From contig NZ_VMNK01000007.1 in NCBI RefSeq assembly GCF_007625155.1, positions 62,001 through 126,000 of the forward strand: a stretch of DNA of 64,000 nucleotides, written 5' to 3'. The notes below the pieces were generated by a model that saw only the letters and a program-made list of their open reading frames with translations, was not told the DNA's origin and searched no databases. The position numbers and the translations under genes were made by a program. The stretch's first letter is position 1. The number at the start of each line of letters is the position of its first letter. This document shows, piece by piece, positions 1 to 64,000 of this stretch. The stretch is from Denitromonas halophila. GTDB lineage: Bacteria; Pseudomonadota; Gammaproteobacteria; Burkholderiales; Rhodocyclaceae.

Positions 1-73
1 CCACCCCCGCCAGCACGGTCACCTCGCCTTCGGGCTGGGCATAGCGTTTGACGACCCCACTGACACTCAGCAT
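1..73 (-). CDS. ABC transporter ATP-binding protein, N-terminal fragment
   Basis: Only the first 24 codons lie in the window; the gene runs off the left edge. The translation opens MLSVSGVVKRYAQPEGEVTV, the beta-strand start typical of LolD/MacB-type ABC ATPases (a short hydrophobic strand followed by V-K-x-Y). The ATG at 73-71 lies 7 bases after the stop of the upstream ChaN-like gene, so the two are probably co-transcribed. Walker motifs fall outside the window, so the family call rests on the N-terminus alone. Confidence 0.55.
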   Translation of the reverse strand, partial: MLSVSGVVKRYAQPEGEVTVLAGV

Positions 74-80
74 GTGCGCC

Positions 81-1247
81 TCACTGTGGCAGACGCAGCG
101 GCGCTTCGCCGCCCAGCATCACCATCACGGTCGATTCCTTCTCGCTGCCCAGCCAGTTGCGGTGGCGGTAGCGCACATCGATTTTGTCGCCCGGCTTTTT
201 ATCGAGCAAATGCACTTTGACAGCAGCAAATCCTGAAACCGGCTTTCCGTCGATGGCCAGCAAAATGTCATCCTTGGCAATGCCGGCCATGCCCAAGCCG
301 CTTTCTTCGGTCAGGGCGCCGACGCGCACACCGTCTTTGGCGTTCTCCAGATACGCGCCAAGCAAGCCCGCCGGCGGCAGCTCGCGCGGCGCCGACAGCA
401 CAAAGAAATCGGCAATACCGGGCTCGGCGGTGTGCTCGCCGGCGACCAGCACCGTGCTCACCCGCTTACCGGTGCGCCGCTCCAGACGCGCCGGGATGCC
501 GTCGCGATGCGCGATATGCCCACTGCCGGCGAAGATGACCATGCGCCGCCCCGGATTCGCCGCCAGATGCGCGGCGGCGGTGGCGGCCATGGTCTCATCC
601 CAGGTCAGCATCACGTCCAGAAAGTGTTCAAAGTTGGCCCCCTCCATCGGATGCATGTTGAAGGCCCGACGCACCCGTGCCTCGTAAGCGGTGTTGCCGC
701 GCGCGTAGTCGGCGGGCAGCGTGGCGCGGGCTTCGGGTGTGAGCGCGGCCAGACCGCCCTCACCAATCTTGCGCGTCAGCTCGACCGGCGCATTCAGCGC
801 CACGATGGGGATGCGGTTGGCGCGGGCGTATTCGATCACCGGCCGATACAAGCGATAATCAAAACGCCAGCGATCGAAATAGCCGGTGCGCTCCAGCATC
901 TCGGTTTCGGTGATTCGCCCGGCAAGATAGTCATCCAGGTGTGTCTGGAAAGGCGTCTGAAACCACTCAACGCCAATCGCAATGTTTGGCGTGCGCGCAT
1001 GCAGGAACCTCAGCGTCTCGAGCTGGACCAAGTGATGGTCGTAGCGCGTATGCGTCTCGCCCACGAAGACGGTGGCATCATCGGGTAGCGCCGCCAGGGT
1101 GTCCTGCAGGCTCAGCGCGGCGTTCAGATTCAGCACTGGCGGGTTGAACGGGGCGTCAGCATCCGCGGCCATCACACCGGGCACGACAAACACGGCAAGC
1201 GCGAATGCGGCGCGGCGAATCATCGGGAGAAAACCAGCTTTGATCAT
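81..1247 (-). CDS. ChaN-family haem-binding protein with C-terminal PDZ domain
   Basis: 388-residue exported protein. The chosen ATG (1247) has an AAGGA-like ribosome site and gives a signal peptide (positively charged MIRR, hydrophobic AAFALAVFVVPGVMA). Residues roughly 50-260 form a ChaN domain: VFVGETH, then IGVEWFQTPFQTHLDDYL, and a late FAGSGHIAHRDGIP segment containing His residues. ChaN proteins are iron-regulated haem-binding proteins of the cell envelope. The last ~90 residues match a PDZ fold (GVRVGALTEESGLGMAGIAKDDILLAIDG). ChaN-PDZ fusions are known, but the role is not established. The gene is divergent from the M1-like peptidase with almost no spacer, so one start may be further downstream (ATG at 1223 is an alternative). 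Confidence 0.8.
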   Translation of the reverse strand: MIKAGFLPMIRRAAFALAVFVVPGVMAADADAPFNPPVLNLNAALSLQDTLAALPDDATVFVGETHTRYDHHLVQLETLRFLHARTPNIAIGVEWFQTPFQTHLDDYLAGRITETEMLERTGYFDRWRFDYRLYRPVIEYARANRIPIVALNAPVELTRKIGEGGLAALTPEARATLPADYARGNTAYEARVRRAFNMHPMEGANFEHFLDVMLTWDETMAATAAAHLAANPGRRMVIFAGSGHIAHRDGIPARLERRTGKRVSTVLVAGEHTAEPGIADFFVLSAPRELPPAGLLGAYLENAKDGVRVGALTEESGLGMAGIAKDDILLAIDGKPVSGFAAVKVHLLDKKPGDKIDVRYRHRNWLGSEKESTVMVMLGGEAPLRLPQ

Positions 1248-1248
1248 C

Positions 1249-3375
1249 GTGCGTTTCCATCCTTGGCAGCGGCCGTGGCAGGCAGTACTCAGCGGCTGCA
1301 TGATTGTATTCGGTCTGTTCATAACACCCGCATGGGCCGACGGCGCCATCCATCACGCCTTGAGCGTCCACTTGTTGCCTGACGCCGGCCAGATCGAGGT
1401 CGTCGATGTGCTCACGCCTCCGGCGGGCAGCACCGCCCCGCTCGACTTCAGCTTGGCAGCCAGCTTCACGCCGCTTACCGAGGGCGCGAGCATCGAGCGG
1501 TTGGACGACGATTCGCGCGCACGGTTCCGCCACTATCGCCTGACACCGAAGACCGGCGGGCATGCGCTTACCTTACGCTATTCCGGACGCATCGACCCCG
1601 GCCCCGTCCACGCCGAACACGGCATGCCGCGCGCCGCCCTCGACACCGAAGGCGTGTTTCTCGATGGCGCCAGCGGCTGGTATCCGCGCTTTGGCAACCA
1701 GCCGATGCGCTTCTCGCTCGCGGTCGAGGCCCCCGCCGGCTGGTCGGTGATCAGCCAGGGGCGGCGCGACAATACGACGCGCTGGACCGCCACCGCGCCG
1801 CAGGACGACATCTACCTCCTCGCCGGCCCCTACCAGCGCCATGCGGTAGCGCACGGCGCGGTCGAGCTCGAGGTCTATCTGCGCAGCGACGACCCCGCGC
1901 TGGCCGACCGTTACCTCGGCGTGATGGGGCAATACCTCGACCTCTACAGCGCGCTGATCGGCGACTACCCCTACCCGAAGTTCGCGGTGGTCGAAAACCG
2001 CTGGCAAACCGGTTACGGCATGCCCTCCTTCACCCTGCTCGGCGCGCAAGTCATGCGCCTGCCCTTTATCCTGCATTCGTCGCTGCCGCACGAAATCCTG
2101 CACAACTGGTGGGGCAACGGCGTGTGGGTGGATGCACGCGGCGGCAACTGGTCGGAGGGGCTGACTGCCTATCTGGCCGACCACCTGATCCAGGAAGCCC
2201 GCGGCGCGGGCGCCGAATACCGCCGCAAACTGCTCGAGCGCTATGCCGCCTTCGCCGCCGACGGGCGCGACCTGCCGCTGCGCGACTTCGTCAGCCGCCA
2301 CAGCGACGCCAGCCAGGCCGTCGGCTACGGCAAAACGCTGATGCTCTTTCATATGCTGCGTCGGCAGATGGGCGACGCGGACTTTGTTGCCGCACTGCGC
2401 GCGCTGTGGCAGCAGCACCGCTTCACCGCCGCCAGCTTCGACACCGTCCGCCAACGCTTCGCCGACACCTCGCCGGCCGGTCGTGTGGCCGATCTGTGGC
2501 TCGACCGCGCCGGCGCCCCCGCGCTCAAGATCAAGCAGCTCGCCGTCAGCCCCGGCCCGGACGGCCACCACGTACTACAACTGACCGTACGCCAAACCCA
2601 GCGCGGGCGGGCCTATCCGCTACGCGTACCGGTCGCGGTGCAGGTGGCAGACTCGCCCACGGTGCATCGCTTCGATCTCATCTTCAATGGAAAGGAAGCC
2701 CGCCTGCGCCAAAGCTTTGAAAGTGCACCGGTGCGCGTCGATGTGGACCCCGATTACGACATCTTCCGCCTGCTCGACCCCGCCGAACGCCCCGCCTCGC
2801 TCGCCCGCGTGTTCGGCGCAAAAACGCAGTGGCTAGTCCTCCCCGCCAGCGCGCCGGCCGACGTACTCGCCGCCTGGCGCGCGCTCGCCCAGGGCTGGGC
2901 ACGCCGCTACGACAATGTCGAGGTGGTGATGGACGACGCGCTCGACGCCCTGCCCGGCACCGACGCCGTGTGGCTGCTCGGCTGGAACAACCGCTGGCGC
3001 GACCGCGCCGCCGCGCGCCTCAACGGTGGCAGTCAATCACTCGACACCAACACCGTGCGCATCGCCGGCCAGGCCTACCCGCGAAGCGCCCACACCGCGG
3101 TACTGCTCGACGCCGATATCACCCGCACCCCGCTGGCCTGGATCGGCGCCGACGACCCCGCCGACATCGCCGCGCTCGCCCGCAAACTGCCCCACTACGG
3201 CAGCGCCGGACGACTGATCTTTGCCCGCGGCAGCAGCGCCAACCAACGCAAGGACGCCCTCCCGGTCAATCGCTCGCCGCTGCGCCGGGTCATCGGCGAA
3301 CTCGACCCCGGCCCGCCGCCACCACGGGGGCACGCCCTCGCCGATCAAACGGGCGTCACGCTGCGTTTCGACTGA
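1249..3375 (+). CDS. Secreted M1-family metallopeptidase-like protein
   Basis: About 708 residues. The GTG at 1249 gives a complete signal peptide ending TPAWA; the ATG at 1300 is an alternative with a very short n-region. The gluzincin zinc site is visible as HEILH at residues 281-285, with a downstream Glu in WSEGLTAY (residue 303). The spacing is one residue shorter than the classical HEXXH-X18-E. The exopeptidase motif GAMEN is not present; the corresponding stretch reads GYGMPSFT, so aminopeptidase activity should not be assumed. The C-terminal third has no recognisable motif. Divergent from the ChaN-like gene; the start is uncertain because the two 5' ends nearly touch. Confidence 0.7.
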   Translation: MRFHPWQRPWQAVLSGCMIVFGLFITPAWADGAIHHALSVHLLPDAGQIEVVDVLTPPAGSTAPLDFSLAASFTPLTEGASIERLDDDSRARFRHYRLTPKTGGHALTLRYSGRIDPGPVHAEHGMPRAALDTEGVFLDGASGWYPRFGNQPMRFSLAVEAPAGWSVISQGRRDNTTRWTATAPQDDIYLLAGPYQRHAVAHGAVELEVYLRSDDPALADRYLGVMGQYLDLYSALIGDYPYPKFAVVENRWQTGYGMPSFTLLGAQVMRLPFILHSSLPHEILHNWWGNGVWVDARGGNWSEGLTAYLADHLIQEARGAGAEYRRKLLERYAAFAADGRDLPLRDFVSRHSDASQAVGYGKTLMLFHMLRRQMGDADFVAALRALWQQHRFTAASFDTVRQRFADTSPAGRVADLWLDRAGAPALKIKQLAVSPGPDGHHVLQLTVRQTQRGRAYPLRVPVAVQVADSPTVHRFDLIFNGKEARLRQSFESAPVRVDVDPDYDIFRLLDPAERPASLARVFGAKTQWLVLPASAPADVLAAWRALAQGWARRYDNVEVVMDDALDALPGTDAVWLLGWNNRWRDRAAARLNGGSQSLDTNTVRIAGQAYPRSAHTAVLLDADITRTPLAWIGADDPADIAALARKLPHYGSAGRLIFARGSSANQRKDALPVNRSPLRRVIGELDPGPPPPRGHALADQTGVTLRFD

Positions 3376-3520
3376 GCCAGGCAAGGCCAAACCAGACGCT
3401 TTTCGGCCCGGTGAGAAATGGCTGCGATCACCGCCGCATGCCGCTTTCAGCGTTTAGCTTGCTCAACGTGGCGTTATGCACGGTGGGGACGCACCCTGCC
3501 GTGCTATAAACCGTCAGCGC

Positions 3521-3542
3521 TTCCCTTAGGGAATATTTTTTT
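3521..3542 (+). terminator. Possible weak terminator after the M1-like peptidase gene
   Basis: A short TTCCC-TTA-GGGAA stem is followed by a run of seven T. The stem is only five pairs, so the call is tentative. It lies 145 bases after the peptidase stop and 30 bases before the PEP-CTERM start, so it could instead be part of the latter's leader. Confidence 0.35.
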
Positions 3543-3573
3543 GGCTCTCTCGCAGCACACATCACCGACGCCC

Positions 3574-4272
3574 ATGCCCACAAAACGACTGAAACTTGCC
3601 CTCACCCTCGTCGCCATCAGCGCCGCATCCAGCGCCAACGCGCTGGTCATCGGCAGCGGCACCACCGGGGCCAACTGCTTCCCCTTCGGCTGCACCTACT
3701 GGACCCCGACCTACCAGCAGGTTTACGACGCATCGGCGTTCAGCGCCCCCGTCTCGATCTCCACCCTGAGCTTCTATCGCAGCTTCGACACCTGGAGCGG
3801 CAACGCCCCCAATACCGGCACTTACACGTTCTCGCTGTCGACCACTACTGCCGCGGTCGACGGCTTGTCACCCATCGCCGCGAACAACCTCGGCAGCAAC
3901 GCCGTGAACGTTTTTACCGGCGCCCTGCCGACTGAGGTCGCGCCCAACAGCCGCATGGACATCTTCCTCAACAGCGCCTTCAACTATGATCCGCTGCTGG
4001 GCAATCTCCTGCTGAGCATCACCGCTACCGGCCTGAGCAGCAGCGGCAACACCTTGTCGTTTGACGTGGTTAACAACGCGTCCGACGCCACCAGCCGCCT
4101 GTATATGGCCGGCGGGCGCGACTCGGCCGGTCTGATCACCGGCTTCAACGAAGCGCTCTCCCAACCCATCGAACACGACCAGCTCGGCAGCCCGGTCCCC
4201 GAACCCACCTCGCTGGCACTGCTCGGCCTCAGCCTCGCCGGCCTCGTCGGGACGCGTCGCTTCCGCAAGTAG
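3574..4272 (+). CDS. PEP-CTERM sorting-domain protein
   Basis: 232-residue exported protein. It has an N-terminal signal peptide (MPTKRLKLALTLVAISAASSANA) and a low-complexity Ser/Thr/Asn-rich body. The C-terminal tripartite sorting signal is VPEPTSLALLGLSLAGLVG followed by TRRFRK. Such proteins are cleaved by an exosortase and are typical of biofilm or floc-forming Gram-negative bacteria with exopolysaccharide loci. No exosortase gene is in the window. The body has no recognised domain, so the function is unknown. The ATG at 3574 is preferred because it gives a proper signal peptide. Confidence 0.85.
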   Translation: MPTKRLKLALTLVAISAASSANALVIGSGTTGANCFPFGCTYWTPTYQQVYDASAFSAPVSISTLSFYRSFDTWSGNAPNTGTYTFSLSTTTAAVDGLSPIAANNLGSNAVNVFTGALPTEVAPNSRMDIFLNSAFNYDPLLGNLLLSITATGLSSSGNTLSFDVVNNASDATSRLYMAGGRDSAGLITGFNEALSQPIEHDQLGSPVPEPTSLALLGLSLAGLVGTRRFRK

Positions 4273-4295
4273 TCCGGCAATACGCAACACCCAAG

Positions 4296-4321
4296 AAAAA
4301 GCGGCCGGGTGGCCGCTTTTT
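4296..4321. terminator. Bidirectional intrinsic terminator
   Basis: Perfect inverted repeat AAAAAGCGGCC-GGGT-GGCCGCTTTTT between the convergent PEP-CTERM and DNA polymerase IV genes. The A-run and T-run flanks make it functional in both directions. Confidence 0.9.
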
Positions 4322-4336
4322 CCGTTTGGCCCGCCG

Positions 4337-5419
4337 CTAATCCCGCGCCGCCGCGTCCTCATCAAACAAGCCCGGCTGCGCGCCATGCGCTTCGTCCGCT
4401 TCCTCCACAAAGCGCACCCCCACCCCCAGCAAACGCACCGGCCGCGCCTGGCGCGCATGGGCCGTCGCCAACAGCGCCGGCCAATCGACCGCAGCAGGCG
4501 TGGTCGCCACGCACTCGGCAGTGGTCCGGGTGAAGTCATTGAAGCGAATCTTGACGAAGGCCTTGTGCACCGCCGGAGCCGGGTCGAGTCGATCAAAGCG
4601 CCGCTGAAAATCGTCCAGCAGCGGTGTCACCGCCGCCACGCAGGCCGCCAGATCGGGCAGATCGGTCACATAGGTCGTCTCGACCGACAGCGACTTGCGC
4701 GGCCGATCCGGCGACACCGAGCGCTCGTCAATGCCACGGCACAGCCGATGCAAGCTGCGACCGAATTTGCCGAAACGGGCAATCAGATCTGCCAGCGCCC
4801 ATTCACGCAAATCGCCGCAGGTCAGAATACCCAGTCGCTCCAGACGCGCCGCCGTCACCTGCCCCACGCCAAACAGCTTCTTGACCGGCAGATCAACCAC
4901 GAAGGCATCGACCTCCTCCGGCCGAATCACAAACTGCCCGTTCGGCTTGCGCCAGTCACTGGCCACCTTGGCCAGAAACTTGTTCGGCGCAATGCCCGCC
5001 GAGGCGGTGATGCCCACCTCGGCAAAAATCCGCGCGCGGATCTCCTCCGCCATCAGCGTGGCGCTGCCACGGCAACGGTCCACACCAGTGACGTCCAGAT
5101 AGGCCTCATCCAGCGACAGTGGCTCGACCTTGTCGGTGTAGTCACGGTAGATGGCCAGGATCTGGCGCGACGCGGCGCGGTAACGCTCGAAGTCGGGCGG
5201 CAGCACCACCAGGTCCGGACACATGCGCAGCGCCCGCCCGGTCGGCATCGCCGAGCGCACGCCAAACGCGCGCGCTTCGTAGTTACAGGTGGCGACCACG
5301 CCGCGTGTCTCGGCCCGACCGCCCACGGCCACCGGCCGCCCCACCAAGGCCGGGTCGTCGCGCATCTCGATCGCGGCGTAAAAGCAGTCGCAATCGCAGT
5401 GGATGATCTTTCGGGTCAT
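4337..5419 (-). CDS. dinB: DNA polymerase IV (Y-family translesion polymerase)
   Basis: 360 residues starting MTRKIIHCDCDCFYAAIEM, the expected size for Pol IV. Catalytic carboxylates are visible in the first strand (DCDCFYAAIE) and in SLDEAYLDVTG. The palm/finger segment YEARAFGVRSAMP and the helix-hairpin-helix region (LFGVGQVTAARLERLGI) follow in order. The C-terminal little-finger domain is present. It ends in GLFD, like a beta-clamp-binding peptide but with extra residues after it. Error-prone bypass of damaged template. The long upstream open frame was not used, because the conserved N-terminus begins at this ATG. Confidence 0.93.
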   Translation of the reverse strand: MTRKIIHCDCDCFYAAIEMRDDPALVGRPVAVGGRAETRGVVATCNYEARAFGVRSAMPTGRALRMCPDLVVLPPDFERYRAASRQILAIYRDYTDKVEPLSLDEAYLDVTGVDRCRGSATLMAEEIRARIFAEVGITASAGIAPNKFLAKVASDWRKPNGQFVIRPEEVDAFVVDLPVKKLFGVGQVTAARLERLGILTCGDLREWALADLIARFGKFGRSLHRLCRGIDERSVSPDRPRKSLSVETTYVTDLPDLAACVAAVTPLLDDFQRRFDRLDPAPAVHKAFVKIRFNDFTRTTAECVATTPAAVDWPALLATAHARQARPVRLLGVGVRFVEEADEAHGAQPGLFDEDAAARD

Positions 5420-5638
5420 GGAGGCGAAGTGTGCCGTGAAACCGCGCCGGCCGCACGGCACTGCACCCCTGATTTGCAAACGCACAAAGACACAAACCCC
5501 CGCCGTCAGCAACACCGCACATGGATCGCGTCACGTTCGTCGCGTCGCAACATGGGTCTTGCCCGACTGTTGATCTGCATCAGCACGGCCGTGCGCAAGC
5601 AATTCAATAATTCACCATTCCCTAATATTGTTCATGCC

Positions 5639-6505
5639 ATGCATATCGCCGTCTGTATCAAACAGGTTCCCGATAGCGCCCAAATTCGCGTGCATCCGGT
5701 CACCAACACGATCATGCGCCAGGGCGTTCCGGCCATCGTCAATCCCTTCGATCTATTCGCGCTGGAAGAAGCCCTGCGCACCAAGGACCAAAGTGGCGCA
5801 CACATCACCGTGCTCACCATGGGGCCGCCGCAGGCCGAAGACGCGCTGCGCAAATGCCTGTCCTACGGTGCAGACCGCGCCATCCTGATCACCGACAAGG
5901 TGTTCTCCGGCGCCGACACCCTGGCCACCTCTTACGTACTGGCTTCGGCCTTGCGCACGCTGGACGCCCAGCAGCCGCTGGACCTGATTTTCACCGGCAA
6001 GCAGACCATCGACGGCGACACCGCGCAGGTCGGGCCCGGCATCGCCATCCGCCTCGGCTACCAGTTGCTCACCTATGTCTCGGCGATCCGCGACCTGGAT
6101 GCCGACGCCCGGCAGATCTTTGTCGAGCGCCGCGCCGAAGGCGGTGTGCAAGTGCTGCAATCGACCTTGCCAGCGGTCATCACCATGCTCGAGGGCGCCA
6201 ACGAAATGCGCTTTGCCGACATGCCCGGCATGTTCCGCGCCGCCCGTCAGGAGGTCGAGCGCTGGGACCGCGAAGCGGCCGGCATCGAGGACATCAAGCA
6301 GGTCGGTCTCAAAGGCTCGCCCACCGCGGTGGCCCAGGTGTTCGGGCCCAAGCCGCGGGCGGTGAAGGCGGTGCGCATCGAGGGCGAGACGCCCGCGGCG
6401 CAGGCAGAGGCCTTTGTCGAGCGCCTGTTCGCCGACTTTCCGCAACTCGAAGACGCCTTGCTCGAGCACCTCGATCAGTTGGCCGATCTCGGAGCAAAAT
6501 CATGA
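5639..6505 (+). CDS. fixA: Electron-transfer flavoprotein beta subunit FixA
   Basis: 288 residues beginning MHIAVCIKQVPDSAQIRV, the typical ETF-beta start, with FTGKQTIDGDTAQVGPGIA for the AMP/FAD-binding loop. First gene of a tightly overlapping fixABCX unit; its stop overlaps the fixB start by 4 bases. In diazotrophs FixABCX bifurcates electrons from NADH to quinone and to ferredoxin/flavodoxin for nitrogenase. No nif gene or NifA-type site is seen in this window, so the physiological partner here is inferred. The ATG at 5639 is chosen over an out-of-frame ATG six bases upstream. Confidence 0.92.
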   Translation: MHIAVCIKQVPDSAQIRVHPVTNTIMRQGVPAIVNPFDLFALEEALRTKDQSGAHITVLTMGPPQAEDALRKCLSYGADRAILITDKVFSGADTLATSYVLASALRTLDAQQPLDLIFTGKQTIDGDTAQVGPGIAIRLGYQLLTYVSAIRDLDADARQIFVERRAEGGVQVLQSTLPAVITMLEGANEMRFADMPGMFRAARQEVERWDREAAGIEDIKQVGLKGSPTAVAQVFGPKPRAVKAVRIEGETPAAQAEAFVERLFADFPQLEDALLEHLDQLADLGAKS

Positions 6506-7632
6506 GCGACGCGCTCGATTCCGCCAAGCCCATCAAAAAACCCAAGCGGGTGCTGCCAGAGCATTTCAAGAGCTACACCGGCGTGTGGGTGTTCATCGAG
6601 CATGAGCGCGGCCATGCTCACCCCGTGTCGTGGGAGTTGCTGGGCAAGGGCCGTCAGCTGGCCGACAGCCTCGGCGTGACGCTGGCCGGCGTGATCCTCG
6701 GCGGCACCGACGACGGCGTGCGCGCCCTCACCGACGAGGCCATCGCCTACGGAGCCGACCGCTGCTACCTGATGCAGAGCGAGGTGCTGGCCGACTACCG
6801 CAACCAGCCCTACACCGCCGGCATGACCACGCTGGTCAACACCTACCAGCCCGAGGTGCTACTGCTCGGCGCCACCACCCAGGGCCGCGACCTGGCCGGC
6901 TCGGTGGCCACCACCCTGCTCACCGGGCTCACGGCCGACTGCACCGGGCTGGAGATCGACATGAGCGACCGCTCGCTGCTCTCCAGCCGCCCCACCTTCG
7001 GCGGCAGCCTGATGTGCACCATCGTCAACCTCGCCACCCGCCCGCAGATGGCCACCGTGCGCCCGCGCGTGATGCCCATGCCCGAGCGCGACGCCACACG
7101 CAGCGGCGAAGTCGTCACCCATGCGCTGGACCTGACCGAAGACTCGGTGGTGACCAAGCTCGTCGACTTCATCCCCGACGCGCGCGCCGACAAGCCGCAG
7201 CTGGCCTTTGCCGACTTCATCGTCTCGGGCGGGCGCGGCTTGGGCAAGCCGGAGAATTTCGACAAGGTGTTCGACCTTGCCAAGGTCCTCGGCGCCGAGG
7301 TCGGCGCCTCACGGCCGGCAGTGCATGCCGGCTGGGTCGATCCGGAGCGGCAGGTCGGGCAATCGGGCAAGACCGTGCGCCCCAAGTTTTACCTGGCCGC
7401 CGGCATCTCCGGCGCCGTGCAGCATCGCGTCGGCATGGAAGGCGCCGACGTGATCGCCGCCATCAACCTCGACGCCAAGGCGCCAATCTTCGACGTTGCC
7501 AACTATGCGCTGGTCGGTAACGCGCTTGAACTACTGCCGGCACTGCGCGACGCCTTCGAACGCCGGCTGGCGGCGGCGCGCGCGCGCCGAGCCGCCGCAC
7601 CGGCCACCGCCGACACCGGGGAGCACGCCTGA
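6502..7632 (+). CDS. fixB: Electron-transfer flavoprotein alpha subunit FixB
   Basis: 376 residues. The N-terminus (YTGVWVFIEHERG) and the C-terminal FAD-binding region match ETF-alpha/FixB: VSGGRGLGKPENFDKVFDLAKVLGAEVGASRPAVHAGW, then GKTVRPKFYLAAGISGAVQH and INLDAKAPIFDVANYALVG. Pairs with FixA to form the flavoprotein heterodimer carrying the bifurcating FAD. It overlaps fixA by 4 bases and fixC by 1 base (TGATG), which indicates translational coupling. Confidence 0.93.
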   Translation: MSDALDSAKPIKKPKRVLPEHFKSYTGVWVFIEHERGHAHPVSWELLGKGRQLADSLGVTLAGVILGGTDDGVRALTDEAIAYGADRCYLMQSEVLADYRNQPYTAGMTTLVNTYQPEVLLLGATTQGRDLAGSVATTLLTGLTADCTGLEIDMSDRSLLSSRPTFGGSLMCTIVNLATRPQMATVRPRVMPMPERDATRSGEVVTHALDLTEDSVVTKLVDFIPDARADKPQLAFADFIVSGGRGLGKPENFDKVFDLAKVLGAEVGASRPAVHAGWVDPERQVGQSGKTVRPKFYLAAGISGAVQHRVGMEGADVIAAINLDAKAPIFDVANYALVGNALELLPALRDAFERRLAAARARRAAAPATADTGEHA

Positions 7633-8933
7633 TGGAACAGTTCGACGTCATCGTCGTCGGCGCCGGCCCCGCCGGCAACGCCGCCGCCTACACCCTGGCC
7701 AAGGGCGGCCTCAATGTGCTGCAGCTCGAACGCGGCGAATCGCCCGGCACCAAGAACGTGCAGGGCGCCATCCTGTATGCCGACGCGCTCGAAAAGATCA
7801 TCCCCGACTTTCGCGACTCCGCGCCGCTGGAGCGCCATGTGGCCGAGCAGCGCATGTGGCTGATGGACGAAAACCAGTCCTGCACCGGCGTGAGCTACCG
7901 CGACGCGCGCTTCTCGCAGGAGCCCTTCAACCGCTACACCATCATCCGCGCCCGCTTCGACCGCTGGTTCTCCGAGCAGGTGAAGGCCGCCGGCGCGCTG
8001 GTGGTGTGCGAGACCACCGTCACCGGCCTGCTGCGCAACGACACCGGCAAGGTCATCGGCGTGCGCACCGAGCGCGAGCAGGGCGACATCCTCGCCGGCT
8101 GCGTGATCCTCGCCGACGGCGCCAACGCCCTGGTCGGCAGCCGCGCCGGCCTGCGCCCGGAGATCGACGGCAAGAACATGGCGCTGGCGGTCAAGGAAGT
8201 GCTGTTCCTGCCCAAGGAAACGCTCGAAGCGCGCTTCAACATCGGTGGCAAGCAAGGCGTGGTGATCGAGATTGCCGGCAACATCACCCACGGCATGGCC
8301 GGCACCGGCTTTCTCTATACCAACAAGGACTCCATCGCCATCGGCATCGGCTGCATGCTGACCGACCTCAAGCGCCAGCAGCTCACCCCCGGCCAGCTGC
8401 TCGAAGGGCTCAAGCAACACCCCGCCGTCGCCCCGCTGATCGACGGCGCCGAGATGAAAGAATATTCCGCCCACCTGATCCCCGAAGGCGGCTACAAGGC
8501 GCTGCCGCAGCTGGTCGGCGACGGCTGGATGATCGTCGGCGACTCGGCCGGCTTCGTGAATGCCGTGCACCGCGAAGGCTCCAACCTGGCCATGACCTCC
8601 GGCCGCTTCGCCGCCGAATGCCTCATCGACCTGCACCAGGCCGGCCAGAACGCCACCGCCGCCAACCTGAGCGGCTACAAGCAGCGCCTCGACGACAGCT
8701 TCGTGATGGCCGACCTGAAGAAATACCAACACGTGCCCGACCTGCTCAATGACCAACCGCAGTTCCTCGGCCTGTATCCGCGCCTGGTCGGCGACGCCGC
8801 GCGCCAGATGCTCGTCGTCGATGGCGAACCCAAGCGCGCCAAACAGCAACGCATCATGGCGCAGTTCCGCGACAAGCGCTCCCTGCTCGGCCTGCTGGGC
8901 GACGCCTACCGTTTCTGGAGAGCCTTCCGATGA
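7632..8933 (+). CDS. fixC: FixC, ETF-quinone-oxidoreductase-like flavoprotein
   Basis: 433 residues. The N-terminal Rossmann motif is VIVVGAGPAGNAAAYTLAKGG, with the FixC-type LERGESPGTKNVQGAILYADALEKI segment and a second dinucleotide element GWMIVGDSAGFVNAVHREGSNLAMTSG. FixC is related to ETF-ubiquinone oxidoreductase and passes electrons from FixAB to the membrane quinone pool, working with the small iron-sulfur protein FixX. Overlaps both neighbours by a few bases. Confidence 0.93.
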   Translation: MEQFDVIVVGAGPAGNAAAYTLAKGGLNVLQLERGESPGTKNVQGAILYADALEKIIPDFRDSAPLERHVAEQRMWLMDENQSCTGVSYRDARFSQEPFNRYTIIRARFDRWFSEQVKAAGALVVCETTVTGLLRNDTGKVIGVRTEREQGDILAGCVILADGANALVGSRAGLRPEIDGKNMALAVKEVLFLPKETLEARFNIGGKQGVVIEIAGNITHGMAGTGFLYTNKDSIAIGIGCMLTDLKRQQLTPGQLLEGLKQHPAVAPLIDGAEMKEYSAHLIPEGGYKALPQLVGDGWMIVGDSAGFVNAVHREGSNLAMTSGRFAAECLIDLHQAGQNATAANLSGYKQRLDDSFVMADLKKYQHVPDLLNDQPQFLGLYPRLVGDAARQMLVVDGEPKRAKQQRIMAQFRDKRSLLGLLGDAYRFWRAFR

Positions 8934-9241
8934 CATCCGCTGTTGAATTCACCCTGCCCGCGGTCAACGTCGAAGAAAAACTCTTCCAGAACCGCTACCG
9001 CATCGACGCCGGCCGCCCGCACATCAAGGTGCGCAACGCCGACACCTGCACCGCCTGCGAACTCAAGCCCTGCACCGTGTGCTGCCCCGCCGGCTGCTGG
9101 CGCGTCGACACCGACGGCGGCATCGAGTTAGTGGTCGACGGCTGCCTCGAATGCGGTACCTGCCGCCTAGTGTGCGACGAAGCCAATGTCGACTGGAACT
9201 ACCCGCGCGGCGGTTTCGGCATCCTCTTCAAGTTCGGGTGA
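8930..9241 (+). CDS. fixX: Ferredoxin-like protein FixX
   Basis: 103 residues with the two cysteine clusters of FixX: CTACELKPCTVCCPAGC (about residues 40-56) and CLECGTCRLVC (about 73-83). Iron-sulfur subunit that completes FixC as an ETF-quinone oxidoreductase. Last of the four coupled fix genes, ATGA overlap with fixC. Confidence 0.93.
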   Translation: MTSAVEFTLPAVNVEEKLFQNRYRIDAGRPHIKVRNADTCTACELKPCTVCCPAGCWRVDTDGGIELVVDGCLECGTCRLVCDEANVDWNYPRGGFGILFKFG

Positions 9242-9246
9242 GCGCC

Positions 9247-9705
9247 ATGGACAGCATCCGCCGCTTCCTCGCCCACGCCGTCCGCCTCGAAGCCGAATCC
9301 GCCCGCCGCTTCGACGAGCTCTCCGACCACATGCGCAGCTACGGCAACGACGAAGTCGCCGACGTGTTCGCCAAATTCGCCGACTTCTCCCGCCTGCACC
9401 TCAAAGACGCCATGGCCCGCGCCGGCTTCCGCTACATCACCGACCTGCCCGCCGACGGCTACGACTGGCCCGACGGCGAATCCCCCGAAGCCACCGCCTG
9501 GTGGGGCGTCGACGGGCTCATGGACACCGACGCCGCGCTCGACCTCGCCCTGCAAAGCGAGCGCCAGGGGTTTGATTTCTATCGCGGCGTAGCCGCGGCA
9601 TCGAACGACCCGCGGGTGGTGGCCATGGCTGAAGAATTCGCCGAGGAAGAAACCGAGCATGTCGCGCAACTCGAAGCGATGATTCGCGCCCGACATCCAA
9701 CCTGA
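9247..9705 (+). CDS. Ferritin-like (rubrerythrin-type) diiron protein
   Basis: 152 residues, six bases after fixX, so almost certainly in the same transcript. Two paired carboxylate motifs of a four-helix ferritin-like fold are visible: LEAESARRFDELSDHM near the N-terminus and EEFAEEETEHVAQLEAM near the C-terminus. There is no C-terminal rubredoxin domain. A ferritin-like protein behind fixABCX suggests protection of the oxygen-sensitive electron donor or iron supply, but that is inference from position only. Confidence 0.75.
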   Translation: MDSIRRFLAHAVRLEAESARRFDELSDHMRSYGNDEVADVFAKFADFSRLHLKDAMARAGFRYITDLPADGYDWPDGESPEATAWWGVDGLMDTDAALDLALQSERQGFDFYRGVAAASNDPRVVAMAEEFAEEETEHVAQLEAMIRARHPT

Positions 9706-9819
9706 CCCGCCTCGCCCCGGGCGTCAGGCCATGCCGTGGAGCCTCCGCTCAGCCGGCGAGGGAGAAACCGATGCCGGCAGCAATCGGCCTGGAGCTGACG
9801 GCCGATGTAGCGCGTATCA

Positions 9820-9881
9820 GCGAAGCGTCCTCCGCCGAAGGCCTCCGTTCCAATCACCGCATGCGGCGGAAGGCGCTTCGC
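9820..9881. repeat. REP-like imperfect inverted repeat
   Basis: Left arm GCGAAGCGTCCTCCGCCGA (9820-9838) and right arm GCGGCGGAAGGCGCTTCGC (9863-9881) are complementary at 16 of 19 positions. The sequence style resembles dispersed intergenic repeats of Azoarcus/Thauera-type genomes. Only one copy is seen in this window. Confidence 0.55.
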
Positions 9882-10204
9882 TTTTTCCGCCCGCGAGCGG
9901 TGACCCGATTGACGCAAAGGAAGCTTGGAAAGAAATCGGCCAATTGTGACTGCCCGCTACGGGCAAAAATCCGCCCAAAAGCGTTGCATCTCAGACCGCA
10001 CCCATGCGACATTTCGCTGTCCGCACTATTACTGTGAGCAGCAGCATGTTTGGTCGCTTGCGTCCCCGTCGTGTGCTAAGTGCTATTGAGACACCGGTTT
10101 TGGCAGCATTCCCGTTGGGCTCCGCGTCCTCCCAGGGTTACCGCCCGCGCCGCAATAGGACGATTACCGCTAGACAATATTGGCCTATTCCGGCTACTAC
10201 AACT

Positions 10205-10211
10205 GTTAGAC
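10205..10211 (+). other. Integron core-like site GTTAGAC upstream of the TIR gene
   Basis: GTTAGAC matches the GTTRRRY recombination core and ends seven bases before the ATG, a spacing seen in gene cassettes. Evidence is a seven-base match only. Confidence 0.3.
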
Positions 10212-10217
10212 CTCTGA

Positions 10218-10994
10218 ATGCCCTTTTCCAGCACTGAGTTCCACTACGGCCCTGTCATCGTCGTCCATGGGAAGCACAAAGGTCGTATTGGCTACCTCGA
10301 CAATGACACAACGCATCGCGGCAAGGAGTGCGGCATAGTCAAGTTCGCGGATCCCCTCTTGACCCCGTACTACCAATACGTTCAGCTGGAGTATTTGGAC
10401 TATCCGAACACTCAGCAGCTAATGAAGCGATACGAACGACTAATCGGGGTTCTGTCCCCTTATAAGCAAGACGAGTCCGATCTCCAACTTCGTGTAACCG
10501 CTCTCGAAGAAATTGCTCTTGTGGCAGGTCTACTGAACGATCGCCTGTTTAAAGCGCAGTTTGAACGAAGCCCACGAGGAGCGAGGCTGTTCATATCCCA
10601 CTCTTCGGCGGACAAGGACTTTGTTCGCGGCTTAGCCGTCGACTTGGCAGCGCGCGGCCATCAACCCTGGCTTGACGAGTGGGAGATCCTGGCCGGCGAG
10701 TCGATCACCGAACATGTCAGTGCCGGAATCGAGGACGCAGACTTCTTGATACTCGTGCTCTCCAAGGCTGCGGTGCAATCACGCTGGGTGGAGCAGGAGT
10801 GGCAGGCAAAGCATTGGACAGAGATAAATGATCGAAGAGTCCGCGTAATCCCTGTGCTCAAGGATTCTTGTGAGATTCCAACCCTGCTTCGCACAAAGAA
10901 ATACGTCGACATGCGCGACGAAAACTACACAGTCGGTCTTGAGCTACTTTTGAATTCCATTGGCAAGCTGCTGGCTAAGCGTGCAGAGGCCTAA
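10218..10994 (+). CDS. TIR-domain protein, probable NADase-type defence effector
   Basis: 258 residues with lower GC than the neighbours. The C-terminal half is a bacterial TIR domain: ARLFISHSSADKDFVRGL (about residue 122) and WLDEWEILAGESI. The glutamate in SRWVEQEW (E194) aligns with the catalytic Glu of TIR NADases, which sits four residues after a Trp. The N-terminal ~60 residues (GPVIVVHGKHKGRIGYLDND) look like a small KOW/SH3-like barrel; residues 65-115 are helical. TIR proteins in bacteria often deplete NAD in phage defence, but no partner gene is adjacent and the sensor is not evident. Seven bases before the ATG is GTTAGAC and the stop codon lies inside GCCTAAC, as in integron cassettes. 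Confidence 0.75.
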   Translation: MPFSSTEFHYGPVIVVHGKHKGRIGYLDNDTTHRGKECGIVKFADPLLTPYYQYVQLEYLDYPNTQQLMKRYERLIGVLSPYKQDESDLQLRVTALEEIALVAGLLNDRLFKAQFERSPRGARLFISHSSADKDFVRGLAVDLAARGHQPWLDEWEILAGESITEHVSAGIEDADFLILVLSKAAVQSRWVEQEWQAKHWTEINDRRVRVIPVLKDSCEIPTLLRTKKYVDMRDENYTVGLELLLNSIGKLLAKRAEA

Positions 10995-10995
10995 C
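10989..10995 (+). other. attC-like RYYYAAC box overlapping the TIR stop codon
   Basis: GCCTAAC includes the TAA stop of the TIR gene, the usual arrangement at the start of an attC site. A matching GTTRRRY partner within the next ~140 bases was not found, so any attC would be truncated. Confidence 0.3.
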
Positions 10996-11486
10996 CCTTC
11001 GTATATGGATTCCCCCACAAATCAAGTCTGATCGAGGGTCTGGTCGAATTGGATAGGCCACTTGCAGTCGTATATCCGGCGTCTTCAGCAAGCGTAGCCC
11101 GGACAAGGCCCGCAGGGCCGCCTCCGGGATTCGTCGGTTGATCGCTCGCGGTTTGCCGAGCACCGCGGCTCACTGCATCATCGCCAGAAAGCTGCTGCGC
11201 ATCGCCTTTGCTATCAATAAAATACGTCAGGCATACAGTGCCGAGGCGTTCAGCGGCGATTGCCACGCAACATAGAATCTACGAATCCAACGCCCACTCC
11301 GCCATCGCACCAAAGGCGGCCTTGGGTCGTTTCCCGCCTCTCAACACCCGGCCATCAATAACGACCGCACCCAAAAGAATCCTTCTACACCGCATCCCGT
11401 CATCTGAATCGCATCGACACACGCTTCCCCAACGCCTCGCCCACTGGCACACTGAAGCGCACCTATCCACCCGAAAGGAGACCGAG
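10995..11486. other. Gene-free stretch between the TIR and encapsulated-ferritin genes
   Basis: No supported gene. It holds a short CCCGGA...TCCGGG inverted repeat (11098-11128) of the REP type. The remaining sequence has no homology I recognise. The promoter and ribosome site (GAAAGGAG at about 11472-11479) of the ferritin gene lie at its right end. Confidence 0.5.
11098..11128. repeat. Short REP-like inverted repeat
   Basis: CCCGGACAAGGCC and GGCCGCCTCCGGG face each other around GCAG-type loop sequence. It resembles the GTAGCCCGGA...TCCGGG intergenic repeats common in proteobacteria. Confidence 0.45.
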
Positions 11487-11774
11487 ATGTCGAGTGTTGG
11501 CTATCACGAACCGATTGAAGAGTTGTCTGACGAGACCCGCGACATGCACCGGGCGATCGTCTCGCTGATGGAAGAGCTGGAGGCGGTCGACTGGTACAAC
11601 CAGCGTGCCGACGCCTGTAAGGACAAGGAGCTCAAGGCGATCCTGGAGCACAACCGGGACGAGGAGAAGGAGCACGCGGCGATGGTGCTGGAGTGGATCC
11701 GGCGCAAGGACCCGGCCTTTTCGAAGGAAATGAAAGACTACCTGTTCACCAAGAAGGCGATCGCGCACAAGTAG
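11487..11774 (+). CDS. Encapsulated-ferritin-like (EncFtn) protein
   Basis: 95 residues, two-helix EncFtn signature: HEPIEELSDETRDMHRAIVSLMEELEAVDWYNQR, then HNRDEEKEHAAMVLEWIRR, which carries the diiron-site Glu and His residues. EncFtn assembles as an annular decamer that oxidises iron inside an encapsulin shell. Here the protein stops at a TAG right after the helices, with no encapsulin-targeting tail and no encapsulin gene next to it. The same frame stays open for 41 further codons beyond the TAG (to 11900), reading a helix-like tail. Clear AAAGGAGA ribosome site. Confidence 0.85.
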   Translation: MSSVGYHEPIEELSDETRDMHRAIVSLMEELEAVDWYNQRADACKDKELKAILEHNRDEEKEHAAMVLEWIRRKDPAFSKEMKDYLFTKKAIAHK

Positions 11775-11942
11775 GCGCGCAAGTTCTCGGCCCGCCGCCA
11801 GTGTCTGTGCGACGCGGGAGAGGTAATGGCGCAGGAAGTGCGGCATTACCTCGCCTCCTCCACAAGGGAGATCCGAGATCTATTCCCCGCAGGGGATTAA
11901 ATCAAGTTAACCCTTGCAGGGGATCAACTTGGCTCAGCCATG

Positions 11943-11966
11943 AAAAAGCCCGCACGCGGCGGGCTT
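11943..11966 (-). terminator. Intrinsic terminator of the DAHP synthase gene
   Basis: Read on the minus strand: GCCCGC-CGCGT-GCGGGC followed by five T. It lies 22 bases after the stop codon. Confidence 0.85.
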
Positions 11967-11987
11967 CCTAGCAAACAGTGATGCCGC

Positions 11988-13067
11988 TCAAACGCTGGCG
12001 CGTTGCACCCGACGGTTGCGCACGGCTTCGGCCAGCAGGTTGAGCACCCGCACGCTGTCTTCCCAGCCGATGCAGGCATCGGTGATGCTCTTGCCGTACT
12101 CCAGCTCACAGCCGGGCTTAAGGTCCTGCCGGCCGTCCTTGAGGTGGGATTCGACCATCACGCCGATGATGCGATCGTCGCCAGCCGACATCTGGCCGGC
12201 CACGTCTTCGGCCACTTCGATCTGCAGCTGGTGCTGCTTGCGGCTGTTGGCGTGGGAGAAGTCGATCATCACACGGGCCGACACGGAGCTGGCGGCCAGT
12301 TCCTTGCAGGCGGCGTCGACGCTGGCGGCGTCAAAGTTGGTGCTCTTGCCGCCCCGCAAAATGACATGACAGTCTTCATTGCCGCGGGTCGACACAATCG
12401 CCGAATGACCGGCCTTGGTCACCGACAGGAAATGGTGCGGCGACTGCGCGGCCTTGATGGCGTCGACGGCGATCTTGATGTTGCCGTCGGTGCCGTTCTT
12501 GAAACCCACCGGGCAGGACAGCCCCGAGGCCAGCTCGCGGTGCACCTGGCTTTCGGTGGTACGCGCGCCGATGGCGCCCCAGCTGATGAGGTCGCCAATG
12601 TATTGCGGGGTGATCATGTCGAGGAATTCGGTGCCGCAGGGCAGACCAATTTCGTTGATGTCCCACAGCAGCTTGCGCGCCAGGCGCACGCCTTCGTTGA
12701 TCTTGAAGCTGTTATCGAGGTACGGGTCGTTGATCAGCCCTTTCCAGCCGACCGTGGTGCGCGGTTTTTCGAAGTAGACGCGCATGACGATGAGCAGGTC
12801 GTCCTTCAGGCGGTCGGCTTCTTCCTTGAGCAGTCGCGCGTATTCCATCGCGGCGTCGTAGTCGTGAATGGAGCACGGGCCGATGATCACCAGCAGGCGG
12901 TCGTCGGCGCCGTACAGGATGCGGTGCAGCGCCTGACGCGCTTCATAGGACGTGGCCGCGGCCCGTTCGGTGGCCGGAAATTCGCGCAGAACATGGGATG
13001 GCGGCACCAGTTCTTTGATTTCCTTGATGCGGACATCGTCGATATGAAGCAAGATTGACGCAGGCAT
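11988..13067 (-). CDS. aroG: 3-deoxy-7-phosphoheptulonate synthase (DAHP synthase), class I
   Basis: 359 residues. It condenses phosphoenolpyruvate and erythrose 4-phosphate as the first step of the shikimate pathway. Family motifs: IGPCSIHD near residue 60, MRVYFEKPRTTVGWKGLINDP, ARTTESQVHRELASGLSCPVGFKNGT, and MIDFSHANSRKQ for metal binding. The AroF/G/H paralogue (which amino acid inhibits it) cannot be told from sequence by eye. ATG at 13067 with GGAAAG upstream. Divergent from the ECF sigma gene. Confidence 0.92.
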   Translation of the reverse strand: MPASILLHIDDVRIKEIKELVPPSHVLREFPATERAAATSYEARQALHRILYGADDRLLVIIGPCSIHDYDAAMEYARLLKEEADRLKDDLLIVMRVYFEKPRTTVGWKGLINDPYLDNSFKINEGVRLARKLLWDINEIGLPCGTEFLDMITPQYIGDLISWGAIGARTTESQVHRELASGLSCPVGFKNGTDGNIKIAVDAIKAAQSPHHFLSVTKAGHSAIVSTRGNEDCHVILRGGKSTNFDAASVDAACKELAASSVSARVMIDFSHANSRKQHQLQIEVAEDVAGQMSAGDDRIIGVMVESHLKDGRQDLKPGCELEYGKSITDACIGWEDSVRVLNLLAEAVRNRRVQRASV

Positions 13068-13197
13068 GATGGCTTTCCGTGTGGCTTTTTGAATGAAATT
13101 TAGCCTTTGAGTGTAGCCCAATCGCCGCCAGATTGCTGCAATGCGGCGCCGCTGACGACAACTCGGCGCCGCGCAACTCAGCCGACACACCGTCGCC

Positions 13198-13228
13198 CGG
13201 AATATTTTGCGCACTCCGGATGTTTACC
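13198..13228 (+). promoter_or_regulatory. Possible ECF-type autoregulated promoter
   Basis: CGGAATATTTT followed about 16 bases later by CGGATGTTTA resembles the GGAAT / short -10 organisation of ECF promoters, ~35-60 bases before the sigma-factor start. Weak motif match only. Confidence 0.3.
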
Positions 13229-13260
13229 CGGCGTCCCCTGCCATTGACTTGAACACCCCG

Positions 13261-13761
13261 ATGATCGACGCAGAAGCCCTCGTTGCCGAACTGCCCCGCT
13301 TGCGCCGCTATGGCCGCGCATTGCTGGGCGATGTCGCGCGGGCTGACGATCTGGTGCAGGACACCATCGAGCGCGCCTTGCGCAAAGCGGCGCACTGGCA
13401 AGGCGGCAACCTGCGCGCCTGGCTGCTGACGCTGATGCACAACGTGTTTGTGAACCAGGTGCGCCGCAACGATGCGCTGCGTGGCGCCAGCGAAGCCGAC
13501 GCCGTCGAACTAGCGATGCGCGACGCAAGCAGCGACGGTCTGGGCCTGCGCGACCTCGACCGGGCCATGCAGGCCTTGTCGGCCGATCATCGCGAAATAT
13601 TGCTGCTGGTGGGATTGGAGAATCTGCGTTACGAAGAGATTGCCGGTGTGCTCGATGTGCCGATCGGCACCGTGATGTCGCGCCTGTCGCGCGCGCGCAC
13701 CCAGCTCAAAGCACAGCTTGAAGGCAGCCCCGCCCGACCGGCCCTGACGCGGGTGAAATGA
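13261..13761 (+). CDS. ECF-family RNA polymerase sigma factor
   Basis: 166 residues. Region 2 (LRRYGRALLGDVARADDLVQDTIERAL), the linker WLLTLMHNVFVNQVRR and region 4 (LSADHREILLLVGLENLRYEEIAGVLDVPIGTVMSRLSRART) are in order. The stop overlaps the start of the anti-sigma gene. The next genes are msrP and msrQ, so an envelope oxidative-stress regulon is a reasonable inference, as reported for ECF sigma/YedYZ clusters elsewhere. ATG at 13261 chosen over a TTG 54 bases upstream. Confidence 0.9.
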   Translation: MIDAEALVAELPRLRRYGRALLGDVARADDLVQDTIERALRKAAHWQGGNLRAWLLTLMHNVFVNQVRRNDALRGASEADAVELAMRDASSDGLGLRDLDRAMQALSADHREILLLVGLENLRYEEIAGVLDVPIGTVMSRLSRARTQLKAQLEGSPARPALTRVK

Positions 13762-14528
13762 CGATGAAACAACCTGACAACACCCTGCTGCACGCCTTTG
13801 CCGATGGTCAGCTTGAAGCCGCCGAACACACCAACGTAGCGCAGTGGCTGGCAACACACCCCGAAACTGCCGCCGAAGTAGCGGGATGGCAAGCCCAAAG
13901 CGCCGCAATGCATGGCGCCTACGACCCGACACTCGACGAACCGGTGCCCGCACGCTTGCTGACGGCGGCGCGCGGCGGTGCGCCTGCATCAAACGGCTCA
14001 CGCTGGGGCATGGCCGCGGCCATCGGCTGGCTGGCCATCGGACTGGTCGGCGGCTTCATTGCCGGGCGCAACACCGACACCGCCCCGACAACGGCGGCGC
14101 AGATTCCCCTGGCCCGGCAGGCGGCTGTCGCGCACGCCGTGTATGCACCGGAAGTGCGCCATCCGGTTGAAGTGGGCGCCGACCAGCGCGACCACCTGCT
14201 GGGCTGGCTGTCAAAACGGCTGGGGCACCCGATCGTCGCCCCTGCGCTCGAACCGCTGGGTTATCAACTGGTCGGCGGACGTTTGCTGTCTGGCGAATCC
14301 GGCCCGGGCGCGCTGCTGATGTACGAAGACGCCAGCGGCGAACGGCTGACGCTTTTTGTGAGCGCCGACACCGACGAGAACGCCACCGCTTTCCGCTTTG
14401 CCGAGCATGACAAGGTCAATGTGTTCTACTGGGTCGATGCTGGCTACGGCTATGCGTTGTCGGGCACCTTGCCACGTGAGCGCCTGCTGACCGTTGCCAC
14501 TTCGGTCTATCGCGCGCTCAACCCCTGA
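13758..14528 (+). CDS. Membrane anti-sigma factor
   Basis: 256 residues with ATGA overlap to the sigma gene. The cytoplasmic N-terminus has an anti-sigma-like segment (LLHAFADGQLEAAEHTNVAQWLATHPE) without the zinc Cys pair. One transmembrane helix lies at about 83-100 (AAAIGWLAIGLVGGFIAG). The ~150-residue periplasmic part (DHLLGWLSKRLGHPIVAP...) is typical of single-pass anti-sigma regulators. It should hold the adjacent ECF sigma until an envelope signal releases it. Confidence 0.85.
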   Translation: MTMKQPDNTLLHAFADGQLEAAEHTNVAQWLATHPETAAEVAGWQAQSAAMHGAYDPTLDEPVPARLLTAARGGAPASNGSRWGMAAAIGWLAIGLVGGFIAGRNTDTAPTTAAQIPLARQAAVAHAVYAPEVRHPVEVGADQRDHLLGWLSKRLGHPIVAPALEPLGYQLVGGRLLSGESGPGALLMYEDASGERLTLFVSADTDENATAFRFAEHDKVNVFYWVDAGYGYALSGTLPRERLLTVATSVYRALNP

Positions 14529-14545
14529 TCCCTGCACCTGAAATC

Positions 14546-14593
14546 GCATCTGACTGTAAGCATCGCCGACCCTGCCCGGTCAGATGCTCTGAC
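14546..14593. promoter_or_regulatory. Repeated TCTGAC/GTCAGA elements before msrP
   Basis: GCATCTGAC (14546-14554) is a perfect inverted match of GTCAGATGC (14579-14587), and GTCAGA-TGC-TCTGAC (14579-14593) is itself a perfect dyad. The cluster occupies the msrP leader, 21-68 bases from the ATG, and may be an operator or a leader hairpin. Confidence 0.4.
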
Positions 14594-14613
14594 ACGTTCA
14601 TAAAGAGTCCGCC

Positions 14614-15552
14614 ATGCTGATCAAACACGCTGCCGATATCCGCCCTTCCGAGATCACCTCGCCCGAGCTATATGCCGACCGCCGCCGCTTTCTGCGCTTG
14701 GCTGGCGCAGGCACCGCAGCGCTCGCACTGGGCGGACCGACCGAGTTGCTGGCGGCACAGGCGGGCGATCTGGGTCCGCTGGTCAAGAGTCCGTTCAGGG
14801 TCGACGAGCCGCTCACGCCACGCAAGGATGTGACCCGCTACAACAACTTCTACGAGTTTGGCACCGACAAGGGCGACCCGGCGATCAACGCCCACCGCAT
14901 GAAAACCGACCCCTGGACGATCAAGGTCGAAGGCCTGGTCGGCAAGCCGCGCACGTTTGATCTCGACCAGATCTACAAGCTCGCGCCGCTCGAAGAACGC
15001 ATCTACCGCCTGCGCTGCGTCGAGGCGTGGTCGATGGTGATCCCATGGGTCGGCTTCCCGCTGTCAGCCTTGCTCAAGGCGGTCGAGCCGCTGGGCAGCG
15101 CCAGGTACGTCGAATTCGTTACGCTTTTCGACCCCAAGGTGATGGACACCCGCCCGGTGCTCGACTGGCCCTACAAAGAGGGCCTGCGGCTTGACGAAGC
15201 CATGCACCCGCTCACCCTGATGGCCGTCGGCCTCTACGGCGAAGTGCTGCCCAACCAGAACGGCGCGCCGGTGCGCCTGGTGGTGCCCTGGAAGTACGGC
15301 TTCAAGAGCGCGAAATCCATCGTCACCATCCGTCTCACCGACAAACAGCCCAATACGTCCTGGAACGATGCCGGGCCGGAAGAGTATGGTTTCTACTCCA
15401 ACGTAAACCCCGATGTTGACCACCCGCGCTGGAGTCAGGCCAAGGAACGCCGCATCGGCGACTTCCTCAAACGCAAGACCCTGCCCTTCAATGGCTATGC
15501 CGATCAGGTCGCGTCAATGTACGCAGGCATGGACCTTCGCAAAAACTTCTGA
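14614..15552 (+). CDS. msrP: Periplasmic methionine sulfoxide reductase catalytic subunit
   Basis: 312 residues. The Tat signal has RRRFLRL at residues 23-29, followed by [12 protein letters not shown]. The molybdopterin-coordinating Cys is C135 in [14 protein letters not shown]. MsrP (YedY) repairs oxidised methionine in periplasmic proteins using electrons from the quinone pool through MsrQ, whose gene follows after 9 bases. Confidence 0.95.
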
Positions 15553-15561
15553 CCACGACTC

Positions 15562-16263
15562 ATGACTGCAACCACTGCCCCCCGTTCGCCTTCGGTCAAA
15601 GCCCTCTCGGCCGGAAAAATCAGCGCACTGAAAGTGCTGGTATTCATCCTCAGCCTGATCCCGCTCGGCCTGCTGCTACTCGCCTTCTTTCAGGATGATC
15701 TGGGTGCCAACCCGATCGAGACCATCACCCATGCCACCGGCGACTGGACCCTGCGCTTTTTGCTGATCACGCTGGCGGTCACCCCGCTGCGCAAGCTCAC
15801 CGGCTGGCACTGGTTGCTGCGGCTGCGGCGGATGCTCGGCCTGTTCACCTTCTTCTACGCCGTGCTGCACTTTGGCACCTACATCGTGCTCGACCAGTTC
15901 TTTGACTGGCGCGCCGTGGTACTCGATGTGCTCAAGCGGCCCTACATCACCGTCGGCTTTGCCGCCTTTGTGCTGCTGGTGCCGCTGGCCGTGACCAGCA
16001 CCAACGCCATGGTCCGACGCCTCGGCGGCCGGCGCTGGCAAGCGCTCCATCGCTCGGTATATGGCATCGCCATTCTTGGCGTGGTGCACTACTGGTGGCT
16101 GGTCAAGGCAGACATGTTTGAGCCGCTGATCTACGCGCTGATTCTGGCCGTGCTGCTGGGCCTGCGCGCCTGGTGGCGTGAGCAGGAGCGGCTACGCCAG
16201 CGCAGCGCGCCGCCCGCCCAAGCCAACGGCCACCGACACATCATCCCGATCTTGCCGCGCTAG
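15562..16263 (+). CDS. msrQ: Haem b membrane subunit of the MsrPQ system
   Basis: 233 residues, ferric-reductase-like fold with about six hydrophobic helices. Haem-ligand histidines lie in AVLHFGTYIV, RWQALHRSVY and VVHYWWLV. It delivers electrons from quinols to MsrP. The N-terminal ~20 residues are a polar extension. Confidence 0.95.
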   Translation: MTATTAPRSPSVKALSAGKISALKVLVFILSLIPLGLLLLAFFQDDLGANPIETITHATGDWTLRFLLITLAVTPLRKLTGWHWLLRLRRMLGLFTFFYAVLHFGTYIVLDQFFDWRAVVLDVLKRPYITVGFAAFVLLVPLAVTSTNAMVRRLGGRRWQALHRSVYGIAILGVVHYWWLVKADMFEPLIYALILAVLLGLRAWWREQERLRQRSAPPAQANGHRHIIPILPR

Positions 16264-16785
16264 GGTCGGCGCGGTCTGTCCGTCCGCCGACCGCCGCCTC
16301 AAGCGATTCGACCAGGTATAAGCGGTTCTTGCCCGTCTGTTTGGTCAGGTACATGGCATCGTCGGCCTGCTGCACCAGGGAGTCGGCATCGATGTCCGCA
16401 CGCTACGGATAGCAGGCAAGCCCAATACTGGCCGACACCGGTGCCTCACAGAATGTCGATCAATCGCTGTCGCTCGTCGGCCATCGCCCGCGCCATCGCA
16501 CCACATTCGCGCTGAAGTCGTTTGCGCCGGCGAATATTGACCACCAGCATGACGATCACTCCCGTCTGCACGATCAGCCCCACAGCAAACAGAACCCCCT
16601 ACCGGCGCCGCGAGGCGTTCACCTCGACCGTCCGCAAGCTACCGCTGGCCATGCGATGACGGAAAATGAAATAGTTTCGCCCGGCAGTGGCAGCCAACCG
16701 ACGCTCCTCGGCGACCTGCTCAGGCGTAAAGATATTGATCTGGTCGATGCTTATGCCGCGCTGATCAACGCGCCCGTAGCCAGGT
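16264..16785 (-). pseudogene. Decayed PAS-GGDEF diguanylate cyclase gene
   Basis: Read on the minus strand, fragments of one protein appear in order, each broken by stops or frame changes. First is a PAS-like piece (SIDQINIFTPEQVAEERR, then NYFIFRHRMASGSLRTVEV). Next comes a membrane helix with charged linker (GLIVQTGVIVMLVVNIRRRK). A coil (ADERQRLIDIL) ends at a stop. Last is the end of a GGDEF domain (VSASIGLACYP, stop, LVQQADDAMYLTKQTGKNRLYLVE). Most of the PAS and the GGEEF core are deleted. It cannot make an active cyclase. Confidence 0.75.
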
Positions 16786-16926
16786 CAGCAAGAGGTGAGA
16801 GGCATTCATTGGCACGCGTCCGTTATGTCCGGTGAGCTCAATAACGGCTGCGCATCGAAAACCCATACCCTATGGCCCAGTCAAAATGACAACCGGATAT
16901 CCAGAGTATCTGAACGGCGACCTGTA

Positions 16927-17520
16927 TCAGCCCACGGACGGGCGTATCGCTGATTTGGGGCGAAATACCTTGATCACCGAAGCATGCGCTTCGACATAGG
17001 GACCGCCGATCAGATCGATGCAATACGGCACGGCGGCAAAGATGCCATCGACCAGCGACTCGCCCGCTGCGTCCTTCAGGCCCTCCAGCGTCTCCTTGAT
17101 CGACTTGGGTTGGCCCGGCAGATTGATGATCAGGCTCTTGCCACGGATCACCGCCACCTGACGCGACAAAATGGCAGTTGGCACAAACTTGAGGCTGATC
17201 TGGCGCATCTGCTCGCCGAAGCCCGGCATCACTTTGTGCGCCACAGCCAGCGTCGCCTCGGGCGTGACATCGCGCGGCGCGGGGCCGGTGCCGCCGGTGG
17301 TCAGCACCAGCGCACAACCGGCCTCGTCACAGAGTTCGATCAAGGTGCGTTCGATGATGGCCTGATCGTCCGGAATCAGCCGGGTTTCCATTTCCCACGA
17401 CGAACTGAGCGCGCGCTCGAACCACTCGCGCAACGCAGGCACGCCCTTGTCTTCGTAACCGCCGCTCGATGCGCGATCGCTGATGGATACCAAACCAATG
17501 CGGAGGGTGTCGGTGCTCAT
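16927..17520 (-). CDS. mog: Molybdopterin adenylyltransferase
   Basis: 197 residues. MoaB/Mog fold: IGLVSISDRASSGGYEDKGVPAL at the N-terminus, LTTGGTGPAPRDVTPEAT for the nucleotide/molybdopterin loop, and LIINLPGQPKSIKETL. It activates molybdopterin by adenylylation before molybdate insertion, so it serves molybdoenzymes such as the nearby MsrP. Co-oriented with darP, 14 bases apart. Confidence 0.92.
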   Translation of the reverse strand: MSTDTLRIGLVSISDRASSGGYEDKGVPALREWFERALSSSWEMETRLIPDDQAIIERTLIELCDEAGCALVLTTGGTGPAPRDVTPEATLAVAHKVMPGFGEQMRQISLKFVPTAILSRQVAVIRGKSLIINLPGQPKSIKETLEGLKDAAGESLVDGIFAAVPYCIDLIGGPYVEAHASVIKVFRPKSAIRPSVG

Positions 17521-17534
17521 GGGCGGGCTGCTCT

Positions 17535-18059
17535 CTAGTCGTTGGTGGGGGACTCGTCGATCTCGCGCAAGATGCGAAAGATCTCGCGGTAGGCGCGCGG
17601 TGGCTTCTGGGTCTCGCGCTCCTTGAGTGCATTGCGGCGCAAAACCCGCAAGCGTTGTAGGTCGGCGCCCGGATGACGCTCGGCCAGCTCAAACAATACG
17701 CTCTCGTCTTCGAGCAGGCGTTCACGCTGCCGCTCGAGCCGATGCTGTCGGGCAATCTCTTCGGCCGATACCCCGTTGAACACATCGAGCATGGCCTGGA
17801 TCGGCTCCGGGTCGATGTTGCGCATCAGCTTGCCAATGTATTGCAACTGGCGGCGCCGCGCCTCCATCTTGAATCGCTGGCAGGCACGCACGGCATCTCG
17901 CAGGTTCTCGGGCAAAGGCACTTTCTTGAGCCGGTCAGCCGACAAGGCCACCAGCTCGGCGCCCAGACGCTGGAGCGCATCCGAATCCTTCTTGCGGCGG
18001 GTCTTGCTTGGCCCTTCGGGCAGCTCATCTTCGAGTTCGATCGGATCGTGATCGGTCAT
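17535..18059 (-). CDS. darP: Ribosome-associated protein DarP (YjgA family)
   Basis: 174 residues, highly charged and helical: KTRRKKDSDALQRLGAELVALSADRLKKVPLPENLRDAVRACQRF, the DUF615 signature. Known as an assembly factor of the large ribosomal subunit. ATG at 18059 chosen because the upstream 16 residues are not conserved. Divergent from pmbA. Confidence 0.92.
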   Translation of the reverse strand: MTDHDPIELEDELPEGPSKTRRKKDSDALQRLGAELVALSADRLKKVPLPENLRDAVRACQRFKMEARRRQLQYIGKLMRNIDPEPIQAMLDVFNGVSAEEIARQHRLERQRERLLEDESVLFELAERHPGADLQRLRVLRRNALKERETQKPPRAYREIFRILREIDESPTND

Positions 18060-18122
18060 ATACGTAGGCGGTTGGCGGAAACGGTTAAGATTATAGCTTT
18101 CCCGCACCGGCCCTCACTGTTC

Positions 18123-19463
18123 ATGTCCGCAAACGGCTTCAGTTACTCTCAGGACGCGCTGCGCGAGATCGCCAGCGACATTCTCAAATACGCCCGCGAC
18201 AAGGGCGCCACCGCCTGCGAAACCGATGTTTCCGAAGGCGTCGGCGCCTCGGTGGCGGTGCGCCGCAGCGAAGTCGACACCATCGAATACAACCGCGACA
18301 AAGGCATCGGCGTCACGGTCTATGTCGGCCAGCAGCGCGGCTACGCGAGCAGCTCCGACTTCACGCCAACCGCCCTTCGCGCGACGGTCGACGCGGCGCT
18401 GTCAATCGCCCGCTTTACCGCCGCCGACGAATTCGCCGGCCTGGCCGATCGCGAACTGCTCGCCACCGACTTCCCCGACCTCGACCTTCACCACCCGTGG
18501 GATCTACCCGTCGAGCACGCCATCGAACTGGCCCGCGAATGCGAAGCCGCCGCCTTCGAGCGCGACCCCCGCATCAGCAACTCCGAAGGCGCCAGCGTCT
18601 CGCGCCAGGAATCTCACTTCATCTCGGCCAACAGCCTCGGCTTCATGGGCGGCTACGCTTCGACCCGGCACTCGGTCTCGTGCTCGGTCATTGCCGGCGA
18701 AGGCGACGGCATGCAACGCGACTACTGGTACGACAGCTGCCGCGACGCCAGCGAGCTGGCATCCGCCAAGGCTATCGGCCACACCGCCGCCGACCGCGCC
18801 GTGGCACGCCTCAACGGCCGACAGATTTCAACCTGCGACGTGCCCGTCATCTTCGAAGCGCCGCTTGCCGCCGGACTGATCGGCAGCTTCGTACACGCGG
18901 CCAGCGGCGGCGCGCTGTATCGCAAATCCACCTTCCTGCTCGACAGCCTCGGCAAAACGGTGTTCTCGCCGTGCATCAATATCGCTGAGCGCGCCTATAT
19001 CAAAAAAGGGCTCGCCTCCGGCCCCTTTGACGATGACGGCGTTCAGACCCGCGACCGCGACGTCATCATCGACGGCGTGCTGCAAGGCTATTTTCTCGGG
19101 GTCTACTCTGCCCGCAAGCTGGGCATGCAGACCACCGGCAATGGCGGCGGCGCACACAATCTGCTCGTCACCCCCGGCCAGGATGACTTCAAGGCCCTGG
19201 TCCGCCGCATGGGCCGCGGCCTGATCGTGACCGAATTGCTCGGCCATGGCGTCAACTACGTCACCGGAGATTATTCCCGTGGCGCGGCCGGCTTCTGGGT
19301 CGAAAACGGCGAAATCGCCTACCCGGTAGAGGAAATCACCATTGCTGGCAACCTCAAGGACATGCTGCTTGGCATCGAAGCCGTCGGCAGCGACGTGCAT
19401 CGTCGCGGCTCAAAGCAAACCGGCTCCCTGCTCATCAACCGGATGACAATTGCCGGCGCCTGA
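18123..19463 (+). CDS. pmbA: Metalloprotease-related protein PmbA (TldE)
   Basis: 446 residues of the TldD/PmbA family. The N-terminal domain has TACETDVSEGVGASVAVRRSEVDTIEYNRDKGIGVTVYVG; the C-terminal domain has GVNYVTGDYSRGAAGFWVENGEIAYPVEEITIAGNLKDML. PmbA is the catalytically silent partner of TldD in processing modified peptides and in toxin/antitoxin turnover. No tldD in the window. Divergent from darP by 63 bases. Confidence 0.93.
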   Translation: MSANGFSYSQDALREIASDILKYARDKGATACETDVSEGVGASVAVRRSEVDTIEYNRDKGIGVTVYVGQQRGYASSSDFTPTALRATVDAALSIARFTAADEFAGLADRELLATDFPDLDLHHPWDLPVEHAIELARECEAAAFERDPRISNSEGASVSRQESHFISANSLGFMGGYASTRHSVSCSVIAGEGDGMQRDYWYDSCRDASELASAKAIGHTAADRAVARLNGRQISTCDVPVIFEAPLAAGLIGSFVHAASGGALYRKSTFLLDSLGKTVFSPCINIAERAYIKKGLASGPFDDDGVQTRDRDVIIDGVLQGYFLGVYSARKLGMQTTGNGGGAHNLLVTPGQDDFKALVRRMGRGLIVTELLGHGVNYVTGDYSRGAAGFWVENGEIAYPVEEITIAGNLKDMLLGIEAVGSDVHRRGSKQTGSLLINRMTIAGA

Positions 19464-19507
19464 GAAAAAATGAAACGCCATTTCACGTTTGACGGGAAAA
19501 CCCCTAT

Positions 19508-19536
19508 TTCTCAGGCCGCAAAGCGATTCCTATAAT
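19508..19536 (+). promoter_or_regulatory. Sigma-70-like promoter of the TRAP binding-protein gene
   Basis: A perfect TATAAT at 19531-19536 has a weak -35 (TTCTCA-like) about 17 bases upstream, 60 bases ahead of the ATG. Only the -10 is convincing. Confidence 0.45.
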
Positions 19537-19596
19537 TTGCCGCGGTCTAACGAACCACGAACAATTATTTCCGCCCACGTCATCGCGAGGAGACTT

Positions 19597-20679
19597 ATGG
19601 AACGCCGTTCCTTTCTGAAAAAAACGGGTGTCGGCATTGCCGCCGGCGCAGTTGCAGCCCCCGCCATCGCCCAAGGCCTGCCTGAGATTCAGTGGCGCTT
19701 GGCCTCCAGCTTCCCGAAGAGCCTTGACACCATCTACGGTGCTGCCGAAGTGTTCCAGGCCCGCGTCGCAGCCGCGACTGGTGGAAAATTCCAGATCCGC
19801 GTGTTCGCGGGCGGTGAAATCGTCCCGGCCTTCTCGGTCATGGACGCAGTCAAAGACGGTACGGTCGAATGCGGCCACACCGCCTCGTACTACTTCTTCG
19901 GCAAAGACCCGGCCTTCGCGCTGGACACCGCTGTCCCCTTCGGCCTGAACGCACGTGAATTCAACGCCTGGTTCATGCACGGCGGCGGCAAGGAGTTGTT
20001 GCGCGAGTTCTTCGCCACCTACAACATCATGAACTTCCCGATGGGTAACACGGGCGCTCAGATGGGCGGCTGGTTCCGCAAGGAAATCAAGTCGGTCAAG
20101 GATCTTGACGGCCTGAAGTTCCGCGTCGGAGGCTTTGCAGGCAAGGTCATGTCCAAGCTGGGCACTGTACCGCAGCAGATTCCGGGCGGCGACATCTATC
20201 CGTCGCTGGAAAAAGGCACCATCGACGCAGCCGAGTGGGTGGGTCCTTATGACGACGAAAAGCTGGGCTTCCAGAAAGTCGCCCAGTTCTACTACTACCC
20301 GGGTTGGTGGGAAGGTGGTCCGAGCCTGTCCCTGTACATCAACCAGGACAAGTGGAAGTCCCTGCCGGACGAGTACAAGGCGATTGTCGAAGCCGCGGCT
20401 GCCGAAGCCAACGTCGACATGATGGCCAAGTACGACGCCAAGAACCCGGATTCGCTCAAGCGCCTTGTCGCCGGTGGCGCCAAGCTGCGCCCGTTCCCGC
20501 GTGACGTCATGGACGCCTGCTACAAGGCCGCCCAGGAAGTCTATGCAGAGACGACTGCCGCCAGCCCGGCCTTCAAGAAGATCTATGAGCACATGGTCAA
20601 GTTCCGCGACGACCAGAACCTGTGGCACAGCGTGTCCGAAGGCAACTTCGACCGCTTCATGCAGACCCGCAAGCGCTAA
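19597..20679 (+). CDS. TRAP-type periplasmic solute-binding protein (DctP family)
   Basis: 360 residues. Tat-type signal RRSFLKKTGVGIAAGAVAAPAIA. DctP features: the arginine-bearing FRVGGFAGKVMSKLG segment (substrate carboxylate contact) and SLEKGTIDAAEWVGPYDDEKLGFQKVAQFYYYPGWWEGG, the pattern of the 2-oxoacid/lactate-type subgroup. No membrane subunits (DctQ/M) are adjacent; strong promoter-like -10, GAGGAG ribosome site and own terminator make it a monocistronic orphan. Confidence 0.88.
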   Translation: MERRSFLKKTGVGIAAGAVAAPAIAQGLPEIQWRLASSFPKSLDTIYGAAEVFQARVAAATGGKFQIRVFAGGEIVPAFSVMDAVKDGTVECGHTASYYFFGKDPAFALDTAVPFGLNAREFNAWFMHGGGKELLREFFATYNIMNFPMGNTGAQMGGWFRKEIKSVKDLDGLKFRVGGFAGKVMSKLGTVPQQIPGGDIYPSLEKGTIDAAEWVGPYDDEKLGFQKVAQFYYYPGWWEGGPSLSLYINQDKWKSLPDEYKAIVEAAAAEANVDMMAKYDAKNPDSLKRLVAGGAKLRPFPRDVMDACYKAAQEVYAETTAASPAFKKIYEHMVKFRDDQNLWHSVSEGNFDRFMQTRKR

Positions 20680-20705
20680 TCCGCTTCGCCGTTTGCCTGA
20701 TGAAG

Positions 20706-20728
20706 AACCCCGCTCCGGCGGGGTTTTT
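20706..20728 (+). terminator. Intrinsic terminator of the TRAP binding-protein gene
   Basis: AACCCCGC-TCCG-GCGGGGTT followed by TTT, 26 bases after the stop. Confidence 0.92.
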
Positions 20729-20762
20729 CTTTTCTACCCTCGAAAACGACGGGCGCCTAGCG

Positions 20763-20783
20763 CGATCACCCACCGGGTGATCG
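20763..20783. repeat. Perfect short inverted repeat
   Basis: CGATCACCC-ACC-GGGTGATCG lies between the TRAP terminator and the end of the acoR-like gene. It may help terminate that gene from the other side, but no T-run follows. Confidence 0.4.
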
Positions 20784-20893
20784 GCCTCGGAGCCGAAAAG
20801 CGTCCCATGTTCAATACCTGGCTCATGGGCACAAGCGGTCGACGGCGGTTTCCAGATTCAATTGGCTCGCATGGTTCTGGATGTAGCATTTCA

Positions 20894-22876
20894 CTATTGA
20901 AGGTTCGGCTGAACGATGCCGTAGCGCTTCATGCGCCGATAGACCGTGGCACGACACAGGCCAAGCTCTTCGGCAACGGCGGTAATGCACCACTTGTGCC
21001 GCTGCAATGACTCAAGCAACCACTGCCCTTCCTGATCACGCCATCGCGGCCGTTCCGCCTCGTGGGTTTCGGTGAGCGTTGCCACACGCGTCGGAAGCGG
21101 TGCTTCGCGAACATCAGTCAACGGACGCATCAGTTCACCGGGCAAGTCATCGAGATGGATGTTTCCGCCATCGCTCACCGCCAATGCGAAGCGCAGCACA
21201 TTGCGAAGCTGCCGCACATTGCCAGGCCAGTCGTGAGAGCAAAGTGCGGCCAGGGCGGGCGCCTCGATGCTGGCCGAGTCGCCCATCTCGACCGCCTCCT
21301 CAGCGGCCAGTCGGTCGATCAGGTACGCGATGTCTTGCCGCTCCCGCAAGGGCGGAAGATAGAGGATCGCACCGCACAGGCGATAGTAGAGATCCTCACG
21401 AAACAGGCCTTCAGCGATCAGTTTGCGCAAGTCACGATGCGAGGCCGCCACAACGGTCAGCCGGATGCTCTGCGGCTTGTCGCCGCCCAATGGCGTAATT
21501 TCCTTTTCGGCCAGCACACGCAGCAATCGGGTTTGCAGATGCGGCGGCATGTCGCCGATCTCATCCAGAAACAGCGTGCCGCCATCGGCCTGCGCAATCA
21601 AACCGCGCATGCCTTTGCTGCGGCCACCGGTAAATGCACCGGGCGCATAGCCGAAGAGTTCGCTTTCAATAAGCGACTCCGGAATCGCCGCACAGTTGAT
21701 GGCGACAAAGGCCTTGTCGCGGCGCTCGCTCGACTCATGCAGGGCCTTGGCCACCACTTCCTTGCCTGTGCCGGTTTCACCGTGGAGGAGAATATCGACC
21801 GATTTGTTGACCAGCCGCTTTGCCTGACGAATCAGGCGCTGCATCTGCGGATCATCGCCCGCCAGACGATCGAGCGCCGGCGCGCTGACCTCGGGCTCGG
21901 CATCGCGGGTGGCGAGCCGGCTCCCCGACAGCGCCCGCGGCGCAATCACGTCGGCATAGAACACCCCGTGCTGGTAGGTCGTCAAGGCCGAGCGCTGATT
22001 CGAAACGCCAGCCCGGGCTATACGCCATACCTCGGCAGCGCCTTCGCGGAAAATCATGTCCAGCGACGAGCCCACCAGCTCGGTCACCAAGCCACTCTCC
22101 CCGCCCCCGTTGAGCATCCGCCGCGCGCCGCTGTTGGCGCCGACAACGACCCCGTCGGCATCAAATGCCAGCATCAACTCGCCGCTGAGATCCACCATCG
22201 GCCACGCCGCTCCAAGGCGCAACACCGAGGCTTCGCGAAAGAAATGCATGAAGTTCGCATCTTCGATCATCTTCGCGTACATCATGGTCAATTGCAGCGC
22301 GAGATGCTGACTCTCCTTGGGCGAGGGCGAGGTCAGTGCCGAGACATCGAGCACACCCAGAAAATCACCGGTCGGATCGAGCAAGGGCGCGCTGTTGCAG
22401 GTGAGTCCGATGTGCGAGGCATCGAAGTGGTCCGTCTGATGACAGGTCATGGCCGTGCGATCGGCAATGCAGGTGCCCACCGCGCAAGTGCCCGCACGCG
22501 CCTCGCTCCAGTCAGCCCCAAGGTATAGGCCGGAGCGGCGCAACTCGCCCTGCCAGCGGTCATTGCCGATGAAATCAACCGTGATGCCGCGCGCATCGGT
22601 CAGCAGCAGCACGTAGCCGAGGTCGCACACCCGCTTGTAGAGTTGCTCCATGCCGGTGCGTGCGACCTGGAGAAAATCCTCGATCTGATCGCGATGCTCG
22701 CGCAAACGGCCCGCTTCAAGAATATGCGCCGGTGTAGGGCGTGTCGGGTCGAGATCATAGTCCTCGATGCAGCGCCGCCATGATTGCTGGATACGATCAG
22801 TGTGCACCGCGTCGGATCGCGTCGAAGACAACACGCGCTCGATATGCGCTCGTTGATCAATTTGATGCATCGTCAT
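20894..22876 (-). CDS. AcoR-like sigma-54-dependent transcriptional activator
   Basis: 660 residues. The N-terminal GAF-type sensory region (about 60-200) has RAGTCAVGTCIADRTAMTCHQTDHFDASHIGLTCNSAPLLDPTG, the AcoR signature. A PAS-like segment follows. The AAA+ domain has Walker [22 protein letters not shown] and the sigma-54 contact loop, which reads GAFTGG rather than the usual GAFTGA. The C-terminal Fis-type helix-turn-helix is ITAVAEELGLCRATVYRRMKR. ATG at 22876 with a perfect GGAGGAG site. It is the obvious candidate to act on the two sigma-54 promoters near 31.3 and 31.7 kb. Confidence 0.88.
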   Translation of the reverse strand: MTMHQIDQRAHIERVLSSTRSDAVHTDRIQQSWRRCIEDYDLDPTRPTPAHILEAGRLREHRDQIEDFLQVARTGMEQLYKRVCDLGYVLLLTDARGITVDFIGNDRWQGELRRSGLYLGADWSEARAGTCAVGTCIADRTAMTCHQTDHFDASHIGLTCNSAPLLDPTGDFLGVLDVSALTSPSPKESQHLALQLTMMYAKMIEDANFMHFFREASVLRLGAAWPMVDLSGELMLAFDADGVVVGANSGARRMLNGGGESGLVTELVGSSLDMIFREGAAEVWRIARAGVSNQRSALTTYQHGVFYADVIAPRALSGSRLATRDAEPEVSAPALDRLAGDDPQMQRLIRQAKRLVNKSVDILLHGETGTGKEVVAKALHESSERRDKAFVAINCAAIPESLIESELFGYAPGAFTGGRSKGMRGLIAQADGGTLFLDEIGDMPPHLQTRLLRVLAEKEITPLGGDKPQSIRLTVVAASHRDLRKLIAEGLFREDLYYRLCGAILYLPPLRERQDIAYLIDRLAAEEAVEMGDSASIEAPALAALCSHDWPGNVRQLRNVLRFALAVSDGGNIHLDDLPGELMRPLTDVREAPLPTRVATLTETHEAERPRWRDQEGQWLLESLQRHKWCITAVAEELGLCRATVYRRMKRYGIVQPNLQ

Positions 22877-22969
22877 GTCTCCTCCCAACGCCCAAGCGCT
22901 ACGCTCACGGTGCGTTGGAAATACGCCGGGTCCATCACTGGCCCGCGCTTATGTTTGTCTGTCACTTCC

Positions 22970-22991
22970 CGCCATTTTCGTGAAAATGGCG
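22970..22991. promoter_or_regulatory. Palindrome upstream of the AcoR-like gene
   Basis: CGCCATTTTC-GT-GAAAATGGCG is a perfect 10-bp dyad about 95 bases before the regulator start, in the only intergenic gap (22877-23139) between it and the catabolic genes. Possible operator; it could also be the end of the upstream transcript. Confidence 0.4.
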
Positions 22992-23139
22992 TCTTGTTCT
23001 GCCCTAGTAAAGCACTTGTTGCGTCATACCGCCATGGGGTGCCCGTACCACCATCTTCAGCGCCCGGAAGGTGCTCGCCGGCAATATCCAAACGAGCTAC
23101 CCGCCAGTAATGCCAGCGAGGACGGCACGCCCCGCCGCC

Positions 23140-24423
23140 TTACGGAAACACCGCCAGCAACACCTCGCTGCGCTCGACCAGCCAGACCGAGGCCACGGCA
23201 ATGCATGGCCACGCCAGCGCATGCTGGTAGCGCAGTTGCGGATGTCGCCAGGCGCGCTGCACGGCCCAGAGTATTGGTGCGGCCACCAGCGACAAGGCCA
23301 GTTGGCCCAGTTCGATGCCGAGATTAAAACCGAGTACCACACTCAGGAAGCTGCCGCTGAGTGACGGCGCCACCGCCTGCAGCGCGAACGAAAATCCGAA
23401 GCCATGCACCAGCCCCACGCAGAACACCGCCGGCGCCAACATCGGACGTTCACCGTCGATCAGAATGCGCGCCCCCGCGTAGATGATGGAGGCGGCAATC
23501 GCGATCTCGACGGCCGGGGCAAACCAGGCCAGCTCCGACAAACCGCCCAGCGCGCCAACACACAGCGTGATCGAATGCCCGGCAGTAAAAGCCAGCGAGC
23601 TGCGCAGAAAGTGCGTCACCCCCCTCGCCCCGAGCAGCAGGACGAGGATGAACAGCACATGGTCCAGGCCGATCAGCACATGCTCAAAGCCCGAGACCAG
23701 GTAGCCCACAAAACCATCGGGCGCGGCGGCGGCCTGCGCGGGCGTTGCCACGTCCGGCGTACCGAGCAGCAAGTGCAAGGCCCCAAGGCTCTGGAAGCTG
23801 TCAACACGGCCATCCTCATGATGGCGGCGCACGATGTTCACCGCGCGAGAGGCCAACTCGGGCCACTCGCGTGCGCCACCGGCCAGCACCGGCACCGCGT
23901 CCGCCGCTGGCGCATCGAAACGCAGGCGCAGGCTGACCACGGCGTCGGCCAGATCGAGTTCAGTCGCCTCCCCCAGCGCCAGGCCCGGCAGAACGAACTG
24001 CTCCACCGCCGGCAAATAACTGAAAGGATCGCGCTCGGCCAGCGTGTCGATCCGCGCCCCTTCGAACCGACCGAGATGGCCGTCAAGCCGCAAAACCTCG
24101 CGCAATCGTGCGCGCAACCCGTCGGGGTCACGATGCAGGGCCGGCACGTCCACCGCCAGACGGCCGTCGGCATCGCGGCGCAGGAAGGGCGGCGGCGCCT
24201 GATTGCCGCCAGCCTGCCAGTCGGGCGGCAAGAGCGCCAGCGCCAGCGGCAACTGCACATACGCCCGCAACATGCCGTCGCGCGGCGCCAGGTGCACGAC
24301 GCGCGCCATGAAGTCCTGCACATGGGCTGCCACCGCGCCGCTGAAGCCCAGCAGCGCGGTGGTCAGGGCCAGGGCGCGCAGCAGGCGCACCCCTCGACCG
24401 CCGCTTACTGGCGCGGATCCCAC
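23140..24423 (-). CDS. HupE/UreJ-type membrane protein with exported N-terminal domain
   Basis: 427 residues. Signal peptide (LLRALALTTALLGFSGAVAA), a ~190-residue extracytoplasmic domain, then a C-terminal half with six or more helices. The latter carries the HupE/UreJ_2 signature: SGFEHVLIGLDHVLFILVLLLGA, FTAGHSITL and GLVHGFGFSFAL, with a row of histidines. HupE/UreJ proteins are linked to nickel/cobalt uptake, but this two-part subgroup often occurs in loci without nickel enzymes and its cargo is unknown. Last gene of the minus-strand operon; the GTG start overlaps the end of the VOC gene. GTG at 24390 is an alternative start. Confidence 0.75.
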   Translation of the reverse strand: MGSAPVSGGRGVRLLRALALTTALLGFSGAVAAHVQDFMARVVHLAPRDGMLRAYVQLPLALALLPPDWQAGGNQAPPPFLRRDADGRLAVDVPALHRDPDGLRARLREVLRLDGHLGRFEGARIDTLAERDPFSYLPAVEQFVLPGLALGEATELDLADAVVSLRLRFDAPAADAVPVLAGGAREWPELASRAVNIVRRHHEDGRVDSFQSLGALHLLLGTPDVATPAQAAAAPDGFVGYLVSGFEHVLIGLDHVLFILVLLLGARGVTHFLRSSLAFTAGHSITLCVGALGGLSELAWFAPAVEIAIAASIIYAGARILIDGERPMLAPAVFCVGLVHGFGFSFALQAVAPSLSGSFLSVVLGFNLGIELGQLALSLVAAPILWAVQRAWRHPQLRYQHALAWPCIAVASVWLVERSEVLLAVFP

Positions 24424-25019
24424 AGCCGCTCGCTCGTGGTCTGCTCATAGCCACGGCCGTCGGGCGCGGTGACCAGTTCCAGCTGCATGCCCCAGGGTGA
24501 CATGAAGTAGATCCAGGTCAGGCCCTTGAGCGGCCCTTCGGTGAACAGGTGCGGTTCGCCGAGGAACTTCACGCCCTTGCCTTGCATGTTGGCCATCGCC
24601 GCCTTCAGGTCATCCACATAGAAGGCGATGTGGTGGCCGCCCACGTCGCTGTTCCTGGGCGGCTGGGCTTTCTGGTCCGGCGAGGTGTATTCGAAGATCT
24701 CGAAGTTGGTGCCGTTGCCACAGCGCACCAGGTGAGCCACCGAAATCACGGCGCGTGGATTGACGTTGAGGTTCTCCTTCATCCAGTTGTCCTTGAACGG
24801 ACCGAAGGGGCCGATGGTGAAGAAGGCTTTGCAGCCCATGACGCCAACAAAGAAGTCGACCGCCTGCTGGGCGTTGGGCACGGTAAAGCCGAAGTGCTCG
24901 ACGCCGCGCATGCCGGGGACGCTATCGGCTTGCGCCACTGGTACAGCGGCAGCCATCGCAGCAGCGACGATGCCGTGGCGCAACCAGCGCCCGGCTCGGG
25001 AAGATGTGGTGTGGTTCAT
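24405..25019 (-). CDS. Secreted VOC (glyoxalase/dioxygenase fold) protein
   Basis: 204 residues. A clear signal peptide (RWLRHGIVAAAMAAAVPVAQA) precedes a VOC domain: GVEHFGFTVPNAQQAVDFFVGVMGC, then VGGHHIAFYVDDLKAAMANMQGKGVKFLGEP and MSPWGMQLELVTAP. The His in GVEHFGF, the His pair in VGGHHIAF and the Glu in MQLELVT could make a metal site. VOC enzymes are usually cytoplasmic, so the export signal is notable. It sits in an operon with two other exported or membrane products and may act on a periplasmic intermediate; the reaction is unknown. AAGGA ribosome site. Confidence 0.8.
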   Translation of the reverse strand: MNHTTSSRAGRWLRHGIVAAAMAAAVPVAQADSVPGMRGVEHFGFTVPNAQQAVDFFVGVMGCKAFFTIGPFGPFKDNWMKENLNVNPRAVISVAHLVRCGNGTNFEIFEYTSPDQKAQPPRNSDVGGHHIAFYVDDLKAAMANMQGKGVKFLGEPHLFTEGPLKGLTWIYFMSPWGMQLELVTAPDGRGYEQTTSERLWDPRQ

Positions 25020-25148
25020 GGTCTTGTGTCCTTGTTGGGGTTCTTGGGGGTGCTGCCGGTGCTGCAGACATGCGCTCCAACCAGAAAAAATCGGGGCACC
25101 GCAAGGCGGGCCCCCAAAACTCACGCGTGGAGGAGCGCGTTCGATACA

Positions 25149-25171
25149 CCGGTGTGCGCAATGCACACCGG
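25149..25171 (-). repeat. Intercistronic hairpin between the GMC and VOC genes
   Basis: CCGGTGTGC-GCAAT-GCACACCGG, perfect 9-bp stem, no T-run. In a 164-base gap inside the operon it probably affects mRNA stability or processing. Confidence 0.5.
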
Positions 25172-25183
25172 CAAAAGCCGGCC

Positions 25184-26758
25184 TCAGAGCTCCCGGCGGC
25201 GCATGGCACCGGCGATGTACTCGGCCTGGCGAATGGCCAGCGCAACGATGGTCAATGTCGGGTTGGCCGCACCGCTGGAAGTGAACTGGCTGCCGTCGGA
25301 GACAAACAGGTTCTTGATGTCGTGGGTCTGCCCCCACTTGTTCACCACGCCATCACTGGCCTTTTCGCTCATCCGGTTGGTGCCCATGTTGTGGCTGGCC
25401 GGATAGGGCGGCATGTCGATCACGCGGGTTGCGCCAACGGCTTCGGACAACTTGCGCCACTGGGCCAGACCGTGACGGCGCATGGCGGCGTCGTTGGTGT
25501 GGTCGGTCTTGGTGACGATGGGAATCGGCAGGCCGTGCTGATCCTTCTCGGTGGCGTGCAGGGTGATGCTGTTCTCTTCCTGCGCCAGATCTTCGCCGCA
25601 CACCCACACACAGCTCATGTGATCGAACTTCTCCAGCGCCGAGCTCACCTCACGCCCCCAGCCGCCGGGCTTCATGAAGGCCGCCGCGAACGGCAAGTGC
25701 AGCGCCAGACCTTCGAGGTGGTAGCCGCCCATGAAGCCGCGGTCCGGGTTGTTGGGCACTTCGTCGGACACCACGGCGGCGATGTCGAAGCCGCGATACA
25801 TGTACACCGGCCCCGGGTTGATGGTCAGCGCGGCGGCGGTGGTGTGGTTCATGTAGTTGCGCCCGACCTGACCGGAGGAGTTGGCCAGCCCGTTCGGGAA
25901 CATGCTGGAGGCGGAGTTGAGCAGCAGACGCGGCGACTCGATCGAGTTGCCGGCCACACACACCACACGTGCCTTCTGCAGATGCTGATTGCCGTCCTTG
26001 TCGGCGTAGAGCACACCGGTGGCCTTGCCGCTGCTGTCATGCTCGATGCGCAGCACCATGCTCTGCGGACGCAGTTCGGCATGGCCGGTCTTCATGGCGC
26101 GCGGGATCTCGGAGTACAGCGTCGACCACTTGGCGCCGATCTTGCAGCCCTGCATGCAGTAGCCGATCTGCTGACAGGCCGGGCGGCCATCGTTGGGCCG
26201 GGTGTTGGAGGCCACCGGACGGACGATGTCCTTGTAGCCGATCTTGCGCGCACCGGCCTCGATCACCTTGTAATGGTTGTTCGGCGGCATCGGCGGCAGG
26301 CCGCTGGCCTTGGTGCCGGCCACGCCCATCTTGCGCTCGGCGATCTCGTAGTAGGGCGCGAGCTCTTCGTAGCTGATCGGCCAGTCGAGCACATTGGCGC
26401 CCGGCACTTTGCCGTAGGTGCTCAGGGTCTTGAACTCGTGCGCCATGAAGCGCAGCGCCAGACCCGACCAGTGCATGGTCGAGCCGCCCACGCCTTTCAC
26501 GATCCAGGCCGGCAGGTTGGGATAGGTTTCGGTGTGATGCCAGCCGCCCGCCGAGATGCGCTTGTCGAGCCACGAGATCTTGGCAAACATCGCCCACTCG
26601 TCGTTCTCGAAGTCTTCCTGAGTATGGTGCTTGCCGGCTTCGAGGATCACCACATCCACGCCTTCGCGGGTCAGCTCGTCGGCCAGGGTGCCGCCGCCGG
26701 CGCCCGAGCCGACGATCACGACGACGCTGTTGTCGTCCTTGGAAAAGGTCTTGCTCAT
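25184..26758 (-). CDS. GMC-family flavoprotein dehydrogenase (large subunit)
   Basis: 524 residues. FAD-binding motif VVIVGSGAGGGTLADELTREGVDVVILEAG at the N-terminus. The catalytic His lies in the late PASHNMGTNRMSEKA segment, with a GMC C-terminus SDGSQFTSSGAANPTLTIVALAIRQAEYIAG. It resembles the large subunit of membrane gluconate/sorbitol-type dehydrogenases. It has no signal of its own and would be co-exported with the Tat-bearing small subunit encoded just upstream, passing electrons to a cytochrome. Substrate: an alcohol or polyol, not identifiable from sequence. Confidence 0.85.
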   Translation of the reverse strand: MSKTFSKDDNSVVVIVGSGAGGGTLADELTREGVDVVILEAGKHHTQEDFENDEWAMFAKISWLDKRISAGGWHHTETYPNLPAWIVKGVGGSTMHWSGLALRFMAHEFKTLSTYGKVPGANVLDWPISYEELAPYYEIAERKMGVAGTKASGLPPMPPNNHYKVIEAGARKIGYKDIVRPVASNTRPNDGRPACQQIGYCMQGCKIGAKWSTLYSEIPRAMKTGHAELRPQSMVLRIEHDSSGKATGVLYADKDGNQHLQKARVVCVAGNSIESPRLLLNSASSMFPNGLANSSGQVGRNYMNHTTAAALTINPGPVYMYRGFDIAAVVSDEVPNNPDRGFMGGYHLEGLALHLPFAAAFMKPGGWGREVSSALEKFDHMSCVWVCGEDLAQEENSITLHATEKDQHGLPIPIVTKTDHTNDAAMRRHGLAQWRKLSEAVGATRVIDMPPYPASHNMGTNRMSEKASDGVVNKWGQTHDIKNLFVSDGSQFTSSGAANPTLTIVALAIRQAEYIAGAMRRREL

Positions 26759-26794
26759 GAGAGTTGTCTCCGTCTGTTCTTATGTTTGTCCGGG

Positions 26795-27388
26795 TCAGGC
26801 CTTGGGCAGCCAGTCGAGATCGTCGAAACCACGATCGACATAGCCGCCCTTCTCCCACGACGAGCCTTCCTCGCCGAACAGGGGCCACACCGCCTTGTTG
26901 TTGTAGAAACCGGTCACCATGTCGCCCTTGATCTTCTGAAAGAAGGCGCCGTGCTCGATGGTGTAGAGCAGGGTCAGACGCTCGGTTTCGGTCGGCACCT
27001 CGGCATAGGGTTTGCCAAACTGCGCGGTCGCCAGCGCGTCGAGCTGGGCAATGCCATCGCCAATCAGTTTGGCCAACGCCGGGTCCTTGGCCGCGGCCGC
27101 GTCGTATGGCTCAATGGCCAGCATGTAGAAGCGGTCGGAGATCTTGTCGTGCGGGAAAATATCGCGCGCCATCACCAGCAAGGTCTTGCCGACGCCAGGG
27201 CCGAGATGGGTGAAGCTCGCCGCCAACGCTTCTCGTGCCGGCACCATGAGGCTGCCCGCCGACAGCGCGGTCACGCCGGCTGCGGCCAGACCCGAGCCTT
27301 TGAGAAATGCCCGCCGGCTGACGGCAATGCGCTTTTCCGGCACGCGCATGCCCTGCGCGGGGGGGGATTGGTGCTGATCGTCGTTCAT
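26795..27388 (-). CDS. Gluconate 2-dehydrogenase subunit 3-family protein (Tat-exported)
   Basis: 197 residues. The twin-arginine signal is SRRAFLKGSGLAAAGVTALSAG. The mature part (DIFPHDKISDRFYMLAIEPYDAAAAKDPALAKLIGDGIAQLD) matches the small subunit that accompanies GMC dehydrogenases and carries them through the Tat pathway. Strong AAGGAAGGAG ribosome site. The gap to the GMC gene is 36 bases, consistent with a heterodimer. Confidence 0.87.
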   Translation of the reverse strand: MNDDQHQSPPAQGMRVPEKRIAVSRRAFLKGSGLAAAGVTALSAGSLMVPAREALAASFTHLGPGVGKTLLVMARDIFPHDKISDRFYMLAIEPYDAAAAKDPALAKLIGDGIAQLDALATAQFGKPYAEVPTETERLTLLYTIEHGAFFQKIKGDMVTGFYNNKAVWPLFGEEGSSWEKGGYVDRGFDDLDWLPKA

Positions 27389-27415
27389 GATGTCTCCTTC
27401 CTTTTTGTCGCTCTG

Positions 27416-28168
27416 TCAGGCTTGGGGGCCCGCGGTCGCCTGCGCGCCGCGAGGGAATGTCGGGAACTCGCCGAGCACATCGGCGAGCATCTGTTGCAGG
27501 TCAGAAGCAAAGCTGTCGGCCAGCGGTGCGGCGCCGAGCTGCTCTTCGCATGAGGTGGTGACACGCGCCAGCGCCGCCGCGTCGCCGGCCGGGCGCGCCA
27601 GCACGGTGCATAGCGCCTGCCAGTCGGGACTCGCCAGCAAGGTGCCCGAGGTGAGCAGCACGCCATTGCGGCGGCGCAGTTGCGCCAGACCGGCAATCTT
27701 CTTGCCGTCGGCGACCACCTCCCATGGCGAAAAACTGCCAAAGCAGGCCCAGTTGAGCGCCGGGTCGCTCGGCGTGCGCCGCACCTCTTCCGGGGTCAGC
27801 GCGCGGGCCGGCACATCCATGTCACGCAGCAGACCGGCGATCAAGGCACCAAGCCAGCGGTAACTGGAGACCGTGCCGCCACCGAGCAGACGATGGTCGG
27901 GCGGCAGCACGATCGAGGTGCTGAGCATCCACGGACCGGTCAGCACCGCCCCGCCGCCGGAGCGACGCTGGACCATTTCGGGCAAATCCGTGCCGCCACG
28001 TGCGCGCGCCAGCATCGCCGCCTGGGAGCAACCAAAGACCACGCCAGGGCGACGGTAGGTCCACAAGCGCAATTGCGGCGTGTGCACCGGATGCTCGAGC
28101 AAGGCTTCGTGCCAGCGCTGTTCTTGCGCGCAACTGACCACGGCGAGGCGGGGATCGTCGGTCAGCAT
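27416..28168 (-). CDS. Lipoate-protein ligase A family protein
   Basis: 250 residues. LplA-type motifs: RRSGGGAVLTGPWMLSTSIVLP (lipoyl-AMP binding loop) and DGKKIAGLAQLRRRNGVLLTSGTLL with the catalytic Lys. Its start overlaps the stop of the E2 gene by one base, so it is coupled to the dehydrogenase genes. The likely client is the free lipoyl-domain protein encoded at 28873-29118. A dedicated ligase implies the complex needs its own lipoylation. Confidence 0.85.
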   Translation of the reverse strand: MLTDDPRLAVVSCAQEQRWHEALLEHPVHTPQLRLWTYRRPGVVFGCSQAAMLARARGGTDLPEMVQRRSGGGAVLTGPWMLSTSIVLPPDHRLLGGGTVSSYRWLGALIAGLLRDMDVPARALTPEEVRRTPSDPALNWACFGSFSPWEVVADGKKIAGLAQLRRRNGVLLTSGTLLASPDWQALCTVLARPAGDAAALARVTTSCEEQLGAAPLADSFASDLQQMLADVLGEFPTFPRGAQATAGPQA

Positions 28169-28869
28169 TACAGCGCTGCCGTCTCGATGCGGCGGGCCAG
28201 ATCACCAAGAAACAGCGCCGCGGGGTAGCCATCCACGACGCGGTGATCGAATACCAGGTGCAGGCCCATCATCGGCGCGCTGACAATCTCGCCGTCGCGC
28301 ACCACCGGCCGGTCGAGCACCCGCGTCACGCCCAGAATGGCGACCTGCGGCGGATTGATGATGGGCGAGAAGCGGTCGATGGCGGTCATGCCCAGGTTGC
28401 TCACCGTAAAGGTGGCGCGCTGATAGCTGCCGGCGCTGAGCGTGCCGGCACGGGCCCCCTCGGCCAGACGTCGCAATTCGGATGTCAGAGCCGGCAGCGA
28501 CAGGGTGTCGGCCTCGCGGATGACCGGCACCATCAGCCCATCGTCGAGACTGACCGCCACACCGAGGTTGATGTCGGGCATCAGCTCGGCGGCCTTGTCG
28601 CGCATCAGGGCGTTGAGCCGCGGATGCTCGCGCAGAGTCAGCGCCACCGCGCGCAGCAGCAGCACGGTGAGGCTGGGCCGGTGGCCTTCGCCGGCCAGCG
28701 CCTCGCGCATGGCCTTGAAGCGACTCACATCCACGTCGATCGAATGCGCCACCCGCGGGATCTGCCAGCCCTGCCCCATGCTGCGGGCGATGGCGCCGCG
28801 CAGCCCGGTGAGCGGCAGCATGCGGTCGGCCGTGTCGTCGGCGGCCGGGGTGATTGCCGAAGTGCTCAT
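28168..28869 (-). CDS. E2 acyltransferase catalytic core of a 2-oxoacid/acetoin dehydrogenase-like complex
   Basis: 233 residues consisting of the catalytic domain alone. LTGLRGAIARSMGQGWQIPRVAHS starts the acyltransferase fold, and FDHRVVDG (residues 207-214) holds the catalytic His and Asp. No lipoyl domain and no peripheral-subunit-binding domain precede it; the first ~18 residues are a linker. Ordinary E2 proteins exceed 370 residues. The missing lipoyl domain is encoded separately by the next upstream gene, only 3 bases away. Confidence 0.87.
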   Translation of the reverse strand: MSTSAITPAADDTADRMLPLTGLRGAIARSMGQGWQIPRVAHSIDVDVSRFKAMREALAGEGHRPSLTVLLLRAVALTLREHPRLNALMRDKAAELMPDINLGVAVSLDDGLMVPVIREADTLSLPALTSELRRLAEGARAGTLSAGSYQRATFTVSNLGMTAIDRFSPIINPPQVAILGVTRVLDRPVVRDGEIVSAPMMGLHLVFDHRVVDGYPAALFLGDLARRIETAAL

Positions 28870-28872
28870 GGC

Positions 28873-29118
28873 TCAGGCCTCGAGCACCGCGAGCACCACC
28901 CCGCGACCGAAGGTGTCATCCGCCGCCACCGCAAGCCGGGCGACCGTGCCGGCGGCGGGGGCCAGAATCTCGTGGGTGGTCTTCACCAGTTCGGCCACGC
29001 CAAGCACATCGCCGGACTCGACCTTGTCGCCCACGGCGACCTGCCATTCCTGCAGCAGCGCCTCGGTGCCTTCTTCCACGTCCGCCCACACGGCGTCATC
29101 CAGAACAATATCGGTCAT
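28873..29118 (-). CDS. Free-standing lipoyl-domain carrier protein
   Basis: 81 residues, one complete lipoyl/biotinyl domain: WQVAVGDKVESGDVLGVAELVKTTHEILAPAAGTVARL. The lipoylated lysine is K46 in ELVKTTHE. It would shuttle the acyl group between E1 and the stand-alone E2 core. The arrangement resembles a glycine-cleavage H-protein in concept but the neighbours are E1/E2 genes. Confidence 0.87.
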   Translation of the reverse strand: MTDIVLDDAVWADVEEGTEALLQEWQVAVGDKVESGDVLGVAELVKTTHEILAPAAGTVARLAVAADDTFGRGVVLAVLEA

Positions 29119-29132
29119 GCTTTTTCTCTCTT

Positions 29133-30167
29133 TCAATCGAGGTTGAGTTGCATCAGCGCGCGCACGGCGTCGGCAATGCTGTCCACTTGCGGGATGGCAA
29201 ACTGCTCGAGCGGGCGGCTGAACGGAATCGGCACATCGGGCACCGCCAGGCGGCGAACCGGGGCCTTGAGCTGCAGATGGTTGAGCTGCTCGGCGATGAT
29301 CGCGGCGATCTCGCCGGAGACGCCGAAGGAGAGGTAGTCCTCGTCGGCGATCAGCACACGGCCGGTCTTGCCGACCGAACGCAGCACCGTCTCCTTGTCG
29401 AGCGGCACCAGCGTGCGCAGATCGACGATCTCGACGTCGATGCCCTCGGCGGCGAGCTTGTCGGCCGCCAGCAGCGACTTCTGCACCATCTGCGACAGGG
29501 TCACGATGGTCAGGTCCTTGCCTTCTCGAACCACTTTGGCCTGGCCGAAGGGGATGGTGTAGGGCTCGGCCGGCACTTCGTTGGTGCTGCCCTCGAAGTA
29601 GGACATCCACGACAGACCCATGATGCCCTTGTGGTACATGAAGACCACCGGGTTGTCGTCGCGGATGGCCTGGATCATCAAGCCCTTGGCGTCGTAGGCG
29701 TTCGACGGCACCACCACCTTGAGACCCGGCATGTGGGCGAAGGTGGCGTACAGGCACTGCGAGTGCTGGGCCGCGTCGTTGTAGCCGCCGCCAATGCCCG
29801 TGGTGATGACCACCGGCAGCTTGACGTTGCCGCCCGACATATAGGTGTTCTTGGCCAGATGGTTGTAGATCTGGTCGAAGCACACGCCGAAGAAATCGAC
29901 AAACATCAGCTCCGAAATCGGCCGCAGCCCTTCGGCTGCCGCACCGATCGCGGTGCCCATGAAACCGGTCTCGGAAATCGGCGTGTCCATGATCCGGTCG
30001 GGGCCGAACTTGTCGAGCAGGCCGGTGGTGGCGCTGAAAATGCCGCCGTACTTGCCGATGTCCTCGCCCATCACGAAGACCCGGTTATCGCGCTCCATCT
30101 CCTGGCTGATGCCCTCTGAAACGGCTTCGGCCATGGTCAGCGTGCGCACCTTGGTTGCAGTGCTCAT
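29133..30167 (-). CDS. Acetoin dehydrogenase-like E1 component, beta subunit
   Basis: 344 residues, transketolase pyrimidine and C-terminal domains: MGEDIGKYGGIFSATTGLLDKFGPDRIMDTPISETGFMGTAIGAAAEGLRPI and later VPLDKETVLRSVGKTGRVLIADED. Together with the alpha subunit it forms the thiamine-diphosphate-dependent E1. Closest families are AcoB and the branched-chain/pyruvate E1 beta subunits; acetoin-type is favoured by the AcoR-like regulator and small size, not proven. Confidence 0.88.
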   Translation of the reverse strand: MSTATKVRTLTMAEAVSEGISQEMERDNRVFVMGEDIGKYGGIFSATTGLLDKFGPDRIMDTPISETGFMGTAIGAAAEGLRPISELMFVDFFGVCFDQIYNHLAKNTYMSGGNVKLPVVITTGIGGGYNDAAQHSQCLYATFAHMPGLKVVVPSNAYDAKGLMIQAIRDDNPVVFMYHKGIMGLSWMSYFEGSTNEVPAEPYTIPFGQAKVVREGKDLTIVTLSQMVQKSLLAADKLAAEGIDVEIVDLRTLVPLDKETVLRSVGKTGRVLIADEDYLSFGVSGEIAAIIAEQLNHLQLKAPVRRLAVPDVPIPFSRPLEQFAIPQVDSIADAVRALMQLNLD

Positions 30168-30200
30168 GGTGTTCTCTCCTGAAATCTTGGGGTCGGGGGC

Positions 30201-31211
30201 TCAGTCGGCAAAGACATGCAGCAGCGCGTCTTCCGGGGCCGGATACGGGCTGTTGCGAGCATGTTCATACGCCGCCTGCACCCGCACACTGACCGTGCTG
30301 CGCAGCGCCGCATCCTTGGCGTCATCGAGTTCGCCGCGCTCACGCAGCTGCGCGCCGAGCACATTGATCGGGTCGTTTTCGCGCAGATGCTGGGCTTCGT
30401 TCTTGGGCCGGTAGGTTTCCGGGTCGCCCTGGAAGTGCCCCAGGTAGCGGTCGGTCTTGACCTCGATCAGCGTCGGGCCTTCACCCCGCCGTGCCCGCGC
30501 CACCGCCTCACCGGCCGCCGCGAACACCGCCACTGCATCGTTCTTGTCGACCAGCACGCCGGGCATGCCGTAGCCGGCCGCGCGGTCGGCGTTGGAAGCG
30601 ATGGCCGTCGATGCCGACTTCTCCACCGAGATGCCGTACTTGTTGTCTTCGCACACGAAGATCACCGGCAACTTCCACAGCGAGGCCAGATTGAGCGCCT
30701 CGTGGAATGAGCCCTGGTTGGCCGCCCCTTCACCAAAAAAGGACACCGCCACCCAGTCCTTGCCGAGCTTCTTGGCCGCCAGCGCCGCACCGCAGGCCTG
30801 TGGTGCGCCCGCGCCGACGATGCCGCTGCACGAGAACTTCACCGCCGGATCGAACAAGTGCATGTGACCGCCCTTGCCCTTGCCCAGCCCGTTCTCCTTG
30901 CCGAACATCTCGGAGGTCATCGCCAACAGATCAACGTCCTTGGCGATGGCGAAGTGGTGCGGGCGGTGCGCGCCGACCACGGTGTCTTCGCGGCGCAGGT
31001 GGGCACACACGCCCACCGCCACCGGCTCCTGACCCGCCGCCAGGTGCATCTCACCCGGCACCGGGCCGGCACCGATATCAAAGGCCAGGCCTTTCTGGAT
31101 CTTGGGTGGCAGCTTGCCCTCGAGATAGACCTTGGCCATGGTCTCCTCGTACTCCCGGATCTCGACCATCTTTTCGTACATCCACAGCAGCTGTTCGGAC
31201 GTGGGGTCCAT
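30201..31211 (-). CDS. Acetoin dehydrogenase-like E1 component, alpha subunit
   Basis: 336 residues. The thiamine diphosphate motif is visible as VSFFGEGAANQGSFHEALNLASLWKLPVIFVCEDN. Substrate-side segment MFGKENGLGKGKGGHMHLF is typical of AcoA/PdhA. First gene of the minus-strand operon, 90 bases after a sigma-54 promoter. The E1 heterotetramer would decarboxylate a 2-oxoacid or cleave an alpha-hydroxyketone/diketone and hand the acyl group to the lipoyl carrier. Confidence 0.88.
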   Translation of the reverse strand: MDPTSEQLLWMYEKMVEIREYEETMAKVYLEGKLPPKIQKGLAFDIGAGPVPGEMHLAAGQEPVAVGVCAHLRREDTVVGAHRPHHFAIAKDVDLLAMTSEMFGKENGLGKGKGGHMHLFDPAVKFSCSGIVGAGAPQACGAALAAKKLGKDWVAVSFFGEGAANQGSFHEALNLASLWKLPVIFVCEDNKYGISVEKSASTAIASNADRAAGYGMPGVLVDKNDAVAVFAAAGEAVARARRGEGPTLIEVKTDRYLGHFQGDPETYRPKNEAQHLRENDPINVLGAQLRERGELDDAKDAALRSTVSVRVQAAYEHARNSPYPAPEDALLHVFAD

Positions 31212-31300
31212 GACAGTTCGCCTCCTTTGTTCTCGCTATGTGTCGGCAGGACCGCAGTCCTGTCGCCGACCCCGTATGGCGTCGGCTCGCCAACCCTGTT

Positions 31301-31317
31301 TGCAAGAGCGGTGCCAG
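31301..31317 (-). promoter_or_regulatory. Sigma-54 promoter of the E1-E2-GMC operon
   Basis: On the minus strand CTGGCAC-CGCTC-TTGCA matches the -24/-12 consensus TGGCAC-N5-TTGC exactly. Predicted start about 80 bases ahead of the E1 alpha ATG. Confidence 0.85.
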
Positions 31318-31424
31318 AAGCGGAAAAGCACCCAAAAAGACATTTCAAGCCACTGTTTTTATTGCTTTTTTATAATTTCTCTGGCCTCGACGAGGCTCCT
31401 TTCGGAGCGCCCGCCGTCGCACCG

Positions 31425-31444
31425 GGTGCGACAGATGTCGCACC
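31425..31444. promoter_or_regulatory. Enhancer-like dyad 1 for the AcoR-like activator
   Basis: GGTGCGACA and TGTCGCACC, a perfect 9-bp dyad with a GA spacer, placed about 135-155 bases upstream of the minus-strand sigma-54 start and ~250 from the plus-strand one. Confidence 0.65.
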
Positions 31445-31569
31445 GGATTAAACGGGTGTATGCCTGATGCGACGCGGCGAAGGCCGTGGTGTCAGAGCCG
31501 GTCGTTCGGCGCCACAAACTGACATCTCGCGGCGCACTCTTTTGCCCGCCCAAGACATCGCGAACACGG

Positions 31570-31584
31570 TGCAACAGATGTCGC
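31570..31584. promoter_or_regulatory. Enhancer-like dyad 2
   Basis: TGCAACA-GA-TGTCGC repeats dyad 1 with the same GA spacer and one mismatch. It lies about 110-125 bases upstream of the plus-strand sigma-54 start. TGTCGC and TGCGACA half-sites also occur near 31611 and 31733. Confidence 0.6.
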
Positions 31585-31670
31585 TTGCGTCGCAGAGCGC
31601 CCACACCAAGTGTCGCTCCGCTGCGCCTACCCAAACATGCTAGCCATTGATTTTTAAAGGATTTTACCCG

Positions 31671-31685
31671 TGGCACAGAAGTTGC
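31671..31685 (+). promoter_or_regulatory. Sigma-54 promoter of the porin/quinoprotein unit
   Basis: TGGCAC-AGAAG-TTGC matches the -24/-12 consensus exactly. It is 136 bases before the porin ATG, leaving a ~125-base leader. Confidence 0.85.
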
Positions 31686-31820
31686 CATGGCTCGTCCTGC
31701 CGGCTGCTACGCCCTTTGCACACCTCAGCAGATGCGACAGGGGGCGGGACAAGCGGGCATGTCTTGAACCGCCTGCAGCGGCGAAGACATCCATCCATCA
31801 AAAGAATGCAGGGGAGTCAC

Positions 31821-32993
31821 ATGAAGAAAAATCAATCACGCTCGGTCGCGGGTCGCGCAAGCGCCACGGCAGCCATAGCCTTGACCGCGCTGGCGCTGAC
31901 GACAGCTTCGGGCATCGTCCACGCAGGCACGGTCATCGGCGAAATCGGTGGAACCAAGATCTCCATCTTCGGGATTCTCGACGCCGGCCTGCTCTACCAG
32001 AGCAAGTCGGGCACCAAGGGCAAAGCCAAGTCCTCGCTGGAAACCAGCGGGATCACACCGACCATCATCGGCTTCAAGGGCGAGCGGGATCTTGAAGACG
32101 GGCTCAAGGCCTTTTTCAATCTTGAAGCCCACTTCGACCTCAACAACGGCATGTTTCACGGCTCCGGCGATGCCGACGGCACCGGCTCGCCGCTATTCCG
32201 TCGCCAGGCCAACATCGGATTGAGCGGCGACTGGGGCAGCGTGACGCTGGGTCGGCAATACGGCCCGGCCTTGCTGGCACACGTCGGCACCGAGGCGCGC
32301 GGCTTCAAGGAGCAGTTCTCGAACGTCTACGCCTGGGCCTACAACCAGTACGCCGCCACGGCTGGCGCGGTGGGCACCGAGCGCAACACCAACAACGACG
32401 TCGGCATTTTCTTCAACAATGCCGTGCAATACCGCCACACCCTCGGCCCGGTGAACTTCGGCGTGTTGTGGGCGCTGGGCGGCAAGTCAGGCAGCACCAC
32501 CAACAACAGCGCCTGGGCGCTCGGCGCGACCTACACCGGGCCGGTCACGCTGTCCGCGTCCTATCAGGTGATCAAGGATGAAGACACCGGCAACAACAAC
32601 GTCAAACACGGCGGTGTCGGCATCGCGGTGCCTTACGGGCCCTTCACCTTCAAGGCGAACTACCTCAACGCCAAAAACGAGACGCGCTCCGGTGCCAACG
32701 TATCGGATGTCGGCGCACTCGGCCTGGGTATCGACTGGAAATGGCACGCCAAGCACACCGCGACCCTCGCCTATTACAACAACAAGGACGATCGCAACCC
32801 CAACGACAAGACCACCAACCTCGTCATCAGCAACGACTACGCCATTCGCCCCGACACCACCCTCTACGTGCAGATGGCGCACATCGACGCGGGCTCGGCG
32901 GCCACCATCAAGACCAGCATCGTCGCGGCCGGCATTCCGGCCGTGGGTGAGTCAGCGACGCTACTCAACGTCGGTCTGAATTTCGCTTTCTGA
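31821..32993 (+). CDS. Gram-negative general porin (Burkholderia type)
   Basis: 390 residues. Long signal peptide ending GIVHA, then alternating beta-strand pattern: SIFGILDAGLLYQS near the start, RQANIGLSGDWGSVTLGRQYGPALL in the middle and a C-terminal Phe (LLNVGLNFAF) required for outer-membrane insertion. First gene of the plus-strand sigma-54 unit, so it probably admits the growth substrate of the regulon. Confidence 0.9.
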   Translation: MKKNQSRSVAGRASATAAIALTALALTTASGIVHAGTVIGEIGGTKISIFGILDAGLLYQSKSGTKGKAKSSLETSGITPTIIGFKGERDLEDGLKAFFNLEAHFDLNNGMFHGSGDADGTGSPLFRRQANIGLSGDWGSVTLGRQYGPALLAHVGTEARGFKEQFSNVYAWAYNQYAATAGAVGTERNTNNDVGIFFNNAVQYRHTLGPVNFGVLWALGGKSGSTTNNSAWALGATYTGPVTLSASYQVIKDEDTGNNNVKHGGVGIAVPYGPFTFKANYLNAKNETRSGANVSDVGALGLGIDWKWHAKHTATLAYYNNKDDRNPNDKTTNLVISNDYAIRPDTTLYVQMAHIDAGSAATIKTSIVAAGIPAVGESATLLNVGLNFAF

Positions 32994-33073
32994 CGCACGC
33001 CGCAACCACACCCAGGCACTGCAAGCACAACAGGCCACCCCGGCCATCCCGAACAAGAACGACTGGAGACATC

Positions 33074-34744
33074 ATGAAACTGATCAACCCCATCCGCCTG
33101 GCGCCGCTCGCGCTCGCCTTGAGCTGCGTTGGCGCCATCGCCGCCGGCGACGCCAAGCCCGGTTTCGACGACCCCGACAACTGGCCGCAATACCATCGCA
33201 GCTCAAACGCCTGGCGTTTCAGCCCGCTGACCGAGATCAACAAGGACACCATCAAGAAGCTCAAGGTGGCGTGGATTCATCAGCCCGGCAATATCACCCA
33301 TGGCCTGCAGGCGACGCCGATCATTCTGGACGGCGTGCTCTACTACATCTCGGCCTTCAACAACGTGTGGGCCGTTGATGCCGCCAGCGGCAAGACGCTG
33401 TGGCACTACGAACCCAAGCTCGACCCGATCTCCAAGCAGGTGTTCTACGCGGCAGCCAGCCGCGGCGTGACCGTCGGTCGCGGCAAGGTGTTCATTGGCA
33501 CGCTCGACGGCCGCTTCATCGCCCTCGACCAGACGAGCGGCAAGGAAGTCTGGTCCACCCAGCTGAGCGACCTCAAGACCCAGCACGGCGCCTTGTTTTC
33601 GGCCCCGCCGCAACTGGCTGGCGACGTGCTGTTTGGCGGCACCACCGGCGGCGACCAGCCGATCGCGGGCAAGATCTACGCGGTCAATGCCGACACCGGC
33701 AAACCGGCGTGGACCTTCGAAGTCATCAAGGATGACCAGGAGAGCTGGCCGGGCGACTCGGGCAAGCGCGGTGGCGGCTCGGCATGGATGCCGGGCACCT
33801 ACGATGCGCAGTCGGACACCATCTTCATCGGCACCTCGAACGCCGCGCCGGACTTCTACGGTGTCGACCGCAAGGGCGATAACAAGTACACCGCCACCTT
33901 GCTGGCAATCGATCCGAAAACCGGCAAGCTCAAGTGGCACCGTCAGGAGATCCCGCACGACGTGTGGGACTTCGACTCGGCGTACGAAGCGCTGGTGGTC
34001 AAGAAGGACGGCAAGGATGTGATCGTCCATCTGAACAAGAGCGGCTTCGTGTTCGTGATGGACAAGGCCGATGGCAAGCTGGAAAACGTGTGGCAGTTCG
34101 CCGAGAACATGAACTGGGCCAAGGGCATCGACCCGAAGACCGGCGCGCTGATCGAACCGCGCAGGCCGCAACCTGGCAAGCGCGAGCTGCTGTGCCCCAA
34201 CCTGCTCGGCGCACGCAGCTGGAACCACGGCGCCTACAACCCCGGCACCGGCCTGTGGTACTCGCATGCCATGGAAGTGTGCAACGAGGTGGTCTCGGGC
34301 AAGGATGACCCGGACAGTCTCAAAGCGATTTCGGCGCTGTCGCTCGGTATCGACGAAATCAAACTGGTGCCGCCGCCCAACAGCAAGGACCCGTACGGCC
34401 GCCTGGATGCGCGTGACCCGCTCACCGGCAAGCTCAAGTGGAGCATCCGCTACGACCTGCCGCCGCTCTCCAGTGTCCTCACCACCGCTGGCGGACTGGT
34501 GTTCACCGGCGACATGGAAGGTCATCTGTTTGCCTACGACGCCGACAACGGCAAGCAGCTGTGGCAATTCAATGCCGGCTCCGGCGCACGCGGCGGCCCG
34601 GTGAGCTACGCCGTCAATGGCAAGCAATACATCGTCATCCCGACCGGACTCGGCTCCCATGCGCCGGGCTTCCTGGCCGGCGCCTTCCCTCAGATCAAGG
34701 ATCTGCCGGGGGGTGCCGCGCTGATCGGCTTCACGCTCGAGTAA
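33074..34744 (+). CDS. PQQ-dependent (quinoprotein) alcohol dehydrogenase
   Basis: 556 residues with a signal peptide (PLALALSCVGAIAAGDA) and eight-bladed propeller repeats of the PQQ family (for example TGKLKWHRQEIPHDVWDFD, VWAVDAASGKTLWHYEP). The catalytic Asp is D299 in WDFDSAYE. The residue two further on is Asp (D301), the position that is Asp in lanthanide-dependent enzymes and Ala/Ser/Thr in calcium ones. The vicinal Cys-Cys pair near PQQ is absent: the region reads VFYAAASRGV. It should oxidise an alcohol or aldehyde in the periplasm and reduce the cytochrome encoded next. Metal preference is inference. Confidence 0.87.
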   Translation: MKLINPIRLAPLALALSCVGAIAAGDAKPGFDDPDNWPQYHRSSNAWRFSPLTEINKDTIKKLKVAWIHQPGNITHGLQATPIILDGVLYYISAFNNVWAVDAASGKTLWHYEPKLDPISKQVFYAAASRGVTVGRGKVFIGTLDGRFIALDQTSGKEVWSTQLSDLKTQHGALFSAPPQLAGDVLFGGTTGGDQPIAGKIYAVNADTGKPAWTFEVIKDDQESWPGDSGKRGGGSAWMPGTYDAQSDTIFIGTSNAAPDFYGVDRKGDNKYTATLLAIDPKTGKLKWHRQEIPHDVWDFDSAYEALVVKKDGKDVIVHLNKSGFVFVMDKADGKLENVWQFAENMNWAKGIDPKTGALIEPRRPQPGKRELLCPNLLGARSWNHGAYNPGTGLWYSHAMEVCNEVVSGKDDPDSLKAISALSLGIDEIKLVPPPNSKDPYGRLDARDPLTGKLKWSIRYDLPPLSSVLTTAGGLVFTGDMEGHLFAYDADNGKQLWQFNAGSGARGGPVSYAVNGKQYIVIPTGLGSHAPGFLAGAFPQIKDLPGGAALIGFTLE

Positions 34745-34752
34745 GCCCTGCT

Positions 34753-34778
34753 CCGCGGGAGGCTTCGGCTTCCCGCGG
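34753..34778 (+). repeat. Intercistronic UUCG-tetraloop hairpin
   Basis: CCGCGGGAGGC-TTCG-GCTTCCCGCGG, 11 pairs with one G-T wobble, between the dehydrogenase and cytochrome genes. No T-run, so an mRNA-stability element rather than a terminator. Confidence 0.55.
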
Positions 34779-34829
34779 GCCTGCGGGCAGTAGCCCCGCC
34801 CCCGGCCTCTCTAACAAACGGAGTTCTCA

Positions 34830-35519
34830 ATGAAACAAAGCGGCCACTTCCCCGGCATCGTCCGCCTGCCTCGCCCCACTGTCCGGCGCCTGATCGTTTC
34901 GCTATGCGTGAGCCTGTGGACCAGCACCACTTGCTTCGCTGTCGCCCCACCCGCCGATCCGGCGCGCGCGCAGCTTGCCGCCGGCAAGAGTCGTTTCGAC
35001 AAGCTGTGCGTGAGCTGCCACGGACCAGACGGCGCGGGCAAGGACACCTACGGCCCCAAATTGCAGCATCGGCCTGAGCTTACCGAAGCGCAGATCCGCG
35101 AACGCATCATCCAGGGCAAGCACGGCGACCACGCCATGCCGCCGTGGGGCACCGTGCTCGATGGCAAAGCCATCGACGAGCTCGTCGCCTATGTCGGCAT
35201 CCTGCGCCAGCCCGCTGAAAAGCAAAGCACCGCGCCGCTGTCCCCCTTCGATCTCTACGACCCCGCACGGATCGAAAACGGACGCAAACGATTCGCCAAA
35301 ACCTGTGCCGGCTACTGCCATGGCCACGAAGGCGTCGGTGGCCGTGCACCGGACTTCAAAGGCCGCACCGACCTTGGCGCCCAACAGACCTTCGATGTCA
35401 TTTTTCATGGTCGCATGGGCTCGGACGTCATGCCGCCATGGGGCGACGCATTCTCGGAGGAGAAAATCTGGGAACTGGTGGCCTACCTGCAACATCTCGG
35501 ACGACAAAAGCTGGACTAG
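34830..35519 (+). CDS. Diheme c-type cytochrome, electron acceptor of the quinoprotein
   Basis: 229 residues with a signal sequence (about 20-38) and two cytochrome-c domains. Haem 1 is CVSCH (60-64) with Met ligand in HAMPPWG. Haem 2 is CAGYCH (159-164), a CX3CH variant rather than CX2CH, with Met ligand in DVMPPWG. Placed 85 bases after the PQQ enzyme, so it is the likely electron acceptor. Confidence 0.87.
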   Translation: MKQSGHFPGIVRLPRPTVRRLIVSLCVSLWTSTTCFAVAPPADPARAQLAAGKSRFDKLCVSCHGPDGAGKDTYGPKLQHRPELTEAQIRERIIQGKHGDHAMPPWGTVLDGKAIDELVAYVGILRQPAEKQSTAPLSPFDLYDPARIENGRKRFAKTCAGYCHGHEGVGGRAPDFKGRTDLGAQQTFDVIFHGRMGSDVMPPWGDAFSEEKIWELVAYLQHLGRQKLD

Positions 35520-35642
35520 TCTTTCCGCAGGCCCACCGCGGAAGAAGGAATGCTCCGCCCTAGCCAGCCTGACCAACTGAAGAGGCTCGGAGTCGTCATC
35601 GGTGCGCGAGCCAGAAAAAGCGCAACACCACGACTGAAGCGC

Positions 35643-35676
35643 TGACGCCCGAGGAGTTGAATCTCCTCAGGCGTCA
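35643..35676. terminator. Large hairpin between convergent cytochrome and DUF1329 genes
   Basis: TGACGCC-c-GAGGAG, loop TTGAAT, CTCCTC-a-GGCGTCA: 13 paired bases with one internal mismatch. No T-run, but the position between converging genes suggests a transcription end. Confidence 0.5.
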
Positions 35677-35730
35677 GGCGCTGCGACACAGCACGGCATC
35701 ACAAATAGCGGGGATCAACCCCAGCGGAGC

Positions 35731-37035
35731 TTAGTCGCCGCCGCGCATGAACTGCACCTGGAACATGTCCGCCGGATTCAGCTTGGCATCGACCTGGCCC
35801 TTGAACTGTCCGGTCGTGCAGTGCTTGCTCTGCACATCGACCATCGAGAAGGCGTCATCGATGCCAATGCCAGCGCCCTTGTTGAGCGGCAGATGATGGT
35901 CCGGGTGGCTCTTGCCGACCGTCCAGACCTTCCACAGTTCGCCCTTGCGGTCATAGACCTCGACCGCACCGTTGAGGTTGCCCAGCTGCGCGTCCATGTA
36001 GAACACCCGCTTCGACACCGGGTGGTTGGTGTTGACCGGCGTGGCCTCCAGCACATAGGTCTTTCGCAACTGCCAGGTACCGTCGAAGAAGCACTCGCCC
36101 TTGCCGCCGAAGCTGACGTATTTGTACCCATCACGGTCCTTGAACTCGTCGGTCAGCTTCAGATCGTTGTGGTTCCACATCGGCAGCAGGACCGTCTTGG
36201 TGCCCTTGTAGGTCCACTTCATGTCCGACACCCGGCCGTTGTAGCCCTCGAAGTCTTCGATCATGAGGTCAGAGCCGAGGAAGGCATCGGTGGTCTGACC
36301 GGTCGCGAGGCGGCGCACCCGGCGCTGGAAGCCGAGGTAGAGGTAAGCGTCGTCCAGCTTCTGGTCGTCGTCATAGCGCTGGATCAGCAGTTGGGTGTTT
36401 TTCAGGTCTTGCGGTTCAAGCACTTTCACATAGATCGCCCGAAACAGATCCGACGGGTTTGGGGTGATCTCGGGTACCGGGGCGTCCTGAACACGATGCT
36501 TGAAGTTCAGGAAGTGCATATTCATCATGATGGTGCGCTCAAGCTCACCGGTTTCCATGTTCCGGTACTTCCAGAAAAACGGATAGATGGCGGCGTTGTC
36601 ACCCCAGTTCACACCATATTTGTAGTTCCAGGCGAGCTTCTCGCCGGCGCGCGGGTCGTTCAGGTCCGGCTCCTCAGGGAATGGCCGCCCGGCCACAAAG
36701 CCGGTGATATCACCATTGTTCGCGCCGAGCTTGGCGGTGTTGAGGTTCTTTTTGGTGGCCTCCACATAGGCCTTGTTCATTTCGAACTGGGTGGTGGCCC
36801 CCACTTTGACCTCGTAGTAGCCCTCCTTGATCATCTTGTAAATGCCCACCGCAAGCGCGTCTTTGAATTGCTCGACGTTCGCTTTGGTGATCACCGCACC
36901 GGCCGACAGGCCGGCAACGCTGGGCACGCCGTTTTTATAGGGATTGAATGAGGCTTCGACATCCGCCTCGGTGGCGGCGTAAGCGGTCGTCACCAGCCCC
37001 GCCATCATGAGCGCCAGGCTCAGTTGCTTGATCAT
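35731..37035 (-). CDS. DUF1329 outer-membrane-associated lipid/hydrocarbon transport protein
   Basis: 434 residues with a signal peptide (LALMMAGLVTTAYA). Recognised by the DUF1329 features FNPYKNGVPSVAG, DLMIEDFEGYNGRVSDMKWTYKGTKTVLLPM and RKTYVLEATPV. Such proteins occur with DUF1302 and RND partners in loci for hydrophobic substrates and have a LolA/LolB-like shape prediction. Last gene of the YCF48-RND-DUF1302-DUF1329 run. Role in export or uptake is not settled. Confidence 0.87.
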   Translation of the reverse strand: MIKQLSLALMMAGLVTTAYAATEADVEASFNPYKNGVPSVAGLSAGAVITKANVEQFKDALAVGIYKMIKEGYYEVKVGATTQFEMNKAYVEATKKNLNTAKLGANNGDITGFVAGRPFPEEPDLNDPRAGEKLAWNYKYGVNWGDNAAIYPFFWKYRNMETGELERTIMMNMHFLNFKHRVQDAPVPEITPNPSDLFRAIYVKVLEPQDLKNTQLLIQRYDDDQKLDDAYLYLGFQRRVRRLATGQTTDAFLGSDLMIEDFEGYNGRVSDMKWTYKGTKTVLLPMWNHNDLKLTDEFKDRDGYKYVSFGGKGECFFDGTWQLRKTYVLEATPVNTNHPVSKRVFYMDAQLGNLNGAVEVYDRKGELWKVWTVGKSHPDHHLPLNKGAGIGIDDAFSMVDVQSKHCTTGQFKGQVDAKLNPADMFQVQFMRGGD

Positions 37036-37047
37036 TGTTGTCTCCTG

Positions 37048-39036
37048 TCAGAACTTGTAACGCATCATGAAAAAGATGTCGTCTTCATACATCGACACCC
37101 CGATCGGACCCGCGCGGAAGCGGCCCAGCGGCTCGTAGCTGGCCAGACCCGCCGAGTAGCCGACATCGGCTGCGGTGCCGGTATAGGGCGCATAGGGGTT
37201 GCACGAGCGGCAGTCGTCGAAGCGGTTGCGCGAATTGGACCCGCCCTTGAAGTTGGCGCCAACCACCAGCTTGAGGTTGTCGGTCACGCTCCACTCGACT
37301 TTTGGCGCGATGGCATGGGTGCGGGAGCGGAAGTCGCGCGCGATGATCAGCTCGGGGCTGAGCCGGTCGTTCATCAGGAAGGCCTTGATCAGCACGGTGC
37401 CAATGAAGTTATCTTTCCAATCCGGCATGCCGACCGGGCCGAACGCATTGACCGCGCCGCTCGGTGCCACGCGTGAGCCCTTCTTGTAGTACTCGTGATC
37501 GAAGATGTGTTGCCAGAACAACTGCGCCGAGATCAGCGTGGTGCGGCGCGGGTTGATCCACGAGATGAAGGTCGGTCGATCGATGCCGATCACGCCGCGG
37601 AACACGTTGTTCTCCGAGTACAGCCGCTCGCGCGCCGTGTTGGCGAACTCCTCACCCTGGGTGAAGGCGCCTTCGAGACGGACCGCCGCGCCAATTGCCT
37701 CGGCCTCGAAGTCCATCGAACCACCGATCAGATTCACCCGCGGGTAGTGCACATCGAAGGCGATCAGGTTGGTTTCTGCCGCTGTTTTCGGCGCCCCGGT
37801 GAAGGGGTTGGTCGGGCCGGTCACCAGTCCGCGCAGGGACGGCAGCTGGGAGCGGTAGGTCAGCGCGTTGAGCGAGAAGCTCAAGCCGCCCTGCGTCACC
37901 CCCTCGAACTTGATCCCCAGCTGGGTGTTGGAGAGCGACCAGTCCGGCAAATCCACGTCACGAATACCGATCTGATGCGGGCCGAAGTCGGTGGCGGTGG
38001 TGCCGTTGGCGAAGTTGGCCACGGTGCCGCCGTTGTCCCACAGGTTGGCCATGCCACGGAAGAAGCATCCGGCATCGAGGATGGCGTTGGGCGAGCCGCA
38101 CTGCCCAAGGTTGTTGGGCCGGAACTTGTCGACGTTCCACACGATCTGCAGGTTGCGGTCCTGCATCGACTCGGACGGCCCCATGCGGTACTCGGCCTGG
38201 GCGATCCACATCGGGATGCGGATGTCCTGCAGTTCGTCGTAGATGTTGTTGCGCGAATAGTCGACCGGGTTGATCACGTCGAGCACCCGGAACAGGTCGG
38301 TGCGCCCCCACACCACCTGCTGCTTGCCGAGCTTCAGGAACAGGTTGTTGCCGTTGTCGAGCGAGATGTTCTTCTTGACGTAGGCCTCACGGATGAAGTC
38401 GAGCCGATCGTTGAATTCCGGCATCTCCAGCTCCGACAGCGACAGATCGCCGTAGCCGCCAAAGTCGCGGCAACCGCGCTTGTCCTCATCACAGGGCCGC
38501 ACCGGCACGCCGAAGGCAACATCGCCAGGGACGATCGAATGCCAGCGGTCGCCAAGCACGCGCATGCCGTCGTTGGGGTTGGCATTGATGTCGAAACCGA
38601 AGGCGTTGCCCGGAGGGCCCGAGCCGTTGTTCACCACGCCCGCACCATGCGCCACCGAGGTCGAGCCGCCGGCACCCGACACATTGTTCAGCATAATCGG
38701 ACCGCCGGCATCCTCGCCGAACTCACCCTTGTTCATGCGATAGACGCCATCCCATGTGCCCCGCAGCACGCCGTGAAAGCCCCAGCCGCCGGCCAGGCGC
38801 TTGTCGGCCTCGACCTGCATGGTGTTGCGGAACTTGGCCAGTCCGACGGTTTTGCCGGTCGCGTCCTTGCCGCGATGCGCGGTGTGGTTCTCGTAGTAGA
38901 TATCCACGTCCCACGGCCGGGTGTCGCCGCCCAGGTCGGGCAGGCCGCCGGCGATGGCCGGGCCGGCCAGGGCGGCGGTCAGCACGGCGACATGAAGCCG
39001 GGCGGTTGGTGGCTTTTTGTTCGGGTACCACTTCAT
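37048..39036 (-). CDS. DUF1302 outer-membrane protein
   Basis: 662 residues. Signal peptide ending GPAIA, then a predicted outer-membrane beta-barrel with Asn/Gly-rich loops. DUF1302 landmarks: NNLFLKLGKQQVVWGRTDLFRVLDVINPVDYSRN and a closing aromatic (MMRYKF). A predicted companion channel of the RND protein. Separated from DUF1329 by 12 bases. Strong GGAGGAG ribosome site. Confidence 0.87.
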   Translation of the reverse strand: MKWYPNKKPPTARLHVAVLTAALAGPAIAGGLPDLGGDTRPWDVDIYYENHTAHRGKDATGKTVGLAKFRNTMQVEADKRLAGGWGFHGVLRGTWDGVYRMNKGEFGEDAGGPIMLNNVSGAGGSTSVAHGAGVVNNGSGPPGNAFGFDINANPNDGMRVLGDRWHSIVPGDVAFGVPVRPCDEDKRGCRDFGGYGDLSLSELEMPEFNDRLDFIREAYVKKNISLDNGNNLFLKLGKQQVVWGRTDLFRVLDVINPVDYSRNNIYDELQDIRIPMWIAQAEYRMGPSESMQDRNLQIVWNVDKFRPNNLGQCGSPNAILDAGCFFRGMANLWDNGGTVANFANGTTATDFGPHQIGIRDVDLPDWSLSNTQLGIKFEGVTQGGLSFSLNALTYRSQLPSLRGLVTGPTNPFTGAPKTAAETNLIAFDVHYPRVNLIGGSMDFEAEAIGAAVRLEGAFTQGEEFANTARERLYSENNVFRGVIGIDRPTFISWINPRRTTLISAQLFWQHIFDHEYYKKGSRVAPSGAVNAFGPVGMPDWKDNFIGTVLIKAFLMNDRLSPELIIARDFRSRTHAIAPKVEWSVTDNLKLVVGANFKGGSNSRNRFDDCRSCNPYAPYTGTAADVGYSAGLASYEPLGRFRAGPIGVSMYEDDIFFMMRYKF

Positions 39037-39105
39037 GGTGAGTCTCCTCCTCTGGTTTTCACCGGCGCACCACACGGCACGCCGACGCTTGCTTGCCCTG
39101 TGTGG

Positions 39106-41496
39106 TCAGTCCGTCTCCAGCACCCCATCCGCGTCGTAGCGCGCTGCCGTCACGAAGCGCGGCTTGAACACGACGCACCAGCTGGGCACGATGAGCACCG
39201 CGGCAATGGCATTGACGATGAGCATGAAAGACAGGAGCACCGCGGCATCCGACTGGAAGCGCAGGTCCGACATGAAGATCCACATCACCACGCCGGCGAT
39301 CAGCGTCACGGCGGTGAAGGAGACGGCATAGCCGGTGGTGGCCACGGCCTTGATGACCGCCTGCTTGATGTCCTGGAGTTCCGCGAACTCTTCGCGGATG
39401 CGGTCCATGAAATACACCGCATAGTCGATGCCGACACCGACGCCGACGGCAATCACCGGCACCGTGTTCACATTGATGCCGATGCCCGCCGCGCCCATGT
39501 AGGCATAGGTCATCAAGGTGGAGAACAGCATCGGCAGGACCATCAGCCAACCCGCATGCAGCGAGCTGTAATAGATCATGACCAACAGGAAGGCGAGCGC
39601 CATCACTGCCGGGATGATGACCATGTGGTCGGTATGCAGCGCCTGGTTGCCGGCCGCCGTCACACCGATGATGCCGCCGCCCAGCGCGATCTCCAGATCC
39701 GGCACCTCGGCCTTGAGCTTGCGGATGCCCTCCTCGGCCAGCGCGACGATACGATTGATGGTGTCGGCCCGATGATCCTTGTAGTAGAAGACCATATTGG
39801 CTTCGCGCTCATCGGGCGTGATGAACTCCTTGAGCGCACCGGGAATCGGGCTGGAGGCCATGTAGGCGAACATCAACCCGCCCACCTCCTGCGCCGTGTC
39901 GGGGATCTGCATCCAGCGCGGGTCGTCGTTGTGGGTGAGCTTGTTGACCACCCGCACCACCCCCGGAATCGCCTTGGTGCCACCCAGGCCCGGATCGGAC
40001 AGCATGTGCGCCTGGAAGCGCTCCATCGCCGCCATCACCTCGGGCCGTTTGATGCCCCCCTTCTCTTCGGTGCGCGCCGACACATGCAGTTCTTCCGAGC
40101 CCGGAAAACGCGTATTGATCGCCGTGGTCGACACGTTGTAGTCGTGATCGCGATGCAGCAGCGGTGAGCCGGGCTCGGATTCTCCGAGCTGCACCTTGGT
40201 CACAAAATAGGTGCCGCCGATGGCGCCGATCAGGCTGAGGATCAGGATCGAGCGCGCACCGCCGTCGGTACCGCCCGTCTTGGCCATCGCCGCGCCGAGG
40301 AAATTGCGCACGCCCTGGTTGGCGTTCTCGGTGGTGCGCGGTTGCGGCAACACGGTCAGCGCCAGCGGCACCATGAAGTGCACCGTGAAGATCACCGAAA
40401 AGCCCCAGAAGCCCGCAGCCACGCCGAGCTTGTGGTTGAACGGCGCCGCGCCCAGCACCAGCACCGCGATACCCACGGCATCGACGATGATCGCCAGCGA
40501 GCCGGGCCGGAACAACGCATCCAGCGCGTTACGCGCGGCCCGTTTGCCGTCCTTCACGATCGCCAGCTCTTCGTAATAGCGCGCAGCCAGTTGCACCCCG
40601 TGCGAGGTGGCGCGCGCCGCGATGAGGAAGGGAATCGGCAGCGACAGCGGCTCGAGGTTGATGCCCATCATCGCCATGAAGCCCAGGCCCCAGATCGACG
40701 ACAACGCAATGCCCAGCAGCGGCAGCGCGATGCCGTAGAGGCGGCGGAAATAGACGATCAGCAAGGTCGCCAGCAGGGCCAGCGTCCAGGCCAGGATTTC
40801 GAGAATCTGGTTGATGTAGGTGTACACCCAGCCGGTCAGCACCGGGTTGCCGGTCACGTGCACCTTGTGCCCGGCTGTCTCCAGCTCGGCGCGCACCTGT
40901 TGCAGCGCATCGAAGGTGGCCTTGTAGTCGATGTCGCTCTCGTTGAGCTGCGCCTTGATCAGCGCGGCTTTCAGATCGGGCGACACCATCAGCCCATACA
41001 TCGTCGGGTTGGCGATCACGTCCTGCTTGAGCTTCTCCAGCTCGGCCACGCTGCGTTGGGGCTTTTGCGGATCGTAGTAGGACTCCGAGGCGAAGCCGCC
41101 GTACTCATCCAGAAAAATCTTGCGTGCCGTGCGGTGCGTGAGGCTGAACACCAGGTTGTGGTTCACCCCCGGCAGGCTGTCCACGCCCTGGGTGGCGCGA
41201 TGAATCAGATCCAGCGTGTCATTGTTGAAGATCGTGCCCTGCTCGGCCTCGATCGACATCACGATCATGTTGGCGCCGCCAAAGTTCTCCTTGAGGCGGT
41301 TGTAAACTTGGATGTAAGGATGGTTCTGCGGTAACAGGTCCGAAAAATCGGAATACACCCGCAGCTTGGGCAAGGCCGCACCGAAGATCAGCGTGCCGAT
41401 CAGAATGAAGCCGAGCACGATTTTCGGGTTGGCGAAGATCCACTCTTCGGCCCGGTGCAGCTTGTGGGTAATGGAATGCTTGAATGCGCTGACCAT
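39106..41496 (-). CDS. RND/MMPL-family transporter
   Basis: 796 residues with about 12 membrane helices and two large periplasmic loops. An RND signature lies in the first half (LLGIALSSIWGLGFMAMMGINLEPLSLPIPFLIAARATSHGVQLAARYYEE) and is repeated in the second (AVGVGVGIDYAVYFMDRIREEFAELQDIKQAVIKAVATTGYAV). The subgroup is linked to hydrophobic-compound export with DUF1302/DUF1329. Downstream of and co-directional with the dmp genes, 10 bases from YCF48. Confidence 0.9.
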   Translation of the reverse strand: MVSAFKHSITHKLHRAEEWIFANPKIVLGFILIGTLIFGAALPKLRVYSDFSDLLPQNHPYIQVYNRLKENFGGANMIVMSIEAEQGTIFNNDTLDLIHRATQGVDSLPGVNHNLVFSLTHRTARKIFLDEYGGFASESYYDPQKPQRSVAELEKLKQDVIANPTMYGLMVSPDLKAALIKAQLNESDIDYKATFDALQQVRAELETAGHKVHVTGNPVLTGWVYTYINQILEILAWTLALLATLLIVYFRRLYGIALPLLGIALSSIWGLGFMAMMGINLEPLSLPIPFLIAARATSHGVQLAARYYEELAIVKDGKRAARNALDALFRPGSLAIIVDAVGIAVLVLGAAPFNHKLGVAAGFWGFSVIFTVHFMVPLALTVLPQPRTTENANQGVRNFLGAAMAKTGGTDGGARSILILSLIGAIGGTYFVTKVQLGESEPGSPLLHRDHDYNVSTTAINTRFPGSEELHVSARTEEKGGIKRPEVMAAMERFQAHMLSDPGLGGTKAIPGVVRVVNKLTHNDDPRWMQIPDTAQEVGGLMFAYMASSPIPGALKEFITPDEREANMVFYYKDHRADTINRIVALAEEGIRKLKAEVPDLEIALGGGIIGVTAAGNQALHTDHMVIIPAVMALAFLLVMIYYSSLHAGWLMVLPMLFSTLMTYAYMGAAGIGINVNTVPVIAVGVGVGIDYAVYFMDRIREEFAELQDIKQAVIKAVATTGYAVSFTAVTLIAGVVMWIFMSDLRFQSDAAVLLSFMLIVNAIAAVLIVPSWCVVFKPRFVTAARYDADGVLETD

Positions 41497-41506
41497 GATT
41501 TCCTCC

Positions 41507-42472
41507 TCAGCGGGCCGACGTGGCGATCACGCGCAGCAGGCCGCCGGGCCCGCCAGCGACCAAGGCGGACTGCCCAAGCACCGCGGCACCAGAGGCGAAG
41601 AACACCGGCAACGGATCGGGATAGGCCACCGCCCGCCAGACCTCGCCGTCGAGCCGCGCGACCGTTCCCCCCGCGCCCACGCCATGCGGAGCGCCGTCCT
41701 GGAGGAACAAGCGGTAGAGCGGCGCACCGGTCGCGTTGGTCTGCCGAACCCAGTTCAGGCCGCCATCCGTGGTGTGAAGGACCTGCCCGGCCAGGCCACT
41801 CACGTAGCCTTCGTCGCGGGACACGAACAGCGCGTCGTAGGGGTAGAACTCGTCGGGCATGCCGCCGCGGGGAGCCCAGTGGGCGCCGCCGTCTTCCGTG
41901 ACGAACACCATGCCGAACTCGGCCGTGGCAATGCCGAACTGCGCATCGACAAAGCGCAGCGCCGTGATCTGAGCGTCCTCGCCCAGATCAGTCACCTGCC
42001 AGCTCGCCCCCTGGTCAGCGCTATGTGCGATCTGGGTGCGGGTGCCGGCCACCCACCAGCCACCCTGGGTGTCGCACGCGACGGTCAGCGGCACGCGGGG
42101 CTTGTCGAGTTCAGCCGCCTTCCAGTGCTGCCCATCAGCATTGGCGTGCCACACCTTGCGGTAGAAATCGACACCCAGCAACGAGCCGTCCGGGCAAACC
42201 GTCAGGCCAATCAATGAGGCCGGGCCGAGCGCTTCGCGCCGCCAGTTGCGACCCTGGTCGCTGGACACCAGCACCGCACCAGCTTGCAGACCAGCCACGA
42301 TCACCTGGTCATTGGAAACCAGTGACTGCACCACGTCATAGCGCTTGAGCGGTCGGGCCGCGTCCGCGGTGGCGGCTGACAAATCGGCCTCCCCGCCACA
42401 GCCGGCCAGCGCAAGCGCCGCCAGGGCTGAGGGCATCAGTCGCGCAATGCGACAGCTTCGAATGCTCACCAT
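41507..42472 (-). CDS. YCF48-like beta-propeller lipoprotein
   Basis: 321 residues with a lipobox (ALALAGCGG). Repeats of about 45 residues follow the YCF48/BNR pattern (SSDQGRNWRR, SADQGASWQV, TEDGGAHWAPRG, TTDGGLNWVRQ). The family occurs next to RND-DUF1302-DUF1329 genes, probably as an assembly or interaction scaffold. ATG at 42472 with AGGAGG. Confidence 0.85.
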   Translation of the reverse strand: MVSIRSCRIARLMPSALAALALAGCGGEADLSAATADAARPLKRYDVVQSLVSNDQVIVAGLQAGAVLVSSDQGRNWRREALGPASLIGLTVCPDGSLLGVDFYRKVWHANADGQHWKAAELDKPRVPLTVACDTQGGWWVAGTRTQIAHSADQGASWQVTDLGEDAQITALRFVDAQFGIATAEFGMVFVTEDGGAHWAPRGGMPDEFYPYDALFVSRDEGYVSGLAGQVLHTTDGGLNWVRQTNATGAPLYRLFLQDGAPHGVGAGGTVARLDGEVWRAVAYPDPLPVFFASGAAVLGQSALVAGGPGGLLRVIATSAR

Positions 42473-42585
42473 CTCCTCCTTTGTCGGGGCAAAAGAAGCC
42501 CCGTGCCGCATGGCGGTGCCATGCGGCTTGTCTCGTTATGTTTTTCAGGAATGACAGCGGCGCGAGGGCCGCAAACCGGTCTGCG

Positions 42586-42777
42586 CTAGCGGCCCAGATC
42601 CTTTGCCGAGGTGCCGGCAATGCCCCAGTTTTCTTTGGGGACGTCGTGGATCCACACCCGCACGTTCTGGGCCGGTGCACCGACGGCGTCGACCAGGGCC
42701 TGGGTCACTTTCTCGATCACCGCCCGCTTCTGTTCCTCGCTGCGGCCTTCAATCATGTAGATCTGTGCAAAAGGCAT
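42586..42777 (-). CDS. dmpI: 4-oxalocrotonate tautomerase
   Basis: 63 residues, start MPFAQIYMIEGRSEEQKRAVIEKVTQAL. The catalytic proline becomes residue 1 after Met removal, and arginines of the active site are present (RSEEQKR, VRVWIHDVPKENWG). It isomerises 2-hydroxymuconate to 2-oxohex-3-enedioate in the dehydrogenase branch of meta-cleavage. Confidence 0.93.
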   Translation of the reverse strand: MPFAQIYMIEGRSEEQKRAVIEKVTQALVDAVGAPAQNVRVWIHDVPKENWGIAGTSAKDLGR

Positions 42778-42792
42778 CTCGCTCTCCTCTGC

Positions 42793-43581
42793 TCAAATGA
42801 AGCGCAAGGACGTGCTGCCCATGCCCTGGATGCGCAAGGTGACTGAGTCGCCCGCCGCCACCGGAATGGCCTCGGTGATGCCGCCGGAGAGGATCAGCGT
42901 GCCGGCCGGAATCTCCTCACCGCGCTTGCCCAGCATGTTGGCCAGCATGGCGATGGCCGCCGCCGGATGGCCGAGCACCGCCGCGCCAGCGCCGAGCGCG
43001 ACCGGCTCGCCGTTCTTCTCCAGCACCACGCCGACGGTGCGCAGGTCCACATTGGCCACCGGCTGCGGCTGGCCGCCGATGACGAAGCGCGCGGCCGAGG
43101 TGTTGTCGGCCACCACGCTCTTCAGGTCGAACTTGAAATCGCGGTAGCGGCTGTCGATGACCTCGATGCCCGGCATGACAAAATCGGTCGCCGCCAGCAC
43201 CGCGCCGATATGGCAGCCCGGTCCGCGCAAGGCGGTCTTGGTGACGAAGGCGATCTCCGGTTCGACCTTGGGGTGGATCAGCTCGGAGACCTTCACCTCG
43301 CCGGCATCAGGCACGGCATAGTAGTCGGCCATGAAACCGAACACCGGCTCGGTCACGCCCATCTGCTTCATCTTGGCGTGCGAGGTCAGCCCGGCCTTGA
43401 GGCCGACGATCTTGTGACCGCGCGCGATCTTGCGCGCCCGGATCAGGTCCTGAATGGCGTAGGCGTCATCCCAGTCCATGTCCGGGTAGTCGTCGGTGAT
43501 CTTGTGGGTGTCCTGCGCTTCGAGCTCGCAGTTTTCGAGATGCTCGGCAAGTTTGGCAATGGTGGCTTGATCAAGCTTCAT
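42793..43581 (-). CDS. dmpH: 4-oxalocrotonate decarboxylase
   Basis: 262 residues of the hydratase/decarboxylase family: [30 protein letters not shown] and [20 protein letters not shown] with the metal-binding Glu pair. It decarboxylates 2-oxohex-3-enedioate to 2-oxopent-4-enoate, in complex with DmpE. Overlaps dmpG by 4 bases. Confidence 0.92.
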
Positions 43582-44609
43582 GCCGCCACCCCGCGCTGTT
43601 TGGCCAGATTCATCGCGGTGTCCTCGATCATGTCTTCCTGCCCCCCGACCATGCCGCGCCGGCCCATCTCGACCAGGATGTCGCGCGCCGACACGCCGTA
43701 TTTCTTCTCAGCGCGCTTGGCGAACAGCAGGAAGGAGCCATACACGCCGGCATAGCCGAGGGTGAGCGCGTCGCGGTCGATGCGGATCGGGAAGTCCATG
43801 ATCGGCACCACCCGGTCTTCGGCCACGTCCTGGATCTTGAACACATCCACGCCGGTCTCGATGCCCATCAAATCGCACACTGCGACCAGCACTTCCATCG
43901 GCGTGTTGCCGGCGCCGGCACCCAGGCCGGCCGCCGCAGCGTCGATGCGGTTGGCGCCGACTTCAATCGCAGCGATCGAGTTGGCCACGCCCATGGCCAG
44001 GTTGTGGTGGCCATGGAAGCCGAGCTCGGTCTCCGGCTTGAGCGCCTCGCGCACCGCGCCGAGCCGGGCCTTGACGGTGTCGGGCAGCAGATGGCCGGCC
44101 GAATCGGTGATGTAGATGCAGTTGGCGCCGTAGCTCTCCATCAGCTTGGCCTGCGTCACCAGCCCCTCGGGGCTGTTCATGTGCGCCATCATCAGGAAAC
44201 CGACAGTGTCCATCTCGAGCTTGCGGGCCAGGCCGATGTGCTGTTCGCTCACATCCGCCTCGGTGCAGTGGGTGGCCACGCGGATGGTGTTCACGCCCAG
44301 TTCGTGCGCCATCTTGAGATGATCGACGGTGCCGATGCCCGGCAGCAGCAGTGCCGAGACCCTGGCCTGCTTCATCAGCGGGATCACCGTCGAGAGGTAT
44401 TCCTCGTCGGTGTGCGCCGGAAAACCGTAGTTCACCGAGCTGCCGCCCAGGCCGTCGCCATGGGTGACTTCGATCAACGGGATGCCCGCCTCGTCGAGGC
44501 CGACCGCGATGTTCTTCATCTGCTCCAGCGTCATCAGGTGGCGCTTGGGGTGCATGCCGTCACGCAGGGTCATGTCATGCACGGTAATTTTCTTGCCTTT
44601 GAGTGTCAT
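43578..44609 (-). CDS. dmpG: 4-hydroxy-2-oxovalerate aldolase
   Basis: 343 residues. HMGL-like TIM barrel: [23 protein letters not shown] with the metal-binding Asp, and [46 protein letters not shown]. It splits 4-hydroxy-2-oxovalerate to pyruvate and acetaldehyde and channels the latter to DmpF, encoded 10 bases upstream in the transcript. Confidence 0.95.
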
Positions 44610-44619
44610 GGCACGCTCC

Positions 44620-45531
44620 TTACGCGGTGACGGGTTCGAGGGTGAGTTCGCCCTTGAGGATTTCCTCGGCGAACATCTCGGCGGTGCGCGCGGCGGCGGC
44701 GGTCATGATGTCGAGGTTGCCGGCGTACTTGGGCAGGTAGTCGCCCAGGCCTTCAACCTCCATGAACACCGACACGCGATTGCCGTCGAACACCGGGCCA
44801 TTGACCAGCCGGTAGCCGGGCACATACTTCTGCACCTCGGCGATCATGGCGTGGATGGATTCGGTGATCTTCTGCTGGTCAGGCTCTGTCTCGGTGAGGC
44901 AGTGCACAGTGTCGCGCATGATCAGCGGCGGCTCGGCCGGGTTGACGATGATGATCGCCTTGCCGCGCTTGGCGCCACCCACCTTCTCCACCGCACCGGC
45001 GGTGGTGCGGGTGAATTCATCGATGTTCTTGCGCGTGCCGGGGCCGACCGACTTGCTGCCGACGGTGGCGACGATCTCGCCATAGGCCACAGGCTGCACC
45101 CGCGACACGGCGGCAACCATCGGGATGGTCGCCTGGCCACCGCAGGTGACCATATTGACGTTCATTTCCCGCTGGCCGACGTGCTGCTTGAGATTGACCG
45201 GCGGCACGCAGTAGGGGCCGATGGCCGCGGGCGTGAGGTCGATCATCATCGCGCCCTCGGCATTGACCTTGCGCGAGTTCTCGGCGTGCACATAGGCCGA
45301 GGTGGCATCGAAGACGATCTGCACGCCGTCGGCCTTCATGTGCGGGATCAGCCCATCCACACCCTCGGCGGTGGTCTTGAGCCCCATCTCGGCGGCGCGC
45401 TTGAGGCCGTCCGATTCCGGGTCGATGCCGACCATCCACACCGCCTCGAGCACCGGGCTGCGTTGCAGTTTGTAGAGCAGATCGGTGCCGATGTTGCCCG
45501 GCCCGATCAGCGCACATTTGATCTTGTTCAT
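44620..45531 (-). CDS. dmpF: Acetaldehyde dehydrogenase (acylating)
   Basis: 303 residues. Rossmann start [18 protein letters not shown]; catalytic Cys in [20 protein letters not shown]. It turns acetaldehyde, NAD and CoA into acetyl-CoA, forming a complex with DmpG. Its ATG overlaps the stop of the carboxymuconolactone-decarboxylase-like gene by one base. Confidence 0.95.
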
Positions 45532-46142
45532 CAGTGTCCTTCCTCTTGGTTGGGGCCATGCTTGCCGACGTTCCAGCCGGTCGGGCCCAGCGTCTTGCTT
45601 GCGTTTTGCAGGGGCTCGGCCTCCAGCGTGGTGGCGAGCGAATCGTTCCAGCGGTTGAAGAAGCCGAACAGGCCGATCACGCCGAGCATCTCGACGATCT
45701 GCCCCTCGCTCCAGTGCGCGCGCAACTGGGCGAACAGCGCATCTGTCACATCGTTCGGCTGGCTGGCCGCGGCCAGGGCAAAGTCGAGCGCGACCCGCTC
45801 GGCCTCGCTGAACAGCGGGCTGCTGCGGTACTCGGCGATGGCCGCCAGCTTGTCGGCGCTCACGCCGTGGCGCATGGCGCTGGTGGCGGTGTGGGCCCGG
45901 CAGTACATGCAGCCAGCGGCCATGCTGGCCACATGCCCGATGAGCCGCTTGAGGCCGAGATCGACCTCACCTTTCGGGTCATACACCCCTTTGCTCAAGG
46001 CGATCAGACCGCGCGCGAGGCTCGGCCGGTGCGCCATGGTGAGCAGGCTGTTGGGCACGAAACCGAGCGTCTTCTCGAAGAAGGCGAAGTCCGCCGCCAG
46101 TTCGTGCGACGCATCGATGATCAGGGGGTCGAGTCGCGCCAT
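45531..46142 (-). CDS. Carboxymuconolactone decarboxylase/AhpD-like protein within the meta operon
   Basis: 203 residues. CMD/AhpD fold with the redox motif CMYCRAHT (C78, C81, H84) in [24 protein letters not shown]. The CxxC plus His points to the AhpD-type peroxidase-related subgroup rather than to true carboxymuconolactone decarboxylase. It is inserted between dmpE and dmpF and translationally coupled to dmpF. Possible roles are repair of oxidative damage or handling of a side product; no function is established. Confidence 0.82.
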
Positions 46143-46152
46143 GGTTGTCTCC

Positions 46153-46935
46153 TCAGACGAAGCGCACCGAGCAGCCGCCAACGCCGCCAATGGTGACGCG
46201 CAGGTTGTCGCCAGCGGCCACCGGCACCATCGCGCCGAGCGCGCCAGAGAGCACCACTTCGCCGGCCTTGAGGCCGATGCCGAGCGAACCGAGCATGTTG
46301 ACCAGCCACACCACGGCATTGACCGGGTGCGCCAGGGTGGCGGCGCCGGCGCCGGTAACGACGATCTCGCCGTTCTTCTCGAGCACCATGCCGCAGGTGG
46401 CCAGATCGACCTCGCGCGGATCAACCATGCGATCACCGAGCACAAACACGCCGCAGGAGGCGTTGTCCGCCACGGTGTCCTGGATCTTGATTTTCCAGTC
46501 GCGGATGCGTGAATCGACGATCTCGAAGCAGGCCATCACCCCTTCGGTAGCGCGCAGCACATCGGCCGCGGTCACACCCGGCCCCTGCAGGTCGTGCTTG
46601 AGTACGAAGGCGATTTCCCCCTCGGCCTTGGGCTGGATCAGCGTGTTCATCGGGATCGATTCGCCCTCGTTGAACACCATGCCGTCGGTGAGCCAGCCAA
46701 AGTCCGGCTGATGCACGCCAAGCATGTTCATCACCGCCTTCGAGGTGACGCCGATCTTCTTGCCGATCACCGTCTCGCCCGCGTCGATGCGGCGCGCGAG
46801 CATGCGCTGCTGAATCTGGTAAGCGTCTTCGATGGTGATCTCGGGATGGCGCTCGGTCAGCGGTGTAAGCACCTCGCCGGTGGTCAGCGCGGTATAGAGC
46901 TCGTCGCCGAGGCGGTTGATCAGGTCCTGTTCCAT
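46153..46935 (-). CDS. dmpE: 2-oxopent-4-enoate hydratase
   Basis: 260 residues: TVIGKKIGVTSKAVMNMLGVHQPDFGWLTDGMVF and QPKAEGEIAFVLKHDLQGPGVT, the hydratase counterpart of DmpH. It adds water to 2-oxopent-4-enoate to give 4-hydroxy-2-oxovalerate. About 40% of positions match the DmpH in this window by eye, as expected for the two sister families. Confidence 0.92.
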   Translation of the reverse strand: MEQDLINRLGDELYTALTTGEVLTPLTERHPEITIEDAYQIQQRMLARRIDAGETVIGKKIGVTSKAVMNMLGVHQPDFGWLTDGMVFNEGESIPMNTLIQPKAEGEIAFVLKHDLQGPGVTAADVLRATEGVMACFEIVDSRIRDWKIKIQDTVADNASCGVFVLGDRMVDPREVDLATCGMVLEKNGEIVVTGAGAATLAHPVNAVVWLVNMLGSLGIGLKAGEVVLSGALGAMVPVAAGDNLRVTIGGVGGCSVRFV

Positions 46936-46944
46936 GGGTCTTCC

Positions 46945-47790
46945 TCAGTGCGTGGATTCGGGGGTGGCTTCGGCGAGGAAATCGCCCACCAGGCGGGCGA
47001 AACGCGCGGCGTGTTCGATCTGCGTCCAGTGGCCGCAGCGGCCAAAGACATGCAGCTGGGCGCGGTCGATCCACTGCGCCAGGGTCAGCGAGTTGGCCAG
47101 CGGAATGACCCGGTCGTCGCGGCCGTGGATGACCAGCGTCTCGTGCGCGATGGCGCGGATGTCGGCCTCGGCGCTCGCCATGGCGTCCACCCAGCGCTGG
47201 CGCGGGGCCGGGAACATGGCGGCGAAGCTCTCCTGAAAGCCGGGGCGGATGCTCGCGTCGAAACGCAATTGGGCCAGCTCGTCGTTCACCAGCGTGCGAT
47301 CCCAGGCAAACAGGTCGAGCAGCGTGCGCATGTTATCGAGGCTCGGCGTGTAGCCCCACACCGCGTCCAGCCCGGCGGTGATCTCGAAGGGCACGCCGAC
47401 GCTGCCCATCAGCACCAGCCGGCGCACGCGCTGCGGGTGGCGAATCGCCAGCGCCAGGGCCAGCGCGCCGCCAAAGGAGTTGCCCACCAGATCGGCCTGT
47501 TCGATATCGAGCGCATCGAGCACGCCGACGGCCTGCGCCACCCAGTTGTCCATTGTGTAGTCGTAGCCGTCGGGCCGGGCGGAGAAGCCGAAGCCGGCCA
47601 TGTCCGGCGCGATCACCCGCGCCTGCCTGGCCAGCGTGGGCATCACCAGGCGCCAGTTGGCCCAGGCCGACACACCCGGCCCGGAGCCGTGGATCATCAG
47701 CACCGGAAAGCCCGTGCCCATGTCGTGCACATTGGTCTCGATGCCGGCCGCGACAATGCGCTGACCGATCTCGGGGCTGGCGGCGGTCAT
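46945..47790 (-). CDS. dmpD: 2-hydroxymuconic semialdehyde hydrolase
   Basis: 281 residues, alpha/beta hydrolase: oxyanion segment MIHGSGPGVSAWANW, nucleophile Ser in LVGNSFGGALAL, Asp in VIHGRDDRVIP and His in FGRCGHWTQIEH. It hydrolyses ring-cleavage products, especially ketones from methylcatechols. A GTG at 47802 overlapping the dmpC stop could be the true start, adding four residues. Confidence 0.93.
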   Translation of the reverse strand: MTAASPEIGQRIVAAGIETNVHDMGTGFPVLMIHGSGPGVSAWANWRLVMPTLARQARVIAPDMAGFGFSARPDGYDYTMDNWVAQAVGVLDALDIEQADLVGNSFGGALALALAIRHPQRVRRLVLMGSVGVPFEITAGLDAVWGYTPSLDNMRTLLDLFAWDRTLVNDELAQLRFDASIRPGFQESFAAMFPAPRQRWVDAMASAEADIRAIAHETLVIHGRDDRVIPLANSLTLAQWIDRAQLHVFGRCGHWTQIEHAARFARLVGDFLAEATPESTH

Positions 47791-47798
47791 GACGGTGC

Positions 47799-49253
47799 TC
47801 ACAGCTTGATGCACACGTTCTTGAGTTCGGTGTAGAACTCGAGCGAATGCACCCCGCCCTCGCGGCCGATGCCCGATTGCTTGGCCCCGCCGAAGGGGGT
47901 GCGCAGGTCGCGCAGGAACCAGCTGTTGACCCACACCAGCCCCACCTCGAGCCGGCCGGCTACGCGGTGGGCGCGGGTCAGATCCTGAGTCCACACCGAG
48001 GCCGCCAGCCCGTACTGCGTGTCGTTGGCGCGACGGACGATTTCGTCCTCGCTGTCAAAGGGCTGGATCAGGGCGCAGGGGCCGAAGATCTCTTCGCGCG
48101 CAATCGCGGAGTCGTCATCCAGCCCGGTCCACAAGGTCGGCTGCACCCAGGCACCTTCGGCCATCACACCGGGCATCTGCACCGCGCCGCCCCCGGTCAC
48201 CACGGTCGCTCCCAACTCGCGCGCCTTGGCGTAGTAGGACAAGACCTTGTTCTTGTGCTCCTGCGAAATCAGCGGGCCGAGTCCAGTGTCCGGATCCTCC
48301 GGGCGGCCAAGACGCAAGCCTTCGGCGCCGACCTTGAGCGCGGCAACGAACTTGTCGAAGATCGGCCGCTCGACATACACCCGCTCGGTGCCCAGGCAGA
48401 CCTGGCCGCAGTTGGCGAACACCGAGCGCATGGTGCCCTCGATGGCAGCATCGAAATCGCAGTCGGCAAACACGATGGCCGGGTTCTTGCCGCCCATCTC
48501 CAGCGACACCGGACGCGAGCCGGTGGCCGCGGCCTTCATGATGGCCTCGCCGGTGCGGGTCTCGCCGGTGAAGGTGATGGCATCGACCTGCGGGTGAGTA
48601 GTGACGAATTCGCCCGCCGAGCCCGGCCCGAAACCATGCACCACGTTGTAGACGCCCTTGGGCACGCCGGCGGCATTCATCACCTCGCCGAGTAGTGCGG
48701 CAGTCTGCGGCGTCTCTTCGGAGGGCTTGACCACCACCGTGTTGCCGCAGGCCAGCGCGGGACCGACCTTCCAGGTCATCAGCAACAGTGGCAGGTTCCA
48801 CGGGCAGATCACCCCGACCACGCCCACCGGCCGGCGCAGCGCATAGTTGAGCGCGCCACGCCCGTCAGGCGTCGCCATCTCGAAGAACTCGCTGGGCACG
48901 TTCTTGACCACGTCGGCAAAGATCTTGAAGTTCGCCGCGCCGCGCGGGATGTCGATATGCCGCGCCAGACTCATCGGCTTGCCGGTGTCGGCACATTCGG
49001 CAGCGAGGAATTCATCGAAGCGGGCGTTGATGCCATCGGCTACCGCATAGAGGATATCGACACGCTCGCCCACGGTCATGCGCCCCCAAGGGCCGTTGAG
49101 GGCCGCGCGGGCCGCCGCCACGGCGGCGTCCACCTCGGCCTTGCCGGCTTCGTGCACCGCGCCGATCACCGTGTTGTCGAGCGGCGAGCGCTTCTCGAAG
49201 GTCTTCGCGGTGCTGACGTATTCGCCGTTGATGAAATTGCGGATCTGGTTCAT
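47799..49253 (-). CDS. dmpC: 2-hydroxymuconic semialdehyde dehydrogenase
   Basis: 484 residues of the aldehyde dehydrogenase superfamily. Glu in VSLEMGGKNPAIVFADCD, catalytic Cys in FANCGQVCLGTERVYVERP, cofactor motif FTGETRTGEAIMKAAA. It oxidises 2-hydroxymuconic semialdehyde to 2-hydroxymuconate, the oxalocrotonate branch. Confidence 0.94.
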   Translation of the reverse strand: MNQIRNFINGEYVSTAKTFEKRSPLDNTVIGAVHEAGKAEVDAAVAAARAALNGPWGRMTVGERVDILYAVADGINARFDEFLAAECADTGKPMSLARHIDIPRGAANFKIFADVVKNVPSEFFEMATPDGRGALNYALRRPVGVVGVICPWNLPLLLMTWKVGPALACGNTVVVKPSEETPQTAALLGEVMNAAGVPKGVYNVVHGFGPGSAGEFVTTHPQVDAITFTGETRTGEAIMKAAATGSRPVSLEMGGKNPAIVFADCDFDAAIEGTMRSVFANCGQVCLGTERVYVERPIFDKFVAALKVGAEGLRLGRPEDPDTGLGPLISQEHKNKVLSYYAKARELGATVVTGGGAVQMPGVMAEGAWVQPTLWTGLDDDSAIAREEIFGPCALIQPFDSEDEIVRRANDTQYGLAASVWTQDLTRAHRVAGRLEVGLVWVNSWFLRDLRTPFGGAKQSGIGREGGVHSLEFYTELKNVCIKL

Positions 49254-49260
49254 GTGTCGT

Positions 49261-49728
49261 TCAACCCTGTTTGTTGTCTTGTGTCACTTCCGCCCCGATG
49301 ACCGCCAAAGCGGCCCGGGCGCAAGCCTCGTCCTGTTCTTCAGAAGCGCCTGAGACGCCCACCCCGCCGATCAGCACGCCGTCGATACGGATCGGCAGCC
49401 CACCGCCAAACACCACCAGCCTCGGCCGCGCCGAAAAACCGAGCTTCATGCCTTCGTCGTGACCGACAACCTTCATCCAGTCGCCCGTCGGAAAACCAAA
49501 TCCCGCGGCCGTGTAGGCCTTGTCGATGGCGATATCGATCGACTGAACGAAGGCCCCCGGCATGCGCAGGAAGGCCGCCAGATTGCCGCCGCTGTCGGCC
49601 ACTGCCACGTTGATGCGCACCCCGAGTTCGCGGGCATGCGCAACTGCCGCGCTCACGGCCTGCGCCGCTGCGTCGCAGCCAATGACTGCCTGGGTAACCA
49701 CCACGGATTCGCGCTGAACCGATGCCAT
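49261..49728 (-). CDS. GlcG/HbpS-family haem-degrading-like protein
   Basis: 155 residues: ARELGVRINVAVADSGGNLAAFLRMPGAFVQSIDIAIDKAYTAAGFG and GGGLPIRIDGVLIGGVGVSGASEEQDEACARAAL, the HbpS/GlcG (DUF336) signature. Proteins of this family are common first genes of meta-cleavage operons, with unproven roles in cofactor or substrate binding. Starts 32 bases after a predicted -10 at 49760-49765. Confidence 0.87.
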   Translation of the reverse strand: MASVQRESVVVTQAVIGCDAAAQAVSAAVAHARELGVRINVAVADSGGNLAAFLRMPGAFVQSIDIAIDKAYTAAGFGFPTGDWMKVVGHDEGMKLGFSARPRLVVFGGGLPIRIDGVLIGGVGVSGASEEQDEACARAALAVIGAEVTQDNKQG

Positions 49729-49753
49729 GACTGTTTGCCTTTCGCCTGTGTTG

Positions 49754-49773
49754 ATACGAACAATATTTCGTAT
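49754..49773. promoter_or_regulatory. GntR-type operator dyad
   Basis: ATACGAA-CAATAT-TTCGTAT, a perfect 7-bp dyad that overlaps the predicted -10 of the hbpS-dmpC operon and lies 110 bases before the divergent gntR gene. Confidence 0.55.
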
Positions 49774-49810
49774 TATTCTCGACGTCAACACATTTTCTCG
49801 AGATTTTTAT
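49760..49810 (-). promoter_or_regulatory. Promoter block 1 (hbpS-dmpCDEFGHI) with CTCGAG palindrome
   Basis: On the minus strand: AAAATCTCGAGAAAAT, then TTGACG (-35, 49783-49788), 17-base spacer and TATTGT (-10, 49760-49765). The block is repeated almost unchanged upstream of the second catechol dioxygenase gene (53331-53380). Confidence 0.6.
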
Positions 49811-49882
49811 ATTTCACCGAACATTGCTGTTTCGATAGAATGAGCACGTCATTCGCGCACCCGCAAAGGAACAAGGATCGCC

Positions 49883-50641
49883 ATGAGCGACGCAGCCTTG
49901 AACAACACCACCGCCGCCCCTGATACGGGCATGGAACCCAAGACCCTGGTCGAAGGCGCCTACCGCCGCCTGCGGCGGAACATCGTCGAGGGCGTGCATC
50001 CGCCGGGCGAAAAGCTCCGGGTCGAACACCTCAAGGAGCAGTACGACGTGGGCGCCGGCACGCTGCGCGAGGCGCTGCAACTGCTGGTCACCGACGCCCT
50101 CGTGGTCGCCCAGGGCCAGCGGGGGTTTCGCGTTGCGCCCATTTCGCTGAAAGACTTCGAGGACATCACCCGCACCCGCGTGCTGATCGAGACCGAAGCG
50201 CTGCGCCAGTCCATCGCCCTGGGCGACGACGACTGGGAAGGCCGGGTACTGGCCGCGTTCCACCGCCTGTCGCGGGCCGAAGAGCGCCTTGACGACGAGG
50301 CCAGCGCGCGGGAAGACTGGGAGGAGCGCAACCGGGTCTTTCACGAGGTGCTGATCAGCGCCTGTCCGTCGCGCTGGATCCAGCACTTTCAGCAGATCCT
50401 GTATCGGCAGTCGGAGCGCTATCGGCGCCTGAGCCTGTTCCGCAACCCGATCCCGCGCGACGTGCACGCCGAACACCAGTTGCTGTGCGACACCACCGTT
50501 GCCCGTGACAGCGAGGCGGCCTGCAAGGTGCTCACCGAGCACATCCTGCGCACGCTCGACGCTGTCCGGCACATGCCGACCGAATTCCTGACGGCGGCTG
50601 CGCCGGTATCTCTGGCCCGCCAGAAGGCCGATCAGGCGTGA
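49883..50641 (+). CDS. GntR-family transcriptional regulator (FadR/FCD type)
   Basis: 252 residues. N-terminal winged helix (AYRRLRRNIVEGVHPPGEKLRVEHLKEQYDVGAGTLREALQLLVTDALV) and a C-terminal FCD ligand domain (RVLIETEALRQSIALGDD, FHEVLISACPSRWIQHF, EHQLLCDTTVARDSEAA). Divergent from the hbpS-dmpC operon with a dyad at that operon's -10, so it is a candidate repressor responding to a pathway metabolite. AAGGA ribosome site. Confidence 0.9.
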   Translation: MSDAALNNTTAAPDTGMEPKTLVEGAYRRLRRNIVEGVHPPGEKLRVEHLKEQYDVGAGTLREALQLLVTDALVVAQGQRGFRVAPISLKDFEDITRTRVLIETEALRQSIALGDDDWEGRVLAAFHRLSRAEERLDDEASAREDWEERNRVFHEVLISACPSRWIQHFQQILYRQSERYRRLSLFRNPIPRDVHAEHQLLCDTTVARDSEAACKVLTEHILRTLDAVRHMPTEFLTAAAPVSLARQKADQA

Positions 50642-51180
50642 GCAGCCCAGTTGTCCGGGTGGCACATCGGCGAGTTCGGCCGCAGTGCGCCAAGGCCTAT
50701 GAAGCGCTGGTGCGCGGCATGTTTGAAGATGCACGGCAATTACCCGGCTTCCTGGGCGCGGAGCTGACGCCGCCACTTGGCGACGGCAATGAATACCGGG
50801 TGGCGCTGAAGTTCGCCACCGATGCTGATCTCGAACGCTGGAATCTTTCGGAGGCACGCGCGCTATGGCATACGCGCCTCGCCCCACTGGCCGACGGCGA
50901 CCCGGAATACCACTTGCTGTCGGGCATGGAGGCATGGTTCGTGCCGCCGCCGGTGCCCTCGGCACACCCACCCTCACGGGCGCGCATGACGGTGGTGACC
51001 TGGCTGGGGATTTTCCCCACCGTGTCGCTGCTGCTCTACGTCCTCGGCCCGGTGCTCGCGCCCCTGCCCTTCTTGCTGCGCACGGCCATCCTCACCGCCA
51101 TCGTGGTGCCGTGCATGACCTACCTCGTCATGCCGCGGCTGACCCGCGCGCTGCGCGACTGGTTGCAGGCGGGCAGCTGA
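50638..51180 (+). CDS. Antibiotic-biosynthesis-monooxygenase-like domain fused to two membrane helices
   Basis: 180 residues from a GTG that overlaps the gntR stop. The N-terminal ~100 residues form an ABM ferredoxin-like fold (RVAHRRVRPQCAKAYEALVRGMFEDARQLPGFLGAEL). The C-terminal part has two hydrophobic helices (TWLGIFPTVSLLLYVLGPVLA and FLLRTAILTAIVVPCMTYLVM). This ABM-membrane fusion is seen as a conserved hypothetical family; function unknown. Translational coupling to gntR suggests joint function. Confidence 0.8.
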   Translation: MSSPVVRVAHRRVRPQCAKAYEALVRGMFEDARQLPGFLGAELTPPLGDGNEYRVALKFATDADLERWNLSEARALWHTRLAPLADGDPEYHLLSGMEAWFVPPPVPSAHPPSRARMTVVTWLGIFPTVSLLLYVLGPVLAPLPFLLRTAILTAIVVPCMTYLVMPRLTRALRDWLQAGS

Positions 51181-51209
51181 CAACGCGTCGTGCTGCCCGC
51201 TCGGCACCG

Positions 51210-52136
51210 TCAGGACACCACGCTGAGGAAGCGCTCATTGAGCTTGCGGTCATGGTAGAACACCGCCGGGCCTACCTGATCGAAGGTCCACTTGATCGGC
51301 TGCTGGTCCGGATAGGTCTGGTAGCCGCCACAGAAGGTCTCGAAGCGGTTGCCTGAGGGATCGAAGGCGTAGATGGTGGTGCCGCGCGTGACGCCATGGC
51401 GGGTCGGGCCGATGTCGATCGACACCCGGTTCATGGACATGATGTCGGCCGCCCGCAGCACCTGCTCCCAACTCTCGAGCAGGAATGAAACGTGATGCAG
51501 CTTGCCCGGCTCCGGGTGGCGCACGAAGGCGATGTCGTGTGCCTTATTCGAGCAGGTCAGCCAGATCGCCAGATCGGCCTCGCCATCGTCCATCAGCACA
51601 TGCTCGACCAGATAGAAGCCAAGCACGTCTTCGAAGATCTTGCGGGCGCCGTCAATGTCCGGCCCATATAACAGGCAGTGGTCGAAGCGCACCGGGTTGA
51701 TGCCTTTGGCGTCGGGCACCCAGACTTCCGGATTGACGTAGGGCATGCCGTTGCCGACGTCGGTCTTCTCGGCATACAGCTCGATCTGGTGGCCCGTGGG
51801 AATCTCGAAGCGCACGCGCTCGCCGGTCTCGAGCATCTCGCCGGCGGCGATGCGCTCGGTGTGCACGCCGTAGGCACGCAGGTCGGCATCGAGTTTATCG
51901 AGCGTCGCTTGGTCGGCCACCTTGAAGCCGACGAAGTCGACGCCGGCTTCATCGGCCTCGCGGATGATGAAGCTGTTGTGGTCCCGCTCGTCCTGGGTCT
52001 TGAAGTAGACCCGGCCCTGCGTATCGCGGCCCATCTCCTTCAGGCCGATAACGTTGGTGTAGAAATCGATGCTTTGCTGGAGGTCCAGCACCCGCATCTG
52101 AAAATGGCCAGGGCGCAACACGCCGGTGATTGCCAT
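51210..52136 (-). CDS. Catechol 2,3-dioxygenase, copy 1
   Basis: 308 residues, type I extradiol dioxygenase with two VOC-like domains. Iron ligands: His in RFDHCLLYG (residue 153), His in [10 protein letters not shown] (214) and Glu in GNRFETF (about 265), with the His/Tyr motif [15 protein letters not shown]. It cleaves catechol to 2-hydroxymuconic semialdehyde. The N-terminal half differs clearly from copy 2 (GHFQMRVLDLQQSIDFY against [17 protein letters not shown]), while the C-terminal 100 residues are nearly the same, which suggests a duplication with different substrate range. Confidence 0.92.
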   Translation of the reverse strand: MAITGVLRPGHFQMRVLDLQQSIDFYTNVIGLKEMGRDTQGRVYFKTQDERDHNSFIIREADEAGVDFVGFKVADQATLDKLDADLRAYGVHTERIAAGEMLETGERVRFEIPTGHQIELYAEKTDVGNGMPYVNPEVWVPDAKGINPVRFDHCLLYGPDIDGARKIFEDVLGFYLVEHVLMDDGEADLAIWLTCSNKAHDIAFVRHPEPGKLHHVSFLLESWEQVLRAADIMSMNRVSIDIGPTRHGVTRGTTIYAFDPSGNRFETFCGGYQTYPDQQPIKWTFDQVGPAVFYHDRKLNERFLSVVS

Positions 52137-52293
52137 GATGGTCTCCTTCCTCTATGCCGTCCCCGTTCGGGCGCGGGGGTATGCCCTTTTATGATCTGAT
52201 GTCGTCCCGTGCGGACATCTGGTGTCGGGCGTGTCATGTCGCGTCCGGCCCAGGCCGGCACGACTTTTCTCTCTCTGCGGGGAAGTCAAACCA

Positions 52294-52316
52294 CGGGGCC
52301 GCATCACACGGCCCCG
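52294..52316 (-). terminator. Hairpin between the two dioxygenase genes
   Basis: CGGGGCCG-CATCACA-CGGCCCCG, perfect 8-bp GC-rich stem 14 bases after the copy 2 stop. The T-run is weak, so partial termination or mRNA protection is likely. Confidence 0.6.
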
Positions 52317-52329
52317 GCACTGCAATTAC

Positions 52330-53256
52330 TCAGCTCACGACGGCCAGGAAACGCTCATTGAGCACGCGGTCGTGGTAGAAGATCGCCGGCCCCACCTGAT
52401 CGAAAGTCCAGGTGATCGGATGGTTGTCCGGGTAGGTCTGGTAGCCGCCCGAGAAGGTCTCGAAGCGATTGCCACTCGGGTCGAAAGCGTAGATGGTCGT
52501 CCCGCGCGTGATGCCGTGGCGGGTCGGGCCGATGTCGATTGACACCCGGTTCATGGACATGATGTCGGCGGCCCGCAGTACCTGCTCCCAGCTCTCGAGC
52601 AGGAAGGACACATGGTGCAGCTTCCCCGGTTCCGGGTGCATCACGAAGGCGATGTCGTGCGCCTTGTTCGAGCACGACAGGAACACCGCCAGGTTGCTCT
52701 TGCCGTCTTCCATCAACACGTTCTCGGTGGTGTAGAAACCCAGCACCTCGGTAAACAACTTCTCTACCTCAGTGATGTTCGGCCCGTACAGCAGGCAGTG
52801 GTCGAAGCGCACCGGGTTGATGCCCTTCTGATCCTGCACCCACACCTCGGGGTTGGTGTAAGGCATGCCATTGCCCACGTCGGTCTTGTCGGCATACAGC
52901 TCGAAGTGATGGCCTGTCGGCGCCTGGAAGATCACACGCTCACCGGTCTCGAGCATTTCACCCGCCGGGATGCGCTCGGTGCTGAGCCCGAAGGCGCGAA
53001 TATCGGCCTCCAGCCGGTCCAGCGTGGCAGCGTCCGCCACCTTGAAGGCCATCGCGTCGATGCCGGCCTCGTCGGCTTCGCGCAGAACGACCGAGTTGTG
53101 ATCGCGCTCGTCCCAGGCCTTGAGATAGACGCGACCTTGAGCATCGCGCCCCACTTCCTGCAGGCCCAGCACGTCACGGTAATGCTTGACGCCCTCTTCA
53201 AGATCGAGAACGCGAAGCCGGACATGGCCGGGTCTGAGAACACCATTGATCGCCAT
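52330..53256 (-). CDS. dmpB: Catechol 2,3-dioxygenase, copy 2 (DmpB/XylE type)
   Basis: 308 residues. [32 protein letters not shown] and [23 protein letters not shown] resemble the XylE/DmpB N-terminus more than copy 1 does. Iron ligands His (RFDHCLLYG), His (KLHHVSF) and Glu (RFETF) are intact. Preceded by its own promoter-like block (53331-53380) right after dmpP, so it can be expressed with or without the hydroxylase. Confidence 0.92.
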
Positions 53257-53330
53257 TTTAAGTCTCCTTCTGCGGTATCGAGCGCCCTCGCCGGGCCGCC
53301 CGTCCGCAGTTTTGTTATGTCATGGAATGG

Positions 53331-53380
53331 AAGATATTTGTCTATTATCTCGACGTCAACATATTTTCTCGAGATTTTAA
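53331..53380 (-). promoter_or_regulatory. Promoter block 2 (catechol dioxygenases) with CTCGAG palindrome
   Basis: On the minus strand: AAAATCTCGAGAAAAT, TTGACG (-35, 53354-53359), 17-base spacer, TATCTT (-10, 53331-53336). Near-identical to block 1 at 49760-49810 over about 38 bases. It overlaps the last codons of dmpP. Confidence 0.6.
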
Positions 53381-54432
53381 ATTCGCTTGAACAACGGACT
53401 GCGTACCTGCTGCGCATCGGCCGCGGAAATGAACTTCTCGGTGTAGATGTCGTTCTCGAACAGTCGCCCCTGCATCAGCGCACCGATGCAGGCATCGATC
53501 ATCAGCGGCGGGCCGCACAGATAGGCCTTGTGGCCGCGGAAGTCGTTGTCGAAGTGGGCCGTCGCCGCCTCGTGCACATAGCCGCGAAAACCGCCCCAGT
53601 CCGTCCCCGCCGGCTCATCTGACAGCGCCGGCACATAGCTGAAATTGGCATGGCGCTCGGCCAGCGCGAGGAAGTCGTCGTGGTAGTACAGCTCGGCCCG
53701 GGTACGCTGGCCATACACCAGCGTGATGGGCAACTCACAGCCTGATTCGAGCAAGTCGAGAATCATGCTGCGGGGGCTCGACAAGCCCGATCCACCGGCC
53801 ATGAAGATCAGCGGCGCCTGCGCCGACTTGCGCACGAAGAAGCGCCCGTAGGGCCCGGACAGCGTCATCCGGTCGCCCACCGCCAGCCGTTCGTGCAAAA
53901 AGGTGGTGCCCGCCCCACCGGACACGATGCGCACGTTCAGTTCGATCTCGCGGCCGCTGCTTGGCGCATTGGCCAGCGAGAACGCGCGTGAGCCGACATC
54001 GCCGGGGATCTCGAGGTTGATGTACTGCCCGGCCTGAAAATGCATCGGCTCATCGAGGGTGATGAAGATGCCCTTGATGGTCGGCGTCAGCGCCTCGATA
54101 CGGCTCACCGTGCCGGAGAAGTCGCACACCGGAATCGATTCGGCGTCGGGCTCTTCTTCGATCTCCGCCTCGATGGTCACATCGCTTTGCAAAGTGGCGC
54201 AGCACGCCAGGGCCTTGCCTTCATCGCGCTCAAAGTCCATCAGCGCGAAGCTCGACGCCTCGCCGTGCTCGACCTCGCCGTCGAGCACATCGATCTTGCA
54301 GGTCGCACACAGGCCATGACAGCAGGCATGCGGCAACCAGATGCCGGCACGCAAGGCGGCGTCGAGAATGGTTTGGTCATCCTCCACTTCGATGGTCGTG
54401 CCGAGCGGTTCAATCGTCAGTTCGTAGCTCAT
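53377..54432 (-). CDS. dmpP: Phenol hydroxylase reductase component
   Basis: 351 residues. N-terminal plant-type [2Fe-2S] ferredoxin (HACCHGLCATCKIDVLDG, late Cys in LACCATLQ), FAD domain (GSRAFSLANAPS) and NAD domain (FMAGGSGLSSPRSMILDL, AYLCGPPLMIDACI). It passes electrons from NADH to the diiron hydroxylase. Confidence 0.94.
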   Translation of the reverse strand: MSYELTIEPLGTTIEVEDDQTILDAALRAGIWLPHACCHGLCATCKIDVLDGEVEHGEASSFALMDFERDEGKALACCATLQSDVTIEAEIEEEPDAESIPVCDFSGTVSRIEALTPTIKGIFITLDEPMHFQAGQYINLEIPGDVGSRAFSLANAPSSGREIELNVRIVSGGAGTTFLHERLAVGDRMTLSGPYGRFFVRKSAQAPLIFMAGGSGLSSPRSMILDLLESGCELPITLVYGQRTRAELYYHDDFLALAERHANFSYVPALSDEPAGTDWGGFRGYVHEAATAHFDNDFRGHKAYLCGPPLMIDACIGALMQGRLFENDIYTEKFISAADAQQVRSPLFKRI

Positions 54433-54495
54433 TGCTGTTCTCTCTCGGGGATCCGACCCCGCGGCCAGGGTGCGTCAGGCCGCGGGTGTCGCGGA

Positions 54496-54855
54496 TCAGC
54501 TGCAGGAGCCCTTGATGCCGGTCAGGCCAGGCGTGCGGAAGCGGAGCACGTCCTTGTGCTTGAGTCCGTTTTCGGCCAGCGACTTGTCCAGGTCGGGCGC
54601 CCAGGGCTTGCCAGACTTGAACCACTCGGCGGTGCTCCAGTCGATTTTTGCGAAATCCGGGTGATAGCCAAAGGCATCCGGCAGCGCCTGCTCGACCACC
54701 GCCCGGAAGGGCATCGTCGGCGGAAAGGGAAAGGCGAAAGGCGCGCAAAACAGCAAGTGGTCTTCCCAGCCGACGTACAGCAATTGGGCACCATGGAAGT
54801 TTTCGAGCCGGTCGGCGGGCTCGAATTGGTACGCTTTTACGGCAGCAACAGCCAT
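54496..54855 (-). CDS. dmpO: Phenol hydroxylase subunit DmpO
   Basis: 119 residues: VKAYQFEPADRLENFHGAQLLYVGWEDHLLFCAPFAFPFPP, typical of the P4 gamma subunit of the diiron phenol hydroxylase. Part of the (LNO)2 hydroxylase. Confidence 0.92.
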   Translation of the reverse strand: MAVAAVKAYQFEPADRLENFHGAQLLYVGWEDHLLFCAPFAFPFPPTMPFRAVVEQALPDAFGYHPDFAKIDWSTAEWFKSGKPWAPDLDKSLAENGLKHKDVLRFRTPGLTGIKGSCS

Positions 54856-55019
54856 GTCTCATCTCCTTCGTCGCGCCGGGGCGGTGTGCCAGGCGAGGTA
54901 CTTGACCTCACCTGAGCAGACACCCTCCCCTGACGCTGTATCGGTTCAATGTGGTCTCGGTTCTGGAGGGCACGGCGAGGCGCCCGCAAGACGGTGCACC
55001 CGCCGCCGCCCTCCACCGC

Positions 55020-56573
55020 TCACACGTTTTTGGTCGCCATGCCACGCCAGGCGTCGAAGTTCTTCTGGTCCTCCGAGCCCTCGAAATCGAGGTTGTCGCG
55101 GCCGGATTCGAAGTGGTAATAGTCGAGCACCGCAGCCAGCGGATCGAAGCCCTCCACGGTCGGATCGGTGCCTTCCGGGAAGCAGTTGCCTTGGTAGATC
55201 TGATGCACCGGCAACCACGCCTGCACGTACTTCTCGGGCTCGTGCTCGAAGATCGCCTTGCAGTGATCGGAGCAGAAGTGATACTTCGACTCCTTGTAGT
55301 CGACCTCGCGATAGCAGATCTTGGTGGGGTCGCCCGGCTCGGTGAACACCATCGGAATCTGGCAGGTCTGGCACAGCATCGGCAGGGTCTTGTTGTAGAA
55401 ACGGTTGCCCTTGGCGGCCTGCTCGCGCCAGTACTCCATGCGCGGCCGGTAGTACTTGTCGTAGCTGTCCGGGTACTTGGCTGACAACCACGCCATCTCG
55501 TCTTCGTCCGGCACCCAGGTGTGGAAGTTGGCGGCCGCAGCGTAGTTGTAGAAGGTGCTCCAGGCCTGGTGCGACAGGTGGTCCTTCTCGAGTGCGATCT
55601 GCTCGGCACACTTGGGCATGGTGATGCCGTAGCGGGCCAGATCCTTGAACAGGGCACCGCCGTTTTCCTCGAAGTAGATCTCCCAGGCTTCCTTCCAGCT
55701 CATCGTGCGCTTGGGCAGCATGTAGTCCATCATCATCGCCACCAGGGTCAGCACGCGATAGCCGCGCCAGGTCCACTTGTCGATCCAGCGCTGGACGATG
55801 GGCAGGTTGTCCGGATCCTGTTCGAGGATGAACTTGATCACCTCGAGGCCGAGCGTCATGTGACGGGCCTCGTCCGACTGGGCCGAGAAACCGAAGGTCA
55901 TGGTGCCCATGTCGCCGTTGTAGGCGGCGCCGGACACGAAGGGCACGAACAGCAGATTGGTCAGCACATACTCGAAACTGAATCCGATCGACACCATGAA
56001 CTCGAACGGACCGGCGGTAATCGCATCGTCGAAGAAGCTTTTCGGCACCGACAAGAACCACACCCGGTCATGCGCATGATGGAAGTCATGCATGCCGTTG
56101 TAGTACTTGTTGTAGTTGGCCACGGCATGCACCTGGGTCTGGGCATGGCGGATCTCATCCAGCGACTGCATCAGGCAGGCGACGCGCGGCCCGGCACCCG
56201 GAAACTGGCGGCCGGCGTGGGCAAAGCCGCGGTGTGCCACATATTCGAGCGGGCTGATGCCACTGACGAACAGCTTGACGGTGTTGATGTAGCGCGCGTC
56301 GGTCACATTGAGGTGGCCGTTGTTCTGGTTGAAGGCGTCCAGCACGGCATACAGCTTCCGTTCCTTCTCGGCCTGGTATTTCCAGTAGGCATCCATGGTC
56401 AGGCGGAACGGGTCTTCCCACTTGTCCCAGTCGTGAATCTTGATGCCCTCGTAGCTCATGTAGGGATAGATGTCTTCCATCTTCTGGTAGGACGGAACCC
56501 AGTCCAGGCCGCGCGTCATCACCGCATAACGCTCTTTCAGACCCAGCTTTTTCTTTGCAACTTGCATATCCAT
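55020..56573 (-). CDS. dmpN: Phenol hydroxylase large diiron subunit
   Basis: 517 residues. The two EXXH iron-binding motifs are DEIRHAQ and DEARHMT, and a C-terminal zinc-type Cys cluster (CQTCQIPMVF, CYREVDYKESKYHFCSDHC) is present. Active subunit inserting oxygen into phenol to give catechol. A 164-base gap to dmpO has no recognisable gene. Confidence 0.95.
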   Translation of the reverse strand: MDMQVAKKKLGLKERYAVMTRGLDWVPSYQKMEDIYPYMSYEGIKIHDWDKWEDPFRLTMDAYWKYQAEKERKLYAVLDAFNQNNGHLNVTDARYINTVKLFVSGISPLEYVAHRGFAHAGRQFPGAGPRVACLMQSLDEIRHAQTQVHAVANYNKYYNGMHDFHHAHDRVWFLSVPKSFFDDAITAGPFEFMVSIGFSFEYVLTNLLFVPFVSGAAYNGDMGTMTFGFSAQSDEARHMTLGLEVIKFILEQDPDNLPIVQRWIDKWTWRGYRVLTLVAMMMDYMLPKRTMSWKEAWEIYFEENGGALFKDLARYGITMPKCAEQIALEKDHLSHQAWSTFYNYAAAANFHTWVPDEDEMAWLSAKYPDSYDKYYRPRMEYWREQAAKGNRFYNKTLPMLCQTCQIPMVFTEPGDPTKICYREVDYKESKYHFCSDHCKAIFEHEPEKYVQAWLPVHQIYQGNCFPEGTDPTVEGFDPLAAVLDYYHFESGRDNLDFEGSEDQKNFDAWRGMATKNV

Positions 56574-56592
56574 GTCTCTGTCTCCTTGCGCG

Positions 56593-56862
56593 TCAGGCGT
56601 TCCAGTAGAGCGTCATTTCGTCGTCGGTCTGGTCGAGGTTGCCCGACATGGTGATCAGGTTGATCTGCAGCTCCTGCAGGTCGTAGGAACGCCCAATCAG
56701 CTCCTCGATGGTCTCGCGACGGATGACGAGCTTTCCATCGGCATCGATCTTCACCATCGCCGGTGCTTCATTCACGATCGCGTCAGGGTTGTCCTGCACG
56801 ATGGCCTCGACGATCGGGCGGGTGTCTTCGTTGGTTTGTAGCGCGATAAATACGGTCGACAT
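56593..56862 (-). CDS. dmpM: Phenol hydroxylase regulatory (coupling) protein
   Basis: 89 residues, cofactor-free coupling protein family: VFIALQTNEDTRPIVEAIVQDNPDAIVNEAPAMVKIDADGKLVIRRETIEEL. It binds the hydroxylase and is needed for activity. Confidence 0.93.
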   Translation of the reverse strand: MSTVFIALQTNEDTRPIVEAIVQDNPDAIVNEAPAMVKIDADGKLVIRRETIEELIGRSYDLQELQINLITMSGNLDQTDDEMTLYWNA

Positions 56863-56872
56863 CGCAATATCC

Positions 56873-57868
56873 TTAAAGGGGTACGCCAGACTTGATCAAA
56901 CGCGCGTCGAACTGCTGGACAACCTCGGCAACCAGCGCATCGGTGCGTTCATTGAGAGCAATACGTGCCACCGGCAACAGGGCGGCGGCGGCGCGATCGC
57001 GCCACTGGATGACCCACTTGGCGAGGATTGCCTTGTTCTCGTCGGATTCGGCGGCAGCGGTTTTCATCGTCGCGTCGGTCCACCGTTTCGTCTCGGTGAA
57101 CCAGTCGGTCATGAACTGGGTCAGCATGGCGACCGGTGTGCCGCCCTTGGCGGAGAGCACGTCATCGACGATCGTTTCGTACACCAGCGGGTAGAGCAGC
57201 CCATCGAGCGCCACGTTCTGCGCCACAAACAGTTCGACCGGGTCCTTGATGACCATGCAGTCCTCGACATAGCGGCGCAGACCTTGCCAGGCGTCGCCCT
57301 CCATCCACGACGTCTTTGCCACCTCAAGCGACTCGACGCCACCGAGCAGGAGGCCGACCCGGGTCAGGTACTGGGCAATGCCGAGTTGGTCCATCGCCTG
57401 ATAGATGCCCGGCTGCGAAAAGGCCGTGCCATAGCTGTAGGCGCAGATCGAAGCGTTGTTCATGTTCGATCCCCAGGCCACATGGCGCAGCGGCACCAGC
57501 AGTTCAAGCACGGTGGCGCGCACGTCGGCGGGCAAGGTGTCGGCGAGGTTGCGGTTCTCGACAAAGTCGAAGTTTGCCTCGGCGGTATCCTGCTGCTTGG
57601 CGCGGGCCATCGTATAGGCGCCGTAGTAAAACTGACGGGGGTCTTTGAAGGCGTACCAGTCGGCCATCTTGATGGCGGTGCGGGACGCATCGTAAATCTG
57701 ATGATCCGGATCCCAGGTCGGCCGGTAATGGAAGTTGGCCGTTTGCTGCATGTCCAACGTCCCCTCCTGGTAGCGGGTCGCCGGCTTGTCGGCCCCGAGC
57801 CGGCGGGCAATATTGTCGAAAGTGTGACGCAACGGTTTGATGGTTACCGTTCGCAGATCAATGTGCAT
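56873..57868 (-). CDS. dmpL: Phenol hydroxylase beta subunit
   Basis: 331 residues of the diiron-monooxygenase beta-subunit family lacking iron ligands: TANFHYRPTWDPDHQIYDASRTAIKMADWYAFKDPRQFYYG. ATG at 57868 with GGAGGAG; the longer open frame upstream has no ribosome site. Confidence 0.94.
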   Translation of the reverse strand: MHIDLRTVTIKPLRHTFDNIARRLGADKPATRYQEGTLDMQQTANFHYRPTWDPDHQIYDASRTAIKMADWYAFKDPRQFYYGAYTMARAKQQDTAEANFDFVENRNLADTLPADVRATVLELLVPLRHVAWGSNMNNASICAYSYGTAFSQPGIYQAMDQLGIAQYLTRVGLLLGGVESLEVAKTSWMEGDAWQGLRRYVEDCMVIKDPVELFVAQNVALDGLLYPLVYETIVDDVLSAKGGTPVAMLTQFMTDWFTETKRWTDATMKTAAAESDENKAILAKWVIQWRDRAAAALLPVARIALNERTDALVAEVVQQFDARLIKSGVPL

Positions 57869-57908
57869 CCTTGTCTCCTCCTGTTGTTTTCTATCCGGCA
57901 ACGCCGGT

Positions 57909-58190
57909 TTATTGCTTGTCGCGAAAACGCTCTTGCGTAGCGTCCCGCAGGCGCCACTCCCAGTCCGCCCCGGTATCGGCCAGCGGCCGCGGGCCTTCCA
58001 TGAAAATCACGTCGTTATTGCTGCAGAACGCCTCGAAGGCATCGGCCGGCAGCAGCATCTCGACGTACAGCTCGGGCAAGCCGATCGAGAACTCGAACTC
58101 GACCAGACCGTTCGCACGCCGCTCCACAACGCGAACGTATTTCTTGCTCACATCGATCCGCATCTCCACCTGCGCCATTCCGTTCTCCAT
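57909..58190 (-). CDS. dmpK: Phenol hydroxylase assembly subunit DmpK
   Basis: 93 residues: KKYVRVVERRANGLVEFEFSIGLPELYVEMLLPADAFEAFCSNN, the DmpK family, needed for iron loading of the hydroxylase. The ATG at 58178 has a better GGAGAACGGA site than the one at 58190, so the protein may be four residues shorter. First gene of the hydroxylase operon. Confidence 0.9.
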   Translation of the reverse strand: MENGMAQVEMRIDVSKKYVRVVERRANGLVEFEFSIGLPELYVEMLLPADAFEAFCSNNDVIFMEGPRPLADTGADWEWRLRDATQERFRDKQ

Positions 58191-58226
58191 TTGATAAGCA
58201 CCTACCAGCCCTTACAGACCTATCAC

Positions 58227-58241
58227 TCAAGGCCTGTGCCA
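58227..58241 (-). promoter_or_regulatory. Sigma-54 promoter (Po-like) of the phenol hydroxylase operon
   Basis: On the minus strand TGGCAC-AGGCC-TTGA: perfect -24, -12 with TTGA in place of TTGC. Starts transcription about 25-30 bases before dmpK. Confidence 0.75.
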
Positions 58242-58280
58242 GTTGCGCCAAGCATCTGTTTTTAACCGGATATTTTTATT

Positions 58281-58294
58281 TTTCTCGAGATTTT
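58281..58294. promoter_or_regulatory. CTCGAG palindrome in the dmpK promoter
   Basis: TTTCTCGAGATTTT in an AT-rich stretch between the sigma-54 promoter and the enhancer sites; the AT-richness also suits a DNA-bending protein site. Confidence 0.5.
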
Positions 58295-58317
58295 GTTTGA
58301 AAAGGCAAGTTTATGGA

Positions 58318-58333
58318 GTGATCAATTGATCAA
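58318..58333. promoter_or_regulatory. DmpR/XylR-type enhancer site 1
   Basis: GTGATCAATTGATCAA matches the TTGATCAATTGATCAA consensus at 15 of 16 positions, about 100-115 bases upstream of the sigma-54 start. Confidence 0.85.
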
Positions 58334-58347
58334 ATACATCGTCTCAG

Positions 58348-58363
58348 CTCACCAAATGATCAA
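58348..58363. promoter_or_regulatory. DmpR/XylR-type enhancer site 2
   Basis: CTCACCAAATGATCAA: right half perfect, left half degenerate. Its centre is exactly 30 bases from that of site 1, three helical turns. Confidence 0.65.
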
Positions 58364-58404
58364 CCGTGTTTTGTGCTTTGCAACAAAGGCTTAGCTGCGA
58401 CAGG

Positions 58405-58431
58405 CAAAAAAAACCCGGCATGGCGCCGGGT
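58405..58431 (-). terminator. Intrinsic terminator of the ferredoxin gene
   Basis: On the minus strand ACCCGGC-GCCAT-GCCGGGT followed by seven more T, 27 bases after the ferredoxin stop. Confidence 0.9.
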
Positions 58432-58457
58432 CGGTGAGTGGGCTGAAGACGTGAAGA

Positions 58458-58829
58458 TCACCGAGGCGCTTTCATGCGTGCTGCGTGCGGTGTCTCGGGC
58501 GCCGACCGTGCGGCTGACAGGCACTTGAGCATCTTTCCCAGCACTTCCAGGTCGAGGTCGGAGTGCGGAATCAACTTGCACGCCAGCACGACACCGACCG
58601 CCTCCTCGGCTTCGGAGACACAGGCGCGACTCATCTTGCGCACCGTGTATTGCCCCGAACGCACCCGCACGCGGCACACGCCGCAGCCACCGCCCCGGCA
58701 GCCGACGGGAATGCCGCGATACCCCAACAACTCCATGGCATACAACACGCTTTCGTCTGACCGGCACGCAAAGCTATCCGCGGTATTGAGCAGACGGATC
58801 GTGAATCGCCGCACCTCTTGCTTGACCAT
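58458..58829 (-). CDS. Plant-type [2Fe-2S] ferredoxin (DmpQ/XylT-like)
   Basis: 123 residues. Cluster cysteines in CRGGGCGVCRVRVRSG and the later ACKLIP. DmpQ/XylT ferredoxins re-reduce the active-site iron of catechol 2,3-dioxygenase after oxidation by substituted catechols. Here it is a separate transcription unit in front of the hydroxylase operon with its own terminator, instead of lying between dmpP and dmpB. Confidence 0.87.
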   Translation of the reverse strand: MVKQEVRRFTIRLLNTADSFACRSDESVLYAMELLGYRGIPVGCRGGGCGVCRVRVRSGQYTVRKMSRACVSEAEEAVGVVLACKLIPHSDLDLEVLGKMLKCLSAARSAPETPHAARMKAPR

Positions 58830-58844
58830 GTGAAGCTCGCTATT

Positions 58845-58856
58845 AATCTCGAGATT
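58845..58856. promoter_or_regulatory. CTCGAG palindrome before the ferredoxin gene
   Basis: AATCTCGAGATT, perfect 12-base palindrome 16 bases upstream of the ferredoxin ATG, fourth copy of the motif in the cluster. Confidence 0.5.
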
Positions 58857-59031
58857 TCATACAATACGCGGAAACTTCGCCGAAGAAAATCCTTCTATTA
58901 CAAAAGAGAGGGTCGTGAAATCCTCCGTATCGGAGGACGGACACGCGCGGTTCCGGGCGCAATCGGTGCTATAAGAAAGAGACTCGGAATCCCTGACAGA
59001 CAAGCACATACCGAGACCCCGAGGAGGCCAT

Positions 59032-60714
59032 GTGGCGGGAATTGAATACCCGGAAATCAATGACTTGCGCAGTCTGGTGCACTTTTCATCCGAAGATGGT
59101 CTGATCTGGCTGGATCAGAACCGCATGGTGTTGATGCACACCGCGTCGCTGAGCGAACTGCGCAAAGAGCTGATCACCTCGCTGGGCAATGAGCAGGCCC
59201 GCCGCGTCCTCACCCGAATGGGCTACGCCGCGGGTGTGCGCGACGCCGAGCTGGCCCGCAAGATTCGGGGCCATCAGAGCTTGAAGGACGCGTTTGTCGT
59301 CGGCCCACAGCTACATATGCTCGAAGGCAGTGTCCAGGTCGAAACCGTCCGCCTCGACATGGACATCGACAACGGCAAGTTCGACGGCGAGTTCATCTGG
59401 CATAACTCCTGGGAGGCCGAAGTCCACCTCGCGGAGTTCGGCCATGCCGCCGATCCCATCTGCTGGATGGAGCTGGGCTACGCCTCGGGCTACACCACCG
59501 CTTTCATGGGGCGTTTCATTCTCTTCAAGGAAGTCGAGTGTGCGGCCACCGGCACCAACCACTGCCGCATCGTCGGCCGCCCTGCCGAAGCCTGGCCGGA
59601 TGCGGACGCCTACCTGCCCTATTTTGAGGAAGACTCGGTCCTCGGCAAGCTGCTTGAACTGCGCGACCAGGTGGACGCGCTGCGCTCCACGCTGTGCAAG
59701 AACCGGCCGACCACCAACCTGATCGGCGCCTCTGCCGGCTTCCAGACGGCCATTTCGCTCATCACCAAGGCGGCAGCCACCAATGTCACTGTGCTGCTGC
59801 TGGGCGAAACCGGCGTCGGCAAAGAGCGCTTTGCCCGAACCCTGCATGAGCTCGGCGCCCGCAAGGACGCCCCCTTTGTCGCCATCAACTGTGCCGCCCT
59901 GCCCCACGATCTGATCGAATCCGAACTCTTCGGTGTCGAAAAGGGGGCCTACACCGGTGCCGATACCTCGCGCGCCGGCAAGTTTGAGCGCGCCGACGGT
60001 GGCACCCTGTTTCTCGACGAAATCGGCGAACTCCCGGCCGCCGCGCAAGCCAAGCTGCTGCGCGCCCTGCAAGAAGGCGAAATCGAACGGCTGGGTGGCG
60101 ACCAGGTCCGCAAGGTCAATGTCCGGCTAGTCGCGGCGACCAACGTCAATCTCCAGGAAGCCGTCAAGGAAGGGCGCTTTCGCAACGATCTGTATTACCG
60201 ACTCAACGTCTATCCGGTCACCATCCCGCCCCTGCGCGAACGTGCCTCCGACATCCCCTTGCTGGTCGACGCGCTGCTGAAACGCTTCACCGCACTGCAC
60301 GACAAGAAGCTCATGGGCATCACCGACAAAGCGCTCAGAGCGCTGGGCGACTACGCGTGGCCGGGCAACATCCGTGAGCTGGAAAACATCATCGAACGCG
60401 GCGTCATTCTTGCCCCCCAGCACGACTGGATCGAACTGGAGCACCTGTTTACAAGCCCGGCACAATACGATCAGTTCCCGATCGGCGTTGGTGCGGATGG
60501 CGTCTTGAGCAACAAGGCCCCGCACGAAATCAATGATCTCGCCACCCTTCTTTCGCAAAGCGGCAGATCACTGCACGATATCGAAAACCTGATGATCAAC
60601 CATGCCGTCACGCAATCCGGCGGGAACCTCGCCAAAGCCGCCCGAGCCCTCGGCATATCGCGGCCACAACTGTCCTACCGACTGAAAAAACTCTCCGACA
60701 CATCTTCCGCGTAA
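59032..60714 (+). CDS. dmpR: DmpR/MopR-type sigma-54 activator of phenol degradation
   Basis: 560 residues from a GTG with GAGGAGG spaced 5 bases. Sensor domain 1-210 (XylR_N plus V4R). Phenol-contact residues known in MopR as H106 and W134 align with H95 and W123; the zinc ligands C155/E178/C181/C189 align with C144/E167/C170/C178. The AAA+ domain has Walker A GETGVGKE (258-265) and the sigma-54 loop GAYTGA (305-310). Fis-type helix-turn-helix [23 protein letters not shown]. Direct phenol sensor expected to activate the dmpK promoter. Confidence 0.94.
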
Positions 60715-60719
60715 GGCCA

Positions 60720-61318
60720 GCGGGCTGTCGTGGTTCAATTTCCTCGGACACCTCGACAGGCGGATGATCCATCACGTGCTGGATCGGCAATTCAGGCCGA
60801 CCACGATCAATGCCGCGTGGGTCTCGGATATTGCCTACGCTGGCTGGCTCTACCCGGCGGCGGTGATGGATCTGTACTCGCGCAAAATCGTCGGCTGGGC
60901 GATGGCGCCGAGCACGCATGCCAGAGCTGGTTTGTTCCGCCTTGAAGATGGCCATTACACGGCACCAAGCGCCGGCCGGGTTGATTGTGCATTCGGACCG
61001 TGGCAAGTCAGTACACCTGCGCCACCCATCGCGAACCGCTGAGCCGTCATGGCTTGCTGGTCAGCATGAGCCGTAAGGGCAACTGCTGGGACAACGCCGT
61101 GATGGAACGCTTCTTCCTGAATCTGAAGATGGACCGCGTTTGGCAGCAAGACTATGCAAACCATGCCGAGGCCAGCCGAAATGTCACCGACGACATCGTC
61201 GGTTTCTACAACACCGTCCGCTTGCATTCGACGCTGGGCTACATGGTAGCCCTCCGCGTACGAACGCAACGACGCCGCAAAACAGCTTATCGAGGTGTCC
61301 GAAAAAACTTGACCACTA
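60720..61318 (+). pseudogene. IS3-family transposase (OrfB) remnant
   Basis: Integrase-core pieces in three successive frames: TINAAWVSDIAYAGWLYPAAVMDLYSRKIVGWAMAP, then GLIVHSDRG, then GLLVSMSRKGNCWDNAVMERFFLNLKMDRVWQQDYANHAEA...FYNTVRLHSTLGYM. Frameshifts fall near 60940, 61005 and after 61250. The end reads QLIEVSEKT before a stop, then a terminal TTGACCAC. No OrfA and no left inverted repeat were found. It cannot be active. Confidence 0.85.
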
Positions 61319-61485
61319 CGCCTGTTCGCTGGCCCCGTTTTGATGGGCGTCCCAGCCGCCGTTGCGCACAAGGAATGCCGGTCGGATGTGTGCCGGCCTT
61401 GGTCGGCTCCCGCCCAGTTCTGCAGAGGCGACGTCTGTCACACTGGAGCGCGAGCTCTCGCAAACGCCCCCGACGTCGGCCTCCT

Positions 61486-62523
61486 TCAATCCCGATCGAG
61501 TCTCACCAATAGCTTGCCCCGATTTCCCCCGTTGAACAGCAGCTTGAGCGACGGGAAGGCGTGTTCGATGCCCTCGACCACATGGGCCTGATACTTGAGC
61601 CGACCGGCCTGGAACCAACGGGTCAGATCACGCTCGCAACGTTGCTGATCGGCGCCCCCGAGGAAGTCGAAGACCACAAAACCTTCCATGCGGGCGCGGC
61701 GCATGAGCAGCATGAAGTGGTTCTTCACGCCATAGAGGGCGTCCGGGTCCTCGATGTTGTCGTAGTCGGAGATGCCGCCGCAGATCACGACGCGGGCGCC
61801 CATGGCCAGATGCGCGAGCGCGGCATCGAGGATGGGGCCGCCGACGTTGTCGAAAAAGATGTCCACGCCATCGGGACAGGTCCGGCCGATGGCCTCGAGG
61901 ACGTTCTCGGCCTTGTAGTCGATGGCAGCGTCAAAACCCAATTCATTCACCAGCATGGCGCATTTCTCGGCGCCACCCGCAATGCCGACCACGCGGCAGC
62001 CGGCAATTTTGGCAATCTGCCCGGCCTGAACGCCGGTGGCCCCGGCGGCGCCGGAGATCAGCACCGTATCACCCGGGCGCGGCTGACCCTTGAGCAATAG
62101 ACCGTAATAGGCGGTATGCGCGTTCATGGCCAGGGCGCAGATCGATGCTTCGAGCGACACCTCGGTCGGTGCCGGCATCTTCATCATGAAGGCGGTGCGA
62201 TCGGGGTTGATGATCGAATACCGCGCCCACTGCATCAGCCCGTAGGCGATATCGCCCTCGGCCCAGCCCGGCGCGCGGGACTTGTCCACCACCCCGATGA
62301 TGAAACCGCGCATGGGGTCGCCGAGCGGGATGGGCGGCAGATAGGTGTAGCGCGGCGACAGCCATACCCGGTTGGTCGGGTCGAGGGAGAGATACACCCC
62401 ACGCACCCGGATCTCGCCCTCGCCCGGCTCCGGCATGGGCTGCTCACGCAGCACCAGATTGTCGTCACTCATCGGGCCATCGGCATGGCGGTTCATCACC
62501 CAGACCGCGTTCGTTTGTGTCAT
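61486..62523 (-). CDS. NADPH-dependent medium-chain oxidoreductase (CurA/YncB type)
   Basis: 345 residues. It has the MDR quinone-oxidoreductase fold without zinc ligands: SLDPTNRVWLSP, VLISGAAGATGVQAGQIAKIAGCRVVGIAGG (NADPH site), DYKAENVLEAIGRTCPDGVDIFFDNVGG. The family reduces enones and 15-oxo-type double bonds. 34 bases downstream of the acetoacetyl-CoA synthetase gene, probably one operon. Confidence 0.88.
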   Translation of the reverse strand: MTQTNAVWVMNRHADGPMSDDNLVLREQPMPEPGEGEIRVRGVYLSLDPTNRVWLSPRYTYLPPIPLGDPMRGFIIGVVDKSRAPGWAEGDIAYGLMQWARYSIINPDRTAFMMKMPAPTEVSLEASICALAMNAHTAYYGLLLKGQPRPGDTVLISGAAGATGVQAGQIAKIAGCRVVGIAGGAEKCAMLVNELGFDAAIDYKAENVLEAIGRTCPDGVDIFFDNVGGPILDAALAHLAMGARVVICGGISDYDNIEDPDALYGVKNHFMLLMRRARMEGFVVFDFLGGADQQRCERDLTRWFQAGRLKYQAHVVEGIEHAFPSLKLLFNGGNRGKLLVRLDRD

Positions 62524-62557
62524 GTCTCCTGCTCCTTCGGGTTTTTGTCGGTGCGGG

Positions 62558-64000
62558 CTAAAGCGTGTAATCCGGGCAATCCCGGGCGAAAGCGATGTAA
62601 TCGTCGAGTGCATCGGGGTTGGCCATGGAATCCGGATTGGCCGCCTTCGCCACCGGCACGCCCATCAGTAGTTTGCGCACCGGCACTTCCATTTTCTTGC
62701 CGGTGAGGGTGTAGGGAATCCGGTCCATGGCATAGATGCGATCCGGCACATGGCGGGGGGAATACTCGCTGCGCAGCCGATCGCAGATCCGTTTTTCCAT
62801 CGCCGCGTCCAGGACTACGCCGGGGTCGAGTTTCACGAACAGGGGCATGAAAAATCGCCCCCCCGACAGGTCGAGGCACACGATCAGGCTATCGGCCACA
62901 CCCGCGATCGCCTCGACACAGCGATAGATGTCGGCTGTGCCGATCCTGACCCCGAAGCGGTTGAGCGTCGAGTCAGAGCGCCCATAGATGTAGCAGCCGC
63001 CGCGGGCGTTGATCTTGAGATAGTCACCGTGACGCCACAGGCCGGGATAGACCTCGAAGTACGATTCCCGGAAACGCGTGTCGCCCTCATCATTCCAGAA
63101 ACACAGGGGCATCGAGGGCATGGGCTGACACACTACCAGTTCGGCCACCTCGCCCACCACTGGCGCACCGGCCTCGTCAAGCGCCTTCACGTCGACACCC
63201 AGCATCCGCGCCTGGATTTCGCCAGCATACACCGGCAGCGTCGGCGAGGCGCCCACAAAGCCGGTGGCCACATCGGTGCCACCACTTTGCGAGGTGAGCC
63301 ACAGGTCCGGGTTAATGTTCTCGTAACACCACACCATGGATTCGGGCGTCACCGGCGAGCCGCCCAGCAAAATGCCTTCGATGCACGACAGATCGTAGGT
63401 CTCGCTCGGATGGATGCCCCCCTTGGCCATCATGCCCACATAGGTGGGGCTGGCGCCGAAGAAGGTGGTGCCGGTGTCAGCGGCCATGCGCCACAACACG
63501 TCCGGGTCGGGATGGGCCGGGTTGCCGTCATAGAGCACGGCAGCGGCGCCCGACAGCAGCGAGCCAACGACGATGTTCCACATCACCCAACCGGTGGTGC
63601 TGTAGAAGAACATCACCCCACCGGGCTTGAGGTTGAAGTGGAAGTGCGAAAGCTTGAGCATCTCCAGGGTGATGCCGCCATGCCCATGCACGATGGGCTT
63701 GGGCAGGCCGGTGGTGCCGGAGGAATAGACGATCCACAGGGGATGCTCGAAGGGCGTGGGCGCGAATTCGAAGCCCGGCACGTCCACCCCGTCCGGCACC
63801 ACATCCGGCCACCGGGCAACGCGCACGCCGGGCGTGGCCTCGAGGCCGGGATCATCCGGATTCAGATAGGGCAGGCAGACGATGGTCTCCAGCGTCGGCA
63901 GGCTGGCGGCGATTTCGCGGGATTCGGGCCGGCGGTCGAAGTCCTTGCCGCCGTAGCGATAGCCGTCAATGGTGAACAGCACCTTGGGCCGGATCTGCAC
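62558..64000 (-). CDS. Acetoacetyl-CoA synthetase, C-terminal 480 residues
   Basis: The gene enters from the right edge; its start lies outside. AMP-binding motif YSSGTTGLPKPIVHGHGG, then FYSTTGWVMWN and GRSDSTLNRFGVRIGTADIYRCVEAI. TLTGKKMEVPVRKLLMG holds the catalytic Lys. These are features of acetoacetate-CoA ligase (AacS). It activates acetoacetate from ketone-body or acetone metabolism. Partial, so the N-terminal domain could not be checked. Confidence 0.87.
   Translation of the reverse strand: MQIRPKVLFTIDGYRYGGKDFDRRPESREIAASLPTLETIVCLPYLNPDDPGLEATPGVRVARWPDVVPDGVDVPGFEFAPTPFEHPLWIVYSSGTTGLPKPIVHGHGGITLEMLKLSHFHFNLKPGGVMFFYSTTGWVMWNIVVGSLLSGAAAVLYDGNPAHPDPDVLWRMAADTGTTFFGASPTYVGMMAKGGIHPSETYDLSCIEGILLGGSPVTPESMVWCYENINPDLWLTSQSGGTDVATGFVGASPTLPVYAGEIQARMLGVDVKALDEAGAPVVGEVAELVVCQPMPSMPLCFWNDEGDTRFRESYFEVYPGLWRHGDYLKINARGGCYIYGRSDSTLNRFGVRIGTADIYRCVEAIAGVADSLIVCLDLSGGRFFMPLFVKLDPGVVLDAAMEKRICDRLRSEYSPRHVPDRIYAMDRIPYTLTGKKMEVPVRKLLMGVPVAKAANPDSMANPDALDDYIAFARDCPDYTL

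Follow-up and report, generated by a model that had tools for sequence, protein, structure and literature searches.

Genes and control elements of the divergent locus

In the window (the whole 64-kb stretch of DNA that was analysed), a minus-strand operon that begins with the gene for an E1 alpha subunit faces away from a plus-strand unit encoding a porin, a quinoprotein and a cytochrome c. The genes of both units, and the activator gene in the same neighbourhood, are:

20894..22888, minus strand: AcoR-like sigma-54 activator with AAA+ domain, Fis-type HTH and the loop GAFTGG
23140..24423, minus strand: HupE/UreJ-like membrane protein
24405..25337, minus strand: VOC/glyoxalase-fold protein (longest ORF)
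25184..26758, minus strand: GMC oxidoreductase, with the fructose dehydrogenase large subunit as its nearest solved relatives
26795..27388, minus strand: gluconate 2-dehydrogenase subunit 3-like protein with a twin-arginine-like N-terminus (by inspection)
27416..28168, minus strand: lipoate-protein-ligase-like protein
28168..28869, minus strand: E2 acyltransferase catalytic domain without a lipoyl domain
28873..29118, minus strand: free-standing lipoyl-domain protein (start by inspection)
29133..30167, minus strand: E1 beta subunit
30201..31211, minus strand: E1 alpha subunit; the operon starts with this gene
31821..32993, plus strand: porin
33074..34744, plus strand: PQQ-dependent alcohol dehydrogenase (quinoprotein, methanol/ethanol family)
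34830..35519, plus strand: cytochrome c with two cytochrome-c stretches

The HupE-like and AcoR-like genes are separated by about 250 bases. The longest ORF of the VOC protein overlaps the GMC gene, and its true start probably lies later. The nearest relatives of the PQQ dehydrogenase come from Zoogloeaceae bacterium G21618-S1 (97%), followed by Denitromonas iodatirespirans and others (92%). Elsewhere in the window, a phenol hydroxylase/catechol 2,3-dioxygenase meta-cleavage cluster (42793-60714) includes an XylR/DmpR-type sigma-54 activator gene (59032-60714); two catechol-dioxygenase-like genes lie in tandem (51210-52136 and 52330-53256), and a gene for a TIR-domain protein (10218-10994) is located about 2.6 kb past electron-transfer-flavoprotein genes.

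The predicted control elements between the E1 alpha and porin genes are:

31302..31316, minus strand: sigma-54 -24/-12 element TGGCACCGCTCTTGC, predicted promoter of the E1/E2 operon; exact match, one of the blocks most conserved across the 8 aligned loci
31346..31358, minus strand: IHF-like site with 1 mismatch, between the E1-side array and its promoter
31406..31421, unstranded: degenerate dyad at a step of 21 bases from the main dyad, with a right half GTCGCA (31416-31421) that does not vary among the 8 aligned loci
31425..31444 (core 31427-31442), unstranded: putative main enhancer dyad GGTGCGACA-GA-TGTCGCACC; exact, conserved in orthologous loci
31448..31463, unstranded: weak, degenerate third dyad at +21
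31570..31585, unstranded: porin-side dyad TGCAACAGATGTCGCT
31602..31617, unstranded: second porin-side dyad with the right half TGTCGCT, 32 bases beyond the preceding one
31640..31652, minus strand: IHF-like site with 1 mismatch, between the porin-side dyads and their promoter
31671..31685, plus strand: sigma-54 -24/-12 element TGGCACAGAAGTTGC, predicted promoter of the porin/quinoprotein/cytochrome unit; exact match, conserved

The two sigma-54 elements are exact matches to TGGCAC-N5-TTGC that face apart, as the first-pass annotation had read them, and no further exact match occurs in the window. They carry the GG of the -24 and the GC of the -12 element; passages of PMC6615313 give the element as TTGGCATNNNNNTTGCT. 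When one mismatch is allowed, the window contains 10 sites, compared to a mean of 7.2 in shuffled sequences, with 10 or more in 15 of 100 shuffles. One-mismatch sites are thus near the chance level here, and only the exact pair is informative. The whole 4.39 Mb genome, which also encodes RpoN, contains 24 exact sites, versus 5 for a reversed control pattern.

The main dyad, claimed earlier as perfect with a GA spacer, is indeed exact. It is the single exact copy of TGCGACA-N2-TGTCGCA in the 4.39 Mb of the genome, and 0.03 matches with up to three mismatches are expected by chance from shuffles of the window; a control pattern with the arms in the wrong order gave four matches, every one with three mismatches. 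The "near copy" of the earlier reading is present on the porin side, although imperfect, with two mismatches to the 14-base core. Likewise, the distance of 110-155 bases proposed between each dyad and a promoter holds for the E1 side (110 bases) and fails for the porin side, where the two dyads lie 85 and 53 bases from the plus promoter. The main dyad itself is 228 bases from that promoter.

Additional dyads had been overlooked. On the E1 side, neighbours at exactly 21 bases to either side of the main dyad have means of 8.8 and 7.8 matches out of 14 over six loci (the near-duplicates L005 and L042 being left out), with a background of 3.6 out of 14 (sd 1.7); the GTCGCA half-site at 31416-31421 is 21 bases from the right arm of the main dyad. 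On the porin side, the second dyad at a step of 32 bases has a mean of 10.6 matches out of 14 over five loci.

Conservation of promoters and dyads in related genomes

An E1 alpha ortholog (E up to 1e-120) was found in 19 of the 249 genomes of the family searched, the organism's own included. In 16 of the 19, a sigma-54 site with at most one mismatch is located upstream, and in 15, again counting its own, such a site is combined at near-constant spacing with a dyad of at most three mismatches; for L207, about 660 bases of upstream DNA were searched for promoter and dyad. L205 (AcoR ortholog 58%) has sigma-54 sites and no dyad within three mismatches. The exact dyad is single, and placed at this promoter, in seven of nine genomes; the other two have a one-mismatch dyad at the E1 promoter. 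The gap between the E1-side dyad and its promoter falls into two classes that differ by about one helical turn, 110-114 bases in 10 and 121-124 bases in 6 of the 16 loci measured; in L241, measured separately (as L203), it is 122 bases.

The alignment covers eight loci that have E1 alpha and share the divergent order of the sigma-54 pair. Their intergenic identity is mostly 46-67% (88 and 91% for two near-duplicate pairs), with a background of about 50%. Among 16-column blocks, the most invariant are the dyad with 13 invariant columns and each promoter with 10; 2000 column shuffles averaged 6.7 and never exceeded 10. The E1-side dyad and both sigma-54 sites therefore stand out from the flanking DNA, so that the conservation in orthologous loci on which the first-pass reading depended was found. 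Dyads at looping distance from the promoter are thus conserved, which is consistent with an upstream activating sequence of the candidate activator.

The porin-side dyads are conserved less than the E1-side dyad. Dyads of the same core are located 84-87 and 52-55 bases from the plus promoter in seven loci (the window, L005-L009 and L042). Five others (L192, L194, L195, L196 and L198) have porin-side dyads with three mismatches only, spaced 23 bases apart in L196 and L198, and none were found in L034, L238 or L240. In L238 and L240, a single dyad is seen between the promoters, 122 bases from one and 77 bases from the other.

The E1-side IHF-like site is perfect in three of the eight aligned loci (L008, L009 and L034) and has one mismatch in the other five; it lies 29 bases from the sigma-54 element in seven, including the window, and 39 bases in L034. 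The porin-side site has one mismatch in seven of the eight, with no site in L034. The matches in the window alone are not above chance (P 0.16 on the E1 side, 0.07 on the porin side), and the part assigned to IHF is accordingly modest.

Two related loci contain another quinoprotein/cytochrome unit (29% quinoprotein match), adjoined by an exact sigma-54 site and dyads of the same core (L237:5361-5541 and L241:5276-5470, in the orientation with E1 alpha on the minus strand). In the organism itself, the region C28:213439-213757 (equivalent to L124:8440-8757), before a second quinoprotein gene, has a one-mismatch dyad that abuts a sigma-54-like element, with an exact sigma-54 site facing the opposite way. 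This gene (C28:213723) is a possible further target; its conservation in G001 does not exceed that of the entire region (87%) and is thus uninformative.

The AcoR-like protein and its putative binding site

The activator gene noted earlier in this neighbourhood encodes a sigma-54 interaction AAA+ domain (PF00158) and a Fis-type HTH (PF02954); among the best 25 of 29 NCBIfam models compared with the protein, none reaches its cut-off. Its loop reads GAFTGG where GAFTGA is the criterion, and GxFTGG replaces GAFTGA in the members of the clade that were read, except L033/L101. According to PMC4641369, GAFTGG allows activity in Desulfovibrio vulgaris. Relatives of the activator at about 41% identity adjoin homologs of E1 alpha and E1 beta, which we take for acoABC-like genes.

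In each of the eight genomes with an aligned locus, a single protein is closely orthologous to the AcoR-like activator (64-97%), and the next among the proteins listed is at most 44% identical. In a sample of 33 chosen genomes, an ortholog (58-97%) is present in 15 of the 18 with E1 alpha versus none of the 15 without it (best match 43%), with the ortholog cut placed by us at the step from 58% to 43%. Fisher tests of this co-occurrence, with relatedness ignored, gave values of 1e-6 and 0.005. The three E1 alpha genomes that lack the activator are the three that lack the sigma-54 site, and their E1 alpha proteins are the most diverged (72-73%); one of them, L206, has a three-mismatch dyad far off, at -611. 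The activator gene is on the same contig as E1 alpha and within about 10 kb of it in 11 of the 15 genomes, so that part of the co-occurrence comes from the cluster being inherited as a unit. In G779 (the same as G005) the two genes are about 1 Mb apart, and in three genomes they are on different contigs.

An exact dyad is located directly 5' of more distant acoR orthologs (50-58%) in three loci, L040 and L043 (Azohydromonas) and L139. As a point against this activator, a search upstream of acoR in the window itself gave no dyad. Together, the co-occurrence and the dyads directly upstream of these three orthologs support the AcoR-like protein as the best candidate for binding the dyads.

A comparison of half-sites with recognition helices gave a further lead, and no more than a lead. 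At E1-operon or acoR promoters, all 38 half-sites (19 loci) that accompany an AcoR of the window type have C as base 3, and 33 of the 34 half-sites (17 loci) that accompany an AcoR with an SRATFYRK or PRATFYRK helix have A; the count is not blind, because the sites were chosen by scans for the C-type core. The mis-oriented row L234, which reads TGCGACAGATGTCGCA, was dropped. Also outside the count are L203/L241, with one C arm and one A arm and an AcoR with S instead of C before RAT (L222), and L022, L023, L037 and L041, which are of the SRATFYRK type and have no dyad within three mismatches beside acoR. Against a strict code, the Methyloversatilis-type loci L024-L032 have TGTCGCA right arms before the porin in nine of nine cases together with an SRATFYRK-type AcoR. 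L035-L037 are hybrids, and L239 and L242 keep C half-sites with V or A before RAT. Against the AcoR-like protein as the binder, L171 has a similar recognition helix (CRATVYRK), and the roughly 1.5 kb preceding its gene contain no dyad. In a class-wide sample of 29 loci of diverged AcoR homologs, no TGNGACA-N2-TGTCNCA dyad with at most one mismatch was found 5' of the gene, L173 being present without its 5' flank.

Tentatively, a distinct AcoR clade (GxFTGG; helix mostly CRAT[V/I]YR[R/Q]MK) may read TGCGACA-N2-TGTCGCA arrays phased on one helix face, with one hexamer-seeding array firing two divergent promoters, and a sister clade (SRATFYRK) may read TGAGACA-N2-TGTCTCA; we consider this reading possible, and somewhat doubtful as a whole.

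Alternative explanations and the proposed regulon

The dyad could be the operator of some other regulator, such as a BlaI/CopY-type repressor or a different enhancer-binding protein of the same genome. BlaI/CopY-type operators have a related ACA-N2-TGT centre, and in G064 two exact dyads, 34 bases apart, are located at the start of a Penicillinase_R (BlaI-like) gene (L138:7385-7434), where a regulator of another family may read this same sequence. The organism's own genome, moreover, yields 20 matches to the activator query, and the window itself encodes the XylR/DmpR-type activator described above. However, none of the nine promoter-carrying genomes has a Penicillinase_R match above the cut-off (one sub-threshold match is found in G005), and the runner-up among the 20 matches is only 37% identical. 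With co-occurrence compared for the AcoR-like protein alone, we rate another regulator as quite unlikely.

A survey across the order found the exact dyad in 7 of 300 genomes, its own included, and the reversed control in 3 of 300, figures that on their own would suit a chance resemblance in GC-rich DNA, as would the one-mismatch sigma-54 sites at chance level in the window. Of the eight foreign exact dyads, two are near an AcoR-like gene (L135 and L139), the gene in L135 being split over two frames and having a different helix; two are those at the BlaI-like gene (L138). Those in L137, L140 and L141 have no AcoR-like match, with a one-mismatch sigma-54-like site about 260 bases away in L140. 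The motif alone is therefore not diagnostic. Chance and composition were nevertheless rejected as hardly credible, being contradicted by the conservation over a background identity of about 50% and by an exact dyad that is unique and fixed in place in seven of nine genomes. The remaining foreign dyad (L136:7248-7744) is flanked by two divergent sigma-54 sites, one belonging to a DctP-type transporter operon and the other to a thiolase/AMP-ligase operon; no AcoR-like match was found in the 15 kb surrounding it.

The two adjacent units might also not form one regulon, if the dyads serve one promoter or if the two sides are bound by different proteins. In L239, L241 and L242, the E1 sigma-54 site is kept and no divergent sigma-54 site or quinoprotein ortholog is seen beside it, the dyad also persisting in L239 and L242; the main dyad is 228 bases from the plus promoter, and several loci have weak porin-side dyads or none. 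Against this, the same core recurs at a fixed distance on both sides in seven loci, which makes independent control less likely, and quinoprotein genes of Azohydromonas carry dyads alone: in L039, L040 and L043 (Azohydromonas among them), dyads precede the quinoprotein gene with no sigma-54 site of at most one mismatch there, and the Azohydromonas loci have no close relative of the E1 operon within the stretch examined. We regard separate control as unlikely. The earlier proposal that a single regulon ties the E1/E2/GMC/VOC operon to the porin/quinoprotein/cytochrome unit is thus supported by the dyads on both sides and by the Azohydromonas loci.

Probably, then, a single enhancer-binding protein of the AcoR type controls the divergent sigma-54 promoters. 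As dimers, the AcoR-like protein would bind the TGCGACA-N2-TGTCGCA dyads, arrayed on one helix face at intervals of 21 bases on the E1 side and of 32 bases on the porin side. The inducer sensed is probably a short-chain alcohol, diol or carbonyl product. On induction, the dimers would form a hexamer, make contact with RpoN-polymerase through looping, perhaps with IHF assisting, and open both promoters. Both units would be switched on together, the porin, PQQ dehydrogenase and cytochrome c for outer-membrane and periplasmic alcohol oxidation, and the GMC dehydrogenase and E1/lipoyl/E2 complex for downstream oxidation. As a pathway, periplasmic oxidation of a 1,2-diol or hydroxy compound may give a 2-oxo acid or ketone, which may then be cleaved or decarboxylated to an acyl-CoA. 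Findings that fit a simple version of this scheme poorly are those on L205, L171 and L135, the inconstant porin-side dyads and the mixed half-sites of the Methyloversatilis-type loci.

The type of control is already known and fairly ordinary; the proposed regulon is probably new. The AcoR/acetoin operons of Bacillus and Clostridium, as described in parts of PMC6615313, likewise combine a sigma-54 promoter, a 2-oxoacid-dehydrogenase-like operon and, next to it, a one-component enhancer-binding protein. Unlike those systems, the targets here are the GMC/E1/lipoyl/E2 operon and the PQQ alcohol dehydrogenase unit, the loop is GAFTGG and the dyad is TGCGACA-N2-TGTCGCA, a comparison that does not extend to known AcoR sites. 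In the reconstructed sigma-54 regulons of Clostridiales (sections of the same source), several sites per operon are found, mostly 100-250 bp from the promoter, with the activator gene usually near its targets, as here; TGT-N10-12-ACA motifs occur in 15 of the 39 activator groups there, compared to an ACA-N2-TGT centre here. The BmoR/P_BMO system of Thauera butanivorans, from parts of PMC8899819, similarly combines an alcohol-responsive sigma-54 activator, an upstream site (reported at 193 bp upstream) and an IHF-like element between them; it differs in having a single promoter, in a comparison that includes neither its repeat nor its protein. For NorR-type enhancers, cited in a passage of PMC8899819, three dimer sites are suggested to seed one hexamer. 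Three putative sites are likewise present here, with the differences that the outer two are degenerate and that the array lies between two promoters. A literature search found no link of TGCGACA or TGTCGCA to an AcoR protein; most subscription papers were outside its coverage, and an earlier description is possible.

In Denitromonas-like bacteria, the regulon would couple periplasmic PQQ alcohol oxidation to an E1/free-lipoyl/E2 operon, and a candidate activator and its site are assigned for the alcohol-oxidation regulon. If the clade reading is true, base 3 of the half-site would be part of a readable protein-DNA code, and if the correlation between half-site and helix is real, it may yield two orthogonal AcoR activators, each with its promoter, for use in BmoR-like alcohol biosensors.
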